Below are positions 1 to 64,000 of a DNA stretch of 64,000 nt, piece after piece. Under the pieces are notes generated by a model. The model saw only the letters and a program-made list of their open reading frames with translations. It was not told the origin of the DNA and did not search any database. The number at the start of each line of letters is the position of its first letter. The first letter of the stretch is position 1. Made by a program: the position numbers and the translations under genes. Source of the DNA: Chiua virens (taxonomy: Eukaryota; Basidiomycota; Agaricomycetes; Boletales; Boletaceae); the NCBI GenBank assembly GCA_019787685.1, contig JAHNUO010000047.1:1-64000 (forward strand). The letters run 5' to 3'.

Positions 1-132
1 GTCCGAGGCAAAACGGGTGCAGATACAGCAATCCGGATGAGTTCGCACAAGCAGACAGATCAGGATCGGGATTGGGTGACGACAGGGTGCGGAAACATGC
101 TATGCGAGCACAGGGAATACCTATTCCCTACA
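1..132 (-). repeat. Possible LTR end of an unidentified gypsy element
   Basis: No gene is visible. Read on the minus strand from 132, the sequence starts TGTAGG and has a TATTCCCT block about 13 bases in. This is similar (about 16 of 21 positions) to the proposed LTR start of the gypsy element ending at 41481. An 8-bp inverted repeat (AGGGAATA, two-base centre) lies at 112-129. That it is an LTR is inference. Confidence 0.25.
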
Positions 133-138
133 ACGTAC

Positions 139-277
139 CTCAGTCATTTGGGCTGGAATGACTGAGGTACGCATGCAAATAATCGGAGCGTAAGTAGTGA
201 GCAGTGACGCATGAACAAACTACTAAATAAAGTAATCTACACTCGCAGCTGCTTGTATGTATTGTTTCGTATCAACA
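139..277 (-). repeat. copia 3' LTR
   Basis: Aligns without gaps to 4939-5077. On the minus strand it begins TGTTGATACG at 277, directly after a polypurine tract. Its low-coordinate end holds an interrupted palindrome (139-166) with arms CTCAGTCATT and AATGACTGAG around TGGGCTGG. Homology to the other LTR stops at 139. Confidence 0.9.
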
Positions 278-287
278 CTCCCCTTCA
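278..287 (-). other. Polypurine tract (plus-strand primer) of copia element
   Basis: On the minus strand the bases read GAAGGGGAG immediately before the TGTTGATA start of the 3' LTR. Position and composition are as expected for second-strand DNA priming. Confidence 0.75.
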
Positions 288-1110
288 GTGAGAGTCCTTA
301 CGCGGTAGTATCCCCAATAGAGTTCGCAGTGAATTGGATACAGGGGCTGGTAAAGGTTTGGTAAAGATGTCGGCGATGTTGTCTGCAGACGGGACATGTC
401 GTGGTTCAAGTTCTTCTTGTTGCACAGCCTCCATTAGCCAAAATTGTGCGATTTTGGCATGTTTGTGTCGATTTGAGATCTCATCAGGTGTGAGGATAGT
501 GCGGATGGTTGCTGTGTTGTCGATGAGAAGAATAGTGTGACCAGAAGGTGTAAAGCCAATCTCTGCAAGCAATTGTCATACCCAAGATATTTCTCATCCA
601 GCATGGACTGCAGCATAGTACTCAGCTTCACTAGTAGAGAGTGCCATGGCAGTTTGTTTCTTTGCTGACCACGAGAAGGCTCCATTTCCAAGTAGAATGG
701 CATAACCCAAGATTGATCGTGCATGATCTAATGAGCTAGCAAAGTCTGAGTTGCTATAGGTGATTGGATTGATGGTTTCTCGTGATACACTGCCTCCAAG
801 TGTCAGGACATGGTTGTGTGTGCCTTTTAGGTAGCGAAATACACGCTTCACGGCAGACCAATGAGCTGGGCCTGGATTTGATGCAAATTGGGCTACTTGC
901 TGGACAGTGAGTGAGATATCTGGGCAAGTGATTATGGCACAGTGGTTGAGTGCTCCAATGGCATTCTGGTAAGGTATATGACGCATTTCATTTGACTCGG
1001 TAGGATTTGAGGGACAATTGGCAGTGGACAGGCGAGTTCCAGGTTGCGCAGGTGTAAACACCGGGTTTGCAGATTCGAGATTGTACATTTTCAACATCGA
1101 GTCAATGTAG
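285..1110 (-). pseudogene. copia RNase H and RT C-terminal region, broken
   Basis: Minus-strand reading frames give the C-terminal part of a copia polyprotein: the RT-RNase H connection, a TYSNSDFA block (first RNase H acid), LSTSEAEYYA (catalytic E), DNTATI (third acid) and the conserved end KHAKIAQFW followed by ADIFTKPLP. The ADIFTKPL block is a hallmark of copia RNase H. The frame is lost between the SEAEYYA block and the DNT block (about 560-600), where stops occur, so the protein cannot be made as written. The terminal stop is at 285-287, next to the polypurine tract. Confidence 0.9.
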
Positions 1111-1149
1111 TGGCGGTGCGAGAGTGAGATGGTGCACGCATGTCAGTCA

Positions 1150-2010
1150 TGGATAATTTCAATGCCAAGGATGTGAGTGATCTCCCCCTGATCCTTGAGA
1201 GAGACAAACTTTTGTATTTCATCCTTTAATTTCTCGACAAGAGCTTTGGATGAGCAATACAGTCCGAGGTCGTCAACGTGGGACGCGACAATACAAACTC
1301 CAGTTTCAAGGCACCGGATGAATACACAGGGATCAGATAGGCAAACAGAGAAACAAGATTTGAGTTAGGATATATTTGAGCTTCTGATACCACAGGTAGC
1401 CTGATTGTTTGAGACCGTAAAGTGCTTTGAATAGCAACCATACGAGGTGCTCAAGACTGCGTGCTTCAAATCCAGTTGGCTGCTTGACACAAGCAGGTTG
1501 GTCTTTCGGCATCTCACTGTTAAGGAAAGCTGAATCGACATCAACAACATGGATCTCCCAATCAAGTATTGCCGTGATTGCACAGAGGAGACAGATTGAT
1601 TCGATTTTCGCCACAGGAGCGAATGTTTCGTTGAAATTGACACCAGGTTTCTGTGTGAATCCGCAGGCAACTAGATGGGCTTTGTAGCAAGTGATGTGTC
1701 CTTGTGCGTCATGCTTGATTCGATAGACCCATTTTGTGTCAATTGCTTCACAACCAGGTGGGAGTTCGACAAGCTTGTAGGTACCAAGTTGCATGATGGC
1801 CTTGAGCTTGTCCTCCATTGCACTGATCCATTCAGCACAATCCAGTGAGTTGATTGCTTGGTGATAAGTGCGTGGCTCCTCTCCTGACACAATGTTTGCT
1901 TCTTCATCCTCAGCAGGTCCTTGCTCGAGGGTACGTGCAACTGCAGATTCGTCTGCACTTGAATCTGAATCCGAATCTTCAGCATCTGACGCTCTTTCAA
2001 GCTGTCAGAC
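1150..2010 (-). pseudogene. copia reverse transcriptase, broken
   Basis: The minus strand encodes an RVT_2-type reverse transcriptase: the W-V-Y-R-I-K-H entry block, NFNETFAPV (copia FAPV motif), VDVDSAFLN (first catalytic aspartate, usually DV.TAFLNG) and ALYGLKQ. The second catalytic box, usually YVDD, reads HVDD at 1270-1281. Upstream lies the Q/P-rich linker between integrase and RT. The frame is open for about 185 codons (1333-1890) and then interrupted. The His in place of Tyr and the frame breaks indicate a dead enzyme. Confidence 0.9.
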
Positions 2011-3180
2011 ATCACGAGCAATGCCCTCTCGGGCTTTTGCTGCTGCAGATCGGGTGGATGGTGCTCGTGGTGGTGGCCTCACTGGAGGTTGACGAGGTGC
2101 AGGTTGCTGTGGTGGATTGGTGGCAGGTTGTTGTGGGTTGATAATGGGCCCAGCGGGTTGCTGTGGATTGACAGCAGACGACTTGGGCTCAGCTGGTTCT
2201 TGTGTGGGTTTAGGATCGTGGCTGATGTTGTCCATATCGATAGATGATGATTTGAGTGATTGATAGGAGAACTGGTACTCCCCTTCAGCCTGGAACCTGT
2301 CCCGCACGTCTGTGGCATCATCAAATGTGATGTGCACAGATACTTGAATGGATCGGTTTTTGGGGTGGTAAACCCTCCAACCTTTCTGAGTTTCTGGGTA
2401 ACCCACGAATATGGCACATTTTCCTTTGGGGTCTAGCTTACGGCGAGTGGGGGTGTTGTCAAGCACATAAGCCGTGCAACCAAACCGGTGGAGGTTAGAT
2501 AGGTCTGGTTTCTTTTCGTATCGTTTCTCGTATGGTGTGATATTGGTCAAAGAGCGAGTTGAGTGGCGGTTTTTGGTGTAGACGGCATAATTGACTGCTT
2601 CAGCCCACAAGAATAGTGGTAGGCCGGCGTCAATGAGAACGGTGCGGACGCGGTCGATGAGGGAGCAGTTTAGGCGTTCTGACACACCGTTTTGTTCTGG
2701 CGTGTGTGGGGTTGTTGTTTCCCAGCGTATTCCCTGCTCTTTCATGTACGTAGTCCATTTGTTGGATAGGTATTCGCTGCCATTGTCAGTGCAGAACGTC
2801 TTGAGAGACTGCCTGCTTGACTTCTCAACTTCTGCTTTCTATGTTCGGAATGCTTCAAATGCATCACTTTTGTGGCATAAGAATGCAACCCAAACCCATT
2901 GCGAGAAATCATCGGTCAAAGTGATCATGTAGCGCGATCCGGACATTGTCTGGACTGGCGCAGGACCCCAAAGATCTGAATGTATAAGGCCAAGAAACTG
3001 GCTGGCTCTACCGCTCTCCGAAAGCAGGAACGATGCTCTAGTAATCTTGCCTAGCATGCATGATGGACATATAGGTGGCTCAATGTCGAGCTCTGCCTTT
3101 GTCATTGATATCCCGGTCACGACTCCTTTCTTCAGCATTGAGCGCAAGGACTGATAATTTAAGTGTCCGAGCTTCCGGTG
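2005..3180 (-). pseudogene. copia integrase, one in-frame stop
   Basis: The minus strand carries a GAG-pre-integrase zinc region (LGHLNYQSL; C-x2-C in CPSCMLGK), then the integrase core: HSDLWGP (first D), TDNGSEY (second D) and NGVSERLN (E). In the C-terminal part the track FGCTAYVLD is followed by GYPETQKGW, a typical copia context. A stop codon near 2840 separates the first and second catalytic blocks but the frame is preserved across it. After the core the protein becomes Pro/Gln-rich (about 2050-2190), the usual integrase-RT linker. The catalytic residues are all visible. Confidence 0.92.
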
Positions 3181-3468
3181 GAGTGCTTCAAGCTTCGAAA
3201 GAGGGGCAACTGTAGCAGGATTGGCGGTCTCATCTCATGGTCTTGGCGTATCTAAATGGTATAGGCGGTCGGTGTGTCATGTTGCGGTAAAAACGATAGA
3301 GTTTGATTTTTTGAGTAGATCTTGTACCATTTGTCCTCCATCCTTCGCCTCAAAGGTGATGCAGCGACCGGCACCAAAAAGCGTGTAGCAATCAGTGTCA
3401 TCGAGTCATGACACAGAGATTATGGATAGGGATGAGGACGGGACATGACAAGCATCTCGAAGTTTGAG

Positions 3469-3960
3469 TCATGACGTGTTTCCAGTGGGTAAAGCAGCCA
3501 TTAGCTGTACTTCACCTTGGCCAGATATGGTGGTACGACTATCACCAAAGCCATTGATGTTGCCTGAGGAGGCAGAATGTGCTGTAAACTTTGAGTGGTC
3601 CAGGAAAATATGTGTCGATGCGCCAGAATCGATGATTGGCACTGGGTTTGCTGTATGTGCACTGTACGCATGATCCTCAGTGTTGGGGGATGTCGGAGTG
3701 AATCGTGTTGAAATATCTTCAATCTGCAAATGAGCAGTTGAGATATCCTCGCTTGTGGCAAGGCACTTTTTGAACACGACATTGGATGTTTCATCTCCCC
3801 CATCTTCAGCTGCTACCTTCGCTTTCTCGTTCTTTTTGCCCTTCTTTTTCTGCTTCTTCCTTCTTGGGCCCTGTCCTTCCTTCCCGCCACCTGAAGCCCA
3901 ACATTCGGTGATGTCGTGCCCCTCGCGCTTGCAATTTGTGCAAAATTTAGTTCTGGCTGC
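3469..3960 (-). pseudogene. copia gag C-terminus (zinc knuckle) and aspartic protease
   Basis: At about 3900-3950 the minus strand encodes a CCHC zinc knuckle, CTNCKREGHDITEC (C-x2-C-x4-H-x4-C), followed by a lysine-rich tract and then the retropepsin active site PIIDSGASTHIF. The knuckle binds RNA; the DSGA aspartate is catalytic in the dimeric protease. The frame is open through the protease but is not continuous with the upstream gag frame. Confidence 0.88.
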
Positions 3961-4725
3961 GCGAGCGGCTCTTTCGAGCGCTGCAAGTGCATTCTCGGAA
4001 GCTCCAGTGGTACTGGTTGGTGTAGGGGGGGGTTTGGTGGCGTTTCTCCTCGAGAATCTCGGATACTGTACTCGCTAGCATAGTTTTATTTTGTTGAAGC
4101 GTACACCCTTGATACAATAGTCCCATGAGTCTAGGTCCTTTGGATCGGATGGTAGCATGGATAGCAGGATAGCAGCAGCAAACCATTCAGGTATGATGAA
4201 ATCGGCATTTGCTAGATATTGGATGGCTTCTTGGTAGTCGTTGATGTGACTTGATACGTTGCCGCCACTTGGCATGTGGAGCGTAAGACGACGAAACCAA
4301 TAGATAATCGATCCAGTGCTGACTTGGCTGAATTCCGCTGCTGGTTTGTCCCACATTTCCTTCGCTTTCCGTTGACGGATGATCTTTACGATCAGATCAG
4401 GTTTGATACACTGCGTGATAAGCGAGCACACTGCTGAATTCATGCTGCACCAGACAGCTAGGTTTACCATATCCATGTCGGGAGGCTCTTTGAGAGTTCC
4501 GTCGATGAGTGAAGTGAGACTGCAGTAGTCAAAACCAATTCGCATGCAATGCGACCAAACAAAGTAACCAGTTTCGTTGGCGAGTTTCGCATCGTCACTG
4601 CACGGGAAATAATGGAGAGGATTGGATGGTGGGTCCCACTTTATTGCGGTTGTCGCGGGCATGGTGGATCCTGCCTGGGCGCCCGGGGTAGGCTGCCCTG
4701 TAGACGGGTTTCCTTGGCCGGACAT
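3890..4725 (-). pseudogene. copia gag
   Basis: An ATG at 4723-4725 opens a 216-codon frame (MSGQGNPSTGQ...) with the alpha-helical architecture of copia gag (UBN2/DUF4219-like: KEMWDKPAAEF, then a tract ending near DFIIPEWF). The frame is lost near 4075 and resumes in another frame to the zinc knuckle. Start choice: first ATG after the LTR leader. Function in life was capsid formation. Confidence 0.8.
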
Positions 4726-4911
4726 GAGGTGTTATGGTGTGTAAAAAAATGCTAGTGTGCGTGTAGGGTGGCTCAGAATAAGTGCGAGCAAGATTGGAGT
4801 TGTTTCGAGGGAATGGGAAGGAGGTTGAGGCTTGGAGGAATTATGACAAGGCGAGAACGGAGCGAAAATGCGTTCCGGTGCGATTTTTGCGACTGTCGAG
4901 TTGCGCTAGGG

Positions 4912-4928
4912 TGCAGGGCTCATAACCT
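4912..4928 (-). other. Primer binding site complementary to an internal part of initiator tRNA-Met
   Basis: The plus-strand bases GCAGGGCTCATAACC (4913-4927) match the anticodon region of fungal initiator tRNA-Met (from memory of the yeast tRNA, where this block contains the CAT anticodon). On the minus strand it lies three bases downstream of the proposed LTR end at 4931. This is the half-tRNA priming arrangement known from Drosophila copia, not the usual tRNA 3'-end PBS. Confidence 0.7.
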
Positions 4929-4930
4929 AA

Positions 4931-5077
4931 TGAACAGACTCAGTCGTTTGGGCTGGAACGACTGAGGTACGCGTGCAAATAATTGGAGCATAAGTAGTGA
5001 GCAGCGACGCGTGAACAAACTACTAAATAAAGTAATCTACACTCGCAGCTGCTTGTATGTATTGTTTCGTATCAACA
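4931..5077 (-). repeat. copia 5' LTR
   Basis: Starts TGTTGATACG on the minus strand at 5077 and probably ends in ...TGTTCA at 4931. It carries the same interrupted palindrome as the 3' LTR but with arms CTCAGTCGTT and AACGACTGAG. All seven differences from the 3' LTR are at CpG positions. Confidence 0.88.
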
Positions 5078-5080
5078 CTG

Positions 5081-5354
5081 ATACCTCATGTTATCACACC
5101 TTATCCACCAATCAGGACACTATTACTTATCATGTAGTTCATACTCAGATTAGATCTCCGCTTGTACTTTTAGTATATAAGACGTGAATGCAGCACCAAG
5201 GGAACTCTAACAAAGTTCACCTTTGGATATTCCAGACGGATCTCCTCTGTAGTTCTCACCTCACTTGTTGGACTCTTGCACATAAATCTTTACACTGAAC
5301 CATTACAACCACTCGCAAGTTCCTTATAGTCCACATTTGTTCTAGGTTGTTACA
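5081..5354 (+). repeat. Truncated gypsy LTR fragment
   Basis: Related to the gypsy-1 LTR: both contain a TCATACTCAGATTAGA block, TAGTATATAA (TATA box, about 5169-5178) and GAACTCTAACAAAGTTC. The end TTCTAGGTTGTTACA at 5354 matches the end of the solo LTR at 16635. The left part is missing where the copia element begins, so the copia element inserted into or recombined with this LTR. Confidence 0.75.
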
Positions 5355-5832
5355 CTGTATGACCTGGGAAGGTGTTGGAATGGCTTGCAAGATTGATGGT
5401 AAGATGGATGCTGATCTCTATGTGCAGATTTTGGAGGATGAACTCCAACAAACTCTGGTGGATTATGGATTTTCCCCAGAAGACATTATCTTCCAGCAGG
5501 ATAATGACCCCAAGCACACCAGTAGGAAGGCTAGGGAATGGCTTGATGACCATGAATTTGAGGTCATGGTATGGCCTGCTCAGTCTCCAGACCTTAATCC
5601 CATAGAACACCTATGGTTTCTTCTCAAAAGAAGACTTGCAGAGTATCCTGAGCCAGCTAAGGGGATATTGGAACTTTGGGAGAGGATTAAAGTGGAATGG
5701 TATAAGATTGGGGTGGAGGAGTGTCAGAGATTGATTGAAAGCATGCCTAGAAGAGTTCAGGAGGTTATCAAGGCCAAAGGAGGATACACTTCATATGAAT
5801 CTGTGATACCCTTATACCAGCAACAAAACTGA
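5355..5832 (+). pseudogene. Tc1/mariner transposase (DDE_3), N-terminally truncated
   Basis: The frame begins inside the catalytic domain (CMTWEGVGMACKIDG). It contains QQDNDPKHTS (second catalytic Asp) and PDLNPIEHLW (catalytic Glu) with exactly 34 residues between them, so the type is DD34E. The C-terminus is RVQEVIKAKGGYTSY. The N-terminal helix-turn-helix DNA-binding domain and first catalytic Asp are absent. The remaining frame is fully open to a TGA at 5830, so the truncation is the only visible lesion. No promoter or start codon of its own is likely; the upstream gypsy LTR fragment has a TATA box but provides no matched coding start. Confidence 0.9.
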
Positions 5833-6031
5833 TGCAATGAGTACCTTATACCAATTTCAAAATATTTCCTGATATAGTAAGAATTACATAATAAACCCAT
5901 ATACCATTGGAAAGCCTTGATCAGGGCTTTCTAATGGTACCTAGGTTAGGGGGTCTAGCATCAACAGGGCTCTCAATATTCATGCTTCAATCAAAATGCT
6001 ATAAACATTGCATCAGTTTTGTTGCTCACTG
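5818..6031. repeat. Inverted repeats at the 3' end of the Tc1 element
   Basis: CAACAAAACTGATGCAATG (5821-5839, overlapping the transposase stop) is inverted at about 6006-6026. Between them is a second hairpin: ACCATTGGAAAGCC, inverted as GGGCTTTCTAATGGT around TTGATCA (about 5910-5942). Subterminal inverted repeats of this sort are known as transposase sites in Tc1-like elements; that role here is inference. Confidence 0.7.
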
Positions 6032-6033
6032 TA

Positions 6034-6540
6034 GTGTGTGCTAATGACACGGATTCGAACTTGGACTCAAGATTTATGGGATCAACCTGAGAGCCTGAGA
6101 AATGCATCCAAATCCAGCACAACACAAGCAAAGTTGGTAAATGCTGACTGTGTATCAAAGGGTTAGTGTGTTTGGTTCAACACCAAGTAAGTAGCAGTGT
6201 CTTACCCATTATCAATGGCATGCAGGTACCCCCAAGTCAGAAACCTTCCAAGTCAATGGATTTGCTAGAACCTAGGGCGGGACAGAGTACATTATTGACA
6301 TGATCAGACTACAGAGCATCGTCCCCAGTAGCTCCAAGGCGAGAAACAAGGACCTCGGTACTGACGAAACAGTCCATCATCCATTTGATCAGAACTGATA
6401 TGGACATTATAAGGCCATTGAAACTCACAATGTGACAAGATAGCCAAGAACTTGAACTTGAAGTTTGGTAAACACTGGGAAATCGCAAGAGGATAATGAG
6501 CTCACCTCAAAGGGAATCATGAGGGCACTCAGTGTGACAC
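6034..6540. other. Intergenic stretch, nothing recognised
   Basis: No open frame with coding character on either strand. A GGATTCGAAC sequence near 6050 resembles a tRNA B box but no tRNA fold could be drawn around it. Confidence 0.5.
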
Positions 6541-6549
6541 ATGTGGCGA

Positions 6550-6775
6550 TCATGAGGCACTCAGACAAACAAGTTTCTTTGCTTTGACGAGAACTTGAAT
6601 GTTGCAGGAGATGAGAGCAGCATCATTGTGAGCAGTATATGTAACAACCTCAGGCTTATCCTTGGGACAATAATCAGCCATGCCAGTGGAAGACACGCTG
6701 CGAGGCTCAGAGATGAGCTTATGGAAACAAGCAAAGTTGGGAGAGACGTACGTGTGCTGAAAAGACCATTCTCTC
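6550..6775 (-). pseudogene. Putative exon of an unknown gene
   Basis: On the minus strand, after an acceptor-like TTTTCAG near 6762-6770, a frame runs about 60 codons without a stop (HTYVSPNFACFHKL ... ADYCPKDKPEVV ... VLVKAKKL). The composition is protein-like and better than the overlapping 83-codon frame. I do not recognise a domain. It could be an exon remnant of an old transposon or host gene; there is no supporting neighbour. Confidence 0.25.
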
Positions 6776-7332
6776 TTGTTTTTATCCTTGTACTACCACA
6801 AACTTTCTTCATGTCATCCTTGTCTTGATGTTCTTCTCTAGCATCGTCATCACCCTTAGCAGCTTCTTGCCTATCCCCTCACACGATCATGTCTTGATTC
6901 ATCTCATTTTCGGGCTGAACGAAGAATCAATCAGTGCAGAGCAGTCTGGCATCTTCAAGTTGGAGTAACCTGGTGTGCACAGAGCTTGAGTTCTTAGAAT
7001 CATGTATGTGTATTGGTGTTTTAGGAGTCAGGACTAGAGCCTTGAAATGTTCATGGGTGAGCTTCATTCAAGGTCAATTTGAAGGCAACATAGTCTATAT
7101 GCATATGATACCAAGGAATTATACATAAATAAATAATATAACACAGAAAAAAAAAACATTGAAGAGATACTTTTACTAGTACAAACTTCATATACTTAGC
7201 ACTGGTGAAAAAGGCCAGAAACCAAGCAATCTGAGAACAGGCTGGCACTTATATGGCTTGTAAATTTGGCAATTCGGCTGATAGTTCTAATATGAGTAGT
7301 GTGCAAATCCACTGTAATAAAATTCACTCAAC

Positions 7333-7560
7333 CTATTTGCGAGTCCTGGATTTGGCAGCCAAAAGGGAAAGATATTTGTCAAGGAAGAACAAGTAGGTTG
7401 GTTGGCCAATGACCTCAATGATGTCACTTGCATAGTCATCGAGTTCCTGCTCTGCAGCTTCAAATGTCTGTTTTGCAAGTTCCCTCTTTGCCAGTGCCCG
7501 GGACCAGCACTGGATCATCTCCTTGTATATGAGAGGTTGGTCCAACAAGGACAACTTTAG
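7333..7560 (-). pseudogene. Putative coiled-coil exon of an unknown gene
   Basis: The minus strand has an open frame of about 74 codons with a charged, helix-forming composition (ALAKRELAKQTFEAAEQELD, then DKYLSLLAAKSR). The start shown by an ORF finder is not a true ATG, so this would be an internal exon. No domain recognised. The surrounding 300-500 bases on each side have no coding signal I can support. Confidence 0.3.
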
Positions 7561-8437
7561 AGTGAAAACCCAAAGACATCAGACTAGAGATGCTATTGGC
7601 AATGTAACAGAGCATACCGAGGCGAGTGGTGCGAGGGGCTCATAGATATCTGAATTGGATGACATGGCTGTGCTGGACAAAGACTTGTCTTCTACCAATG
7701 CATGATTTCGAGGATGATGGCATATGTCAGAGGTTCATGGGATAGCCTCAGGCAAGCAGGGAAGTGCCAGAGTGAACAAGTGTGTGGAACAACAAGATGA
7801 GGAAACAGGGAGTGATTGAATGAACATCATACTAGTAGGTTGTATGCCAGCACACAGGGGTCCATAAGTGTGGGTTAAGTTCTAGAGCAATCTTCAAGCT
7901 CCAAGGACTGGAGAGGCAGGTGGTGAGGGTGAGTCATGAGTCACCATTTGGCTTCACTTATTCAATTGTAAACTATTGAAACTGAGTATAGCTTTCCTTA
8001 TAGGCACATTTCATCAATGACTCGCTTAGAGTTTAACCAGACAGTTATGGTAATCTCCCATATCAAACAAGTTGCAGTCCACTCCCACATACCTGCTAAC
8101 AGCCAAACTGTCAACTTGAGATCCACTCAAAACAGTCAGGAGCAGCACAAACCCCCTGAGCTCATTGCTTTCATCACCTTTTTGAGTCTGCAGCTGATGC
8201 TTACCAGATTCCGGCAGTAGAGACCAATGTGATCTCATCTAAAAGCAGAACATCCATACCATCTCTTTCCTATCTTGGCATCTGAACTGGGCATTGAAGT
8301 TGCTCCTGTGAGAACAGCAAGGTGATCACGATAATCTTTTGGGCCAGACCATAAACTTCACCTGGACTTATTAATACTTTTGATAATCTAAGACCATGAT
8401 CATCTCATTAGCTACGGTACTCTCCAAACCACACATA

Positions 8438-8758
8438 TTATTCATTGAACCTGCCATAGCATACCTGGTAACTATATGCCGACGCAAGTGAACGCCCATA
8501 TGTACCTACATATGCAGGTTCCATATGCAGAAGCTGGTCACCTTTGTTACGGTCACTCTCCCAAGATAGGTAAGGCCCAGATTGCACATTGCACACCATG
8601 CCATAGATGCATGTAAAAATGGATTCCCGACAGCAAGGTAAAGAGCCATTCCAGGCACTATTTCTGGTAACTCTGGGAGGCAAATTCTTCCAAGTCGGAT
8701 CAATATTGTAGTATGCCATGGGTATGTTCGGCTGGGAACATATGTGAGAAAAGGTCAT
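8438..8758 (-). pseudogene. Unidentified 106-codon open frame
   Basis: Open on the minus strand, cysteine- and aromatic-rich (PTWKNLPPRVT; GDQLLHMEPAYVGTYGRS). It ends near a GTATGC donor-like site. A second frame across the same bases is also open for 65 codons, which lowers confidence that either is coding. No family recognised. Confidence 0.2.
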
Positions 8759-9378
8759 ACTGCCAACTGTCTACTAGGATTGTTGATTGATTTTTAGTCC
8801 TGCGAGCACTACAGGGTATTGTTTATGTGGGAGTTGACTGTAGTAATGTTTCAATAGATGATTCCAAGGGTATCGGACGGACAATTTTGGTAATCACCCC
8901 GTGGCCCTACCGTGGCGTTTGTTTCTGGACTCAGAGTCTCAGACATTTTACTCATAGCATGTCACAAGCGAGTAGGTTTGCTGCATCAATGACTTGCCAA
9001 GGTCTCGGACAGACAGTTTTGGTAGTTACACTGCCCTGTGACATGCAGGTAAGTACATTTTATCAATGACTTGCTAAGGTCATTACTGCACGTCTTCAGT
9101 TCTATGAATTGATTATGTCAATTACCACTCAGTCATGGCAAAATGTTCAGATTGCTGTCCTGCCAGGCAATTTAGGAATAATTTGAGGGCAACATTGGGA
9201 CCCTTGATAGTTTCTCAGTTAATGAGATAGTATGTTGCGATCTATTTATTGCCTCGATCAGGAAGACTATGAAGAGATCGGAATCCAGTATACCCTTCCT
9301 AAATGGTATGCCATAGATTTGACCGTATCTTGGGAGGGGATTCATTAACATGACTTTCAAGCTGCTAGGAACACTACC
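8759..9378. other. Intergenic stretch with diverged local repeats
   Basis: A block with the core ATCAATGACT..GC..AAGG / GACAGTTTTGGTA occurs near 8985-9085, with related pieces near 8868-8900 and 8010-8055. They look like old dispersed copies of one sequence. No gene is supported. Confidence 0.35.
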
Positions 9379-10069
9379 TTGATCATCTCTTCCATCCAAC
9401 CACTGATATGGCCTTCAACAGGTCTCGACTCATTGTTCTCTGATGCATTGCCCACGAATACTGAGAACATGGTTAACAGCCTCGTCAATAACTTACTTCA
9501 TGACTTTCCCAAGGATCACACTGTGACACAGCCGGTCAATGATGTGACACTCAATGGCTTGTTCAACGATGTACTGAAGTGCCTGTTGGCGAAACCATAC
9601 CTAGCAACGTACCACCTGCAGCGCCAGAGCCCGAAAGTGATGTGAGTTCAGTTACAAGACTCTCTGGACACCGTGATCACATTCATCTGTGATCAAGGAA
9701 GTGAGTTTTAAATTCATATTTTGAGATTAATGCTAAATATACTATTACTAAACAGTACCTTTTCTACGCATTCTCAAAGCGACAAGCTACAACTGGACGG
9801 ATCTTTTGGGGCATCTTTCCGCCCTCACGTGGAAGTACATAGCCTTAGAATGCTTTCAACCATGCTTGACTGCATTTTGGCAGGGCGAAATCATGCGGTT
9901 GTACTGTGAGTATCAACAGAAAGGGAGAGAATTTGAAGAAGGTGAGCCCAACTAGACCATCAATCCATACAAAACTAATCTGACTGTCAACAGTCCCAGT
10001 CCAGTTAGAACTTCTTAAGAAAACCATTTCTGCAGTCATGCGACTCAATGACTCAAGATTCATGGACGG
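9379..10069 (+). pseudogene. Spliced gene of unknown function (three exons visible)
   Basis: Three plus-strand exons join in one frame. Exon 1 ends at 9700 with GTGAGT. A 55-nt intron ends ...AAACAG at 9755. Exon 2 is 9756-9905 (ends GTGAGT). An 88-nt intron ends ...CAACAG at 9993. Exon 3 runs from 9994 to about 10068. The joined product includes SLDTVITFICDQG, LRILKATSYNWTDLLGHLSA and PVQLELLKKTISAVM. Exon 1 contains an in-frame TGA at 9643-9645, so the gene is broken or that stop is recent. Another small exon may follow at about 10135-10168. No domain recognised; it could be a host gene or the second gene of an old DNA transposon. Confidence 0.45.
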
Positions 10070-10237
10070 TTAGCTACATTTGTAAGTACTTGCACATCAC
10101 ATGCTGACATCACTACTTGCTAATGCTTATCAGCTGACAGAGGATATGCCACACCATGTCCAAACCAGGTTGACCCTTGCTGCCAAGTAAGGATTTGCAT
10201 GGGTATGGGTACAGTGGGTCCATAGCAAGGTGAGGGT

Positions 10238-10256
10238 GATGATGATGATGATGATG
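10238..10256 (+). repeat. (GAT)n microsatellite
   Basis: Six consecutive GAT units. Confidence 0.9.
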
Positions 10257-10360
10257 GCTTACCATGAGTGAGTGAGGTTTAGCTAAGTTAGGATAAGGTA
10301 TAAGATAGCAGAGTGAGTATAGATATGATGTTTAGAACAAGGTTTAGTCTATAGTTTAGG

Positions 10361-10500
10361 CTTGGTACTACTAAACCCATGGGTACGGTTTTTGATACCC
10401 ACAGGAAAACCCATACCCATGCTGTGGGTATGGGTTTTTGGTGGGTATGGGTATGGGTATGAGCTCTGATACCCATGGGTATCCCCATGCAGAACCCATT
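10361..10500. repeat. CCCATA/TATGGG-rich inverted-repeat cluster
   Basis: Contains a perfect 14-bp inverted repeat: AAAACCCATACCCA at 10406-10419, a TGCTG loop, and its complement at 10425-10438. More GGGTAT and ATACCC units on both sides give further pairings. Related copies lie near 10196 and 11168. The unit resembles telomere-like repeats only superficially. Confidence 0.7.
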
Positions 10501-10551
10501 CCAGACCACCAGTAGTGCAGCAAACTTAGACTGGGCTTGCTCTTCAGTCAA

Positions 10552-10858
10552 ATGGAAGGAAGAAACCCATGGATTCCCTCTGTTCCATGTGTATTAATTG
10601 TACCCGGATTCCATTGAGGAACAGGTAAGTGTACTCAGGGATTGATGTGTCTCTCGGTTCGCATCATCTATCACACAGGTGTTCTATTTTGAAAGTATGA
10701 CTCCAGAAATGTTTCTCAGTTGGGATTTGAAGCCAGAGAACCACAAGGAATTTTTCAGCATTTTCACTGAAGTTACGGGCCCCGATGGTTTGTCATACTT
10801 ACAGCCGCTACAACACCCAGACATGGACCACCTCATTTTCTCCTGCAGTGTTGTAAGT
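10552..10858 (+). pseudogene. Putative two-exon remnant
   Basis: A possible exon ends near 10626 (donor GTAAGT). A 54-nt intron ends CACACAG at about 10678. The next exon (10679-10853) reads VFYFESMTPEMFLSWDLK ... HPDMDHLIFSCSV and ends in GTAAGT. The first exon has an in-frame stop. No family recognised. It may belong with the gene at 9379-10069, 500 bases upstream on the same strand. Confidence 0.35.
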
Positions 10859-11345
10859 ACAACATCCTACATCTTGCAACGTTCAGACTTCAATGATGGA
10901 ATGCCACTAGTGCTGTCATAGTGATTATGCTTTACCATGTGTATGATATCAACTGTAACATCCCTATCTACCTGAAGCTCGTCAAGCATATGAGTGTAGC
11001 TCAAGCCAGTATCCCTTTTAGGTGCATAAGTCCAACCTTTTGACTCTAAGTAGTTCAAGTAGTACATGAAAAACAAGCTATAATAAATAATACAGGACAT
11101 TACAGACGGCTGGTGATCCGAGACTGATCATCTTGGTTTTTGAGTGTACAATGATGGCCCGTAGGGACCTGCATGGGTATATCTATGGGAGCTTTCCATT
11201 TGAAAAATTGTGCTGAGGATGAGGATGTCTGTGGCCATGGTTATGACAATAACGACAACAGTGACAACAGCATGCCATGGTGCTGCCACCATCAGTAACA
11301 CAATGTCACTGTGACCGTGCGACCACCACCAGCAATGGAGTGATA

Positions 11346-12035
11346 CCATGCTGTGATGGCACCAGGGATGTAACAACGTCAAGGGCAATGGCAATGCGAC
11401 AGCATGCCACTACCGTCATCAATGCTGATAATGCCCCCATCACCACATCCATGATGCTATGCTGCAATGGCACCAGGGATGCGACAATGTCAAGGGCAAT
11501 GGCAATGTGACCCATCATCAACACTGACAATGCCCACCACCACATCCATGATGCCGCGCTACAATGGCATCAGGAATACAACAATGTTGAGGGCAATGGC
11601 AATGTGACAGCATGCCACCACTGACATCGACACTGATGATGCCCCCATCACTAGACATTTGACAATGTGCTACAATGGCACAGGGGATGCGACAATGTCG
11701 AGGGCAATGGCAATGCAACAGCATGCCATCACCGACATTGATACTAACAATTCCCACACATCTCCCTCAACGTGCTACGATGACAGCAAAAGGGGATGGC
11801 CATTGTGGCCACAATGGTGAGGATGAGGATGAGGCAAAGGCACACTGCCAACATGACAACGACGACAGTGGTGATACAACTGTATGCCACCACCCACACA
11901 TCTCCCTCAATGTACTACTACGATAACGGCAAAAGGGGACAGCCATTGTGGTCACAATGACAAGGACAAGGACAAGGCAAAGGTACACTGTCAACACAAC
12001 AATGACAATGACAATGGTGATGTAACTGTAGGTTG
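11346..12035. repeat. Compound minisatellite (units of about 112 and 139 bp)
   Basis: Four diverged copies of a unit beginning ACAA(C/T)GTCAAGGGCAATGG start near 11372, 11484, 11580 and 11692 (spacing 112, 96, 112). They are followed by two copies of a different unit starting at CCCACACATCTCCCTCAA (about 11755 and 11894, spacing about 139). Short open frames on both strands here are products of the repeat and not genes. Confidence 0.8.
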
Positions 12036-13216
12036 AACATGCACTGGGGTTGTACCACCATGGCTATGCAGCCACTGGCTCTGATGGTTGTATTCACTCT
12101 TTCTGTGCACATTTTAATACATTCTATCTGGTGGCTACATTATATGGTCAAACAGTCCCGTGTGCATGATTGCAACAGTCAGCTTTTTGGTGTGACTTAA
12201 ACAGCTTTTTAATAAACTTTTTTTTACTTTAAAAAGTGTTGGGTGTCTTTGGATGAGTTAGAGATGTGTTTGAAAAAGTTATGTGCTTTTCCTACTTTTG
12301 TCTTTTTTCACTTGTATGAGTAAGAAAAGCACATGTATATTTTGCTGATGCTGCCTGACCTGCCAGTGTCTGCTGTTGAAACATAACAAAATGTGTGCTG
12401 ATTATGATACAGCATTTTTGCCAGTGAATGTAATGTATCACATTGTTAAAGATCCTTTCTTCCTGAGTTTCCTAGTTGTCAGACTTGCATTACTTGGGCA
12501 CACTATGCAACTCTGATGGGTCTGTAACATAATCCAATATATAGCCAGACAATCTGGATATTGAGCAGTTGACAAGTAGTTAATTCTTCTATTGTTAGAC
12601 TTGCACTCTTTGGACATACCATGCAACTCTGATGTATGAGATACAGTTAAATATATGATGAGGCAATTTGGCTAATAGTGGCTATCAGAATGTGAGCAGT
12701 TGGCAAGCAGTTGATCCTTATGTCACTTGGGCATCCTGTGGGATTCTGATGAGTGTGCTATAGCCAAGTACATGATTGGATAGTACAACTCTCAGAATGG
12801 CAAGTGGCTAGTTGTGGTTTTGTTAAACTTGTGTTGTATAATCCAGCTATCTAATTCTGATATATGAAATATAGCCACTGATCATAATACAACATGCTTG
12901 CCAGTGATTACTTGTCATGGACACAGATTAAACAGAATGATTGCAAGGTGATCTTAATAACATCATTCTTACATTGACCATATCATTGAATTTAATGGGT
13001 AACAAGGCTTTATCATTATACTTCATATTTATATTAAATTGTCATTAATGTCTGGGAATATCTTCTCAACACCATTTTCCTGATGTCATTTATTGGTTTT
13101 CACCACCAAGTTCTGCAAAGGTATGGCCTGATGCATGGATGGTGGATGTTTCCATTTGAACAGATAATTGGCATGTTGCAGAAGAGCAACATGAACTACA
13201 AAATCGGTAGATAAAC
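12036..13216. repeat. Non-coding stretch with a diverged ~115-125 bp tandem repeat
   Basis: Between about 12480 and 12870, blocks with the pattern ACTTG..TT.GG.CA followed by ATTCTGAT or ACTCTGAT recur four times, starting near 12483, 12597, 12720 and 12829. Their flanks also match weakly. The rest is A/T-rich sequence without a gene. Confidence 0.5.
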
Positions 13217-13887
13217 ATGACCAGAAGGAAGATCAATAAAAATCACAGGAATGAAGGTGAAATGGAGAAAACCACACTTCTTACTTTCTGCACAGGAGCA
13301 AAAGTAAGAGTCCTCCTTCAAGAGAAGGATTCTGCAAGCATTATTGAACACACAAGGCCCATACTACAAGCGTCCAGATAGACACAAGGAGAGACTTCAT
13401 TTGATGCAGATCTCAGTCTTCTGTGTGGAATATTGACAGTGGGAAATGTACCAAGCATGCATGATGACCAACACACTAGTGAAGAAACCCCAACACCTGA
13501 CTATATCATCAACGCACTCCGTGTGAGAGGAATCAATGCTCAGAATAGCAAGATTGAAACATACATATACTACTGTTTATGTGGTATTCAATATGCCACA
13601 CACAAGGTATCCAAAACCGATTGTACCATCTTTTTCAATGATAGACCAGTGTCCATCCCAGGGAGAATTGAGCACATCTTTGGAATCTCATCAGCGGGTG
13701 GAAAGGAGTACTTCTTGACAGTTCACCAACACTTACCAAATCCAAATGCCGTGCAGAATCCCTTCCAAGAATACAGAGATTTCAGAGCCAGTCTGTGGAG
13801 GGACACGTATGCAACTGATCTGGATATTGTTCCCTTGAAACAGGGAAAAGTTTGCCACAGAATAAGCATGCTGTGGATTACTGGAAT
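13217..13887 (+). pseudogene. Unknown ORF interrupted by gypsy-1
   Basis: From an ATG at 13217 one frame runs about 224 codons to the insertion point, broken only by a TAG at 13379-13381. Visible text: LLTFCTGAKVRVLLQEKD, KTDCTIFFNDRP, EYFLTVHQHLP, NPFQEYRDFRASLW. If the LTR element and one copy of the GGAAT duplication are removed, the frame continues (GILAMKALNR) at 18841-18868 to a GTGAGT donor, so the retroelement landed inside an exon. The style resembles C-terminal accessory proteins of basidiomycete DNA transposons, but I cannot name a domain. Confidence 0.5.
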
Positions 13888-14313
13888 TGTTACGATATCA
13901 ACTTTCCATCCCTTATCGGATCATACTTTCAATCTACTCTAAAAGATAATGCCTCATGTCAAGGCTGTCCAAAGGATCATATCCTATTGGCTGCCACATT
14001 ATCACACACATATGCTTCTATCTATTCATTTCCCTTATCACTGACTCATCACAGCAGTGCAAGGCTATGCTCTTATCTATGACTCATATATATTCACACC
14101 TCATCATCCAATAGGATACAGTATGCTTATCTACGTAGTTCATACTCAGATTAGAACTCTGATATCCATGTAGTATATAAACCCCATGAATCAAAGCCAG
14201 AGAACTCTAACAAAGTTCTCTTGGAGTTTTTACCTCTTTACTGGACTGAACCCCCTCTTCACTACACCACTACAACTTTAACAATCTACATAGGTTGTTC
14301 TAGGTTGTTTCAT
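13888..14313 (+). repeat. gypsy-1 5' LTR
   Basis: Starts TGTTACGATATC and ends GGTTGTTTCA. A TATA box (GTAGTATATAAACC, about 14170-14183) lies upstream of GAACTCTAACAAAGTTC. Downstream, TTAGAACTTTGTTGTTATC is shared with gypsy-2 and is the likely primer-binding region. Confidence 0.92.
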
Positions 14314-14518
14314 TAGAACTTTGTTGTTATCTTCAACGTTGAACACTACTGTCAAGTTCCTTCAACCTCATTGTAGCCCCTCTGACAAACTATACAAGCA
14401 GCACCCAAGTATGTAAGTCGCAAACTTTGAACAGTCATAGGAATGTCTAGCTACCAATAAGCTGATTCACAACTCAAGGTCTAGTGAACACAGAAGCAGA
14501 CAGTGTACCCTTGGGTAG

Positions 14519-15085
14519 CTGATTGTACTCTTAACTGAGACCACTCTCCCAGTGCTCACATTACCCCTATCCATTGTTGCAGCAGCCCAGGAGGCTTTCC
14601 CTGGTCTTGAAGAAGAACCTTATGTTCTTGACACAGCATATCTAGTGGAAGTCGTAGGTCTTGAGGACCTTGATCCCAAAGACCATACAGACACTGAGAT
14701 CTTTAATGCTCTACTAGGGCATTTCATAGGTGACTTTAGCACCTTATCCAACTACTCCAGTCAGAGAGACTCAACCTGGTCTGACAGCCTGGAATTACGG
14801 TATCCAACTGAGGAACCAGAGGTCAAGTGTGAATACTTTCCTGCTCCTATTCCCAAATGAGAACCATTAGAGGAAAGTTTAGGAGACCCAAATGATTGGC
14901 TCCCACCCAGAGAGATAGAAAGAATAGCCAATAGAATGGCTGTACAACAGAGAAGGATCTTGAGATGTCACAGGGAAAACTTAGTACCTACACACATTCG
15001 ACCTTACTCACAGTATGATAATTTCAAGTTCCCATACCTTAAGCCTCGGAATACCCTCAGAACCCCTAGGAGATACCTACAGTAG
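14519..15085 (+). pseudogene. gypsy-1 ORF A: conserved extra ORF upstream of gag
   Basis: Open from a stop at 14516-14518 to the stop at 15083-15085, except for a TGA after PAPIPK (14858-14860). No ATG is visible near its start, so it may use splicing or an upstream start. It is homologous to 25367-25939 of gypsy-2: both have SDSLxLRYPxEEPExK, a GDPNDxxPP block, R-x-H/A-rich basic stretches, IRPYSQY and RNxLRxP near the end. Acidic N-terminal half, basic C-terminal half, about 180 residues. No known retroelement domain is recognised; gag proper lies further downstream. The stop codon is immediately followed by the ATG of ORF B. Confidence 0.7.
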
Positions 15086-15349
15086 ATGCTTGCTTATTTC
15101 ATCTTCACAGCAATCTTCATCATCATCCTTATCATTCTCTTCATACTTTACCAAATCTCTCGAAACCTCATCGACTACCAGAGATCTCTGAACTTCAGGA
15201 TTCAAGTAAACCGATACATAATTAACTTCTCCCTCTACGCTCCCTATGAGGAACAAGAAGTTAACTACCACCCAGCACCAGTCCTTGACAACGCCTGGGG
15301 CACTCCAGTAAACATAGCTGATTGGGAAGACAACCAATCCAACAACTAA
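15086..15349 (+). CDS. gypsy-1 ORF B: small protein with one N-terminal membrane segment
   Basis: ATG at 15086 directly follows the ORF A stop (TAG|ATG). 87 residues, fully open. Residues about 3-24 (AYFIFTAIFIIILIILFILY) form a strong hydrophobic segment, followed by a soluble tail with FSLYAPYEEQEVN and NAWGTPVNIADWED. The homologue in gypsy-2 (25111-25356) keeps the segment and the tail pattern (FGLFSPYKEY, NNWGAPEPQVEGW). Gag starts 6 bases after its stop. I know of no established gypsy gene of this type upstream of gag; an envelope-like or membrane-anchoring role is speculation. Translation would need re-initiation or splicing. Confidence 0.65.
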   Translation: MLAYFIFTAIFIIILIILFILYQISRNLIDYQRSLNFRIQVNRYIINFSLYAPYEEQEVNYHPAPVLDNAWGTPVNIADWEDNQSNN

Positions 15350-15355
15350 ACAAGT

Positions 15356-16272
15356 ATGGATTACCAAACCGCCTTGGGCATAATCAATGACCCTTCACAA
15401 TCAAATGGTGATCAGATTGCAGCATCCTTTGCCATAATAAACCAACAAGTGACCATGATCGCAAACCTTCAGGGACAAATAAATAACCTCCCACCTATGC
15501 CACAAGCACAGGCTGCTTCTTCCTCTAAAGTAGAAATATTCACAGACCCTGGCTCTTACGATGGAGACATGTCCCGATTCAAAGAATGGTGGGCCAAAAT
15601 TAAAGGATAGCTGGAAGTAAACAACACCACCATTCCCCCCAATTCACACAGGGCAGTACAAGCAGTACTCTCACGCCTAAAAGGAAAAAGGGCTGCATAA
15701 TTTGCTAAAACATGCTTAGCTAAAGGCACATCGCTCACTTGGGCAACACTAGTTCAGGACATAGAAGGCATGTTCAGACAAAACAACAAAGTTAATTGGG
15801 CTCAATCCTAATTAGAAAATCTCAAACAAGGAATGATGAGAGTGGAAGACTATATTGTCCAATGGGAGGCTCTTTGGCTACAAGCCACAATAGATCCTAC
15901 CCATGCAATAAGACTCCTTGAGGCAAACACTGCCCACTCCATCATATATCAAATCTTCTGTGATGGGCACAGAGTTGACCCATTCCACCCAATATACACA
16001 GACCCCACAAGGCCCAATTATGAAAAGGACGACAACCATGCGGTAATCACATACCTTTCCTGGATATGGAATGCTGGAAATGCCATGGAAGCACTAAATT
16101 TTGTGCAATATGACCGTTGGAAAAAGCAAGATCCCAATGCCATGGACATTGGCACAGCCACTTACGAAAAGGACGAAGATGGCTGGTTCACAGGAAAAGA
16201 AGTTTGAGCATTTGGAAATAAGAATTCCAACAAATGCTTCAACTGCAACAGTGCTGGTCACAGAACCAATGA
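15356..16272 (+). pseudogene. gypsy-1 gag, broken by stops and fused to RNase H
   Basis: ATG at 15356. The frame encodes a retrotransposon gag: EIFTDPGSYDGDMSRFKEWW, then QDIEGMFRQNNKVNW, MMRVEDYIVQWEALW, and a CCHC knuckle CFNCNSAGHRTNEC at about 16227-16270. In-frame stops occur near 15608, 15700 and 15811, and TGA at 16205-16207. All blocks align with gypsy-2 gag. Directly after the knuckle the sequence jumps into RNase H (DQNTKYHLEC), so protease and RT are deleted. Confidence 0.88.
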
Positions 16273-16491
16273 ATGCATGATCAGAACACCAAATATCACT
16301 TAGAATGCAACTCATCAGATTTTGCAATGGGAGCAGTTCTATCTCTAGAAAAAGAAGGACTTTGGCACCCTGTCGCTTATAACAGCCACTCTATGACACC
16401 AGAAGAACAAAATTACACTATAGTCAATAAAGAAATGCTTTCAGTGATCTGCTCACTAGAACTATGGTGCCATTATCTTGAGGGTGCAAAA
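16273..16491 (+). pseudogene. gypsy-1 RNase H, N-terminal part
   Basis: DQNTKYHLEC, NSSDFAMGAVLS, WHPVAYNSHSMTPEEQNY and VNKEMLSVI correspond to the RT-linked RNase H (RT_RNaseH_2) of gypsy elements and align with gypsy-2 (DQNAKYCLEC, DSSDFATEAVLS). The reading frame is interrupted after LEGAK by a nested solo LTR and resumes at 16641. Confidence 0.88.
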
Positions 16492-16635
16492 TGTTACAAT
16501 CATGTTTCACTCATTATCTTTTTGCCTTCCTACTCAAGCTCTATTCCACTACTCAAGATACTTCATTATCTATTACGGCATACTTTGCCTCATGTCAAGT
16601 TCCCTCATAGTCCACATTTGTTCTAGGTTGTTACA
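16492..16635 (+). repeat. Nested 144-bp solo LTR with CAAAA target duplication
   Basis: Begins TGTTACAATCATG, ends TTCTAGGTTGTTACA, and is flanked by CAAAA (16487-16491 and 16636-16640). The start resembles the gypsy-2 LTR start and the end matches the LTR fragment ending at 5354. It is much shorter than the 420-446 bp relatives, so it is an internally deleted solo LTR or a very short LTR family. Confidence 0.85.
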
Positions 16636-16640
16636 CAAAA

Positions 16641-18055
16641 CATGAATTTGAAATATAGAATGACCACCAGAACCTTACATGGTTTATGACACACCAAGAT
16701 CTTAACTGAAGACAAGCAAGATGGGCACAATATCTCTTGCACTTTAACTTCACTTGGCACCACAAGGCTAGAGTCACCATGGGAAAAGCAGATGCTTTAA
16801 GCAGAAGAGAAGACCACATGATCAGAATTGAAGATGATAACAAAGAAATCCTACTCATGGATCCATCTAAGATCCGCTCAGCCATCACTCTCCTATACAA
16901 CAGTGATCAATTTCTCAATGACATACAACATGAAACTATGAAACTATCACCTAATGCCATGAAACATCTCCTATCTATCGGATATACAGTCAAGGACGCC
17001 TTCCTTAGAAAGGGAGGTAAGATCTTCATTCTCAATGCTTTATGCACCAAATCCATCACCATGTTTCATGACACACCCGAAGCCAGACATCCCAGATATG
17101 ACAAAACTTTAGAACTTCTCTCATGAACCTATATCTGGCCTCAAATGAACAAAGAAGTCAAAACTTATGTCTCACATTGTGAAAGATGTGCTCATTTCAA
17201 GGGTTCTAATCAGAAAACAGCAGGACTCCTGCAACCTGTAGAAACTCCATCACTACCATTGGAAGATATCTGAGCAGATTTCATCACAGATCTCCCAATG
17301 TCACACTCCTATGATTCCATACTCACAGTCATGGATTAATTCTCCAAAGAAGTTGAATTCATCCCATGTCACAAAACATGTACATCCATGGAACTCACTA
17401 AATTATATCTCTCACACATATGGAAACATTACAGCCTCCCTAAAACCATCATATCAGATCGAGGACTGCAATTTGCTTCCCAACTTATGAAAGATATACA
17501 TATGCTCAGGGTTAAAAATCATACCCAAACTAAGTACTGCACATCACCCACAAATGGATGGACAATCGGAATGAATGAATCAAGAAGTACAACAGTATCT
17601 TTGCATGTTCTGTGCAGAGAAAGATAACACATGGGCCGACTGGCTACCTCTCACACAATTCTCATACAACAGCAAGAAACACACTGCCACTAAATTCTCC
17701 CTGTTCAAAATCACATGTTCCTACATCCCTAGGATGGGAATTATGCCACACTCTATGAAAAACCTGGCTGCTCAAAATTTCATCACGGACTTCTCAGAAG
17801 TTCTAGAGCAAACCAAATCTAATATAGATAAAGCTGTGGAACATATGAAAAACATTGCAGATAAATTGAGATCAGAACCTCCATCTTACTTCATTGGAGA
17901 TAAAGTTTGGCTCTCTACTGCAAACCTAAAAATAAAACAATATCCCAAATTCATAGACAAGTGGATTGGACCCTATGACATAATATCCATGCATGGTCCA
18001 AATGCTATAAAACTCCGACTCCCATGCACTATGTGAATACACCCAGTTGTAAATA
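16641..18055 (+). pseudogene. gypsy-1 RNase H end and integrase
   Basis: Resumes RNase H (FEI-stop-NDHQNLTWF, RRQARWAQYL region), then the integrase: the zinc-binding region with HDTPEARHP and CERCAHFKG, the core with ADFITDLP (first D), ISDRGLQFAS (second D) and the region of the catalytic Glu near 17560-17590, where a frame shift moves coding into the frame MNQEVQQYL. The GPY/F-like C-terminal segment KWIGPYDIIS follows. Stops near 16660, 17126 and 17271 and the frame shift make it inactive. Confidence 0.88.
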
Positions 18056-18405
18056 TTTCTCAGGTCAAACCTTATAAGGAACATCTTCCCGATCAACCGG
18101 TTCATAAACCGAGACCAATAGTAATTGGAAATGACCAAGGAGAAGAATTTGAAGCAGACTACATAGTTGATTCCCAAATGAAGGGACGCCACTTAGAATA
18201 TCTCATACACTGGAAAGGTCATGATGATGATGAAAGAACTTGGGAACCACTAAAGAATCTAAAGAATGCTCCAGATCTTATATCAGACTTCCACAAAACC
18301 GAATTCAACTCTATGTTCCGTACCTATGATGATAAAACCAAATCTGAAGATGAGGATAGTCTCCATTGTCTCAATTATGAAATAGATCATCCGGAGTCTG
18401 ATCAA
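18056..18405 (+). pseudogene. gypsy-1 chromodomain
   Basis: After integrase, a chromodomain is encoded: EADYIVDSQMKGRHLEYLIH, WKGHDDDERTWEP and an LKNAPDLISDFHK helix. This places the element among chromoviruses, whose chromodomain directs integration to marked chromatin. The upstream link carries a TGA near 18033. The following acidic tail runs into the polypurine tract. Confidence 0.88.
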
Positions 18406-18419
18406 CAGATGGGGGGTAG
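18406..18419 (+). other. gypsy-1 polypurine tract
   Basis: AGATGGGGGGTAG directly before the TGTTACG start of the 3' LTR. Confidence 0.8.
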
Positions 18420-18840
18420 TGTTACGATATCAACTTTCCATCCCTTATCGGATCATACTTTCAATCTATTCTAAAAGATAATGCCTCATGTCAAGGCTGT
18501 CCAAAGGATCATACCCTATTGGCTGCCACATTATCACACACATATGCTTCTATCTATTCATTTCCCTTATCACTGACTCATCACAGCAGTGCAAGGCTAT
18601 GCTCTTATCTATGACTCATATATATTCACACCTCATCATCCAATAGGATACAGTATGCTTATCTACGTAGTTCATACTCAGATTAGAACTCTGATATCCA
18701 TGTAGTATATAAACCCCATGAATCAAAGCCAGAGAACTCTAACAAAGTTCTCTTGGAGTTTTTACCTCTTTACTGGACTGAACCCCCTCTTCACTACACC
18801 ACTACAACTTTAACAGTCTAGGTTGTTCTAGGTTGTTTTA
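18420..18840 (+). repeat. gypsy-1 3' LTR
   Basis: Matches 13888-14313 nearly throughout. The terminal dinucleotide is TA instead of CA (end GGTTGTTTTA) and a few bases are deleted near the end. GGAAT follows. Confidence 0.92.
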
Positions 18841-18845
18841 GGAAT

Positions 18846-19850
18846 ATTGGCAATGAAGGCATTAAATAGGGTGAGTGACTGCACACGAATACAGGGTGGC
18901 ACCGAGCTTACAATGTTAGAAGGCATTTGATGGTGCCAGCACAACATGAGGGGAACTGCGGGGTGAGGCATAGCATTAAAAATTAGTTGGTGGTAGACTA
19001 TTGCAGTAAAGTGAGTATACATACAAGCTAGTCAATGTGGATTTGTGTACTACATATACATGATTGTGCGAAAGAATGTATTATTCATTCGCCATTAACC
19101 GTTTGAGACGCAAAGCATAGTTTTTGGGGTACTTACATTACATGTAGATAAATTGTCCAGGATAGGGAGGATGCTTAAGGCATACTAAAGGGGAAACTGA
19201 TGGGGAAGACACTGGGGTGGACTGCAAAGGAGCTAAGGGGGAGACTATGAGAAGAATCACTGGGATGGATCACAGAGGGGCTAAGAGGGGGACTAAGGGA
19301 GTCACTGGAATGGACCGCAGATACAGTTAAGTCTCATATCGTAATGAAGGTATTATACGGGGTAGAAAGGGTAAGGTATTGCATAATAATATTCACGAGG
19401 ACACATATGCCGCCAAAGATCACTATCTGCTTAGTAGATGAGGAGGGCTGACAAAGATTTTGCATGGTAGGGGGTGAGAAACCCTGCAAAGAGTGCTGGG
19501 TTCGCTCAACAGATTAGTAACGAAGGGGGAAAAATAACTACCCACCTGCTTTTGTAGAGTCTATATCTTCACACTGCTATGACCCCCTGACATACTCCCG
19601 ATTGCAACAATACAGCTGCTTGTTCCTTCAAAGGCCTGATAGAATTTAAGTTGAAGTTAGAGACCACATGGGAATAACTCAAAGACAGTTCACCATGACA
19701 GCAACAATTCGATTTCCAGCTGGAGATTGAGGAGTCAGAGTACTCACAAGTGAGTTACAAAAACACATACAGCCACCATGGTCCAACTTCCTACAGAAAG
19801 TACCTGTTTGATAATCAAACACCCTGGCGAAACCATTATCCCCGCTGACT
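18846..19850. other. Intergenic stretch, no gene supported
   Basis: Apart from the short continuation of the interrupted ORF (to about 18868), I see no coding pattern. The purine-rich region 19190-19320 has repeats of the type CACTGGGATGGA/GGACTAAGGG but no clear unit. Confidence 0.5.
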
Positions 19851-19855
19851 ATCAC

Positions 19856-21083
19856 CTATCCTAGCTCATGTGCAACTGAAATCTGGAGGGGGACATTGAC
19901 AAGAATTGTATGATGATATGTCTGACTGTGATGCATTGTAGGGAGGGTGTAGCGATCTATACCATCATGCAGGTTGGTGATTAAAAGGTGTTGGCCATCG
20001 AGACAAGTGCTGCCACTGCAGGGATGATCAACTCCAAGAACAAGGACACAGAGGAAACGTGTACATGCATCCATTGACTTTCTTTTTCCACTTGAAATCC
20101 CATGGATCACAAGAGAAACAGAAACTGCAAGCCCAGCACTATAAGCACCTTTGATAAAGGATACAAGGGAAAAAAATGAGGCACACACAAAGCTACTTTT
20201 GAGGTAACTGCTTTTGAGGTAACTGACAAGAAGACTTGAACCTTCGTCACAGAAATGAACAGAACGAGTAATATAGGGCTGCTTTTTGGCATCAGGGCTC
20301 AATGAAATGAATGATTCTGAGGAAGTCAGTACAAGAACTATGGTTCAGATAGACAATGATTAAACATACAGGCTTCCAGGCTAACTTTCCATAACTTAAC
20401 TTCAGCATTGCCTGCACTTGCCAAATGACTCCGAACAGGATCCCATGCAAAAGATTCGATGGTGCCACCATGGGTGAGAGTGATCAAAGTGAATGCAAAC
20501 AAGGGGTTGTCCTTGGGTTGACCATAGAAATGAATATTCCTATCAGAGGCACCGAACACAAATGTGTCCTCCTTGTCAGACAGTTTGATCCATGTGAGAC
20601 AAGATATAAATCCAGCAGAGGGAATACAAACTTCCTGAATCATTTCTCCCAATGATAAACTCCAAATGACAACACAACTATCATTACCTGATCTGACAGT
20701 GAGAGAGGAATCATGCAGAGTAGAACAAAACTTACCACCACTCAGGAGCATGGAGCCACAGGGACTTATAACAATTGTATTCATAGCTTTGGTGTGCCAC
20801 ACAAGCATGAACTTGAGAGAAAACTGTTACCATTAGTAGAAAGGACAAAGGACATGGACATTGCTTTGCTCACATCCTGAGTAGCATCCATGTTGTACAA
20901 TGAATGTGGGTTCATTTTCTTCACGGTATAAGTACAGTATTGTTTTTTGTTCTTGAGTGTTGCCAAGGAGCAATAATAGGAACTACCATACTGAGCTTTA
21001 GTGAGGTAACTGAGGAGCATATCCAAGTACGCATAATGAAGGGAACGAAACAATAGTGGTTCCATAGGGGAATTGAAGGGCAT
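19856..21083 (-). pseudogene. WD40-repeat protein, partial gene
   Basis: Minus-strand exons encode WD40 blades: ISPCGSMLLSGG, then after a 43-nt intron (GTAAGT...TGTCAG, about 20693-20735) SGNDSCVVIWSLSLGEMIQE, FISCLTWIKLSDKEDTFVFG and THGGTIESFAWDPVRSHLAS with AEVKLWKVS. These are the GH-like and W-D-like elements of beta-propeller repeats. Further exons probably extend to 19856 and upstream to 21083. Upstream coding is lost where the gypsy-2 remnant begins (about 21100-21200). More exons could lie beyond it at about 26650-26990. The partner and pathway are unknown; propellers are generally protein-interaction platforms. Confidence 0.65.
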
Positions 21084-21189
21084 AAGCTTACTAACTTAGG
21101 GCACAAATAGCAAACATGACTTTTGTTTTCTTGGGGGTAACTAAATGTGATGTAGGTAAGGTATAGTGGCTATGGTATGGGGTAATCTT

Positions 21190-22350
21190 AGGGTATGTAA
21201 CTATTACTGTGACTGATAACATTTCTTTGTCAGCAATGGGGTAATTTTGTTCTTTGGGTGTCATAGAGTGGCTGTTATAAGTGACAGGGTGCCAAGTGTT
21301 GTCTTTCTCGAGGGATAAGACTGCTTCTGTGGCAAAATCTGATGAATCACATTCTAAGCAATATTTAGCATTCTGGTCTAGATATGTGAGGATAGGGGCT
21401 GTCGTAAAAGCCTGTTTAAGCATATGGAAGGCTTCGTCACAAGTGAAGGTCCATTCGAATTTCTGATCCTTTTTAGTTAAATCATGGAGTGGTCGTGTGA
21501 TTTTGCCATAATCTTTAATGAATCTGTGATAGAAGTTGGTGAGACCAAGGAAGCTTTGGACATGTTTGACTAAAGAGGGAACAGGCCATTTGGCTACTGT
21601 GGAGGTTTTCTCTTCATCCATTTGAATTCCGTTTGTTCCCATGATCATTCCGAGGAAGTCAACTTCTTTAATGTGGAAATGACATTTTTCTGGTTTTACA
21701 AATAGATCATTTTCTTCCAGTCGTTTGAGAACCTCGAGGACAATCTTGTCATGAGTTTCATAATCATTGGTGTCAGTGAATATCATAAGGTTATCAATGT
21801 AGACAACCACTACTCTGTTCATATCGGCAAAGATTTCATTCATCATAGTTTGGAACATGGTGGGGAAATTGCATAATCCAAAGTACATGACGATGGGTTC
21901 AAAAGATCCATGGTGACAAATGAAAGCTGCCTTCCATTTGTCGCCTTCTTTGATATGTACATTATTGTATCCCCATCTTAAATCCATTTTCATAAAGAGT
22001 TTAGCCAATTTCAGCTTATCCACGAGTTGAGAGATAAGGGGAAGAGGGTAATTGTTTTTGCTTGTATGTTCATTTAAGTATCGGTAGTCCTGAACCATTC
22101 ATTTCTTTCCATCCTTTTTGGGGACAAAGAATACTGGGGATGTTTGTTTGGATTTAGAAGGTCTGATATATCCTTTTTTTAATTGGTCATCAATAAATGC
22201 CGACATTTCTTCTTGCTTGGTGGGAGAAAGAGGAATGAGGCGACCCTCTTTAGGTTTGAACATTTCTTTGAGATTGATTGCATGATCCCACAGTTTGCGA
22301 ACTGGAATTCTTTCAGATTCAGCTTTTCCGAAGACTTGAGCATATTTCAT
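21190..22350 (-). pseudogene. gypsy-2 reverse transcriptase and RNase H start
   Basis: Minus-strand coding: KKGYIRPSKSKQTSPVFFVP, then (after a TGA at 22099-22101) VQDYRYLNEHTSKNNYPLP, LFMKMDLRWGYNNVHI, GLCNFPTMFQ, and the catalytic box as VVYIDNLMIF where YIDD is expected (second Asp to Asn). FLGLTNFYHRFIKDY and the RNase H entry DQNAKYCLEC and DSSDFATEAVLS follow. The sequence leaves the family after KEMLSV, near 21195. The Asn substitution and TGA make it inactive. Confidence 0.92.
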
Positions 22351-22553
22351 ATATATTCTTGTGGGACCATCTCTTCAAGAGTACATTCCTTAGGAGGAGA
22401 CAGTGAAGTTTCCATGTTTGCGGTAAAAATGTGGGATTCAGCAATAGAGTTTGCATACCTAAGTTCTTCTGGGATAATGGAATCCAAGAAATTGTCTTCA
22501 TCTTGTGAGTGACATGATTCCAGACATCTCCGCATTACGACTGATCCTGTGTT

Positions 22554-22979
22554 CTAGTTAATATGGGGATTGTGGTGCTTTAACCATGTGAATCCAAGGA
22601 TAAGATTGTTCTTTCCAAGGTTGGTAATTTCAGCATCCACTATTTCCCTGTGACCTTTGTAATCGATCAGGATTTGGGTGGTGTGAGTAATAGAACCAGC
22701 TTGATTCTTGGTTCCATCCACATTAAAGACTTGTATGGGATGTGGTAGCATGTGTTGTGGGAGTTTGTGTTTTGCAATGTAATCTTCATGTATGAAAATT
22801 GCATTAGCTCCACTGTCTAAGAGTGCTTTTGCTCCAACATATCTGATTTGGTTTACTGGGGATACCAATATCGGTGAAGAGATTTCTTTTTGAATCAATG
22901 TTGATCTAATGAAAGACCTATCGGGTATTGGTTTTGTGACAGAATTAAGCATGGAACTATTGTGTCTGCCATGCTCCAC
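22554..22979 (-). pseudogene. gypsy-2 aspartic protease region
   Basis: ALLDSGANAIFI (active site DSGA) and NNLILGFTWLKHHNPHI (the I-L-G-x-x-W-L block) are diagnostic of retroviral-type protease. The frame ends at a TAG where a Trp is expected in the usual NPxIDW pattern, a G-to-A change, and then continues towards RT (22512-22350). Confidence 0.88.
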
Positions 22980-23140
22980 AGAGATGCTGTCAATGCTTTC
23001 ATTATCTGTTGTTTTTGGTGAGTTAGGCCTTTTTATGTCTTGCTGGGGATGTTTATTAGAATATTTAAAGTCGAAAGCTAAAGAGATAGAGTTTTCATAT
23101 TCTTTTGGAAGAAGGGTGTGAACGTGAGAACCCAGTTTTC

Positions 23141-25095
23141 TCAGTTCGCTTTGCCTTTTCCCTTCTTTTCTAATTTGTATTTGTCATAATAGAATGCTTG
23201 GACTTCTTCAGGAGTCATTCTCCAAATAGTGGTAAAAGGGTCCTTTTCTGGAACTGATGTAGTGGAGGTAGAAGGAGATGACTTCTTTTCTTCTTTCCTC
23301 GTGGTGCTACGAACTTTCTTTGTGTTCATGCAGTCCTTCTTATGGCCGCTGCTGTAGAACTTGCATTGAGTGCATTGGTTCTTTGGTTTAGGGCAGTTCT
23401 TGGGGTAATGTCCCTGCGCTTTGCAATTGTAGCATTTAGGAGAGCGCATGGGTTTTTGTCTTCCCAAGGCTTTGACTTCAGAGGTATGGAACCATCCGTC
23501 GTCATCCCTGTAATAGGTGGAGGATATGTCCATGGCGTTAGGGTCTTTCTTGGCCCATGTTTTCTCACTCTGGACAAGGTTTATTGCTTCAAATGAGTTT
23601 CCTGTGGCTCAGGTGTAAGCGAGGTATTTAATTACTGCCTGGTTTCGATCAGGTTCATAAGACAGGTGTGCAATGTTTGTGTACATCTCATCATTTGGAT
23701 CTTGCCATTGTCCATCCCTGTTACGATAGATCCGGGTAGGACCTAGTGTAGCCGCAAAAGCGCTAAGGATCAAGTGACTGCAATAACTCAAACAACCACC
23801 ACTTGATACGTGGCGCGCTGTGAGAGTTCAAGGAGGTCTGCTGTTAGCGTATTGCTAACAGTGGAATCGAGATAGAACTCAGTCGTTGCTGAGAGCGTCC
23901 TGTTGGGAATCTATACCCGAAGGACCAAGGGTCTTCCTCTTGTGTTCAAGGTGAAACCTAGGCGTTGGCCATAGGTGTCGAGGGTCAAGTGTCAAGGAGG
24001 TCACTGGGGGGTTCCCGAGTGGAGGCAGAGATACTCAGCTAGATTGCGGAGATCATGACTAGTGTACATGAGTATCGCTGCGAGGTATTTATACTACACA
24101 AATCGTGCACAGACCAAGTAACTAAAAGAGGTAGGCCAGAAGAGTGGAAGAGTGAAGGGCCAAAAAGGGAAGTGCACGATATCCAAAAGGGATGGCCAAG
24201 AAGAGCGGAACAGAAGGAAGGCCAAAAGGGGAATCATACGATGCGAAGGCAACGGACGATGACGAAGAAGAAATGACTAAGTGCGATGCCATCGGAGGAT
24301 GACGTGAAAGAAACAAGTAAGCAGCGGGTAAAGCCGATGCTGGGTTACGTATTGTGAAACGCGTATGGATGAGCGTACGAAGATACCTAGGTATCAAGTG
24401 GAGTGAAGTAGTACAAGTGAAACAAAGAAAAGAAAGAAATTGTAACAATCCCTGAATATTTGTGTGATAATTCCTCTAGCCATATTGGTTTTGAGGAGGC
24501 AAATTGTGTGTGTGGGATCTATGGAAGCTTGATGCCATAAGTTTTCCCACTTTACAATGTAGTCTTCGACTCTCATCATTTCTTGTTTGAGCTCTTCCAA
24601 TTTGGTTTGAGCCCAGTTGACTTTATTATTTTGTTGAAACATTCCTTCAATGTCGACGACAAGCTGTGCCCAGGATCGCTTATCTACTTGAGCTAAGCAG
24701 GTTTCGGCAAATTGGGAGGATTTGGTTCCTTTCAGGCATGAGAGCACTGATAGGACCTTCTTTCAGTCAGTATCGATTGTGGTTTTGTTGATATCAATCC
24801 ATCCCTTGATTTTAGCCCACTATTCTTTCAATTTGGCCATGTCTCCATCATAGATTCCTGGATCTGTGAAAATCTCTACTTTGGGACCTTGGATAATTGT
24901 AGCAGGAGTGGATCCTGATCTGGAAAGAGCAGGTGCCATTGCTGCCTGCACGGCTAGAGCATTTACTTGGTTTTCTACTTTATGTAAGTTGTTTTGTAGT
25001 GTTTGGACCAGCCATGCTGCTGCATCAAGGTGGTCATCTAGATCTTTCAAGTGGTCGTTCATAGCATTGGCAGCGGAAGCATAGGAGTACGACAT
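23141..25095 (-). pseudogene. gypsy-2 gag, split by a solo LTR
   Basis: ATG at 25093-25095 (MSYSYASAANAMNDH). Blocks match gypsy-1 gag: EIFTDPGIYDGDM, DIEGMFQQNNKVNW, MMRVEDYIVKWENLW. The frame stops making sense at IFRD (24450) and resumes at 23713 as GQWQDPND; removing 23719-24447 and one ATCCC restores the frame exactly. The CCHC knuckle is CYNCKAQGHYPKNC, followed by a second Cys cluster (CTQCKFYSSGHKKDC). In-frame stops occur near 24823, 24767 and 23610. Confidence 0.9.
23719..24447 (+). repeat. 729-bp solo LTR inside gypsy-2 gag
   Basis: Starts TGTTACGATAGATCC, ends GAAATTGTAACA, flanked by ATCCC (23714-23718 and 24448-24452). It carries no coding sequence; short open frames within it are spurious. 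It belongs to a different LTR family from gypsy-1/2. Orientation cannot be fixed because both ends are TG...CA. Confidence 0.9.
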
Positions 25096-25110
25096 TTTGG
25101 TTTAATGAAT

Positions 25111-25356
25111 TTACCAGCCTTCTACTTGAGGTTCAGGTGCACCCCAGTTGTTGTTGGTTGGTTGACTGTATTCTTTGTAAGGTGAGAAGAGGCCAAAGGT
25201 AATTGCGAAAGGATAATCTCTCCTTTTGATCGTGAAGTACAGGGGACGTTGAGTTTCCTGTATCTTGTTGGTGAGGTAAAAGGCAATGTATGCAAAAAGG
25301 TAGACCATAAGAGTGCAGGCAATGATGATAGAGATTGCTACAAGTTCCTAAGACAT
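25111..25356 (-). pseudogene. gypsy-2 ORF B: small membrane-segment protein
   Basis: ATG at 25354-25356, then a TAG as third codon (a likely C-to-T change), after which the frame is open: ELVAISIIIACTLMVYLFAY forms one hydrophobic segment, followed by FAITFGLFSPYKEY and NNWGAPEPQVEGW. Homologous to gypsy-1 ORF B in position, length and tail motifs. Gag begins 15 bases after its stop. Confidence 0.65.
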
Positions 25357-25366
25357 ATAGTTTTAT

Positions 25367-25990
25367 CTAAAGAAAATGGGAAGGGATCCTAAGGGAATTC
25401 CTAGGTCTGAGTGAGGTATTTTCTCTATTGTATTGTGAGTATGGTCTGATGCGTGCTGGGACTTTGTGTCTCCTAGCTGCATGGATTCTCTGCCTATTGG
25501 TTCTAATGGGACCTGCTAACCTCCTAGCTAACTCTGCAGGAGGGATATAATCATTTGGATCTCCTAATAAATCTACTGGCAAGACTTCTCTCTTAGGTAG
25601 GTGGAGAGGGACAAGGATGGGTTGCACTTCCTCTTTAGGGATAAGTGCCAGGATGTCCTCAGACTTATTCTCTGGTTCCTCTGATGGATAGCGTAAGTTC
25701 AGGCTGTCACTCTGACTATTAGTTTCAGATGAGAAATCCGATAATGGCGATTGTGCACTGAGATAGGATGCGAGGAGGGCATGGAAAACCTCTTTCTGTG
25801 AGTGGTAATGCAGGTCGAGATCCTCAGCAATAACTGCTTCAGCAAGGAAAGCAGCTTCTAGGATGGCTGGGTTGGCGTCGCAATTAAAAAGTACCTTCTC
25901 CCCTGAGATAACAACAGGTAAGGTGGGTATGGAAGACACTGATTGGGAAGCATCAGTAAAGAGCTCCTTTCTGGTCTGAAATCCTCTGCG
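25367..25990 (-). pseudogene. gypsy-2 ORF A: conserved extra ORF upstream of gag
   Basis: At least 190 codons open to the TAG at 25367-25369. Shared features with gypsy-1 ORF A: SDSLNLRYPSEEPENKSED, GDPNDYIPP, RIRPYSQYNREN and RNSLRIP. The apparent start in this frame is not an ATG, and the frame is open further upstream. The protein is acidic in the first half and Arg-rich in the second. Function unknown. Confidence 0.7.
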
Positions 25991-26149
25991 TCAGTTGCTA
26001 TGCTATAGACCTTGAGTCTTTTTGCGACTGATTTGAAACTGGACAACTCTTCTACAACAGTAGTGACTTAACTGGATTGATAGAAAGGTATGATGAGATC
26101 GAGGAACTTGGCAGTAGTGTCGATGGCGAAGAAGATAACAAAGTTCTAA

Positions 26150-26595
26150 TGAAACAACCTAGAACTAAGACTGAACTATTGGTTGTGAAGTGGAAGTGAG
26201 AGGGGGTTCAATCAGAGAGGCAAAAACTCCAAGAGAACTTTGTTAGAGCTCTCTGGACTAAATTCATGGGGTTCATATACTACATGGATGTTGGAGTTCT
26301 AATCTGAGTATGAACTATGTAGATAAGTATAAAGCATATGATTGGATGATAAGGTGTGAACTGATAAGAGTCAGTACAAGTCATAGATAAGATGCATAGC
26401 CTTGCACAGGTATCTGGCAGGTATGAGTCATGATGAATCGGAAATGAAAGATAAGGAAATGAGTCATAGATAAGGCTGTGTGTTTGTGGCAACCAATGGG
26501 ATATGATCCTGTGGATAGCCTTGGCATGAGGCATGACCATCTAGAATTGATTGAAAGTATGATCTGAATGAGGGTGAAACATTGAGATCGTAACA
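26150..26595 (-). repeat. gypsy-2 5' LTR
   Basis: On the minus strand it starts TGTTACGATCTC at 26595 and ends GGTTGTTTCA at 26150, followed by TTAGAACTTTGTTATC as in gypsy-1. A TATA box (TAGTATATGAACC-like) lies near 26270-26285. Confidence 0.9.
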
Positions 26596-26649
26596 TGGAC
26601 AACCTAAATATCAAGATGCATAAGCTATAAACAATAAAGTAAAGGGACA

Positions 26650-26990
26650 CTGTTGATTTACTCACTATTTTCTCTGACTTTGTGTCCATCAAGGTGGTTT
26701 AATCTGACAGTACCAAGAAGGTCTTGAAAGGACAGTGGTATAAAATCTGCAAGTATATGTTAGATGAGTTGGTGTAGCAGAAGTGACAGTTGACTCACCA
26801 TTGATATATCATAGAAACAATGAGACCTTTGTCAAGAAACATGGAAAGCAAAATAGCTTCTTCTTGGGGAGCAATTCATCTTGTTGCCACCATATCCATA
26901 GCATCCACTATCTGGAGTATTTGAAATGCTGTGTAGAGCAAGGTGAAACAACCAAACCTTTACAGGCTTAAGTTATTTGCTAGAAGGACA
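26650..26990 (-). pseudogene. Possible upstream exons of the WD40 gene
   Basis: A minus-strand stretch ending LLGTVRLNHLDGHKVREN before a GTGAGT donor near 26664 looks like an exon end, on the same strand as the WD40 gene cut off at 21083. If correct, gypsy-2 inserted into an intron of that gene. The evidence is only strand, style and splice sites. Confidence 0.25.
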
Positions 26991-29430
26991 ATGAAAGCAA
27001 GTCAAGGATCTAGAGAGGCTTGGGGAAACTCCAGAAGGACAAGACTGGGTCCTTCAGTGAGTTGATGATGTCCCTTTTATACTGTTCTACTGTTTGTACA
27101 AGTATAAACTAAATCTACAGATATGCTATGCTATGAGACAAGGGTTTGAATAATATGGGGTATATGGATCTAGAATACATAGCCATGGAATGTGATTGCA
27201 TCATAGACATGAGGGGAAAATAGTTATGAGGGTAGGCATGAGATGAGATAGGCATAAGGTAAGCATGTGTAGAATGGAATGACATACTATGAGTCTAGAG
27301 GGTGTCTTAGTGTTTGTATGGTCTAGACTGGTCAAGGGTTAGTGATTCTAGACCATAGCAAGGTATGGATTAATGTATTCAATCATATATCACTTTATAT
27401 TTGCTAAGTGTTCATTTCTGGAGTTTCTAAGAGCATGGGGATTTTGAAAACTCCAGAAACTTGGAAACTCAGAAGGAACAGAATTCTTATAGCAAGCTCA
27501 AATGCAAACAGAAAAATAGGTCAAGGTAGGCAACAAATAGAGGGATTAGGTTAGTATATTATGTGATTGTAACACAAGGTATCAATGAGAACCACTAGGC
27601 AATTCCAGAAAGGTTCAAGAAAAGTACTCACAATAACCAATCCTTGATGGTTTATTTTCAAAAATCCAAGGTCTGAAAACATTTTCAAGAGATGAAGTGT
27701 TGAAGTGAGTGGCAGTATTTGTCATGTGTGATAACCAGGTGAGTAGCTCACATTGATTATTGGATACATACTATAAGCTAAAATAGTAATGTAGTCACTT
27801 TGTGTCACTGACATATGTATGTTCCAAAACTGCCTGGTAGCCATGTGTCCAACTGCTATCATGGCCAATCTCCCATCTACTCATGATGTTAAAGCTTACA
27901 TCCACAATACATTCTCAGATTTCTTCAGAGATATTAAAGCAAATTTTCTTGTGAAATGAGCTCTTCAGCCCAATTACAACTGTTTGTCATGAAGGTACCT
28001 TGAAGTGCATATCCTGGACTGCATTTGCACTCAAACCCTTGAATTGGGAGTATGTAATGACTTATGTGTCATTGTCTTGGTAAGTCCTTCATTGTCTTGT
28101 TCTATCACATATTGCCTAAGTTACTCGTGTTATTTTAGGATGCAGTTCTCCACCCATACTCCAAAATAAACTACATGAAAATGATGTGAGATGGGGCCAA
28201 GGAACAGGAACAGGAACAAGTGTCTGTCATATACTGCTCCATTCTCCATTCCTCTGGACACAACTCCACTCTCTTAGACATTAACTCTGGGTCAATCTCC
28301 ATCAGGACACAACTTCGTGACCCCAAATCTTCTGTTACGTATACATGTTCCCTTTTTGCTTTAGTACATAAACCTGTGTCTTGCTTACAAGCACAGCTCC
28401 AGCTTCCTTAGTACCTGAATTACCTCCAGTTATGTAGTTTCCCAATATCCATCAAGTATTTAAATCATAGTACTGTGATTGTAACTCCAGTCTAAATATT
28501 AGTTTATTTATACAACTCACTCTGAACACTCCAGTAGACCTTGATGCTCTTCACTCCACTCAACTTCACTTTATGTGTTGAGTCCTAATATGACCTGCAT
28601 TCTCCACTACTCCAAAATATAGGGACAGACTGTGACAAGGGTGTACCATATACAGTGAAGCCAAGCCAAGTCCTGTCCAACACCACAACTCCAGTCATGG
28701 TCCTGTGTCTATCTGAGTAGATCCAATTCATATTCATATGTTTTGTTTCTCATTTCTTAATGTTTCTGCATAAGGTGACCAAATCAGTTCACTTGATTGA
28801 GATCAAATAGTGCACACTAATTGACTTTCTTTTCTGTCTAATTTCTATTGTATTTCATACCTTGTTAAATCCTTTTTCAGACAACTCTGTGTCACAGAAA
28901 TATATCTGATTGGTTGATAGGTATGGCTAACCTAATAGTTGGATTGTACAACATTTAAAGGTGGTGCATTGATTCATGGATTAAACCTTATCCCACCTTG
29001 ACAAAACATTGTTTTCCTTCATGGGTCAATATCCACAAGAGACAGCTCCATCATATATATGCTTTCCTGATTTATTTGGTACTTCAACCATTGTAAAGTC
29101 CCAGGAATACCTTGGACTATAAAATTGTGTTTGTAAATAAAAAATTTTATCTCTTAATCCCTGTTTTCTCTTGTGTTCCAAGTCATCTCATCTATTTTGA
29201 CCATCCTTTCAAATTGCTCTTACTCATACTTGATCACTGTTTTGTTTGGGTCTCTGTCTCCTTGTTCAACCACCCAAGTATCTGCTTCTTAGCCATTTCT
29301 ATTGATTTTCATGTAGTTTCATCTGAGAACATGTCTGGATTGTTTCTAAAGCTCTCATCAACACCTTGATGGTTTGTCTCCAACCTGAGAACCCCTTGGG
29401 TTGAGTCAAATACTCACACCTACCCTTTTC
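26991..29430. other. Long non-coding stretch
   Basis: No convincing gene. A 46-codon plus-strand frame at 27819-27956 (PTAIMANLPSTHDVKAYIHN followed by TFSDFFRDIKAN) has the look of a hAT-type transposase fragment, but too little is left to be sure. The rest is A/T-rich single-copy-like sequence. Confidence 0.4.
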
Positions 29431-29439
29431 ATTTTATTG

Positions 29440-30415
29440 ACCAGACACTAACACTCTAACAACACTAACCCTCTAATCTCTAACTCTGACCTTTTGACAC
29501 TGACACACTAACCCTGACACTCTGACCCTGACACTCTGACTTACTCTGACCTGATACTCTAACCCACTCTAACTTATCTGACCTAACACTCTGACCCACT
29601 GACACTCTGACCTACTCTGACCTGACACTCTGACTCACTCTAACCCACTCTGACTTATCTGACCTAAACTCTGACCCTGACACTCTGACCCACTCTGACC
29701 CACTCTGACCCACTCTGACCCTGACACTCTAACCCACTCTGACTTATCTGACCTAAACTCTGACCCTGACACTCTGACCCACTCTGACCCACTCTGACCC
29801 TGACACTCTGACCCACTCTGACCCTGACACTCTGACCTACTCTGACCCTGACACTCTAACCCACTGACACTTTGACCTACTCTGACCTGACACTCTGACC
29901 CACTCTGACCCTAACACTCTGACCTACTCTGATCTACTCTGACCCTGACACTCTAACCCTACCTGACACTTTGACCTACTCTAACCTGACACTCTGACCC
30001 ACTCTGACCCTGACACTCTGACCTACTCTGACCTACTCTGACCCTGACACTCTAACCCACTGACACTTTGACCTACTCTGACCTAACACTCTGACCCACT
30101 CTGACCCTGACACTCTGACCCACTCTGACCTACTCTGACCCTGACACTCTAACCCACTGATACTTTGACCCACTCTGACCTGACACTCTGACCCACTCTG
30201 ACCTACTCTGACCCTGACACTCTAACCCACTGACACTTTGACCTACTCTGACCTGACACTCTGACCCACTCTGACCTAACACTCTGACCCACTCTGACCC
30301 TGACACTCTGACCCACTCTGAACCACTCTGACCCTGACACTCTAAACCACTGACACTTTGACCTACTCTGACCTGACACTCTGACCCACTCTGACCACAC
30401 ACTCTGACTCACTCC
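29440..30415. repeat. 1-kb minisatellite of ACTCTGACC-type units
   Basis: Nearly all bases are built from short units such as CACTCTGACC, ACACTCTGACC and CTACTCTGACC, arranged in higher-order blocks of roughly 45-120 bp. Minus-strand open frames (VRVGQSVSG-like) are repeat products and not genes. Confidence 0.95.
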
Positions 30416-30830
30416 CAAGTCTGATTAACCAACTCTGACCAAGTCTTACTCTAACCAAGCCTGCCCACTCATCAAGTTGACCATCTAAATTATGACTGAC
30501 CCTAACTAGTCTGACCCCCCAAGATGGTCTGACTACCCAAGATAGATAGGTCACAAGAAGGCTATGGGATGAAGGGAAGAAGGGAAGAATGGGTGTACTT
30601 GTATTCTAAAAAGTTATAGAAGAGTATCTGTAGAAAGGTTATGCGGTGAATGACGGGATGGAGAGCTGAAATGGGAACTGGGACCATGGTTTCGATGACA
30701 CGTCAGCCCAGAAAAAAAAAAGTGGCAAGTACTTGGTGTGGGTTTTGTACACTAGTGTACGTTTGAGGAACACAGGCATGGAGACGTTGAATGAGGACAG
30801 TGATGAGAATGGGGATGAGGACAGAGATAG

Positions 30831-31110
30831 GGGTGGGGACGGGGACAGGGACAGGGACAGGGACGGGGACGGGGACAGGGACGGGGACGGGGACGGGGAT
30901 GGGAACGGGGACAGAGTCGAAATTAAAGTCAGACGGGGAACAGGGAAAGGAAGAAGGTCAAGAAGTGACGGCAGGGGCGGGGACCGGAGTCGATAAAAAA
31001 GCCAAAAAGGGCGACGGGGACGGGGACAGAGAGAAGAACGTCGAGAAGTGACGGCAGGGGCGGGGACCGGAGTCGAAAAAAAGCCAAAAAAGGCGACGGG
31101 GACGGGGATG
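30831..31110. repeat. GGGGAC hexamer array and ~83-bp tandem duplication
   Basis: 30831-30915 is mostly (GGGGAC/AGGGAC)n. 30957-31039 is repeated at 31040-31110 (AGAAGTGACGGCAGGGGCGG core). The G-rich strand could form quadruplexes. The unit length is not a multiple of three, so the overlapping open frames are not a conserved repeat protein. Confidence 0.9.
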
Positions 31111-31130
31111 GAGTGCGGTACCGGAGACGG

Positions 31131-31545
31131 CGAGACATAGAGATAGGGACGACATCAAGATCGTTGACGTCAACGAGAAAGTGAGGGTCTATGGTGATGG
31201 ACCGGCGTGATTGAAGAAGGTGGATGGCGTGAAGAGTGTTGCCATGATCAAAGTAGCGCTTCAAAGTGGAAAGAGGGACGTGCTGAATACAGGTTGCACG
31301 AAATTGAGCATCATAGTCGGGGTTATTGTGATCTGGACGAGTTGTACGCATGATGGCGTCGTTGATGTCATGCTGGTCATAGGTGTCGGTAGCGAAGAGA
31401 TGAAGGGGGACATGGGCGATATTGAAAGGGCCAAGAGTGGTGTCAGAGTCGGGATCATGATGAAGGAGAGGGTCATGAAGCTGAGTGGGCGGGTTAGGAT
31501 GAGAGTCAGAGTCGTCGGGAGAGTCAGAGTGGGAGTCGGAGGACG
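31131..31545 (-). CDS. Hypothetical Ser/Asp/His-rich protein fragment
   Basis: After a CTCCAG acceptor-like site near 31541 the minus strand is open: SSSDSHSDSPDDSDSHPNPP, then GPFNIAHVPLHLFATDTYD, NPDYDAQFRATCIQHVP, LSTLKRYFDHGNTLHAIHLL. The low-complexity start gives way to an ordered-looking segment. The frame then runs into the G-rich repeat and is unlikely to be coding there. An upstream exon may lie at 31650-31790 (start ATG at 31790). No family recognised. Confidence 0.4.
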
Positions 31546-32395
31546 AGAGAGAATATGGACTGGAGAAAGAGAGAAAGGGAAATCAGCATGTGATAAAGAG
31601 AAATGGAAGACGAAGACGAAGACGAATAGAAATATAAAAAGGGAAAGAAGACGAACTGTAAGTGTTGATTCTGGGAAGGACGAGGGAGAGAGTTTGGATC
31701 AGAACGATGGTTTGGATGAGGAAGGGGAGAGATGGAGTTGACGAAATGGAAACGGCGAGGATTGAGGTGGTTGAGAGCGTTGTTAGACATGGGGAGAGAT
31801 TTCGAAAGGAAAAAAGAGGACGGATAAAAACGGAATTTGAAAAGCGAGCTTGAAGGTAAAAGACAACGAGGAGGATGCGGGTAAGGGGGGTGGCACGGGC
31901 GGACAGGGGTGGCACTGGAAGGGTCGAGTGAACGGAAGAGGAAATAAAAGGGTGTCGGGTGTGGGGGAAGTCAGGGAAGGCGGAGGGAAGGAGAACGAGA
32001 AGAATTGAATTGAACTGACCTTGAAGTTCAAGGCACTAGTACAAAGTGCTAGCGGAAGATCGGAATGCCTGAGAACGAAGACTGCAAGGGAAGGACTGTT
32101 GGTGGGGGTCACTCGGTGAGCGAGTCTGGAACAGGTTGAGATCGGGAAAGGGAATTGAATGGAATGATACGATGGGTTAGAATAGAGAACAAACCAGAGT
32201 GTCACGGTCTTCAATGATGTGATGGCAGTGGAGGAACTTGGCAACAAAGAGTATATATTTTTTGAAATATGGAGGGATAACGGCGAGGGTCGAATACAAT
32301 TACACTAACGTCGAAAATGAAGGACGGGGGTGAAGGGATGAAAGAGAGACGTTGAAGCTGAATGAAAAAAGAAAGGATGTACTGTGAGGGGTTAA
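31546..32395. other. Spacer, no gene supported
   Basis: A 154-codon minus-strand frame (31783-32247) is Pro/Ser/Phe-rich and looks like C/T-rich untranslated or promoter sequence more than protein. No repeats of note. Confidence 0.4.
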
Positions 32396-35300
32396 TCAGG
32401 CGTAGCTCAAAGAGTCCATTGTGAGATCATCAAGATCGTCGTCGTCACAACCATCGGTGTCCATGTCGACGTCATTGTCGTCGACGTCGCTGGCATGGAG
32501 ATAAGTCTGTTTCTTCTTACCTTCAGACTTCGACATGGCAGCGATGGACTTTGATGTGGAACGGGTTGTGCGAGGAGCGACGGTGACGCGAGAGCGTTTA
32601 GTGACGGAAGGGGCGCGTTCGGCTGCAAAGACGAGAAGGGACACGCGTGAGATAGAGGATGGAATGAATGGAAAGATGAAAGGAAATACTGACGAGATAC
32701 GAGGACGCTGGAAGTGGGGGACATAGGAGAACGCTTCTTGTTTGCGGAGGAATCGTTCTTGTCAGTGTGTTTGATTAGAGACGACGAACTTGAAGAATCG
32801 GCGTGGATGGAGGGACCGGGAACAGGATCGGACGGAGGAGGGATAACTGGGAGAAGGATGAATGTGGTACGGAAACGGACAGAAAAGGACACGAACGATC
32901 ATCGTGCATGGGAACGTCAACTGAAGAGGAAATGGGTTAGCTTTACAGTCGAAAAAGAAGAAGAAAACAAATGAATGTATTGATCTGAACCAAAAGAATG
33001 ATAGAACGAAGGATGAATTGACCGATATCGGTGAATATGTCGAATATCGGTGAAACAAAGCACAAATATCGACGGAAGAAACACGAAAGAGTGAGACGAG
33101 ACATATTAAACATGAAACGATACAATCGTGAATTATAGTCGAGTAATGTGCCGAGATCCGCACAACAGCGTGATGTCGGTGAAATGACGAAGACAAACAC
33201 AACACGTACCTTGATGATGGACCAACTGTGTAGGGACCAAGTCTTCGCCGCTGCCGACACCCATGACTTTGAAACGCTGACTGAAGTCGGTGTCGAACGG
33301 GTTTCCGATCGACGATTGCGAGTCCTGTGAGGAAAGAGTTTTACTCTGAGATCCACTTTGCGTGCACTCGTTAGTGGGAGGATCGAAGGACGATGCGGTG
33401 TTTGTGACGGTGTTGGAAGTGTGCGTGGAATTAGTTTTCGGGTTCGATTCGAGAGCAACAGAAGGACCTGTATATTGTGTGACGTTTGATGTTGTAAATA
33501 TGAAGATATGGATTAAACTTACCTAGTGTCGATTCAGATCGAACGGCGTGATCAGTACCGGTAGATGAGACAAGAAATCCGCGACTCTTGAGAACTCGAT
33601 CATTGTCAGAACCTGAAAACAAGCATTGCGTGGAAAGAGACAAGGTGTGAGTGATCTCTTTGTCGTCGTGAGTAACGATGAGATTCTCCAAGAGGATATC
33701 TTCGTCCGTCGGAATAGATGTAGTATTGTTGATGAGATGTTCAAGTTCGACGTCCTGTTCGCGATTCGCGTATGCACTGAAAGAAAGAAACTGCGATTTA
33801 AGGGTAGTTAGAATGATGTTGAATCAATATGATGGCGCATAGTACGAAAGGAAAATAGAGAGTACCTTGGCTAGCGTCTTCACAGCGGGATATATTTCAG
33901 AGCGAATGGTACGCTGTTTGTTCATTGCATCGGGGTCGACAGGATCCAACGCAGATGGGCAAGACTGTATGGCATGGATAACTTTCTTGATGTCGTCGAC
34001 GTCCTTTCTCTTTTGAACAGTGATGGACATCCGCTTGTTTTCGGCTTGAATGTCGAAATTAGTTTTTAGTGCGCGAGAGGTGTTGATGTCGATTCTGTCC
34101 GGCCATGTGAGTTTGTTCCCCTGGAGTTCGTCATCTGGTGCGGATGGACGACCTCTGTTCTTCGACATCATCGGGGAAACAACAGACTCCAAGAGTGAAC
34201 GGATGTGTGTGGAGCCGCTGTCAGAATTGGACAACAGAGCGAGACGATACCTGTAGACGGTACAGTATTCGACGATGGCGGCAGCGATCGTCTCCTTTCG
34301 AAATCTTGATTCGCTCCCTCCAGACGTGCTCCCCCATTGCATCGTGTGGAAATCGAGGAGAGTGGAGATGCGAAGGAATCCGGTGGGTTCTTTGTTGAAT
34401 TGAACGGTCTTGGTCCATCTCTCCATCCATCCTTTATCGACGACAGGCTTCCATTTAGATTTGATAACATCTTTCGCAAAGTTATCAAAAACGACAATCT
34501 CGGATCGTAATTCCTTTTGAAGAAAGAGTTCTGCGTGTGATAGTAGATATGTCATTGTATAGAAATGAATGTAATATGCGACATACCGTCTGTGTCGCTT
34601 GATTCGAAAGGAGCTTTGGTACCTTGATGTTCGTGATCAACTTGTTGTCTTCTTCAATGAGCATGTATTCTTTAACGGAATGAGATGTGTCTGGACGAAT
34701 GGGAATATTTGCGTTCAACAGCTCCTCCTCCATGCGCAAGAGTGAACCGAATTCTTGGATTAACGTCCAAATCGTCTATAATAGAAATTGTAACGGACAT
34801 GAAGAATATAATCACGTTCGATTTACTCACTGCTTGGAATGCGTCGTTCAAGTGAATTGATCTCACATCTTGATGAGCATAGAACGCTCTGACCAGATCA
34901 GCGGTCGGTGATCCGATCTTCCAAGTCCCGCCGATAATCTTGTGGATATAAACGAGAGGGCTGTACCACGACGAGATCTAGATGTTTTTGTTAGAGGAAA
35001 GAACGAAACGAAGGTTAAACGACGAAGAAAGTATACGTGTATTCACCGAGATATCGACATATGATCGATCTCGGCGATCAAGACACAATTAACGATGCAA
35101 GACGAGAAACACAACAGATTAGGTCGTATCTGCGTGAAATAAACGTTTGTATTCACCGAGATATCGAATCATGTTCGATCTCGGTGATTAAGACACAATT
35201 AACGATGTAAGACGAGAAACACAACAGACGTAGACGTATACGTCGTATCTGCGCGAAATAGATATGTATATTCACCGAGATATCGAACCATGTCCGATCT

Positions 35301-36980
35301 CGGTGATCTCGATGAAATGATGCTAATGAATAGTTACGCACCTCCAGCAACGTCTTCGGAACACGTTTCAATTGCTGTTCCATTGAATCCCATACAGACG
35401 CGGACATGAATGGGAGGTATTCGTGAATCGGATTGATGTCTCGGCATTGAAGAACAAGTTTCGCTTTGGAGGAGCAGTCTTTCCATGCTCGCTGGACGTC
35501 TCCGTTCAAGCTGTCCATGAGATCGTCGTCAGTCATCTCAGACAGAATGTCGTCCAGCTTCGCGACGACCGCCTCAGCATATTCCTCGTAGGGGTCCGAC
35601 CACTCTCCACATGGCGTCCCGAAGAATTTCCATAGGTCGTTTTTTCCTAGCGTATTCACGTAGATCGTATCCAGCTCGTACCTAACTTTGTCGTTGACAG
35701 CCTCTTTCACAGGCTTCTTGTCCAACGAAAGATGTTCGATACACTGGTTGAGATAAAATCGCGATTCTTCGGCGGTCCTCTGATTCGACGCTTGATTGTG
35801 GTCTAGTATCCGCATGTGCCTCTCAACTTCGGACGCGTTCCATTCGACCGTGTTGAAACACATTTGAAGTCGATGTTCGAGTGAGATCGCCAGCGCAGCT
35901 AAGAGCTGTGGAACATGGGTTCGCCGTTACGATCAATATACAATCGACCACTCACCCCGCCATGTTCAGATAGTAGCTGCTGCGTCAGTTTGCTGATCTT
36001 GAATATGTCCGAATGAATGTAGTGCGTCGACGGGATGTCGACGATCGTTTCCATGAGCTTCCAGATGAAATCTTGCTGAAGCAGACTCCGAATCTTGTAT
36101 TGCTGGGACTGAGAGCGAGAGCCCGTCTTCACATGACAATCACGCCAGGTTTCGTTGTTGATCTTCATCATCCGGAACGTCTGCACGATACCTTCTTCAG
36201 CCGTCTCTGCGTACGAATATAATCTGAGATTTGTCGACAAATGCATGCCGAGTCGTTGATTCACTTTCGCTACATGCTGGCTCGTCAGATATATCCGACG
36301 TTCATACAACGTAACCACTCACCTTGATCGTACACAGCGACGATCCACATTCCATGCAGGTTTACCATAGCCTGGTTGATCTCATATTTCACTTGCGCTT
36401 CCTGAATCTCTTCTTCCAACGCAGGATCGTTCTTACGGTTCTTCAGTTCCTGCTAGATCGCCCGAGTCTTCCTCGTCAGCATCTCCCTTTGTTTCACCCA
36501 CTCGCCCAATGCCGCATGACGGTGTCGTCCACCTGCAGCAATGATGTCGTTACTTGTCTCTCCGTCGTCATCCCAGGTCAGCCTTAACATTGATAGGTGG
36601 GATCCATGGCGATCGATCGAGTCGATCGCGATGTCTTTTTTCAACGTCGATGTGTCGACAACGTCAGAGGGAAGTATTATCGGAATGGCGGACCTGATCG
36701 AGAATCGATCAAGTCCGTTGTTGTTGAACGAATCCAGTAGGTTGCGCATTTCCCCATTGTTGAGGGGACGCGGATTGTACGATCCGAACGTAAAGTGTCG
36801 CTCCAGCAGATCCGTGCGCGCGTAACCCAAGAATGCGTGTCGACCTTGCTCCTCCAGATTGTAGTACTCTTCTAACGTCGTGTCCAGCCCAGTCGCCTCC
36901 GACGCAGTAACATTGACCGCCGCTTTCTTCTTCCGCGTAACTTTGTCCACGTCTTTCTGTTTTCCTTTAGAGCCTGACAT
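32396..36980 (-). CDS. Large multi-exon protein with a ParB/sulfiredoxin-like signature
   Basis: Start ATG at 36978-36980. Exons by splice signals: 36323-36980, 35956-36269, 35342-35905, 34831-34977, about 34587-34775, 33866-34530, 33523-33776, 33210-33467, about 32720-32846 and about 32396-32622. The N-terminal exon has RPLNNGEMRNLLDSF and, about 45 residues on, IIAAGGRHRHAALGEW, which fits the GG-x-H-R-x-x-A box of the ParB N-terminal/sulfiredoxin fold (nucleotide binding in those families). The middle is helical with no domain I recognise; the tail is basic and then acidic (near DVDDNDVDMDTDG), as in nuclear proteins. Odd points: an in-frame TAG at 36453-36455, uncertain phase at the exon 5/6 and 9/10 joins, and two introns of about 363 nt (32847-33209 and 34978-35341) carrying palindromes while the other measured ones are 50-56 nt. 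Function unknown; ParB-like is from motif memory only. Confidence 0.65.
33021..33054. repeat. Palindrome site 1 (intron of ParB-like gene)
   Basis: Perfect 12-bp palindrome ACCGATATCGGT at 33021-33032, followed by a half-site ATATCGGTGAA ending at 33054. Lies in the 363-nt intron. Confidence 0.8.
33147..33184. repeat. Palindrome site 2 (same intron)
   Basis: TGTGCCGAGAT, a 16-base spacer, and ATGTCGGTGAAA: a diverged copy of the half-site pair. Confidence 0.65.
35042..35306. repeat. Three tandem palindrome sites (intron of ParB-like gene)
   Basis: TTCACCGAGAT ... ATCTCGG(T/C)GA at 35042-35077, 35152-35187 and 35271-35306, in tandem units of about 110 and 119 bp that also share ACACAATTAACGATG, AAGACGAGAAACACAACAG and TCGTATCTGCG. 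They make up most of the 364-nt intron. Confidence 0.9.
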
Positions 36981-37234
36981 TTTGACCGATTGATCGTCGA
37001 ATATTGAGAATATTGAAATGAAATGGTGGTGGTTATGTCGAACAGAAATAGAATCGCCCACAAAACTGTAGTCTCCTCATCACGTGTGATACAACGATCA
37101 CGTGTACATCATTTTTGGAACGAAAAACTATACCGTATCTGACTTGAATATTATACTGGCATCGTACATGTTGTAGATATATTATCGGATCATTTGTATC
37201 GTACACGTGGATCATTGATCGGATCAGACTCAAA

Positions 37235-37270
37235 TTCGCCGAGATCGACATCATGTGACGATATCGGTCA
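37235..37270. repeat. Palindrome site, upstream of ParB-like gene
   Basis: TTCGCCGAGAT ... ATATCGGTCA. Lies about 255 bp upstream of the ParB-like start codon, between the two genes. Confidence 0.75.
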
Positions 37271-37360
37271 CCAAACTCGATTATTTTCTCACACAACTAC
37301 ATCCCAAGAGTTGACATGTCATTCATGGTCGCTAACATCCCTGTCGATTATACTGCATGA

Positions 37361-37398
37361 AATCGCCGATATACGACGTGTTTCCACATCTCGGTGAA
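37361..37398. repeat. Palindrome site next to RING gene 3' end
   Basis: AATCGCCGATAT ... ATCTCGGTGAA, 29 bp beyond the RING gene stop codon. Confidence 0.75.
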
Positions 37399-37426
37399 TA
37401 CGCACACCACACCACAAAACTCTTCT

Positions 37427-38785
37427 CTAATCACTCAAACTGATCACAGAATCAGACTCCGGTATGTAATCGTCATTTCCACGTCCAGCTGCTTGCCTCC
37501 TTCGAACGGATCTGACTGGTGAGTGGAACGCTTCTAACGGTACTTGGACCACTACTTTCCCTTTGTCTTTCTTGCGCTTGGGTCTTCGTCGCGACGCAGA
37601 GGGTGGGGTTTCCAGGTAATACACTTCATCCATCTCCTTCACGATTAGATAGTCGCGTGATCGCACCAGACTTAACCTGTCTTTCGTCAGCCAATACTTT
37701 TTGAATCGTCGCATCACCTCCATCGACATCCTGCACATCGAAATCGGTAAGTTGTGTCAACATCTCTCAAATTCCATACCACTCACGGAAGCTTGAAGTC
37801 TTTGTCCTTCTCGATAGTACCACCTTCCCCCCACCTCTCCCAAAGCGTCGTCTCACCCATCTCCTCCCAATCGCACTTACTCATTCCACTCTGCTTCATA
37901 ACTTCCAATCCCCTCTCGATCATACGATCGAGGATTCTTTTCGTCCCTTCATCATCCATAAACGGCATGTTCCATCCATGCCGTTGGCTCTCGTGCGGTA
38001 TTCCAATCGTCTTCGTTCGACAGAGGGCACACTCGAATTCCCTTTCCATCATCATATCGTAAGTCTCGTATCGTTTCGTTTCGAAATCGTAAGTGTGGCA
38101 CCATAATGACAATGCACATAGCGCACAGTATAGGTGTTGACACTTCTGCATTCGCACAACACACATGCTGTCGGTCCTTCCAATCAATACGCTACGTCTA
38201 TCCATCCACAAACAACAACTCACATTGGTTCTTTGCAGCTGCGTTACATTCAATCGCGTTCATAGATCAGCTCGATGTCATGCCGATAGAGTCAGTCCCA
38301 CTCACATAACGCAGGTCAGTTGATCGTTCACCAGATCATCAATCTCCTTCAAAACGCTCATCCTCTCCCTCATCTGTCCTCCGGTGTCCTTTCCCTTTCC
38401 TATTTTCTTCGTCATTTTCAAAATCGTCTCATTTCCTTCCTCCACTTTCCCCTCTAACTCTGCGTTCCGCTTTTCCAAATATTCGATCTTCTCTCTCATC
38501 TCTCTCGCTTCGTTATCCTCCTCCTCTTTTCCCTTACCCTTGACATTCTGCTCCGTTTTCTCCATCATACGCCGCTCATCAATCATATCAACTCCCATCT
38601 CAACGTCCATCGATCCTCGATCCTCTTCTCTATTCTCCACTTCCAATTCACGTTCAGCTATTACCATCCCTGTATCATATCATCATAAATCTTCGCATTC
38701 AGTGAGTCAATCACTCACCATCTCTCATCTCCACTTGACGTATCATCGCCTCTTGCCTTTTCATCAGACGTTGGAAGTAGGACAT
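37427..38785 (-). CDS. RING-finger protein with coiled coil, 376 aa, intact
   Basis: ATG at 38783-38785. Exons 38719-38785, 38306-38669, 38224-38238 (15 nt), 37787-38167 and 37427-37730 join in frame for 376 codons plus stop; introns are about 49-67 nt with GTGAGT donors. Residues about 60-140 form a charged coiled coil (KIEYLEKRNAELEGKV). The RING follows: CVIC at the microexon join, then KCQHLYCALC and, after a longer insert, ECALC, giving C-x2-C-x12-C-x-H-x2-C-x2-C...C-x2-C. It is a likely ubiquitin E3 ligase. The C-terminus has a basic tract (SRRRPKRKKDKGK, probable nuclear signal) and ends SDSVISLSD, which fits a SUMO-interacting motif. Skipping the microexon keeps the frame but removes the second RING cysteine. 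Palindrome sites flank both ends. Confidence 0.8.
38224..38238 (-). other. 15-nt microexon of the RING gene
   Basis: CTGCAAAGAACCAAT on the minus strand, preceded by ...AACGCAG and followed by GTGAGT. It supplies residues CKEP, including the second zinc-binding cysteine. Flanking introns are 67 and about 56 nt. Confidence 0.65.
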
Positions 38786-38913
38786 AGTTATCAGATAGAG
38801 TGCGGTATGACACACAATGTTGAATGGAAGGAGTTACAGGGTTGAGCGTTGATCACATACCATGTTTTATACCATTTTTCATTTCAAATATACTTCAACG
38901 ATCATCATTAATA

Positions 38914-38996
38914 ACACCGAGATCTCTACATGTGTAATATATCGGTAGATTATGTGTATATTTCACCGAGATTTTGCTATGTGTAAAATATCGGTA
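38914..38996. repeat. Two palindrome sites upstream of the RING gene
   Basis: ACACCGAGAT ... ATATCGGTA at 38914-38947 and TTCACCGAGAT ... ATATCGGTAA at 38962-38996, 130-210 bp upstream of the RING start codon. Confidence 0.8.
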
Positions 38997-39047
38997 ATTT
39001 AATGGTCTCTTTTCATATATACATATGATACAAAAATGTACATTATA

Positions 39048-39085
39048 TTTGCCGATATGTTTGAACATTCAAATCTCGGTATATT
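39048..39085. repeat. Palindrome site, outermost copy
   Basis: TTTGCCGATAT ... ATCTCGGTATAT. Beyond it I find no further copies in the window. Confidence 0.7.
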
Positions 39086-39099
39086 TAAGTTTCAAAAAA

Positions 39100-39500
39100 G
39101 TAAAATAACCCGGTCTAACCTGAACCCAATTAGAAAAAATATGTTACAATTTGGTTTGATTTTGCACTAAATTATCCTTGGAATATGTATGGCTGGATGG
39201 CTGGATGGCTGGGTGGTTGCATTTTTCTCAAATTGTGTTTCAATTATGCTGGGTTATAATTGTAATTTACCGCAAAACCTTGCATCACTTGATGGTCATT
39301 TTGCATGAATTTGCACATTAGTTCGCGCAAATCATGTACCCCTTGAAGTGTGCGGGTTGCCTTGTCTGTCCAGTCCAAACAATGTATTATTATATTCTGC
39401 GCATATCACATATATCTTGAAGTGCGCCATACACATCTTCATTTCCTTACCCGAACCATAGTCTAACCCCCATCTATTTGTAAAAATGTACTAGAATATG
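39100..39500. other. A/T-rich spacer with (ATGGCTGG)n
   Basis: No gene. A short (ATGGCTGG)n array is at 39189-39215. Confidence 0.6.
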
Positions 39501-41481
39501 ACAGAGTGTCCGGTTCGATGTCAAGTAGGTCGCAAGGGCAGGCTGACCGCGCGTCCGTGATGCTGAGAGGTGTCATGATGACGGTTGTATGAGGTGCAAT
39601 CAGGATTGAGAGTGGTGAGACCGGTTCAGTTAACACGGTCGGATCGATAATAAAATCCGTCGGTCGTTCCGTAACCGACGGTCGCGATGACAGAGCAACA
39701 CACGGGTTGATGTCCGTAACCAGTGCGATAGCCGCAGCACTATACGAGTTAGTAGGCGGTCCTTGGATTGATGGTGAAATAAAAACGGATGAAGAGATGG
39801 GTCAGTTATACGGAAGCGGATTGTAAGTGTCAGGTAGCGAAAGTGAAGGTGATCGAAGGCAAAGCGAAGGTGTAGGTGTAAAATAAGAATGTGATCCTGA
39901 TAAAAGAAACTCGGCTGCGTCACGAACGTCATCGAGCGCATACGAGGCATCCGGGTGGATATCCGGTCGCAGGATCGCTAACCGTCGACGAATCTCATAC
40001 TGTAAATCGACTGGGAAACCACTAAGAAAAAGAAAGTCTCGATCAAGAGTTGCTATTTGTTGTCGGGTGAGGAGGAATGATGATACTTTTGTAAATTCCC
40101 GAATATACTTCCCCAGCTCGTCAAGGGAGCGCATTGACTTGGATCGATAGTGATTGACGAGATTTTGGAGATCCTCGAAACGGTACCGGTTATTGAGTTC
40201 TGGGTAGAGTGTCTTGACGGCTATAACGAACGCCTGCCAATCCAGTGGATCGGCAACCGCTTCAGGTAGGGTCTCCCAAAGGTCGCGTATACTGGGATCG
40301 ACGTAATGCAATGCATACCGTACTTTCTTCGATTGGGGCAGTCCGACGCATGTGCAAAGAAAGTCGACGTCGTCTAGATATGGTTGGAGATGGGAAGCTT
40401 TTCCGCTGAAGGTTGGTGCATCCAGGGTGCCTCGATATGGCATCCGGATTATGCTAGCCGCGATCATGATGGACGGAAATGGTGTCAGTTGATTGTCTGA
40501 TGCGCTCGTGACCTTCGTAGCTAAGGGCGGGTGTATCGTGAGACACGGAGGAAGGGTTAGTAACGGTACAGGGGTGCAAGCAGGGTGAACAGGGACTAAA
40601 AGTCAGAAGGTATCATAACCGGATCCAAAAAAAATATAAGGTTTGTGAAACCGGATAAGGCACAAGTCGGGGACGGGTGTAGGTGAGGTGCGCAGCAAAA
40701 TGAAGGAAAAGCAGTAGGAGAGCAAAGACGTCCGAATCCGAACCTTCTGAAACCACCCCTCGCGGTGGGCTCCAGTTGTAGAAAAGAAATGATAGGTGAT
40801 AAGAAGAAAGGTGGGGCGATAGGTTCGTCCCGAGGGGGGTTATGTTTGAAGGGATGATGGATTCAGGTTTGTCTAAGAGTCCTAGAAGCTGCTGGACAAT
40901 CCGGAATGAAAAGCAGTCGATATAAAAGTATCCGGGTGGAGGCAAAGCGATGAGAGTATTGATTCGAGTAGATGAGACGTCGAGGAACGATAGGACGAGG
41001 TAAAAGAGAAACTATCCAGCTCACTCACGCACAGGAGAGTAAACAGGAGATCTCCTGAACGCAGAAAGACAGTATTTTTGTGTTAGAAACATGGTTTTAT
41101 AGTCCTGGGCATAACCCAGGACTGTTAAAGGTAATCCAACCCTAAGTAAGTGTACAGGATTGACGTAGGGTGAGTATGGAAAGAAGGGGTGTCAAACCTT
41201 GTAGATGACAAAGAAAGGGAAGGTGTTAGGATAGTAATGACCTTAATAAGGCCAAATCGAGTAGAACCAGTCAAATCGGATGAAGCGGAATACGTACGAA
41301 AGCACTGGATTGGATTGCGTTGACTCGGATTGGACTCGGATTGGACTCGGATGATCTGTAAACGCTAGGAATGAAACCGGGCTGGCATGAAGTCGATGGC
41401 GGATGAGACAGGAGATGATATGACATGATGAAGAGCGAGGAAAATGTATCCTACAACCGTAGGGAGTATCTAACTCCTACA
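39500..41481 (-). mobile_element. Truncated gypsy-type element (gypsy-3)
   Basis: Minus-strand element with a probable LTR start TGTAGGAGTTAGATACTCC at 41481, a TATA box (TATAAAA, about 41094-41100) next to a hairpin AGTCCTGGG/CCCAGGACT, and a gag gene at 39802-40467. No protease, RT or integrase remains on the 3' side; the left limit is approximate. It cut into an older reading frame at 41482. Confidence 0.55.
39802..40467 (-). CDS. Retrotransposon gag-like protein
   Basis: About 221 open codons with the pattern of fungal gypsy gag: APTFSGKASHLQPYLDDVDF near the start, YVDPSIRDLWETLPEA, FVIAVKTLYPELNNRYRFED and SFLLTRQQIATLDRDFLFLS. The product would be the capsid precursor. No zinc knuckle lies in the retained part. 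The frame is undamaged; the ATG at 40465-40467 or a later Met may be the start. Confidence 0.6.
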   Translation of the reverse strand: MIAASIIRMPYRGTLDAPTFSGKASHLQPYLDDVDFLCTCVGLPQSKKVRYALHYVDPSIRDLWETLPEAVADPLDWQAFVIAVKTLYPELNNRYRFEDLQNLVNHYRSKSMRSLDELGKYIREFTKVSSFLLTRQQIATLDRDFLFLSGFPVDLQYEIRRRLAILRPDIHPDASYALDDVRDAAEFLLSGSHSYFTPTPSLCLRSPSLSLPDTYNPLPYN

Positions 41482-41567
41482 ACGAGGACGAGGACAATTC
41501 AGATGTAAATAGTGACAACAGTATGAGTGACGGCTATGAGGACAGCGACTTGGATGCTTATTTCTAG
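41482..41567 (+). pseudogene. Severed acidic C-terminus of an older gene
   Basis: The plus-strand frame after the element end reads NEDEDNSDVNSDNSMSDGYE then DSDLDAYF and a TAG stop. The dense Asp/Glu/Ser composition is typical of an eukaryotic acidic tail. The rest of the gene is not found next to it, so the element insertion and a deletion removed it. Confidence 0.4.
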
Positions 41568-42909
41568 CTATGACAATGACCATCCAAATCTACTTTTAAT
41601 TATGAGTAGTTCGATGGCTCGTTCAAAATGTAAATGTATTTATTGCCTACTAACGGTGTTGGCTGCGATAAGGGCTTATAACTCCTTGCAGTAATTACAG
41701 AAGTTTCGAAAGCACTAAAGACATTACCAGCAACTACCACAATTGCAGTAGTATACAAGAAATGCGCCAATGCCTTGCTAGTATGTATATTCCATGGTAA
41801 TAATGTAAATCATCCTCGTAGTATGGCAACGATCCTATAAATTTGTGTAACCCCTTATCGGACCTCGGTCAGATCTGCAATGTTGTATGATATTGATTAC
41901 ACAAGCAATTCCCAGCAAGTTAGATACAATGGTAGGGTATTGGTCGTGATATACACACTCGTGGGCACTAGAGTCCTTGGCTCCAACACTATTACGTCCT
42001 CTCATGATGGCCGTGCTGCCTCGACTAGTTCATTATTTTCACAACACATAATCCATTTGATTTATAGTACAGGTTCAATGATCTCAAACACGCAGTGTCA
42101 CACATCGAGCTGTTGGCTGTGCATGACACCCATTTGAATACATAATTGAGTAATTGCAATTGCTCTGCCGGCTAAAAGTAATGAGTCATTGCAGCTGTGC
42201 TCCCCATTGGGAGCTTGAAGTAACCTCTGAGGCGAGATTCAACGACACATCTCACTCAAACATTTACTCCACAGGTTTATAAAGAGTGCAACCCGCTGGC
42301 AAATGGCACCCAACGACATTCGAAACCTGCAGTTCCCTGCCTACTATTATTTATGGCTATGAATGCGTTCCCCGTAAGTACCACTTGGCTCCTTTGAATG
42401 CTGTTGACCTACAAGATAGAACGGCACGCGAGTTTTCTTCTGGACGGCCTGTGGTGAAATAAAGTATGGTACTGTACAATCCATGAGTCGCCTTGCCGAT
42501 GTGAGCTGTTTGCTCCAATATGCGCAGTATCTGCGACTAATTGTCAGTACCAGGGGACGCAGGTTATCATTGTAGTGATGGATGGAGGGGAAGGTCATCG
42601 CAGTCTTCCGTAAGTCATATTAACATTGTGAAACCCAGACACTCTGAGAGGCTGACGCCAATTATCAGCGTGTCGAGTGTCTCAAAAGTACACTAGTAAG
42701 CCAAGTCATTATTCGGAGCATGCTTTATCAGCATTTATTGTAGATTTCATTAGACTAGCTAGAACCATTGGATGGACTTCACATCCCCTGCACATCTGTG
42801 TTCCTCAGATTCCTGACACTTTGAGCTTTCTCACGTCGGAATAAGACTTTCAGTCATATTGTACATAGCAGTCTATTGTTGAAAACCACAAGTACAACGG
42901 CTGCAGGTA
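41568..42909. other. Intergenic stretch, no gene supported
   Basis: Open frames at 41880-42137 and 42347-42598 have no coding bias I can support and no recognisable domain. No clear repeats. Confidence 0.5.
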
Positions 42910-45350
42910 TCATGCGCGAGCTTCAGATGCAGCAGGTGTGCAACGACGCTTTGAGCCCTGTTCTAGTGTTGGACTAGCCCCACGCTTCGAGCCCTTCGAC
43001 AATGACCCTTTCGAGTTCGCCAAATGGTTGGTCCCACGCTGGGTCGTCTTTACCCGAATTTTCTTCGTTGTGGTGAAACTACCCGGTAGATTGTCGTCTG
43101 CCTTGTCGTCCATAGGCCACGCCTCCTTGTCCAAGGCGCATCTCATCTCGTCAAGGAACGAGCGAGCCATTTTGAGAGACTCAATATCCTCGTCATACTC
43201 AGAAATGATGACGCGTAACGCGATGAGCTTGTCGTCCTGCTGCTCCCGTGGAATGTCGATCTTTTTTCGATCTTCATCACTTGGAGGTTGCCCGTAAAAC
43301 GACTTGAAAGGCTTGCGTAGGACTGCAAGAAGCTTCAGAAGTGGGGTGGATATTCTGGGTGCGAAGTCCTCCGATGGATAAGTGCCCGCAGCAAAGTCCT
43401 TGGCCTTGGCGCGACCACCAGATTCGAAATGTCCTAGGTTCGAACACACCTCATCAAACATGGCGAGGTCATAATCCCGATTGCCAGCCGAATATGTGTC
43501 ACCGGCAGGCACGTAACGCAGAGTAATCCATGCAAGGACATGAAGGAACGACTCGAGATCATCCGCAAACTCGTGCATCTTGCCAGGGTTCTTAAGGAGA
43601 TTGGCAGACATGAACTGCCATGTGCCCTGGTTGAGTTGACGGTGATCAATGCATGAAATAATAGCATGGCGCCGGATGGCTTACAGTGCGATCAGGGCGT
43701 CTGCTTCCAACGTCATCCACTAGTTTACCCAGTTCCCAATCAATCAATAGACCCCGGCCCTCGTCTGTCAATATGATATTCCCCGCGCTTATATCGCGAT
43801 GTAAAATCTTTGCCTTTTCGAATGCGTGCGAGTGGGCTGTATCATGGTTTGTTAGAAATCTCAGTCAAAATATGCAGGAACTGTACCTTGAAGTGCGTCA
43901 AAGACGCCAGTAACCAGTTCTTTTGTGCAAACAAATTTGTAAAGTGCTCGGCCAACAACCCCATGGAATAGCCGGTAGTGCTGGTATGGCGAGATCCGGA
44001 GCTTTACGCATAGCCATGGAGCATTCCCAAACTCTTGTGTTCGTGTCTTTCCGCCATCAATGTCACCACCAGCGACATGCTCGGGGATGTTGGGAGTCCC
44101 ATGAGAGTGCAGGACCTTGTAGATCTCATGTTCAGGCATCACCTTGATGTCCGACGAGCCGGACAGGAATCGCCAGGTGTCCTTCATGTAGATGATTCGT
44201 TCTTGATGCCATGGTCCTTCCTTCACGATATTGTCCTGGGCTGGAACCCAGACTACGGGGAGGCTTCGAGTGCGTCGGCTGACGGGCGACCGATTTTGCG
44301 TCGACGGCTTAGGACCATATGCATAGCCTAAACCAGACATGCCAGGTAACTCGTATCTGTACAGCGCCGCATCATTGCTTTTGATCCCCAGTTTTTGCCG
44401 CACGCGCGCGGCGAGATCAGGCACAATTTCCGCTGGCTGGACGGTGGGGTCGTGGCCACGTTCCACAGCAGAAAGGTGATCAAACTGCCACAAAAATTCG
44501 GCCATAAGCCTGGGCTGTGCACGGTAGTTAAAGGCAGCGGTCACAATAACGCCCGATGGGTCCCATCGCAGGAACCGAGCATCCTGGGTTTCGACTAGCA
44601 TCGAGAATGAGAAGTTGCGGAATTGCACACTGTGCAGAGCGCCAGCATAATGCGACAGTTGGCCTCGGATCGACCTTCCCTCCTTCGTAGCCGGGGTGAA
44701 CGAGCCTGACTTGATCGCGGAGCGACATGAGTCCTCTGTGATATCTGAAGGATCCTGGAAAGCAGCACCATCGTTGTTCTTAAACTCTATCCAAAGCTCC
44801 ATTTGGGAGAAATTAGTCCTGTCTGGGATTGGTTGGTCGCGATTGTAGATGGAGATATCTGTCCTAAGCTTTAGCTTGTTTGACGTGTCCTCTCTGTTGC
44901 TCGTGTTCACCGCTTCAAGATGTGGCATCCATTGTTGAATCGCGTCGATCTGGAAGAGGGCGACTGTCACACCGTGAGATCATCTGCAGAGGGCTGCGCT
45001 ACTTACAAATGGTGCATAACGGCCACTATCCGACCCATTCTCCTGGACTTCCTGGAATGGATTCTCGGGGATTTCTGGTAACGGTGCACCGGCAGTAGAG
45101 AGGAATATATTGAGGAATTCCTTGACGGGCATCGCACCGACCCAGCGACCTTCCATCTCGTCGCTAAGGCGTTCGCGGGCTGTTTCGTAATCCTGAGGAG
45201 TAGAGGTGTAAGCCAAGTTTGAACCAAACTTCTTTTTGGCTGGAGTGGAATCGCTGGCGAACTCGAGCTGAGGAGCGTGTTCAAGTTGTGTGCTGGATGT
45301 GGTAGTCGACTGGCGTCGGACAACAGGCTGGACCTGGTGAGAGTTGGGCA
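42910..45350 (-). CDS. FunK1-type fungal protein kinase, four exons, apparently intact
   Basis: ATG at 45348-45350 (MPNSHQVQPVV). Exons 45007-45350, 43887-44962, 43685-43836 and 42910-43626 with GTAAGT/GTACAG/GTAAGC donors. Kinase motifs: ILHRDISAGNI (catalytic HRD), LLIDWELGK (DFG-equivalent DWE), then across the last splice DRTGTWQFMS and HEFADDLESFLHVL. The region before it (QMELWIEFKNND, TKEGRSIRGQL, YAGALHSVQFRNFSFS) is the FunK1 N-lobe. The tail is basic (KKIRVKTTQRG, SKRGASPTLEQGSKRR) and probably nuclear. FunK1 kinases are expanded in multicellular basidiomycetes; substrates are mostly unknown. Upstream is a CACGTG box at about 45502. All motifs are present and no stop or frame break is seen, unlike most neighbours. 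Confidence 0.92.
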
Positions 45351-48088
45351 TGTTGAAGGAAGAACGGGTGATCCAGGGTGAGGAAAGAGAGTGAGCGAAC
45401 ATGTAAGTCACGATAATCGCCACGCACCACATGTTTGTTTTCCGACATAAGTATCTGTAACCCGGTAAGCAATCTGAAGTTGGGCCAGCAGCAGGCTAAG
45501 GGGCCACGTGACAACCACTGGCAGGGCGCGGTTCGGGCGTGCTACAGGCCGTGAATGACCGGGACCGGTCGGGGGATGCGCGGCAACTGAGTGGCCAAGC
45601 GTTGAGAGGGGCCTTGCGTGGGAACCCCGGCTTTGCGCAGCGAGCTCATGTTTTCTCTTTCCGCGTGTGAGGTGCAACTAATAGTCCATCTAATTCAGTA
45701 CTACAGTACTACAGGACCAGTAACCCTCAGCCTTCAGATTCCAATGTCACCTTGGCTGTCACGGCGACGCCGATGTTTATATTCTTCTTGGACGGGAGAC
45801 ATGTGGGTGGTGACTCGGATGCGGCATGCATGGACAGAGGTTGATTATGGATGTCGTCGACTCGCCTGGACTGGCCTTGATACGGCCGTATGGATGTGGT
45901 ACATCAAACCACACTGACGCTCTAGGTCGCGGCTCCATCTTTCCTTGACATCGCGGTGGGTTGGCATGTTGCTTGGGATGTGTGACGCGTGTAGTGGACT
46001 GTGTGCGTAGCCCATCGTTCCGGTCACCTTCAGCATTCTTCTGGTGCTTCAGTTCGCTCTCGGCACTTCTTGTTGTGACTTGCTCGCCCATCGACCCTCC
46101 TGGAGCAGTATCTCGACTTTGCGCACACCGCTGATGCGCTTGCTGGGTGGCTTGGGTCGCCTGGAGCTGTCTGACGAGTTTGCCTCATTCACATCCCTCG
46201 ACCGTTTCCTGACCCGTTCTAGCGCTTCTAATGGCTTCTTCAGCCTGTTACGAGGATCCTCAATGCTGGCGACGCATCTGCATCAGCTTTCGGCATGGCC
46301 AGCTCGTCTCAAGCTTTGTGGCGCGTTTTCTTCAACTATTTTCTGTGGTCCTTTACTAACATGCTCTGATACGTTCTGCAGCTTCTTTGGATGCTCCTTA
46401 GTGTCATACAGTCACCAGCAACCATTTCCACCATCCTACAAACCTCCAGACCGAGCCCAAGTCAAAACGGCCGAGCACGAAGACGTGTAACAACCCCCAC
46501 CACGAATGCACGGCACTGGCGAGCGTAGTGACAAAGCGTGCTCGTAGGCGATGCAGGCATGACTAGGACCTTAGGAACAGGCTTAAGGCAACGACGAATA
46601 CGCCAGAATGTCAGCCCGAGCGGGAAGAGCGAAGGGAGAGAGACCGCCCACCAGAACTCCCATTCACTGTGATCCAAAGCAAGGGGCTTCACAAATGCTC
46701 GAGGGCATGACAGAACCAAGCTGCGTATTTACCCCGTTCAATGAAATAGCTACATTTGGCTTACGATGCTCTGCAGTTTCAATGCCTGTTCAACCTGCTG
46801 GCTTTGGTGGGATCCTAGCCTGCCAACGCAAGCAAGTACGAACGTTTCGTACTTGCATATTTAGCCGAGCAGCACCTATTAATACTTTGTACTTGTATTT
46901 GTTTGAAAATCTGGAATTATGTCGTTTACAACCATAGGCTCTTACGAAAATTCGAACGTGCTTGCACCAAGTGCTGCTGTCCCCTCCCCTCCCTGCTCGT
47001 CCTCATCAGTCTCCAGGTCATTAAGCCCTCTTTCTGTTTTCCTCCACTCATCTCATCACCTTTCTGGCCCTGTGACACCCTCCTCCCTGCGCCGTTCGTC
47101 CAAATTACTGGCTGTTTCTACCGCGGGCACGTGCGGCTGTCAGAAAGTGGTCAGATCAACGCAGTGACTTCAGCTGAAAACCGACTTTTTTCGGGGTTGG
47201 TAGCAAGGGCGGCAGCGGCGTAGCGAACTGGACGAACATATGGTGAGGAATGCACGGTAGCATGACGTCCAAGAACGTACCCATCTTGAGACGTGTGTCG
47301 AGCGCGGTGTGCGTTGGTTGGTGTCAACTGCAAAGATTGTGGCTTAAACTTTACTGTTGCAGTTTGGATTCGGCGGTGTCAATGCTGTCAGCCACGCGAT
47401 CAAAGCAATGCTACTTACTACTTACACCGTGATTGCATTCCCTCCTACACCTCACCTGCTCCTTGCTCGGAGTCACCGGTCGTGTCTCCCGGTGAGTTGC
47501 GTCCCCCCCTCCTCTCCTCGGTGTTGAGACAAACGCGACACGTGGACGATGCAACACGCTGTCATCTCGTTCTCGTCATGTTGCGTCGTTGTCGTGATAT
47601 CATCGTGATGCCGCTGTCGTCCTCGCGTTGTGGGGCGACATGGATTGTGAATGACACGAAGGAGAGGTGTGGAGCAGTGTGGGGCCCGGGCCGCGAAAGA
47701 TTACAATGAGTGAGTGCAAGGTGAAGCACACCAAAATACATCCTAAGACGATGCAAAACATGTTAGAACGTTAGCAACAGCACAGGAAGCGAATGGTAGA
47801 GTAAAACTCACCCAGAGGATGACCAGAGTCGAAATATGACCCAAGGGGCGAAACGGCCATATTACACGACATCCACACTCACTTGAAGTGCCCTGGAAGT
47901 GAGCAGCACGAGAATCGAGGTGCCATGGTGATGATGCCACGGCGGATGCGCGAGTCAACGACAACATACGTCATGGTCATGCTACGTCACTAGTCACTGC
48001 TGGTGGTTGCGGCAGCGGCATTGTCGTCCGTGGGAACTTTAGGGCAAGGAATTTTACGGGGAAACTGACCCAGTGTCACGGGTGTATC
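45351..48088. other. Long intergenic stretch, partly repeat-like
   Basis: The first 300 bases are the FunK1 upstream region. On the minus strand around 46060-46430 there is a charged coding-like frame (LERVRKRSRDVNEANSSDSS) with stops, possibly gag debris. TGTAACAACCCCC at 46487 resembles an LTR start but no partner end or target duplication was found. An 11-bp inverted repeat GCAAGTACGAA with 3-base loop is at 46832-46856. No gene is supported. Confidence 0.4.
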
Positions 48089-51000
48089 ATGCCAGGAAAC
48101 AACTCGGATAGCCATGATTCGTCCGGAGTCGCGCCTGCTCATCACTCTAATGTCTCCTTCTCTTCTCAGTCAACGACATTCACTTCCAATAGCGCGTCTC
48201 ATGATGCAGACAACTCCAACAGACCATCTGACGATCAGTACGCGCACATACCCCATATAACACGAGCGTGTGACGAGCAGAGTCCCAGCTGGAAGCACTC
48301 AAAACTCTCCTGGAGAGAGAGAATCGCATCAAGGAGGGTGCAGAGAAGTTCCTCAAGCTCTCGATTACAGTAGGTACTCCTTAGGGTGTCACCGCGAACC
48401 ATACTCACTGGGACCTACAAAGGACACGATGCGTATCCGAGTCGAGTCTGAATTGGAGATGGATGAGATATAATTACTCACCAAGAAGATCGAACTGGGT
48501 AAGGACTTTAGTCACGCATCCTCTCCAAATGCCCACTGTCTCTCAAGAAACGTCCCGTGGCAAACGGAGAAGGAATGGCATGCCTGCGACCAAACGCAGG
48601 TTCGCTGGACAAGCGCCGCTATCCACCGTTCGCTTCAGAGCGGACAGCGATGGCAGGGATCGAGGTACTGACATCTTGATGATGTGGCGTGCCCCGACTA
48701 AAGGCTCTATCAGATGACTTTCGTACCGCGTTGAACCAGGCGACTTCTTATCTCAAGTCATTCGCGACGACTTCTCGTGCCAGTTCGACCAGTCCAGCGC
48801 CGTCATCGTCGTCCAGCAGTCCTGCCAGCCTAACGAATTCTGATCTCGATAAATCGCGTATAGATATCATGAATAAGTTCGTCAACCTTCTCACCTTTGT
48901 GTCCGCTACGAGCTAAGCATGACCGAGCTTGTTCAAGCGTCAGTCCCGTTGCCACCTGCATCACTGGTATGACAGCTGATAAGTTGTACAGTGTGATATC
49001 ATCTCTCTCAGATAGGGCTTCAAAACACTGTCGCGCGGCTGCATACAGACTCATTCGTCACTCACTGGTTGACTTCGCGTCAGTAGAAGAGTTGCATCGA
49101 CAGTCCTTGGAATGGTTCATAGTAAAGTGATGCAGCTCACTTCTAACCCAGAATTGTATGTGAACTTTCCATAGGTCACTGGCGTGCGACAACAAACATG
49201 CTGTTGAGAGAGAACAGGTGATCAAGCTCATTCGTACCGTAGTCGATATTGTATCCGAAAAACGTGACAGACAAGGAAACGCCGGCTCGAGTTGGATCCC
49301 ATTGTCCGAACCAATCATGCGAGCATTCGTCGCTGTTGCTGAGCACGCAGATGATCCATTTAGGCAGATATGCGTTCAAACGTTGGCCGAGATGAGTTCG
49401 TAGAGATTGCAAGTGAGTTATTGTCACGCCCTGACTGTGTCCTCGTCAATAGGTTTGCTTGATATCGATCTGGTTGCAAGGGCAGGCGGCATCCGGTTTC
49501 TCCTTCATGCTCTCGGTGAAGGCCCAGTCGAGATCAGGCCCATCCTTGCAGCTACCTTCCTTCATGTAATCGACTCGCCGCGCACTCGTGCTTATCTGCG
49601 ATTGGGTATCGATGTAGAGGTACATCACAAAGTTATGCTCTTTGTTCCTCTCAGATGGCTCGCCAGATTGCGCTCTTGGCAATGACAGATGCGTATGGAT
49701 GAGATCCCGATCACGTGGATCGCATGAAAAGTTGCACGAAAGTCATAGAACTTATGTTGCGAACTTGGAGCGGTTGGTATCACACACACTCGACTCTTTC
49801 ACGATTAACACTGTAACAGGACTGATGTATTTCTGCATGGAAGACCGGAGAGCAATCAAGTCCATCATCAACACGTTGCGTATACCTTCTCTCGACACAA
49901 GGGTATTTTCATGTTTTCTGTGGGAAGACGAGCACTCACGAAACACAGGAAATCATCCTGGATATGTTCTTTGATCTTCTAAACATTAAGGCCCCAGAGT
50001 GGTATAAAACCTTCATAGATGGACGTCACTTGACAAGTGAGTGACCTCGAATATGCGTTCATGGAATGTGAGATGACGTTCTTGTAGTGTATCGTAAACC
50101 CCGGAATTTACCTGAGCGCATTGGTGAAAACAAGTCACCAGAGCGGCCACCTGAAATGCTGAAGTTGACTGACCAGTACATTGCTCTCCTACTGGTGTTC
50201 ACAAATGCGGGTTTACTGGATGTAATCATATTTCCCCATTTTGAAAGAGGTACATGCTGATTTTATTCATAGGCCTTGACTTGCATGCTAGAGGAGAGTA
50301 CCATTGTGTCCAATCTGGCGCGGAAGGCCACTCTACTCATGGCAGAAGTCATGCAAATGGCGAACAGAGTCTTGCCATTAACCATTGCAGCCAATATACA
50401 GGCTGTTCCTCGTGTTTTCAGTCTGGCATCGGATTACAAAGGTGGGGAACACAGGATTATCGGAACGTCAGCAATATCAGCGATCGATAGTTTCAATCGC
50501 AATCGTACAAGGCTACAACCCAACGTCAAGGGTACAAGATCAAGGTTAGCCCTAATTTCATCTCACGCACCCTCCATGAGATGATGTTTTGTTCAGGGCT
50601 AATTCTGCGGAGGATGCCGTCCGCCGAGGTCAACGGCAAGTGGAACAAAGCAAGGTTAAGATAGGCATGCAAATGGACGATAAAACGTTCCAGTCAAACT
50701 TACTTGAGAGTCAGGTAAATGGATTGATGCGAATGTCGGATTCGTTGTTCTGAGGCCATTTCCTAGGTCATGCTCACCAAAGACAATACGAAGTGGAACT
50801 TTGATATGCTCCAGGAATTAATCGATGGTCCACTTCTGAGCCCCAAACGGCTGGAGGAAGCCATCAAAGTATCGCGCTTCATGCGTCGTCTGATATCGTT
50901 CTTTCACCTGTTTTCACACCATTTTTCGGACCTTCCGCGTAGGCAGGCAAGTCCGACGTGAGTTCTGGTTCTCGGTTGACTTACTAGGATTGCTTGACAG

Positions 51001-52330
51001 CCTAATTTCCGATGGGTACGATTGGGGTATAATCTCCTCACAACCCTTCTTGCAAGCCCGGATGGTGTTTGCTTTCTGATGGCGGAGGACGAATTTCTGA
51101 ATCAAATCGTGAAGAGTTTTGCTCAACTTGACCCAGTTCATATAGCATTCGTAATATGTTCACTGCGCTGATCCCAAGCGACAGTTCAATGGTACTCCTG
51201 AGTCCGACCCGATTTTCTCTAAAGCACGCCTATCGGACACCCTAACCTATGGCTACTTTGAAATGCTTGGTACTCTTGGCAAACACGCAGAAGGACTCGA
51301 GTATGTTAGGTCCCTTCGGATGTCTTCGTTGTTTACACAGCCTACAGGCTCATGGAGAAATCGAAAATCTTTACCGCCTTCTATCATCTCAGTGAGCTCC
51401 GAAATCGTGAAGATATCATAAGTACAGTGATCACAAACTTGCACTATACCATGTACGTCTTCTCGCAGATGTGGCTTTGTGATACTCAAACGCAATGAAC
51501 CTATAGCGATGGCCACTCACGTGTAGTGCTTTCAAAGGCGTTGACATCTGAGGATGTTCACGTTCGGCTATTTGCGACGAATCACCTTGGCAAGCTCATT
51601 CGGAATTCACTAAGCCCAGTCTCGTGGAGTTTGCGACTTCTTCTGACGCAGCTCTACGATCCTTCTCCAGAAGTATGCGAAATGGCGATCCAGTTCCTCG
51701 AGGAAGTGTGCGACGCCATGGAAGTGCTCCACTTGTAGTGGAAATGCAGCCCACAATGGACCATCTCGGCGAAATAGGTCATCCATTGTTGCTGAAGTCG
51801 GTTCTGCACAGTTATTCTTCGGACTCATCTAATTGACGTTACGTCAGATTCGTGTCCACTCCAATGGGGTTCCGGTATCAATGGGGTTCCGGTATCTCTA
51901 CAATGCTGGTTACATCGACAGAGAGATGGACATGCGGTTCCATGTAAGCGCACTCATCCTGTTTGAGACTCAACTGACTGATAGAATACAAGGAACGGAA
52001 CATATACTATGTCGTTCAAGTTGAGATCTTCTTGGCAAAGGTATTCACAGAAGACGACGAAGACGTTTTGTGGGTGCTGTCTGTTCATTCCAGCTTCAGT
52101 TCTCATACCATCATGCAGAGCTTTTGATGGTGTTGTCCCACCCCATTTTTATGGGGAGATGTCCAAGACTGAGCTTGGTTGTCAAGTCTTGAGTGAAAAG
52201 GGGCATTTTGCAGAGTTTTCTCATTTTATACGGCAGTATGGTCTTGAGAGCGAAGATCTCGAACTCATCCTGAAGCTGAATGTTAATACCCGAGCGGCAC
52301 CATCATCCCCGTCGCTTCACCATAGTCGGA
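48089..52330 (+). pseudogene. TORC2 subunit Rictor/Ste16/Avo3-like gene, 5' part, decaying
   Basis: A series of plus-strand exons matches the Rictor family, the scaffold of TOR complex 2 (cell growth, actin, AGC-kinase control). In order: a Ser-rich N-terminus; an HR1-like helix LEALKTLLERENRIKEGAEK (about 48285-48350); AAAYRLIRHSLVD; EPIMRAFVAVAEHADDPFR; GGIRFLLHALGEGP; SPRTRAYLRLGID; APEWYKTFIDGRHLT; LLVFTNAGLLDALTCM-like text; LEEAIKVSRFMRRL; RLGYNLLTTLLASPDG; EDVHVRLFATNHLGKLIRN; and MDHLGEIGHPLLLK. Several frame breaks occur: a one-base loss near 51735 relative to the second copy, and a 17-bp tandem duplication (ATGGGGTTCCGGTATC unit) near 51868-51900. The match ends at about 52283 in LKLN. 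The rest of the gene is 1.4 kb downstream. Confidence 0.85.
51265..52283 (+). repeat. Rictor internal duplication, copy A
   Basis: About 1.02 kb matching 53695-54702 throughout, both exons and introns. Copy A carries the one-base deletion at about 51735 and the 17-bp duplication near 51870, so its frame is broken where copy B stays open. Confidence 0.88.
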
Positions 52331-52339
52331 CAAACGTGA

Positions 52340-53690
52340 GTAGCCCATGTTCATCTGTGTTCAGGACATAATGCCCTGTTTCAATATAGGGATGACCACG
52401 ATCGCCGCTGGTACAACTTATTTCCGAACCAAAATAAGGCTGAAAGTCGTGTGGAATAAAAGTGACCGAAAAAGATAGTAATCGTGGAAGTGTGTGTACG
52501 ATCGTGGAAGCACAGCCCGGGAGGGAATCTTCGTGTTGGAAGCGTACTAGGGTCATGCGGAGATGCTGTAAGCGGGGAAGAGTGCGAACTGCCTTGGCGA
52601 GTGCATCCTGCGAAAGCATATGGGTCATGGGAAAGTGCAAAGCAGTCAAACGAGCGTACAACAGTAAATGAGGACTTGCGGGAGCGTACGACTTCAAGCT
52701 TAGTGAGGCCAGGACAGGCATGTGCAATAGACCGGCCTTCATAAGTGGACTGAAAGACGAAGCTGACGCGCAATTTGGTCAGGGGCTTTAAGCCCCTGAG
52801 AACGCTAGCTAGTAATGAGGGTGCAAGATCGCAGATGATCAAAGGTTCATCGAGCGCAATGCTTGTAATCTGATGGCGAATAGGGACCAGCGCTTGTAAA
52901 TGCTCTATGGTGCCGCTAAAGTGTGTGAGGGCAGGGAGTGAGCCATCGGCGAGAGAATTGAGAAGTGCTGCTCGCGAAGTTCGGAGCGACCGCAATTTCG
53001 GATGTGCCTCAAGAAATGCAATAAACAGAGGTTTCATATCAGCGCGTGGATCCCAATCGAGTAAGATGTCCCAGTGAGAGTGTGTAGTCTGGGCCAGCGT
53101 GTGTAACACAAGGGACGCACTATTTGTGCGGAAATAAATGGTGCATCGCTAATGTGCAATTTTTCTAGGTCAGGAGAGCGGTGAATGAGCATATCCCATA
53201 GCCGAGGTTCAGCGGGAAACTCTGCTCTGCCTGAGAAATGTGCCGGCTACGTGGATGGATGGACAAATTACCTTGGAGATCAACGTCTTCGAACCGCTCA
53301 TAGAAACCCCTCTTCACGTTAAGGACGAAACCACGTAAGCCTTTGAATTGGGAGAACTAGAGGTTCGATGAGTCCAGGATCTTAGTGTGTCAAGGAACAA
53401 AACATACATTACTATGGCTGTCAAGAAGTTCTGAGCCGTAGGACGTGCCGACGGTTGTCAGTCTCAGACATCTGTGAGACAAACTGATTGAGCTCACGAC
53501 CCATGTGATCGGAACAATGAGAGTCTTACGCAACGCGAACCACGTATCATCGCGTTGGAGGAATTTCATCGGCATCCCAGATGAATGTATGTAGTGCGTC
53601 CAGGCTATGTGCAAGACATTGTACGAGCCCAGAAATGATACTTCCGTTGAGATCGTTAGGCCCGGTTGAAAAGCGAACCAGGAGCTTCTT
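52340..53690 (-). pseudogene. F-box/LRR-like protein lying antisense between the two Rictor copies
   Basis: The minus strand encodes text typical of basidiomycete F-box/leucine-rich proteins: LLVRFSTGPNDLNGSIISGL, LDALHTFIWDADEIPP, DTWFALRKTLIVPITWVVSS, VKRGFYERFEDVDLQGN, then the open frame 52381-53109 (HSHWDILLDWDPRADMKPLF, LEAHPKLRSLRTSRAALLNS, LPALTHFSGTIEHLQALVPI, KPLTKLRVSFVFQS). LRR-like leucine spacing is clear; the F-box itself is not visible. Frame changes between these blocks suggest introns plus decay. Such proteins are substrate adaptors of SCF ubiquitin ligases. Its limits coincide with the gap between the duplicated Rictor segments. Confidence 0.65.
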
Positions 53691-53694
53691 TACA

Positions 53695-54702
53695 TGGCAC
53701 TCTTAGTAAGCATGCAGAAGGACTCGAGTATGTCAGGTCTCTTTGGATGTCTTCGTTATTGACGCAGCTCACAGGTTCATGGAGAAGTCGAAAATCTTCA
53801 CAGCCTTCTATCACCTCAGTGAGCTCCGAAATCGCAAAGATCTCATAAGTGCAGTGATCATAAACTTGGACTATACCATGTACGTCTTCTCGCAGATGTG
53901 CTTTTGTGACGCCCCAAACGCAGTGAACCTATAGCGATGGCCACCCCCGTGCAGTGCTTTCAAAAGCGCTGACATCTGAGGATGTTCACGTTCGGCTTGT
54001 TGCGACGAGTCACCTTGGCGAGCTCATCCGAAACTCGCTCAGCTCGGTCTCGTGGAGCTTGCGACTTCTTCTTACCCAGCTCTATGATACTTTTCCTGAA
54101 GTATGTGAAATGGCGATCCAAATCCTCGAGGAGGCGTGCGACACCATGGAAGTGCTACAGCTTGTAGTGGAAATGCAGCCCACGATGGATCATCTCGGGG
54201 AAATAGGTCATCCATCGTTGCTGAAGTCGGTTCCACACGCTTTTTTTCTTTTTGAATTCAACTAAATAGATCTTGCCTCACAGATTCATGTCCGATGGGA
54301 TTCCGGTATCTTTACAATGCTGGTTACATCGACAGGGAGATGGACATGTGGTTCCATGTAAGCACACTCATCCTGTTCGAGACTCGACTAACTGCTAGAA
54401 CACAAGGAACGGAACATCTACGTCGTTCAAGTTGAGATCTTCCTGGAAAACGTATTCAGTTCGGAAGCTGCGGAAGATGACGAAGACATTTTGTGGGTGT
54501 TGTCTGTTCATTTCCAGCTTCAGCTCTCACATCGTCATGCAGAGCTTTTGATGGAGTTGTCCCACCCCATTTTTACGGAAGGTGTCCAAGACCGAGCTTG
54601 GCTGCCAGGTCTTGAGTGAAAAGGGGCATTTTGCAGAGTTTTCTCACTTCGTATGGCGGCATGGTCTTGAGAGCGAAGATTTCGAACTCATCATGAAGCT
54701 AA
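53695..54702 (+). repeat. Rictor internal duplication, copy B
   Basis: Second copy of 51265-52283 and contiguous with the true 3' part of the gene. The block from EDVHVRLVATSHLGELIRN to MDHLGEIGHPSLLK is in one open frame. Confidence 0.88.
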
Positions 54703-55722
54703 ATAGCATTCTTTGGGCAGTGGTAAGCCACTTGACATTATTTCTTTCTGCTGTGATTAATGACGATTCACTGGAACGTGCAGGGTAATGTAGGCCCAAC
54801 CGAAGGTGGTTTGCCGTTTCTCGAGGAGGAAGAGATCATCCCGTCAATTCTTGACATAGCGGAGCACTCACTCATACCTTCCGTGCGAGGGTGAGCCGAA
54901 ACATCGTGAAAACTGATCAGACACTGAACCGGTTCATAGTACATGTTTCTTTGTCTTGGGACTGCTCTCGTCGACCACACAAGGGACGGAAATATTGGAC
55001 GACTACCGGTGGGAGGCTACACCATCACCACTCGGTCTTCCGACTGGGTTATGTGTACCAGTGGACCTCAACAGATTCATTTCGGTATGTGACCAGTGTG
55101 CACATGGGGGTATCATTTTTAACAGTTTTCCAGATTGCCGCCTGGGAATCAATCGAGCTCAAGAGTGACACAGACATTCGTTTGCTTCCACCCACCGCAC
55201 AAACGGAACTCGAAGTGATCACAGCGATCGACAATTTGAGCAATACCGTGATTGCAAATGCTGCCCCACGTTCCCTGGCAAGGTCAGTCCTCCCTATCGA
55301 GATAAATCATGCCCGACTCACCTAAGCATCTCAAAATGAAGTCACGGCTCGAATACCGTTCCGCGTTCACCTCTCCGACAGTGTTCTTCAGAGCACTCCA
55401 TATCATTTCGACGCAGCGTTACCGTCTCCCCGTGTGGCGACACATTCTCGACTTATTCAATATCGAGCTTGACCAGGATGTGCTCAAGGCGATATGTGAC
55501 GCCGCTGTCTCGCTTCGTGCACCTCCGTTTTTCAAGCAATCTGAGGCTCACAGCAGTCGCGTCGTCAGTATGCTGGGTCTGAAGCACGCTGGGAGGGAAT
55601 CCGATAGCGACGCAGAAGAGGATGATTCAGAGATGGACGACGCGACCGAAGAAGGGCCCGTCAAAAACAATCCTGTCATTATGTTGCGTCCAGTGAGCAG
55701 GATCATTGGGTTTGATACATGA
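54703..55722 (+). pseudogene. Rictor/Ste16/Avo3-like gene, 3' part
   Basis: Continues copy B into the conserved Rictor_V region: SILWAV-GNVGPTEGGLPFLEEE (split by an intron with donor GTAAGC at about 54722), IAEHSLIPSVRG, FFVLGLLSSTTQGTEILDDY, WEATPSPLGLPTGLCVPVD, then SARFTSPTVFFRALHIIS-type sequence, QRYRLPVWRHILDLFNIEL and a very acidic end (DSDAEEDDSEMDD) before the stop at 55720-55722. The exons are well preserved. Combined with the damaged 5' part, a full Rictor protein cannot be made from this locus as written. Confidence 0.85.
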
Positions 55723-55989
55723 ATTCTTTTCCTGTTAGTGTCAATGGATTGACCAGATTGGATATCATTGCTAGTACTGCATATATAGTCCATACCCTGA
55801 TTGGTATCACTGACACTAAGTCTTTGAAATGGGATTGGCGATGTGCCAATGATCCACATGGCCGAGCACGAATGTCGCGTCCAACGTAGGCATCAGAAGG
55901 TAACAAATCAGAACGCGAGCAACAAAAGCCAATCAGAGCCGAGGGAGCAACGTCCCTCGGCACGTTCTTTCCAAGAGTCTTGTCTCATC

Positions 55990-56990
55990 GTTCTAGATGA
56001 TGAGGCCCATCCCACCACCGCCCACGGCGGTCGCCTTGAGGTGCATCACTAGAAAACCGATCTCCCTTGTAATTCTGAATGCGCATCCAGGTGTATCAAA
56101 CATGTCCTGAACGAGCTCTTGTAACGGTCTACTAGCATCAAAATACACAGTAGAAAGAGACAGGATCGTAACGGACTGTGGTGCTCGCTCGAGGACGGCG
56201 TGCAGCTCCGAAAAGTGTTGGCGTTCCCACATAACCACACAATAGTCAAGTTCTGCAATAGTAGACGAGGAAATCAGTCAACTCGACGGACATCCAAACG
56301 ATCCACTTTAAGAGCTTGCAGGCAGAGAGGATCAACGGCTGCCATGGACAGGTGACAAACATCAGGTCCACTATGAGTGACTTGAAGGCGAGGTACTCTA
56401 TCCTCGACCCTCCTCTCCAGTTCAAATCTCCCTAGAAATTTGCAATAATCGAAGGAAAGTAGCTCGAGCGATTCTAGACCCGCAATTACATGCCAGAGTT
56501 CTACGCACACGAGGTTTGATGAAAACTTGAGTTGGCGTATGTTTGTCATGTGGAACATCGAAGAAGTGTACTCGGCAAAGACTGCCAACGAACCGGTGTC
56601 GTAGGGGAACCAATCCACGAAATCGCAAAATCTCACTTGCTTGGCCAGTGAGAGTGCGAGAGGCTGTTTCGCAGCGATCTGTGTGTATAGGGTGATCTCA
56701 TGCGACGTCTAGTTAAAATTGGATGCACCTTGGAGGTGCATCATGGCATAGTGCCAAAAAACTTGACATATTCGACTATTCGGGGGAGGCAGAAATTCGC
56801 AAAGGACCTGCAGACGAGGGAGAGCTTGGCGAATGTACGACTTTCATTTGACGCCAGACGCCCAGCAGGTGGAGCGAGGCATTCGAATATGTGGATGTAT
56901 ATTTCGTTTGGTATGATGAGTAATTCTTGGTTTCCTTTGCGTCATTCTGGCGCTGGGGGAAAGCACGGACTAGTGGAAACGGAGAGGAAA
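55990..56990 (-). pseudogene. F-box/LRR-like gene remnant
   Basis: Minus-strand blocks: IAAKQPLALSLAKQVRFCDF, VDWFPYDTGSLAVFAEYTSS, NLVCVELWHVIAGLESLELL, SFDYCKFLGRFELE, and in the next exon ERQHFSELHAVLERAPQSVT, ILSLSTVYFDASRPLQELVQ. This is the LRR-type part of basidiomycete F-box proteins. A small intron near 56239-56275 (GTTCTGCA...) could join the two. No complete start or F-box is visible. It is downstream and antisense to Rictor. Confidence 0.55.
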
Positions 56991-57329
56991 ATATCGTGGA
57001 CTCACTAGACCATTTCAAGAGTGCCATCTTTCTAGCAGGACACAAACACACTCAGAGCTACGACGTGGGTACCCGCCCATTACCATGCTGTGCTAGACAC
57101 TGGCCAGAAGCATTCTACATTGTCAATTGTTATAACAACGTCGTGTACAAGGTCTAGTAAGAAAGTACTATGGAACCACCCTTCGTAGTTTCGGCAGATT
57201 CTAGTAGCTTTGTTCATTTCAGAAGCCAGCATTGTATTTGATTATCTTGGACCAGGTAACCACATTGTCGTTTTGAGCCCTTGAAGCTGCCAAGGCCATG
57301 AATGATAGTACACGACACCGACGAGGAAA

Positions 57330-59416
57330 CTTACTCTTTCATATAACAGCGGGAGTAAGGCCGCTCGACGTGCATACGCAAAAGACAGCGTTGCCATGAG
57401 TAGCGCTGCGAGTGGATGGAGCGTGAGAGTCGTGCCTGGAGCTTGGCGTTGTACACGTCCGTTTGGCTGGCCTTGACGGCGAAGGCCGACGCCAAGCCAT
57501 CAAGAACTGGCTTCACAAGTTGCAACGAGTACGAGACCTGTAGAACCATTGAACGGGCGGAGACGCAACTGCGTAATCAAGACACGGACCTGGACTTCCT
57601 CGATGAAGAGCGTAGACACCGGTGTACCGGTGTTAGGGCCTATGTTAGTACGGTGAACAGGCGAGCATTGTGATCGTATTTTATGTGCGACGCACCCGCC
57701 AACATGTAAAAATTCGGAATGTCCGGGATTGCGGTACCATAATAGCCAGTGGGGCCCTCATGGGCGTCATAATACCCCTGTACAGTCGTTCCGTTCAATC
57801 CTTGGATGTGGACAGGGTACTGATCCTGACAAATGAGTCAGCAAGCACAACTTGAAACCACAGGGAACGTATGACCCCTATGAATCCTGTCGCATAAATG
57901 ATAACATTGAACGGCAGTATTTCACCTTTCCAGGATAGAACGTTACACTCGATAATGCGTCCGAGATGCAGAACGTCCCACCTTTCTTTGTCCGAATGCC
58001 ACTGTTTACTATTTGTTCGATCCCATCGAAGTTGAGCGTGACGTTCGGCAGACTCAGGCTTTTGAGGAAACCGCTATCAGCCACTGCCAAATAGATGGAT
58101 GTGAGAATTGACATGAGAGGGATGCACAGTGGACTTACGATGTGTGGGTATTAGATGGTCGTAATACTTGCTCGGCGTATTGTCTAATATATATTGTTGC
58201 AAATCCTGCAAGGAAGTTACGTCAACGCCCTGGGCACATCGCTCGACACGCAAAACATACTTGACGTCTTTCACGAGTAGCTACGCTTTGAGGCCACAAG
58301 GAGGGCCAATCGAACTATGTATGGACATCAAACGTAAGACTATGCAGCGAGAAGTGAATTGCAGGTACCTTGAACATGATGTATGCACGATGAAGTCTCA
58401 TCACAAATGGTATGTTAGCGAATATCCATTTGGCCGAATCGGAATATGGTATATGAGGCTGAACTCGTGAGTGAATACTGGGATATCCTGGAGAACAAAG
58501 ACTCACTCGCTGGTTGAACCACACAGGAGTACGAATGAAGTTGACAATTTGAACACTCGGATCTGCTGCGAGGTGAGGGACGAACTGGGCGCTAGAAAAA
58601 AATCAATATGTCGCCAGGAATTCGTTACTGCGCCAAGTACCCAGAAGAAGCGTTAACAATGACAGCTACACGCTTGTGACGAAGATCCAGTCCCTGCGGC
58701 CATTTCGCTGAATGAAACGAGATTCCATTAAATGTCCCATATCCTGGTATTTCGAAGGGCATCTTTGGTATCTCCAGGATGCCTACCGCAGAGATGACGA
58801 TCTCTGCGATGTCCGTGATTCTCCTTCCCGTTAAGATCTCTTCGGCGACGATCTCGTAGCGACTGTGGGCCCATCACTCCATTCGGCCGAGATCACTTTG
58901 GTATTGAATACGAGGCGGGGTGTAGGTCATACTTTTTTGACAGAGCGATCCAATACTCCTGAATTTCGGGTTGAAGGCCGTGAGATTTGTTCCAGTAGGG
59001 ATTAAGGTCAGTCGATAAGCTATACCAGTGAATCTCCACGTCAGAAGAGCAGCCCTAGGAGATGGTGATCAGTGGGTTCCCAAACGAATAGTGGCACATA
59101 CAGGATACGTATTGGCCTGCAAGAACGTCAAAACCATGTCGTTGACCTGTCTTTAATGCTCACCCTCCAGCAGCCGCCTACTTCGTCTCCCGCTTCGTAT
59201 ATCTAGAATTGGCGGTGAGCAAACTCTCCCCTCACACTGAGACGATACTTACGGTGAAATTTCCAAATCCAAGTTGGGTCTTGAGCGCAATAGCATATGA
59301 CAGACTTCCGACACTCGAGTACGGATCAGGACATGTTACCATCGGGACGGAGCAACGACTCACCCAGCACCGATGATGACCACTTTAGGCTGCGCTGCAG
59401 TTTCTTTCGCCATCAT
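57330..59416 (-). pseudogene. Baeyer-Villiger-type flavin monooxygenase, decayed
   Basis: ATG at 59414-59416: AQPKVVIIGAG, then after a ~49-nt intron VGSLSYAIALKTQLGFGNFT (FAD Rossmann), IYEAGDEVGGCWR, CSSDVEIHWYSLSTDLNPYW, EIVISAVGILEIPKMPFEIP, and FNGISFHSAKWPQG, which fits the BVMO fingerprint F-x-G-x-x-x-H-x-x-x-W-P. The second GxGxxG is degraded: RVAVIVNASS where VIGNGSS is expected. The late motif NVIIYATGF is present, and the C-terminal end YSLQLVKPVLDGLASAF is visible. Frame shifts occur near 58940, 58870 and 57600-57750. The enzyme would insert oxygen next to a carbonyl using FAD and NADPH. Lost frames and the lost NADP glycine motif mark a pseudogene. Confidence 0.85.
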
Positions 59417-60380
59417 GATCGCAGTGATGGCAGATGGGATCAGGGCGTCAAGGAAGGACTTTTGGATCTAGCATCAGTATCAATACATTGTTATCTCGGA
59501 AGCCCTCGGCGCGGTCCAACGTCAGCTGATACGAGCATCTCTCGCGGATAAAATGGGGTTAGAATTGTGGGAGGAGATGTGAGGATGAAACGCGTACCAG
59601 AGTACGGATATTACACCATAGAAAGACATCTGAGATCTGACCTGGGCAAGAATGATGTGCTCGTTGGCGAATCCACTGTCACAGGACCTGAACGGCGAAA
59701 AGAGTGAAGTCGAGACATTCCATGACAGTGTCGGCATCGGCGAGATCAGCAAACCTACAGGGGAGGAAAGAATTACAGTTTGGTGGAGTCGGTGCCTAAT
59801 TGGTGGGCGACGACCACGGACTCAAATAGCCAACGCAAACTCGAATGTAAGAAAGGGGGAAGCGAACGGAAGAAGCTGGTATTTGCAGTATTTGAACGGC
59901 GTCGCCATCGCCACTGTCACGTTGTGACGACTGTGACGCACTGTAACACGCCAGGGCTAGTAGTTCAAGCTCGTTATTGCAAACCCGCACGTATTGTGAG
60001 GAATTAGTAGGGAAAATGCTCGTATTTATGTCCTCTTTCACAGTATCACTTGCAAGATCACTCATTCATACAAATTTGTTGTCGCTTATGTCGCTCTTTG
60101 CAAGGTAGTCGCTCTTTTGTCCAACTTTTGTCGTCATCTTATGTCGTGTACCTGTCTCTGATCGAATCCAAAATAGGATATACCCTGTGCTAATATGACT
60201 AATTTTGTACATGACAAGGGGGTGGTCCCCCCAAAGTAGACTGGCGACCAGCCGTCCAAAAGAGGCAATCCGTTGGAGCCTTCGATACCCCCAAAGAAAC
60301 TGCCGGTCAGTATCCAAAAACTTTGTCATCGCACACCTCTTGGTTGAATACTGAATATTGAATCGCGGTCTTGGTTATTT
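59417..60380. other. Intergenic stretch
   Basis: No gene supported. TGTCGCT and TTTGTCG words recur near 60078-60130. A minus-strand frame at 60066-60329 has no recognisable content. Confidence 0.45.
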
Positions 60381-60383
60381 CAG

Positions 60384-61240
60384 GTACTCATTCGACTACA
60401 GCCTTGCCCACATTATTCTCAATGCCAAGACCGTGGCAGATCTTCCCATCGGACTTCAATCGGCAGATGAGGTCGAGGGCACCGTGCTGGGGAGGACCGT
60501 TTGGAGCTCCGAACCAGCAGTTCGACCGGCTTGAGAACGACCTCACCTCTGTTGACCGCGAAGAGAGCCCTGGGTGATTGTCGGCCTCCACCGGCCATGG
60601 TACATCAGCGTCAAAACCAGCAATCAGTGCTTGACATATTAGCACGCGTTTGAGCCGTCGATGATCGATTATCAAGCGCGGTGTTTTTGTACATGCAAGG
60701 ACACATCCGTACTACGAGCGGGACATGCCCATCGCGACGGTACGTGCCAGTCTATCAGCCATAACTAGAGTTCTGAGCACATACTTCTTTTTCTATCTGT
60801 AGATACTATCGATCTTGTGAGCTTCAACAACCCAACTGCACCCTGGAATATCAATATCGTCAACTGTGCCGGACATTATGACGGAATGGACACGTTCAAC
60901 TCTATTCCATCCTACGCTGTTGTCGCTCGGCGGGACATGTGAGTGCCTTTTCGTCTCTATATACGTTTCTGCACTCTTCGTTTGCGTGGAATACTGATGG
61001 ACCACACATCTAACAGTACTTATTTATGACTGATCCCGACTCACGTTCCACAACTGGACACATCTCACACGTGAATTCATCGCGCGTGCCAACGGGACCG
61101 CCTTGGATTCCGCCAGCCTGTACAGGGCGCACAAATCTCGAGCGGTAACGGGACTAACCAGGGAGCTAGAGGCTCTGGTACTCACGCTATCACGTCATCC
61201 TGTTACAGATACGGCAAGAGATGAGTATGTGGACGCTGCC
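60384..61240 (+). pseudogene. Purple acid phosphatase (metallophosphoesterase), C-terminal half, frameshifted
   Basis: Text in order on the plus strand: YSFDYSLAHIILNAKT, then in another frame GPFGAPNQQFDRLENDLTSV, then in the third frame WVIVGLHRPWYIS (the GHRPMY-like metal-binding block), and after an intron IDLVSFNNPTAPWNINIVNC and GHYDGMDTF (the G-x-x-x-x-H/E-D-x-G block), SYAVVARRDM, SRLTFHNWTHLTREFIARAN and GTALDSASLYRAH. The frame changes within one exon (60384-60600) show it is broken. The N-terminal half with the first metal ligands is absent. These enzymes are usually secreted and release phosphate. Confidence 0.75.
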
Positions 61241-61607
61241 CATTCGCCTGGATAGATTAGGTTCGACTTTCATCTAATCCCTCACTGTCCGCCGATACAT
61301 CGTCGCCAGCGTGCGCCGTATTCACTGGTACATGTTGCTGGATACTGCTGGTTTGGTCTAGTTTCTCGGTATTGGCTAGGCCGCACGTCCGGCAAGCCCT
61401 TGCTTGGATTTATAGCTTGAGTAAATCGGAGAGATTGAGCGCTGAAGGAAATCGATAGGCCTTACTGCACAATTGCCTTATTTATCGAAGTCGTCGCCAG
61501 GCTTTACGATGGGCTCGATATAAAGGGTAAGTTCTTGGAGCTACGTAACGGCGCTAGGGTCCGGCTAATTGCTCTCCGCCGGGACGAAAAGTTGAAGCGG
61601 GACCGCC
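61241..61607. other. Short intergenic stretch
   Basis: No coding or repeat signal seen. Contains the upstream region of the next gene. Confidence 0.5.
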
Positions 61608-64000
61608 ATGGATTCAGAAGTCGTTCGGGTTCTGCAGGCCATACACCCGGACGCAAGCGTCGATCTGCTCCGTCTGTTGAACAGCTTTGGAGCGCTGCCA
61701 GATTCTCTCGTTGAAGTTCGCTATCGCCTTAGAAATAACCTTCTTGGTAACCTCTCGCAACTAAAATTCTATTCTATGCTCATGCTGCGTTAGCCTCTCC
61801 TTTGTCATCTGTTTCTGTCGCTGGCCTCCCAACAAGCCCCTCACCCTCATCGCGGACTCGCACCCCAACAAGTGTTTCTCCCGCCTCGTCAACTCTGTAT
61901 GGCGTCCCCAGGGTCAAGCCCTGCAGGCAGGATGATGCTCAGCCAGGCCGGTTGGCGTCTCCCACCCCCGCACAAGATCTTGACTCTCCGTTACCGGCTT
62001 CACTATTATCTCGCTTGGACTCTCGCTCGTCTTCTGTGCGTTCCCAGCTGCCAGCTGGGCTTTTGAATCTTCCCTCCTCTGTTACTCAGAGATCAGAGCG
62101 GCTGAGGACCAAACCATATGAGAAGCCCGGGAAGCTTGTCAAGGTTGCCAACAGGTGCCCAGCGCGTGGAGCGCTGCCACCTGAGAAACCCAAGAAACCC
62201 AAGAAATCTAAGCAGAAAGACCAAACTGCGTCGTGGGTTCCTCGGTCAGCCCCACATTTCCAGAAGCTCGAAGACCTCGATGGACTAATTGGATTGCTGG
62301 GCTCTGCGGCGTCGTCGGCTACAACTTGGGTTCATGAAATCTCTCAGGCATATGGGGCTTTGTCTGCGGATCCTCATTCACTTAGGTCCATTGCGGAGCA
62401 ATGCCAAGATCTGGATAGCGGCACGGCAGTCGATCAAGTTTCCTCTCTCTCATCTATCGTGGGGCAATGTCGCAATCTGCAGCAGAAGTCTATCCGGGTT
62501 GATTTTGCCTTTATGATCAGCTGTATGCGGCTGACGCTGAAGTGCCAGAGGTGAGTAAGCCTTTCTCTAATATCTACTTGTATGGATAAGCTGTTTTCAG
62601 TATCAGGGTTCAAACTAAACAGAACCTAGAAGGCATTTTCGAGAAGGAGCTAGGAGGCTCCTGCAACGTGGGCTTCCAAACCTTTTCAAGATGGCATTCA
62701 GCAGGTTCCAAGTTCGCCAGGGTGGCAGCTGGGGGTAGCCTCTACCTCCTAATTCTGATTGCAGGTCTGGGATTGCAAAAAGCACTTACGAAGATGCTGG
62801 GGAATCTCCCGTTAGAATTTGGAAATTTACTACGTACGCCGCCGAAGGGTGAGTTGTTGTTTCTGCCCTCTACAGAGTTAAATCTCATATTAAGGGTAGA
62901 AAGTCCTAGTAGACGGATCATTGCTTCAAATATTGTGCCTAGCATCTCTTGCATGATGGAAGCTTGGCCTATTCCCATGGCTGAAATGTTCCCCTCTGAG
63001 GGTTTGCCTTCTCAGTTTGTGAGCAAAGACCTGGAAAATACTGATGTCTTTTTTGATCATTTCAAAACCAAGTAAGAGGTATAATCAATAATTCAGTCTA
63101 GCTGCTGACCATTCATTCAAGTTCCTTTGGTCTCATTGACCGTGATGTGGCATTATGGGAGCCCTGCTATATGAAAGGCTCAGAACCTCTATCCTTTTTG
63201 AGGCTGGTGACTTTTGCAGAACCACAAACTCCTATGCACTTTCAGAGTGGAAGGCAAAGCAACTATAAACTGCCAACTTCCCCCCTGCTGACATTGCCTT
63301 CTCCCTGTTCAACCATCCATACGTTGTTTGACTGTTCTCATCAGGCAAATATGTCTTTTCCTATACCCCACGAACCAACTCAACGAGAAGAATGGACTCA
63401 GCATGAAAGGCAATTGGCAGAGGGTGCTCCTGTGATAAAGGACTTGAAGGACTTCAAAGACAAGGCTTGTATGGCTGTTTTGTCTGTTGAGCTGGAGCTA
63501 ACGTTGTAAGGCTAGGTGGCCAGCATGTACCCTAAAGGCGTCAAGCATGCCCAAGGGCAGTATATTCGAGTGCCAATGGCAGTGCTTGGAGGGTAGGCAG
63601 TCTGATATATAAACATTATGAGGGCTTACAATACTTGCTTAAACAGTAGCAATATTGACATTAGGTGTAGTGATGGAAGTCTTCTAGCTTTCATTTCGAC
63701 CTCTATGCCCCCCCATCTCCGAGATATGCTTTGTGACCTTTTGGCTTTGATTTGCCCTGCTTCAAGTTTCTCGCCCACTGCTCAAGAGGTTGCCTCTGAT
63801 AAGTATGACCATCCAGCAAAGGATTTCCGAGCCATGCATTGGTCCTGGTACTTCAAATATGGGACATCAGTGAGTATGATTCATATATTGAGCTGGTGGC
63901 CAGCATCGTGAAGGCTGATACTCAGCTTCAGGGAGAGGGTGCACCTGAAGACATTCACCCATATTACTTAGACAGGGATGGCTGCACACGTACAAATCAT
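61608..64000 (+). CDS. Unknown multi-exon gene, intact as far as seen, continues past the window
   Basis: ATG at 61608. Exons 61608-61746, 61794-62550, 62601-63071 and 63122 to about 63480 join in frame (introns 47-50 nt; donors GTAACC, GTGAGT, GTAAGA). More exons follow, including 63650-63869 and, after a ~57-nt intron, about 63927-64000. The first part is Ser/Pro-rich with a basic stretch (EKPKKPKKSKQKDQ). Later text: FQTFSRWHSAGSKF, FGLIDRDVALWEP, TQREEWTQHERQLAEGA, AKDFRAMHWSWYFKYG and APEDIHPYYLDRDG. From memory, a W-Y-x-x-Y-G ... DIHPYY-x-x-RD pattern recurs in many lineage-specific Agaricomycete proteins, but I cannot name a function or domain. No transposase motifs seen. Confidence 0.65.

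Follow-up and report, generated by a model that had tools for sequence, protein, structure and literature searches.

A repeated multi-gene element of Chiua virens carries class-specific palindromic dyads in its non-coding DNA

Introduction

To our knowledge, the VANDAL elements of Arabidopsis, whose transposase VANA is Mutator-like, are the only transposons known to encode a protein that counters silencing in a sequence-specific way. According to the excerpts of these studies on which we draw, the anti-silencing factors of VANDAL transposons are the VANC proteins (PMC5735166, PMC10398659), and VANA is the transposase on the same elements (PMC5735166). Excerpts likewise describe the protein KorB of plasmid RK2, which exerts long-range repression from OB sites lying 45 bp to >1 kb from the promoter (PMC11790492), and the algal transposon Sola1-1_Ec32 of Ectocarpus, whose ParB-like plus methyltransferase accessory protein is proposed to bind and mark its own DNA, no binding sites for it being reported in the excerpt (PMC12477816). 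In eukaryotes the ParB-CTPase fold is most commonly represented by sulfiredoxin (Srx), again according to an excerpt (PMC12704722).

The window analysed here, 64 kb of Chiua virens DNA, contains a damaged 8-kb copy of a repeated element of ~15 kb. This multi-gene element is probably mobile, and literature searches found no description of its family. It encodes a RING protein, a 'ParB-like' protein and others without convincing Pfam matches, and carries 10 to 18 palindromic dyads, in its non-coding parts only (exons as modelled). Two classes of the element, A and B, each have their own dyad outside modelled exons, and the rest of the genome is almost free of either. The pattern suggests that the DNA of each element is marked and controlled by the element itself.

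Results

The element, its copies and its genes

The class-A copy in the window (31141..39150) aligns to C78:26946-35099 with 36 substitutions in 7,999 gap-free columns and three indels, and the flanks of the two copies are unrelated. Its right terminus (39108..39150) resembles in sequence the termini of class-B and C14 elements, and right termini are common to copies with unrelated flanks. At 31141..31582 (minus strand) lies a truncated fragment of gene 3, which follows in the element and is a 572-aa ORF in C78. Contigs C28 and C78, which carry the class-A copy intact in the gene model, are 99.76% alike over 28.7 kb and probably haplotypes of one locus; they run ~6.7 kb further than the window copy, with extra dyads. 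Class-A copies differ by 0.45%. The element ORFs scanned, taken as exon pieces, had no Pfam match to a transposase (VANA-type or other), to a ParA-like gene or to a ParB model.

The RING-finger gene occupies 37427..38785 on the minus strand (exons placed by eye, start codon placed) and matches Pfam PF24921 with an E value of 3.7e-7, a match that falls short of the curated cut-off; class-B copies have a relative of it at 29% identity. The preliminary description had put forward, as a hypothesis, a RING partner of the ParB-like protein, of which there remains that the RING gene is a co-resident element gene in classes A and B.

The 'ParB-like' gene (32396..36980, minus strand) is broken in the window. 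Its exons 1-8 were modelled in detail on C78 and mapped to the window; further exons extend down to 32396. Exon 1 (36323..36980) carries the ParB/Srx-like motif order with a GGRHRHAA box and exon 2 (35956..36269) an HLSTNxRLYSYAETAEEG region; they are followed, on the same strand, by exon 3 (35342..35905), an expanded intron 3 (34978..35341), and exons 4 (34831..34977), 5 (34587..34775), 6 (33866..34530), 7 (33523..33790) and 8 (33210..33467). The damage consists of an in-frame TAG on the minus strand in exon 1 (36453-36455) and a 25-bp deletion relative to C78 at 34598 in exon 5. A Chiua virens protein record, JVU11DRAFT_12445, is 97% identical over 80% of the ParB-like query.

The class-A dyads in the window

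A pattern scan of the 64-kb window found ten dyads of the form CACCGAKAT-N15-ATMTCGGTG, one of them N14, all between 33.0 and 39.1 kb and with no further match elsewhere; 0.01 would be expected by chance, and 0 of 100 dinucleotide shuffles gave 10. With coordinates starting at the first base of the CCGA...TCGG core, dyads 1 (33022..33050) and 2 (33151..33179) lie in the intron after exon 8, dyads 3 (35046..35074), 4 (35156..35184) and 5 (35275..35303) in 110-119-bp tandem units of intron 3, and dyads 6 (37239..37267) and 7 (37366..37394) in the RING/ParB-like spacer. Upstream of the RING gene, at the element end, are dyads 8 (38917..38945), 9 (38966..38994) and 10 (39052..39079). The gap between the 9-mers is 15 nt in nine of the ten and 14 nt in the last. 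None of the ten overlaps a modelled exon, the RING exons and the final ParB-like exons being placed by eye only. These counts agree with the preliminary description, which had reported about ten interrupted palindromes, none in exons and no cluster elsewhere in the window.

In C78, intron 3 is 486 nt long and has four dyads rather than three, because the window copy is without one 122-bp unit. Tandem intron units of changing number (four in C78, three in the window) are also a feature of VANC targets as excerpted from PMC5735166.

The dyad geometry is fixed, with two half-sites about two helical turns apart. Complementarity of the arms to their own partners was 173/270 in class A (mean 175.9 with shuffled partners) and 189/234 in class B (185.3 shuffled); arms that pair no better with their own partner than with shuffled ones fit protein half-sites.

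Distribution in the genome and the class-B elements

A search of the 48.3-Mb assembly for strict class-A sites gave 45, of which 42 were found in three places, each a copy of this locus; the control pattern gave 3 matches. The paralogous elements have a different dyad, CCCGCATTTCGACAA-N2-TTGTCGAAATGCGGG, in the corresponding introns and spacers. These class-B dyads are nearly perfect palindromes, and 34 of the 35 sites lie in loci with a paralogue (control pattern 0). Strict matches outside the family loci thus number three for class A and one for class B. The sites are tied to the gene family, as had been proposed; the clustering, combined with different paralogue dyads in matching places, excludes an even spread and the small dispersed repeat family that had been offered as a simpler explanation. 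With weight matrices built from 15 sites of C78 (class A) and 11 of C48 (class B), the class-A matrix had no match in C48 and the class-B matrix one marginal match in C78 (score 1.9 vs 35-61 for the C48 sites).

One intron, at the LLE/ISSW and MVE/ISSW splice point, has dyads in both classes. The other matching places are around the 3' part of the ParB-like gene, the RING/ParB spacer and the element ends; dyads in a gene-4 intron are seen in class B and placed by analogy in class A. The modelled exons occupy 74% and 80% of the spans set for the ParB-like genes of the two classes, and all 11 dyads there avoid them. Eight are clearly intronic; the other three, on the class-B 3' side, lie where the C1 protein record stops and are assigned to an intron only from the analogy with class A.

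Over residues 1-599 the C14 paralogue has 48-78% identity to class B, falling to 41-46% in its C-terminal part. As DNA the loci barely align (66 + 352 bp by blastn), but class-B-type dyads are still present in C14, in intron 3 and at other matching places. In the diverged paralogue C21, 7.5 kb were examined and no dyads found, so not every family member needs them; none were found in C9 either. Between C48 and C1, divergence is 17/306 in dyads, 78/3,790 in other non-coding DNA and 157/4,799 in coding DNA, the greater dyad divergence being perhaps due to CpG decay.

CpG content and decay

The CpG observed/expected ratio, used here as a proxy for methylation, is 1.25 for the copy in the window and 1.21 for that in C78. 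The left flanks, rich in repeats, are CpG-depleted at 0.38 and 0.49, and the right sides have 0.92-0.95; class-B C48, at 0.89 overall, is not CpG-rich. The high values may just mark a young or lately spread element, because the class-A copies are so little diverged. In the class-B copy C1, 167 of 1,116 C48 CpG positions are changed by transition, against 17/808 in the reverse direction and 26/3,267 at other G/C positions, and this excess indicates that CpG decay acts on the element family. In class A the ratio drops as the distance to the dyads grows: with 400-bp bins rho is -0.45, and none of 2,000 circular shifts was as low as this observed value; with 250-bp bins 3.7% of the shifts were. 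In class-B C48 CpG content is unrelated to the distance from a dyad (rho 0.02-0.05).

Putative ParB descent of the element protein

Read by eye, the protein has the ParB/Srx-like order LxxSFxxxGL, PLII, IxAAGGRHRxxAL, WIVxVYD and NQRLxxxAExAEEG. The motif order expected of a ParB is LxxS...G, P-I-V, a GxRRxRAA-like box and an ENxxR...EEA-like segment; judged by eye, it is present in most of 11 N-termini compared. By position the gene also adjoins its own palindromic sites. No Pfam ParB model (PF02195 or related) was matched in the eight members scanned, with E up to 10, the matches there being KIF21A (0.013) in one member and DUF7205 (0.057) in one, and a profile search of the PDB with the ParB-like protein found nothing. 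With hhalign, 57 of 80 fetched Spo0J-type ParBs, a narrow set (Bacilli and kin), gave a probability of 0.1-0.3% and the column-reversed control a higher 0.7-1.0%; the best segment set IVAAGGRHRR on IVAGERRFRA in the expected register, without significance. The AlphaFold model of P0008 (pLDDT 57.6; all 10-residue blocks of residues 1-190 <60) is too poor for a fold match, and fold searches with it were uninformative. The earlier proposal of a eukaryotic ParB-fold protein therefore has the motif order by eye in its favour and gained nothing from Pfam, the PDB profile search or hhalign; the evidence for the putative descent is the order of the motifs.

Sulfiredoxin itself was considered and rejected. 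Its motif is GGCHR, with the catalytic Cys, and this Cys is replaced by Arg in all 11 N-termini listed.

Discussion

Our tentative preference, drawn from sequence and from analogy, is that the element's own protein may bind its dyads and so keep host silencing off its own element, in convergence with VANC. An element-encoded protein dimer, most likely the ParB-like protein, would bind the dyads (gene 3, gene 4 and a host factor are the other candidate binders) and, by occupying several points, would keep the host CpG methylation machinery off the element and leave the rest of the genome alone. Protein and motif changing together would give each class a private system. Points in favour are the confinement of the sites to the family loci, their matching placement in both classes, an arm complementarity no higher than with shuffled partners, the CpG richness of class A in a family subject to CpG decay, and the changing number of intron units. 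Points against are that class-B C48 lacks both the CpG richness and the relation to dyad distance, that class A may simply be young, that dyads diverged more than other DNA between C48 and C1, and that C21 and C9 have none. In a bolder and unlikely version, a true ParB-fold nucleotide-gated clamp would load at its own dyads and spread over ~15 kb as a silencing-excluding nucleoprotein coat, protein and dyad co-diverging so that classes A and B are insulated in one nucleus.

The dyads could instead serve KorB/ParB-like control, the protein loading at them and spreading or bridging to repress element genes or to aid segregation or copy control rather than anti-silencing. Dispersed dyads on a multi-gene selfish element do resemble the RK2 OB sites as excerpted (PMC11790492), the motif order is ParB/Srx-like by eye, and clusters are ~2 kb apart in 5/6 gaps of class A and 4/5 of class B. 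However, the tests run gave no support for ParB homology, Pfam recognised no ParA-like gene in the ORFs scanned, and the intron dyads are not placed like promoter operators, which leaves this explanation somewhat unlikely. It is rather improbable that the dyads are where a recombinase of the element builds its transposition complex: three class-A dyads lie <~240 bp and two class-B dyads <~370 bp from the right terminus, and right termini are shared between copies with unrelated flanks, but most dyads lie inside the element, as far as ~7 kb from its ends and many of them intronic, where terminal-only sites would be enough, and no transposase was recognised in the ORFs scanned.

Binding by a host transcription factor, or intron hairpins acting in splicing or as small RNAs, would suit the many intronic dyads and the nearly perfect class-B palindromes. 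We consider it very unlikely, since a host factor is expected to have sites elsewhere and so few strict matches fall outside the family loci, the motif differs between classes within one genome, and the arms are without compensatory pairing, which speaks against hairpins. Hardly probable at all is that the dyads are functionless and were copied passively by tandem duplication inside the element. Intron-3 dyads do sit in 110-122-bp tandem units, and the pair 38915/38964 in a 49-bp unit at 73% identity; but among the other class-A copies the cores of the half-sites and the 15-nt spacing are shared and the intervening and flanking bases vary, class B has the same layout with another sequence, and C14 keeps its dyads despite the poor DNA alignment.

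Among known systems, Srx shares a GG-x-HR box with the Chiua protein, which differs from it in its length of ~1,000 aa, its place on a repeated element and the Arg at the catalytic Cys position. If the fold is truly ParB, this would be a DNA-binding use of it in eukaryotes, where the Srx enzyme is the commonest form in the source as excerpted (PMC12704722). Sola1-1_Ec32, in its excerpted description, is likewise eukaryotic and large, at 21.5 kb, and has an accessory gene of ParB-like type (PMC12477816). There, however, a DNA methyltransferase is part of the same protein, which stands beside a transposase; neither enzyme was found in the Chiua ORFs scanned. With KorB/OB of RK2 the element shares dispersed operators on multi-gene selfish DNA encoding a ParB-family protein (in Chiua by motif only); RK2, in the excerpt, is a bacterial plasmid with 16-bp sites upstream of promoters (PMC11790492), whereas the Chiua dyads are ~29 bp, many of them intronic, on a chromosomal eukaryotic element whose KorB homology is putative.

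The likeness to VANDAL/VANC, as far as the excerpts go, comprises an element-linked protein gene, a short motif concentrated in intronic, intergenic and terminal non-coding DNA of the element, a motif that differs between related element families (here class A vs B), and motif-bearing tandem intron units that gain and lose copies (PMC5735166, PMC10398659). Unlike the plant VANDALs with their dense same-orientation 9-mer arrays, the fungal element has fixed-spacing dyads in small clusters and another gene set with no recognised transposase; its protein carries ParB/Srx-like motifs, the domain content of VANC lying outside this comparison. If the anti-silencing reading is true, the matched protein-site pairs of classes A, B and the C14 form would be a natural series for studying how DNA-binding specificity and target change together, with a possible tool for marking a locus, and Chiua would provide a second, unrelated and fungal case beside VANDAL, possibly with a ParB-type binder, implying that selfish DNA repeatedly evolves private self-recognition.

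Class-specific dyads at the loci of one gene family

The preliminary description had noted about ten palindromes around a RING gene and a ParB-like gene (minus strand, window 32396..36980), and the array proved to be real. Ten dyads of the form CACCGAKAT-N15-ATMTCGGTG (class A), one of them with N14, lie between window positions 33022 and 39079, where 0.01 are expected from shuffles, which rules out a chance origin. None of the ten overlaps the exons modelled, and the strict pattern has no further match elsewhere in the 64-kb window. The assembly (48.3 Mb, 136 contigs, including the 128.9-kb contig C47 whose first 64 kb form the window) contains 45 strict matches: 16 on contig C28, 16 on C78, ten in the window, and one each on C6, C13 and C15; the reversed pattern, as a control, gave three. 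C28 and C78, 99.76% alike across 28.7 kb, probably represent the two haplotypes of a single locus, which would leave class A with two independent places.

The C78 ParB-like protein matched at least 66 segments of the genome at many loci (45 of 82 candidates scored), and those on C1, C9, C11, C14 (two places), C21, C48 and the end of C47 were read in addition to C28, C78 and the window. Four of the six paralogue loci first fetched (C48, C14, C1 and C11) carry arrays of a second dyad, CCCGCATTTCGACAA-N2-TTGTCGAAATGCGGG and variants (class B); no dyads were found at the other two, C21 and C9, the matched segments of C9 containing stops. A degenerate class-B pattern had 35 matches in the assembly (C1 4, C11 5, C13 5, C14 3 plus a stray at 197897, C47 end 6, C48 11), 34 of them inside paralogue loci, and its control had none. 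The genome-wide counts of both dyad types thus rule out an even spread; the sites concentrate in the loci of the family. Symmetrised PWMs built from 15 C78 sites (A) and 11 C48 sites (B), with the maximum of five shuffles as threshold, recovered 17 class-A sites in C78 (scores 13.9-45.3) and 13 class-B sites in C48 (35.2-60.7); C78 has an 18th class-A site, whose spacer is 14 nt. In the cross-scan, no class-A match in C48 exceeded the shuffle maximum, and the matches elsewhere were all marginal: class B once in C78 (1.9) and twice in the window (2.9, 1.9), class A once at the C47 end (2.3). The observation is confirmed and extended beyond the window: a large fungal element carries self-associated dyads that are specific to its class.

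Half-site conservation and placement of the dyads

In the 36 class-A half-sites, core positions 1, 3, 4, 6 and 7 are invariant (C, G, A, A, T); at position 5, 23 have G, 12 have T and one has C. A hairpin, in RNA or DNA, was rejected as the feature under selection, since the two arms of a dyad agree no more closely than arms taken from different dyads (class A 173/270 versus 175.9 with shuffled partners; class B 189/234 versus 185.3). This suggests selection on the individual half-site rather than on base pairing, as for a dimeric DNA-binding protein. The proteins of the two classes share roughly 35-60% identity, and constant spacing combined with sequence change between classes fits co-divergence of protein and dyad. 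Between C48 and C1, the dyads diverged more than the surrounding DNA (17/306 differences versus 78/3,790 in non-coding DNA). The intron-3 DNA gave no match to plasmids.

Dyads occupy matching places in both classes: the right end, the RING/ParB spacer, intron 3 of the ParB-like gene, its 3′ side, the gene-4 intron and the left part. On the 3′ side, the class-A dyads lie in the intron after exon 8 and those of class B directly past the last modelled exon; the latter could be called intronic only by analogy, because the C1 protein record ends there. Conversely, the gene-4 intron was read in class B, and the class-A gene-4 dyads would be intronic by analogy. Intron 3 has an identical splice point in both classes (LLE/ISSW in A, MVE/ISSW in B) and measures 486 nt in class A, but the modelled class-A introns (n=7) are otherwise 50-75 nt. 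Across two ParB-like gene models, all 11 dyads fall outside exons, although modelled exons make up 74% and 80% of the chosen spans. Compared with class B, the protein of C14 shows 48-78% identity across residues 1-599 and 41-46% in its C-terminal part. By blastn just 66 + 352 bp of the two loci align, and despite this scant alignment C14 carries class-B-type dyads at intron 3 and at further matching positions.

Structure and ends of the element

The window copy (31141-39150) aligns with C78:26946-35099 between unrelated flanks. Relative to C78, the remainder of the element is missing; the copy also carries an in-frame TAG, has lost 25 bp of exon 5 and is one dyad unit short in intron 3. For the ParB-like protein, a Chiua virens record showed 97% identity with 80% of the query covered. 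In both classes the main ORFs lie on one strand in the order RING, ParB-like, gene 3, gene 4, and class A has an additional cysteine-rich ORF. Among the element ORF pieces scanned against Pfam, only RING was hit, below its cut-off, with otherwise no convincing match. Six proteins had no informative match in PHROGs, and a PDB sequence search with the gene-4 exon and protein P0002 of the analysis gave weak, unrelated matches only.

The class-B block on C48 spans 15.0 kb (C48:91434-106405), and C48, C11 and C1 share its right end to within one base, with DNA beyond it that is not alignable; C13 matches up to the same point, and a related end occurs on C14, C30 and C53. The class-A right end is alike (GTCTAACCT...ATTAG.AAAATATG.TA..AT) and looks homologous. 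A left terminus and a target-site duplication were sought and neither was fixed, C48 showing no clean duplication; the class-B left terminus could not be placed because the outermost ~300 bp on that side consist of a 150-bp tandem repeat that recurs at many places, and the class-A left end was not located. Arrays of this 150-bp repeat occur at C47:111000-116500, on C5, C12, C14, C22, C39, C41 and others; the class-B block begins on the left with two such units, and on C14, C30 and C53 an array of this kind abuts an element right end. Shared ends, unrelated flanks and repeated copies together look like the picture of a mobile element. Gene-4 relatives lie ~5-7 kb or less from ParB-like paralogues on C11 and C21. 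The 546-kb contig C21 carries five equal-scoring copies of a gene-4 relative (184337, 291183, 325317, 473829 and 499627), suggesting recent activity of a related element for which no dyads are known.

A ~730-bp inverted repeat with arms 91% identical (C48:90536-91263 and 108657-109388) encloses the class-B element at some distance; its sequence is single in the window (30546-31147), where its outer end touches the class-A fragment at 31141-31147. The window also contains a 0.9-kb minisatellite of CACTCTGACC-type units (29518-30414), a 266-aa open frame that is retroelement-like by eye and has no Pfam match (39802-40602), DNA just past this frame (40772-41481) that recurs near C78:12.7-14.5k, and a ~1-kb direct duplication with 84.6% identity (51268-52281 and 53695-54704).

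The ParB-like protein as candidate binder

The strongest candidate for binding the dyads is the ParB-like protein: a ParB-like gene or a piece of one accompanies every array found, and dyads lie around as well as inside the gene. Its N-terminus presents, in order, LxxSFxxxGLxRF, PLII, IxAAGGRHRxxAL, WIVxVYD and NQRLYxYAExAEEG, an order that can be read as ParB/Srx-like and makes ParB descent plausible. Pfam gave no ParB model for the family members, a PDB search with the family profile gave no match, and hhalign against ParBs returned probabilities of 0.1-0.3% with a higher reversed control. Two analysed proteins were modelled with AlphaFold, P0001, in which the ParB-like N-terminus is absent, and P0008, whose model is weak; the fold searches were uninformative, with no ParB or Srx chain among the 50 matches listed. 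Of the proposed self-associated DNA-binding system with a RING partner, the class-specific dyads on their own element are supported; ParB descent is unproven, and the RING gene was set aside as a proven partner, its evidence being co-residence.

With scoring confined in each search to the ~8,000 candidates of highest word overlap, protein relatives came from Chiua virens, Boletus edulis (six clusters), Suillus spraguei (one) and two ENA contigs, and the actual range may be wider; the viral contigs searched yielded none. A tree groups A, B, C14 and C9 with two Boletus edulis clades and separates them from C21 and Suillus; support is strong, although long branches make the positions of A, C21 and Suillus unsure. 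No weight is given to the pN/pS of 0.37 between C78 and the window copy, since it derives from 9 and 7 changes and one of the copies is broken.

CpG decay and possible function

CpG o/e in the window is 0.38 in the repeat-rich left part (0.04-0.74 in 2-kb bins over 1-30000), 0.92 on the right side (about 0.9-1.0 over 42000-62000) and 1.25 in the element copy. The left/right contrast suggests methylation-driven decay of repeats in Chiua virens. On C78, the left flank has 0.49 and the element 1.21; class B on C48 has 0.89 overall. Transitions in C1 affect 167/1,116 C48 CpG positions (reverse 17/808) versus 26/3,267 other G/C, and in the class-A window copy 20/1,089 (reverse 5/1,059) versus 5/2,625, counts which show that CpG decay does act on the element family. 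The C1 copy (C1:3501419-3510326) is a decaying class-B copy in which CpG changes dominate, the dyads are partly eroded and the record of protein P0009 starts late.

In class A, CpG content drops with distance from the dyads (rho -0.45; reached in 0/2,000 circular shifts, and in 3.7% of shifts with 250-bp bins), and in class B no relation was found (rho 0.02, 0.05). Protection from methylation would explain the class-A pattern, as would a recent spread. Judged from sequence, the most likely function would be self-directed chromatin control, with anti-silencing ranked first and regulation or segregation second.

Comparison with known systems

A literature search found no description of this ParB-like/dyad element family. 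A survey of the ParB-CTPase fold names sulfiredoxin as the commonest eukaryotic representative, and words beginning 'fung' or 'transpos' are absent from its main text (PMC12704722). The nearest eukaryotic precedent is a ParB-like plus methyltransferase protein described from a 21.5-kb Sola element of Ectocarpus (PMC12477816), and the closest prokaryotic case is KorB on RK2 (PMC11790492). In its way of working, the closest known system is VANC/VANDAL: VANC21 is described as occupying non-coding DNA of its own transposon, in introns, between genes and at the ends, the motif being dense nowhere else; VANC6, a relative, uses different motifs, and VANDAL intronic tandem repeats carrying the motif have been gained and lost (PMC5735166, PMC10398659).
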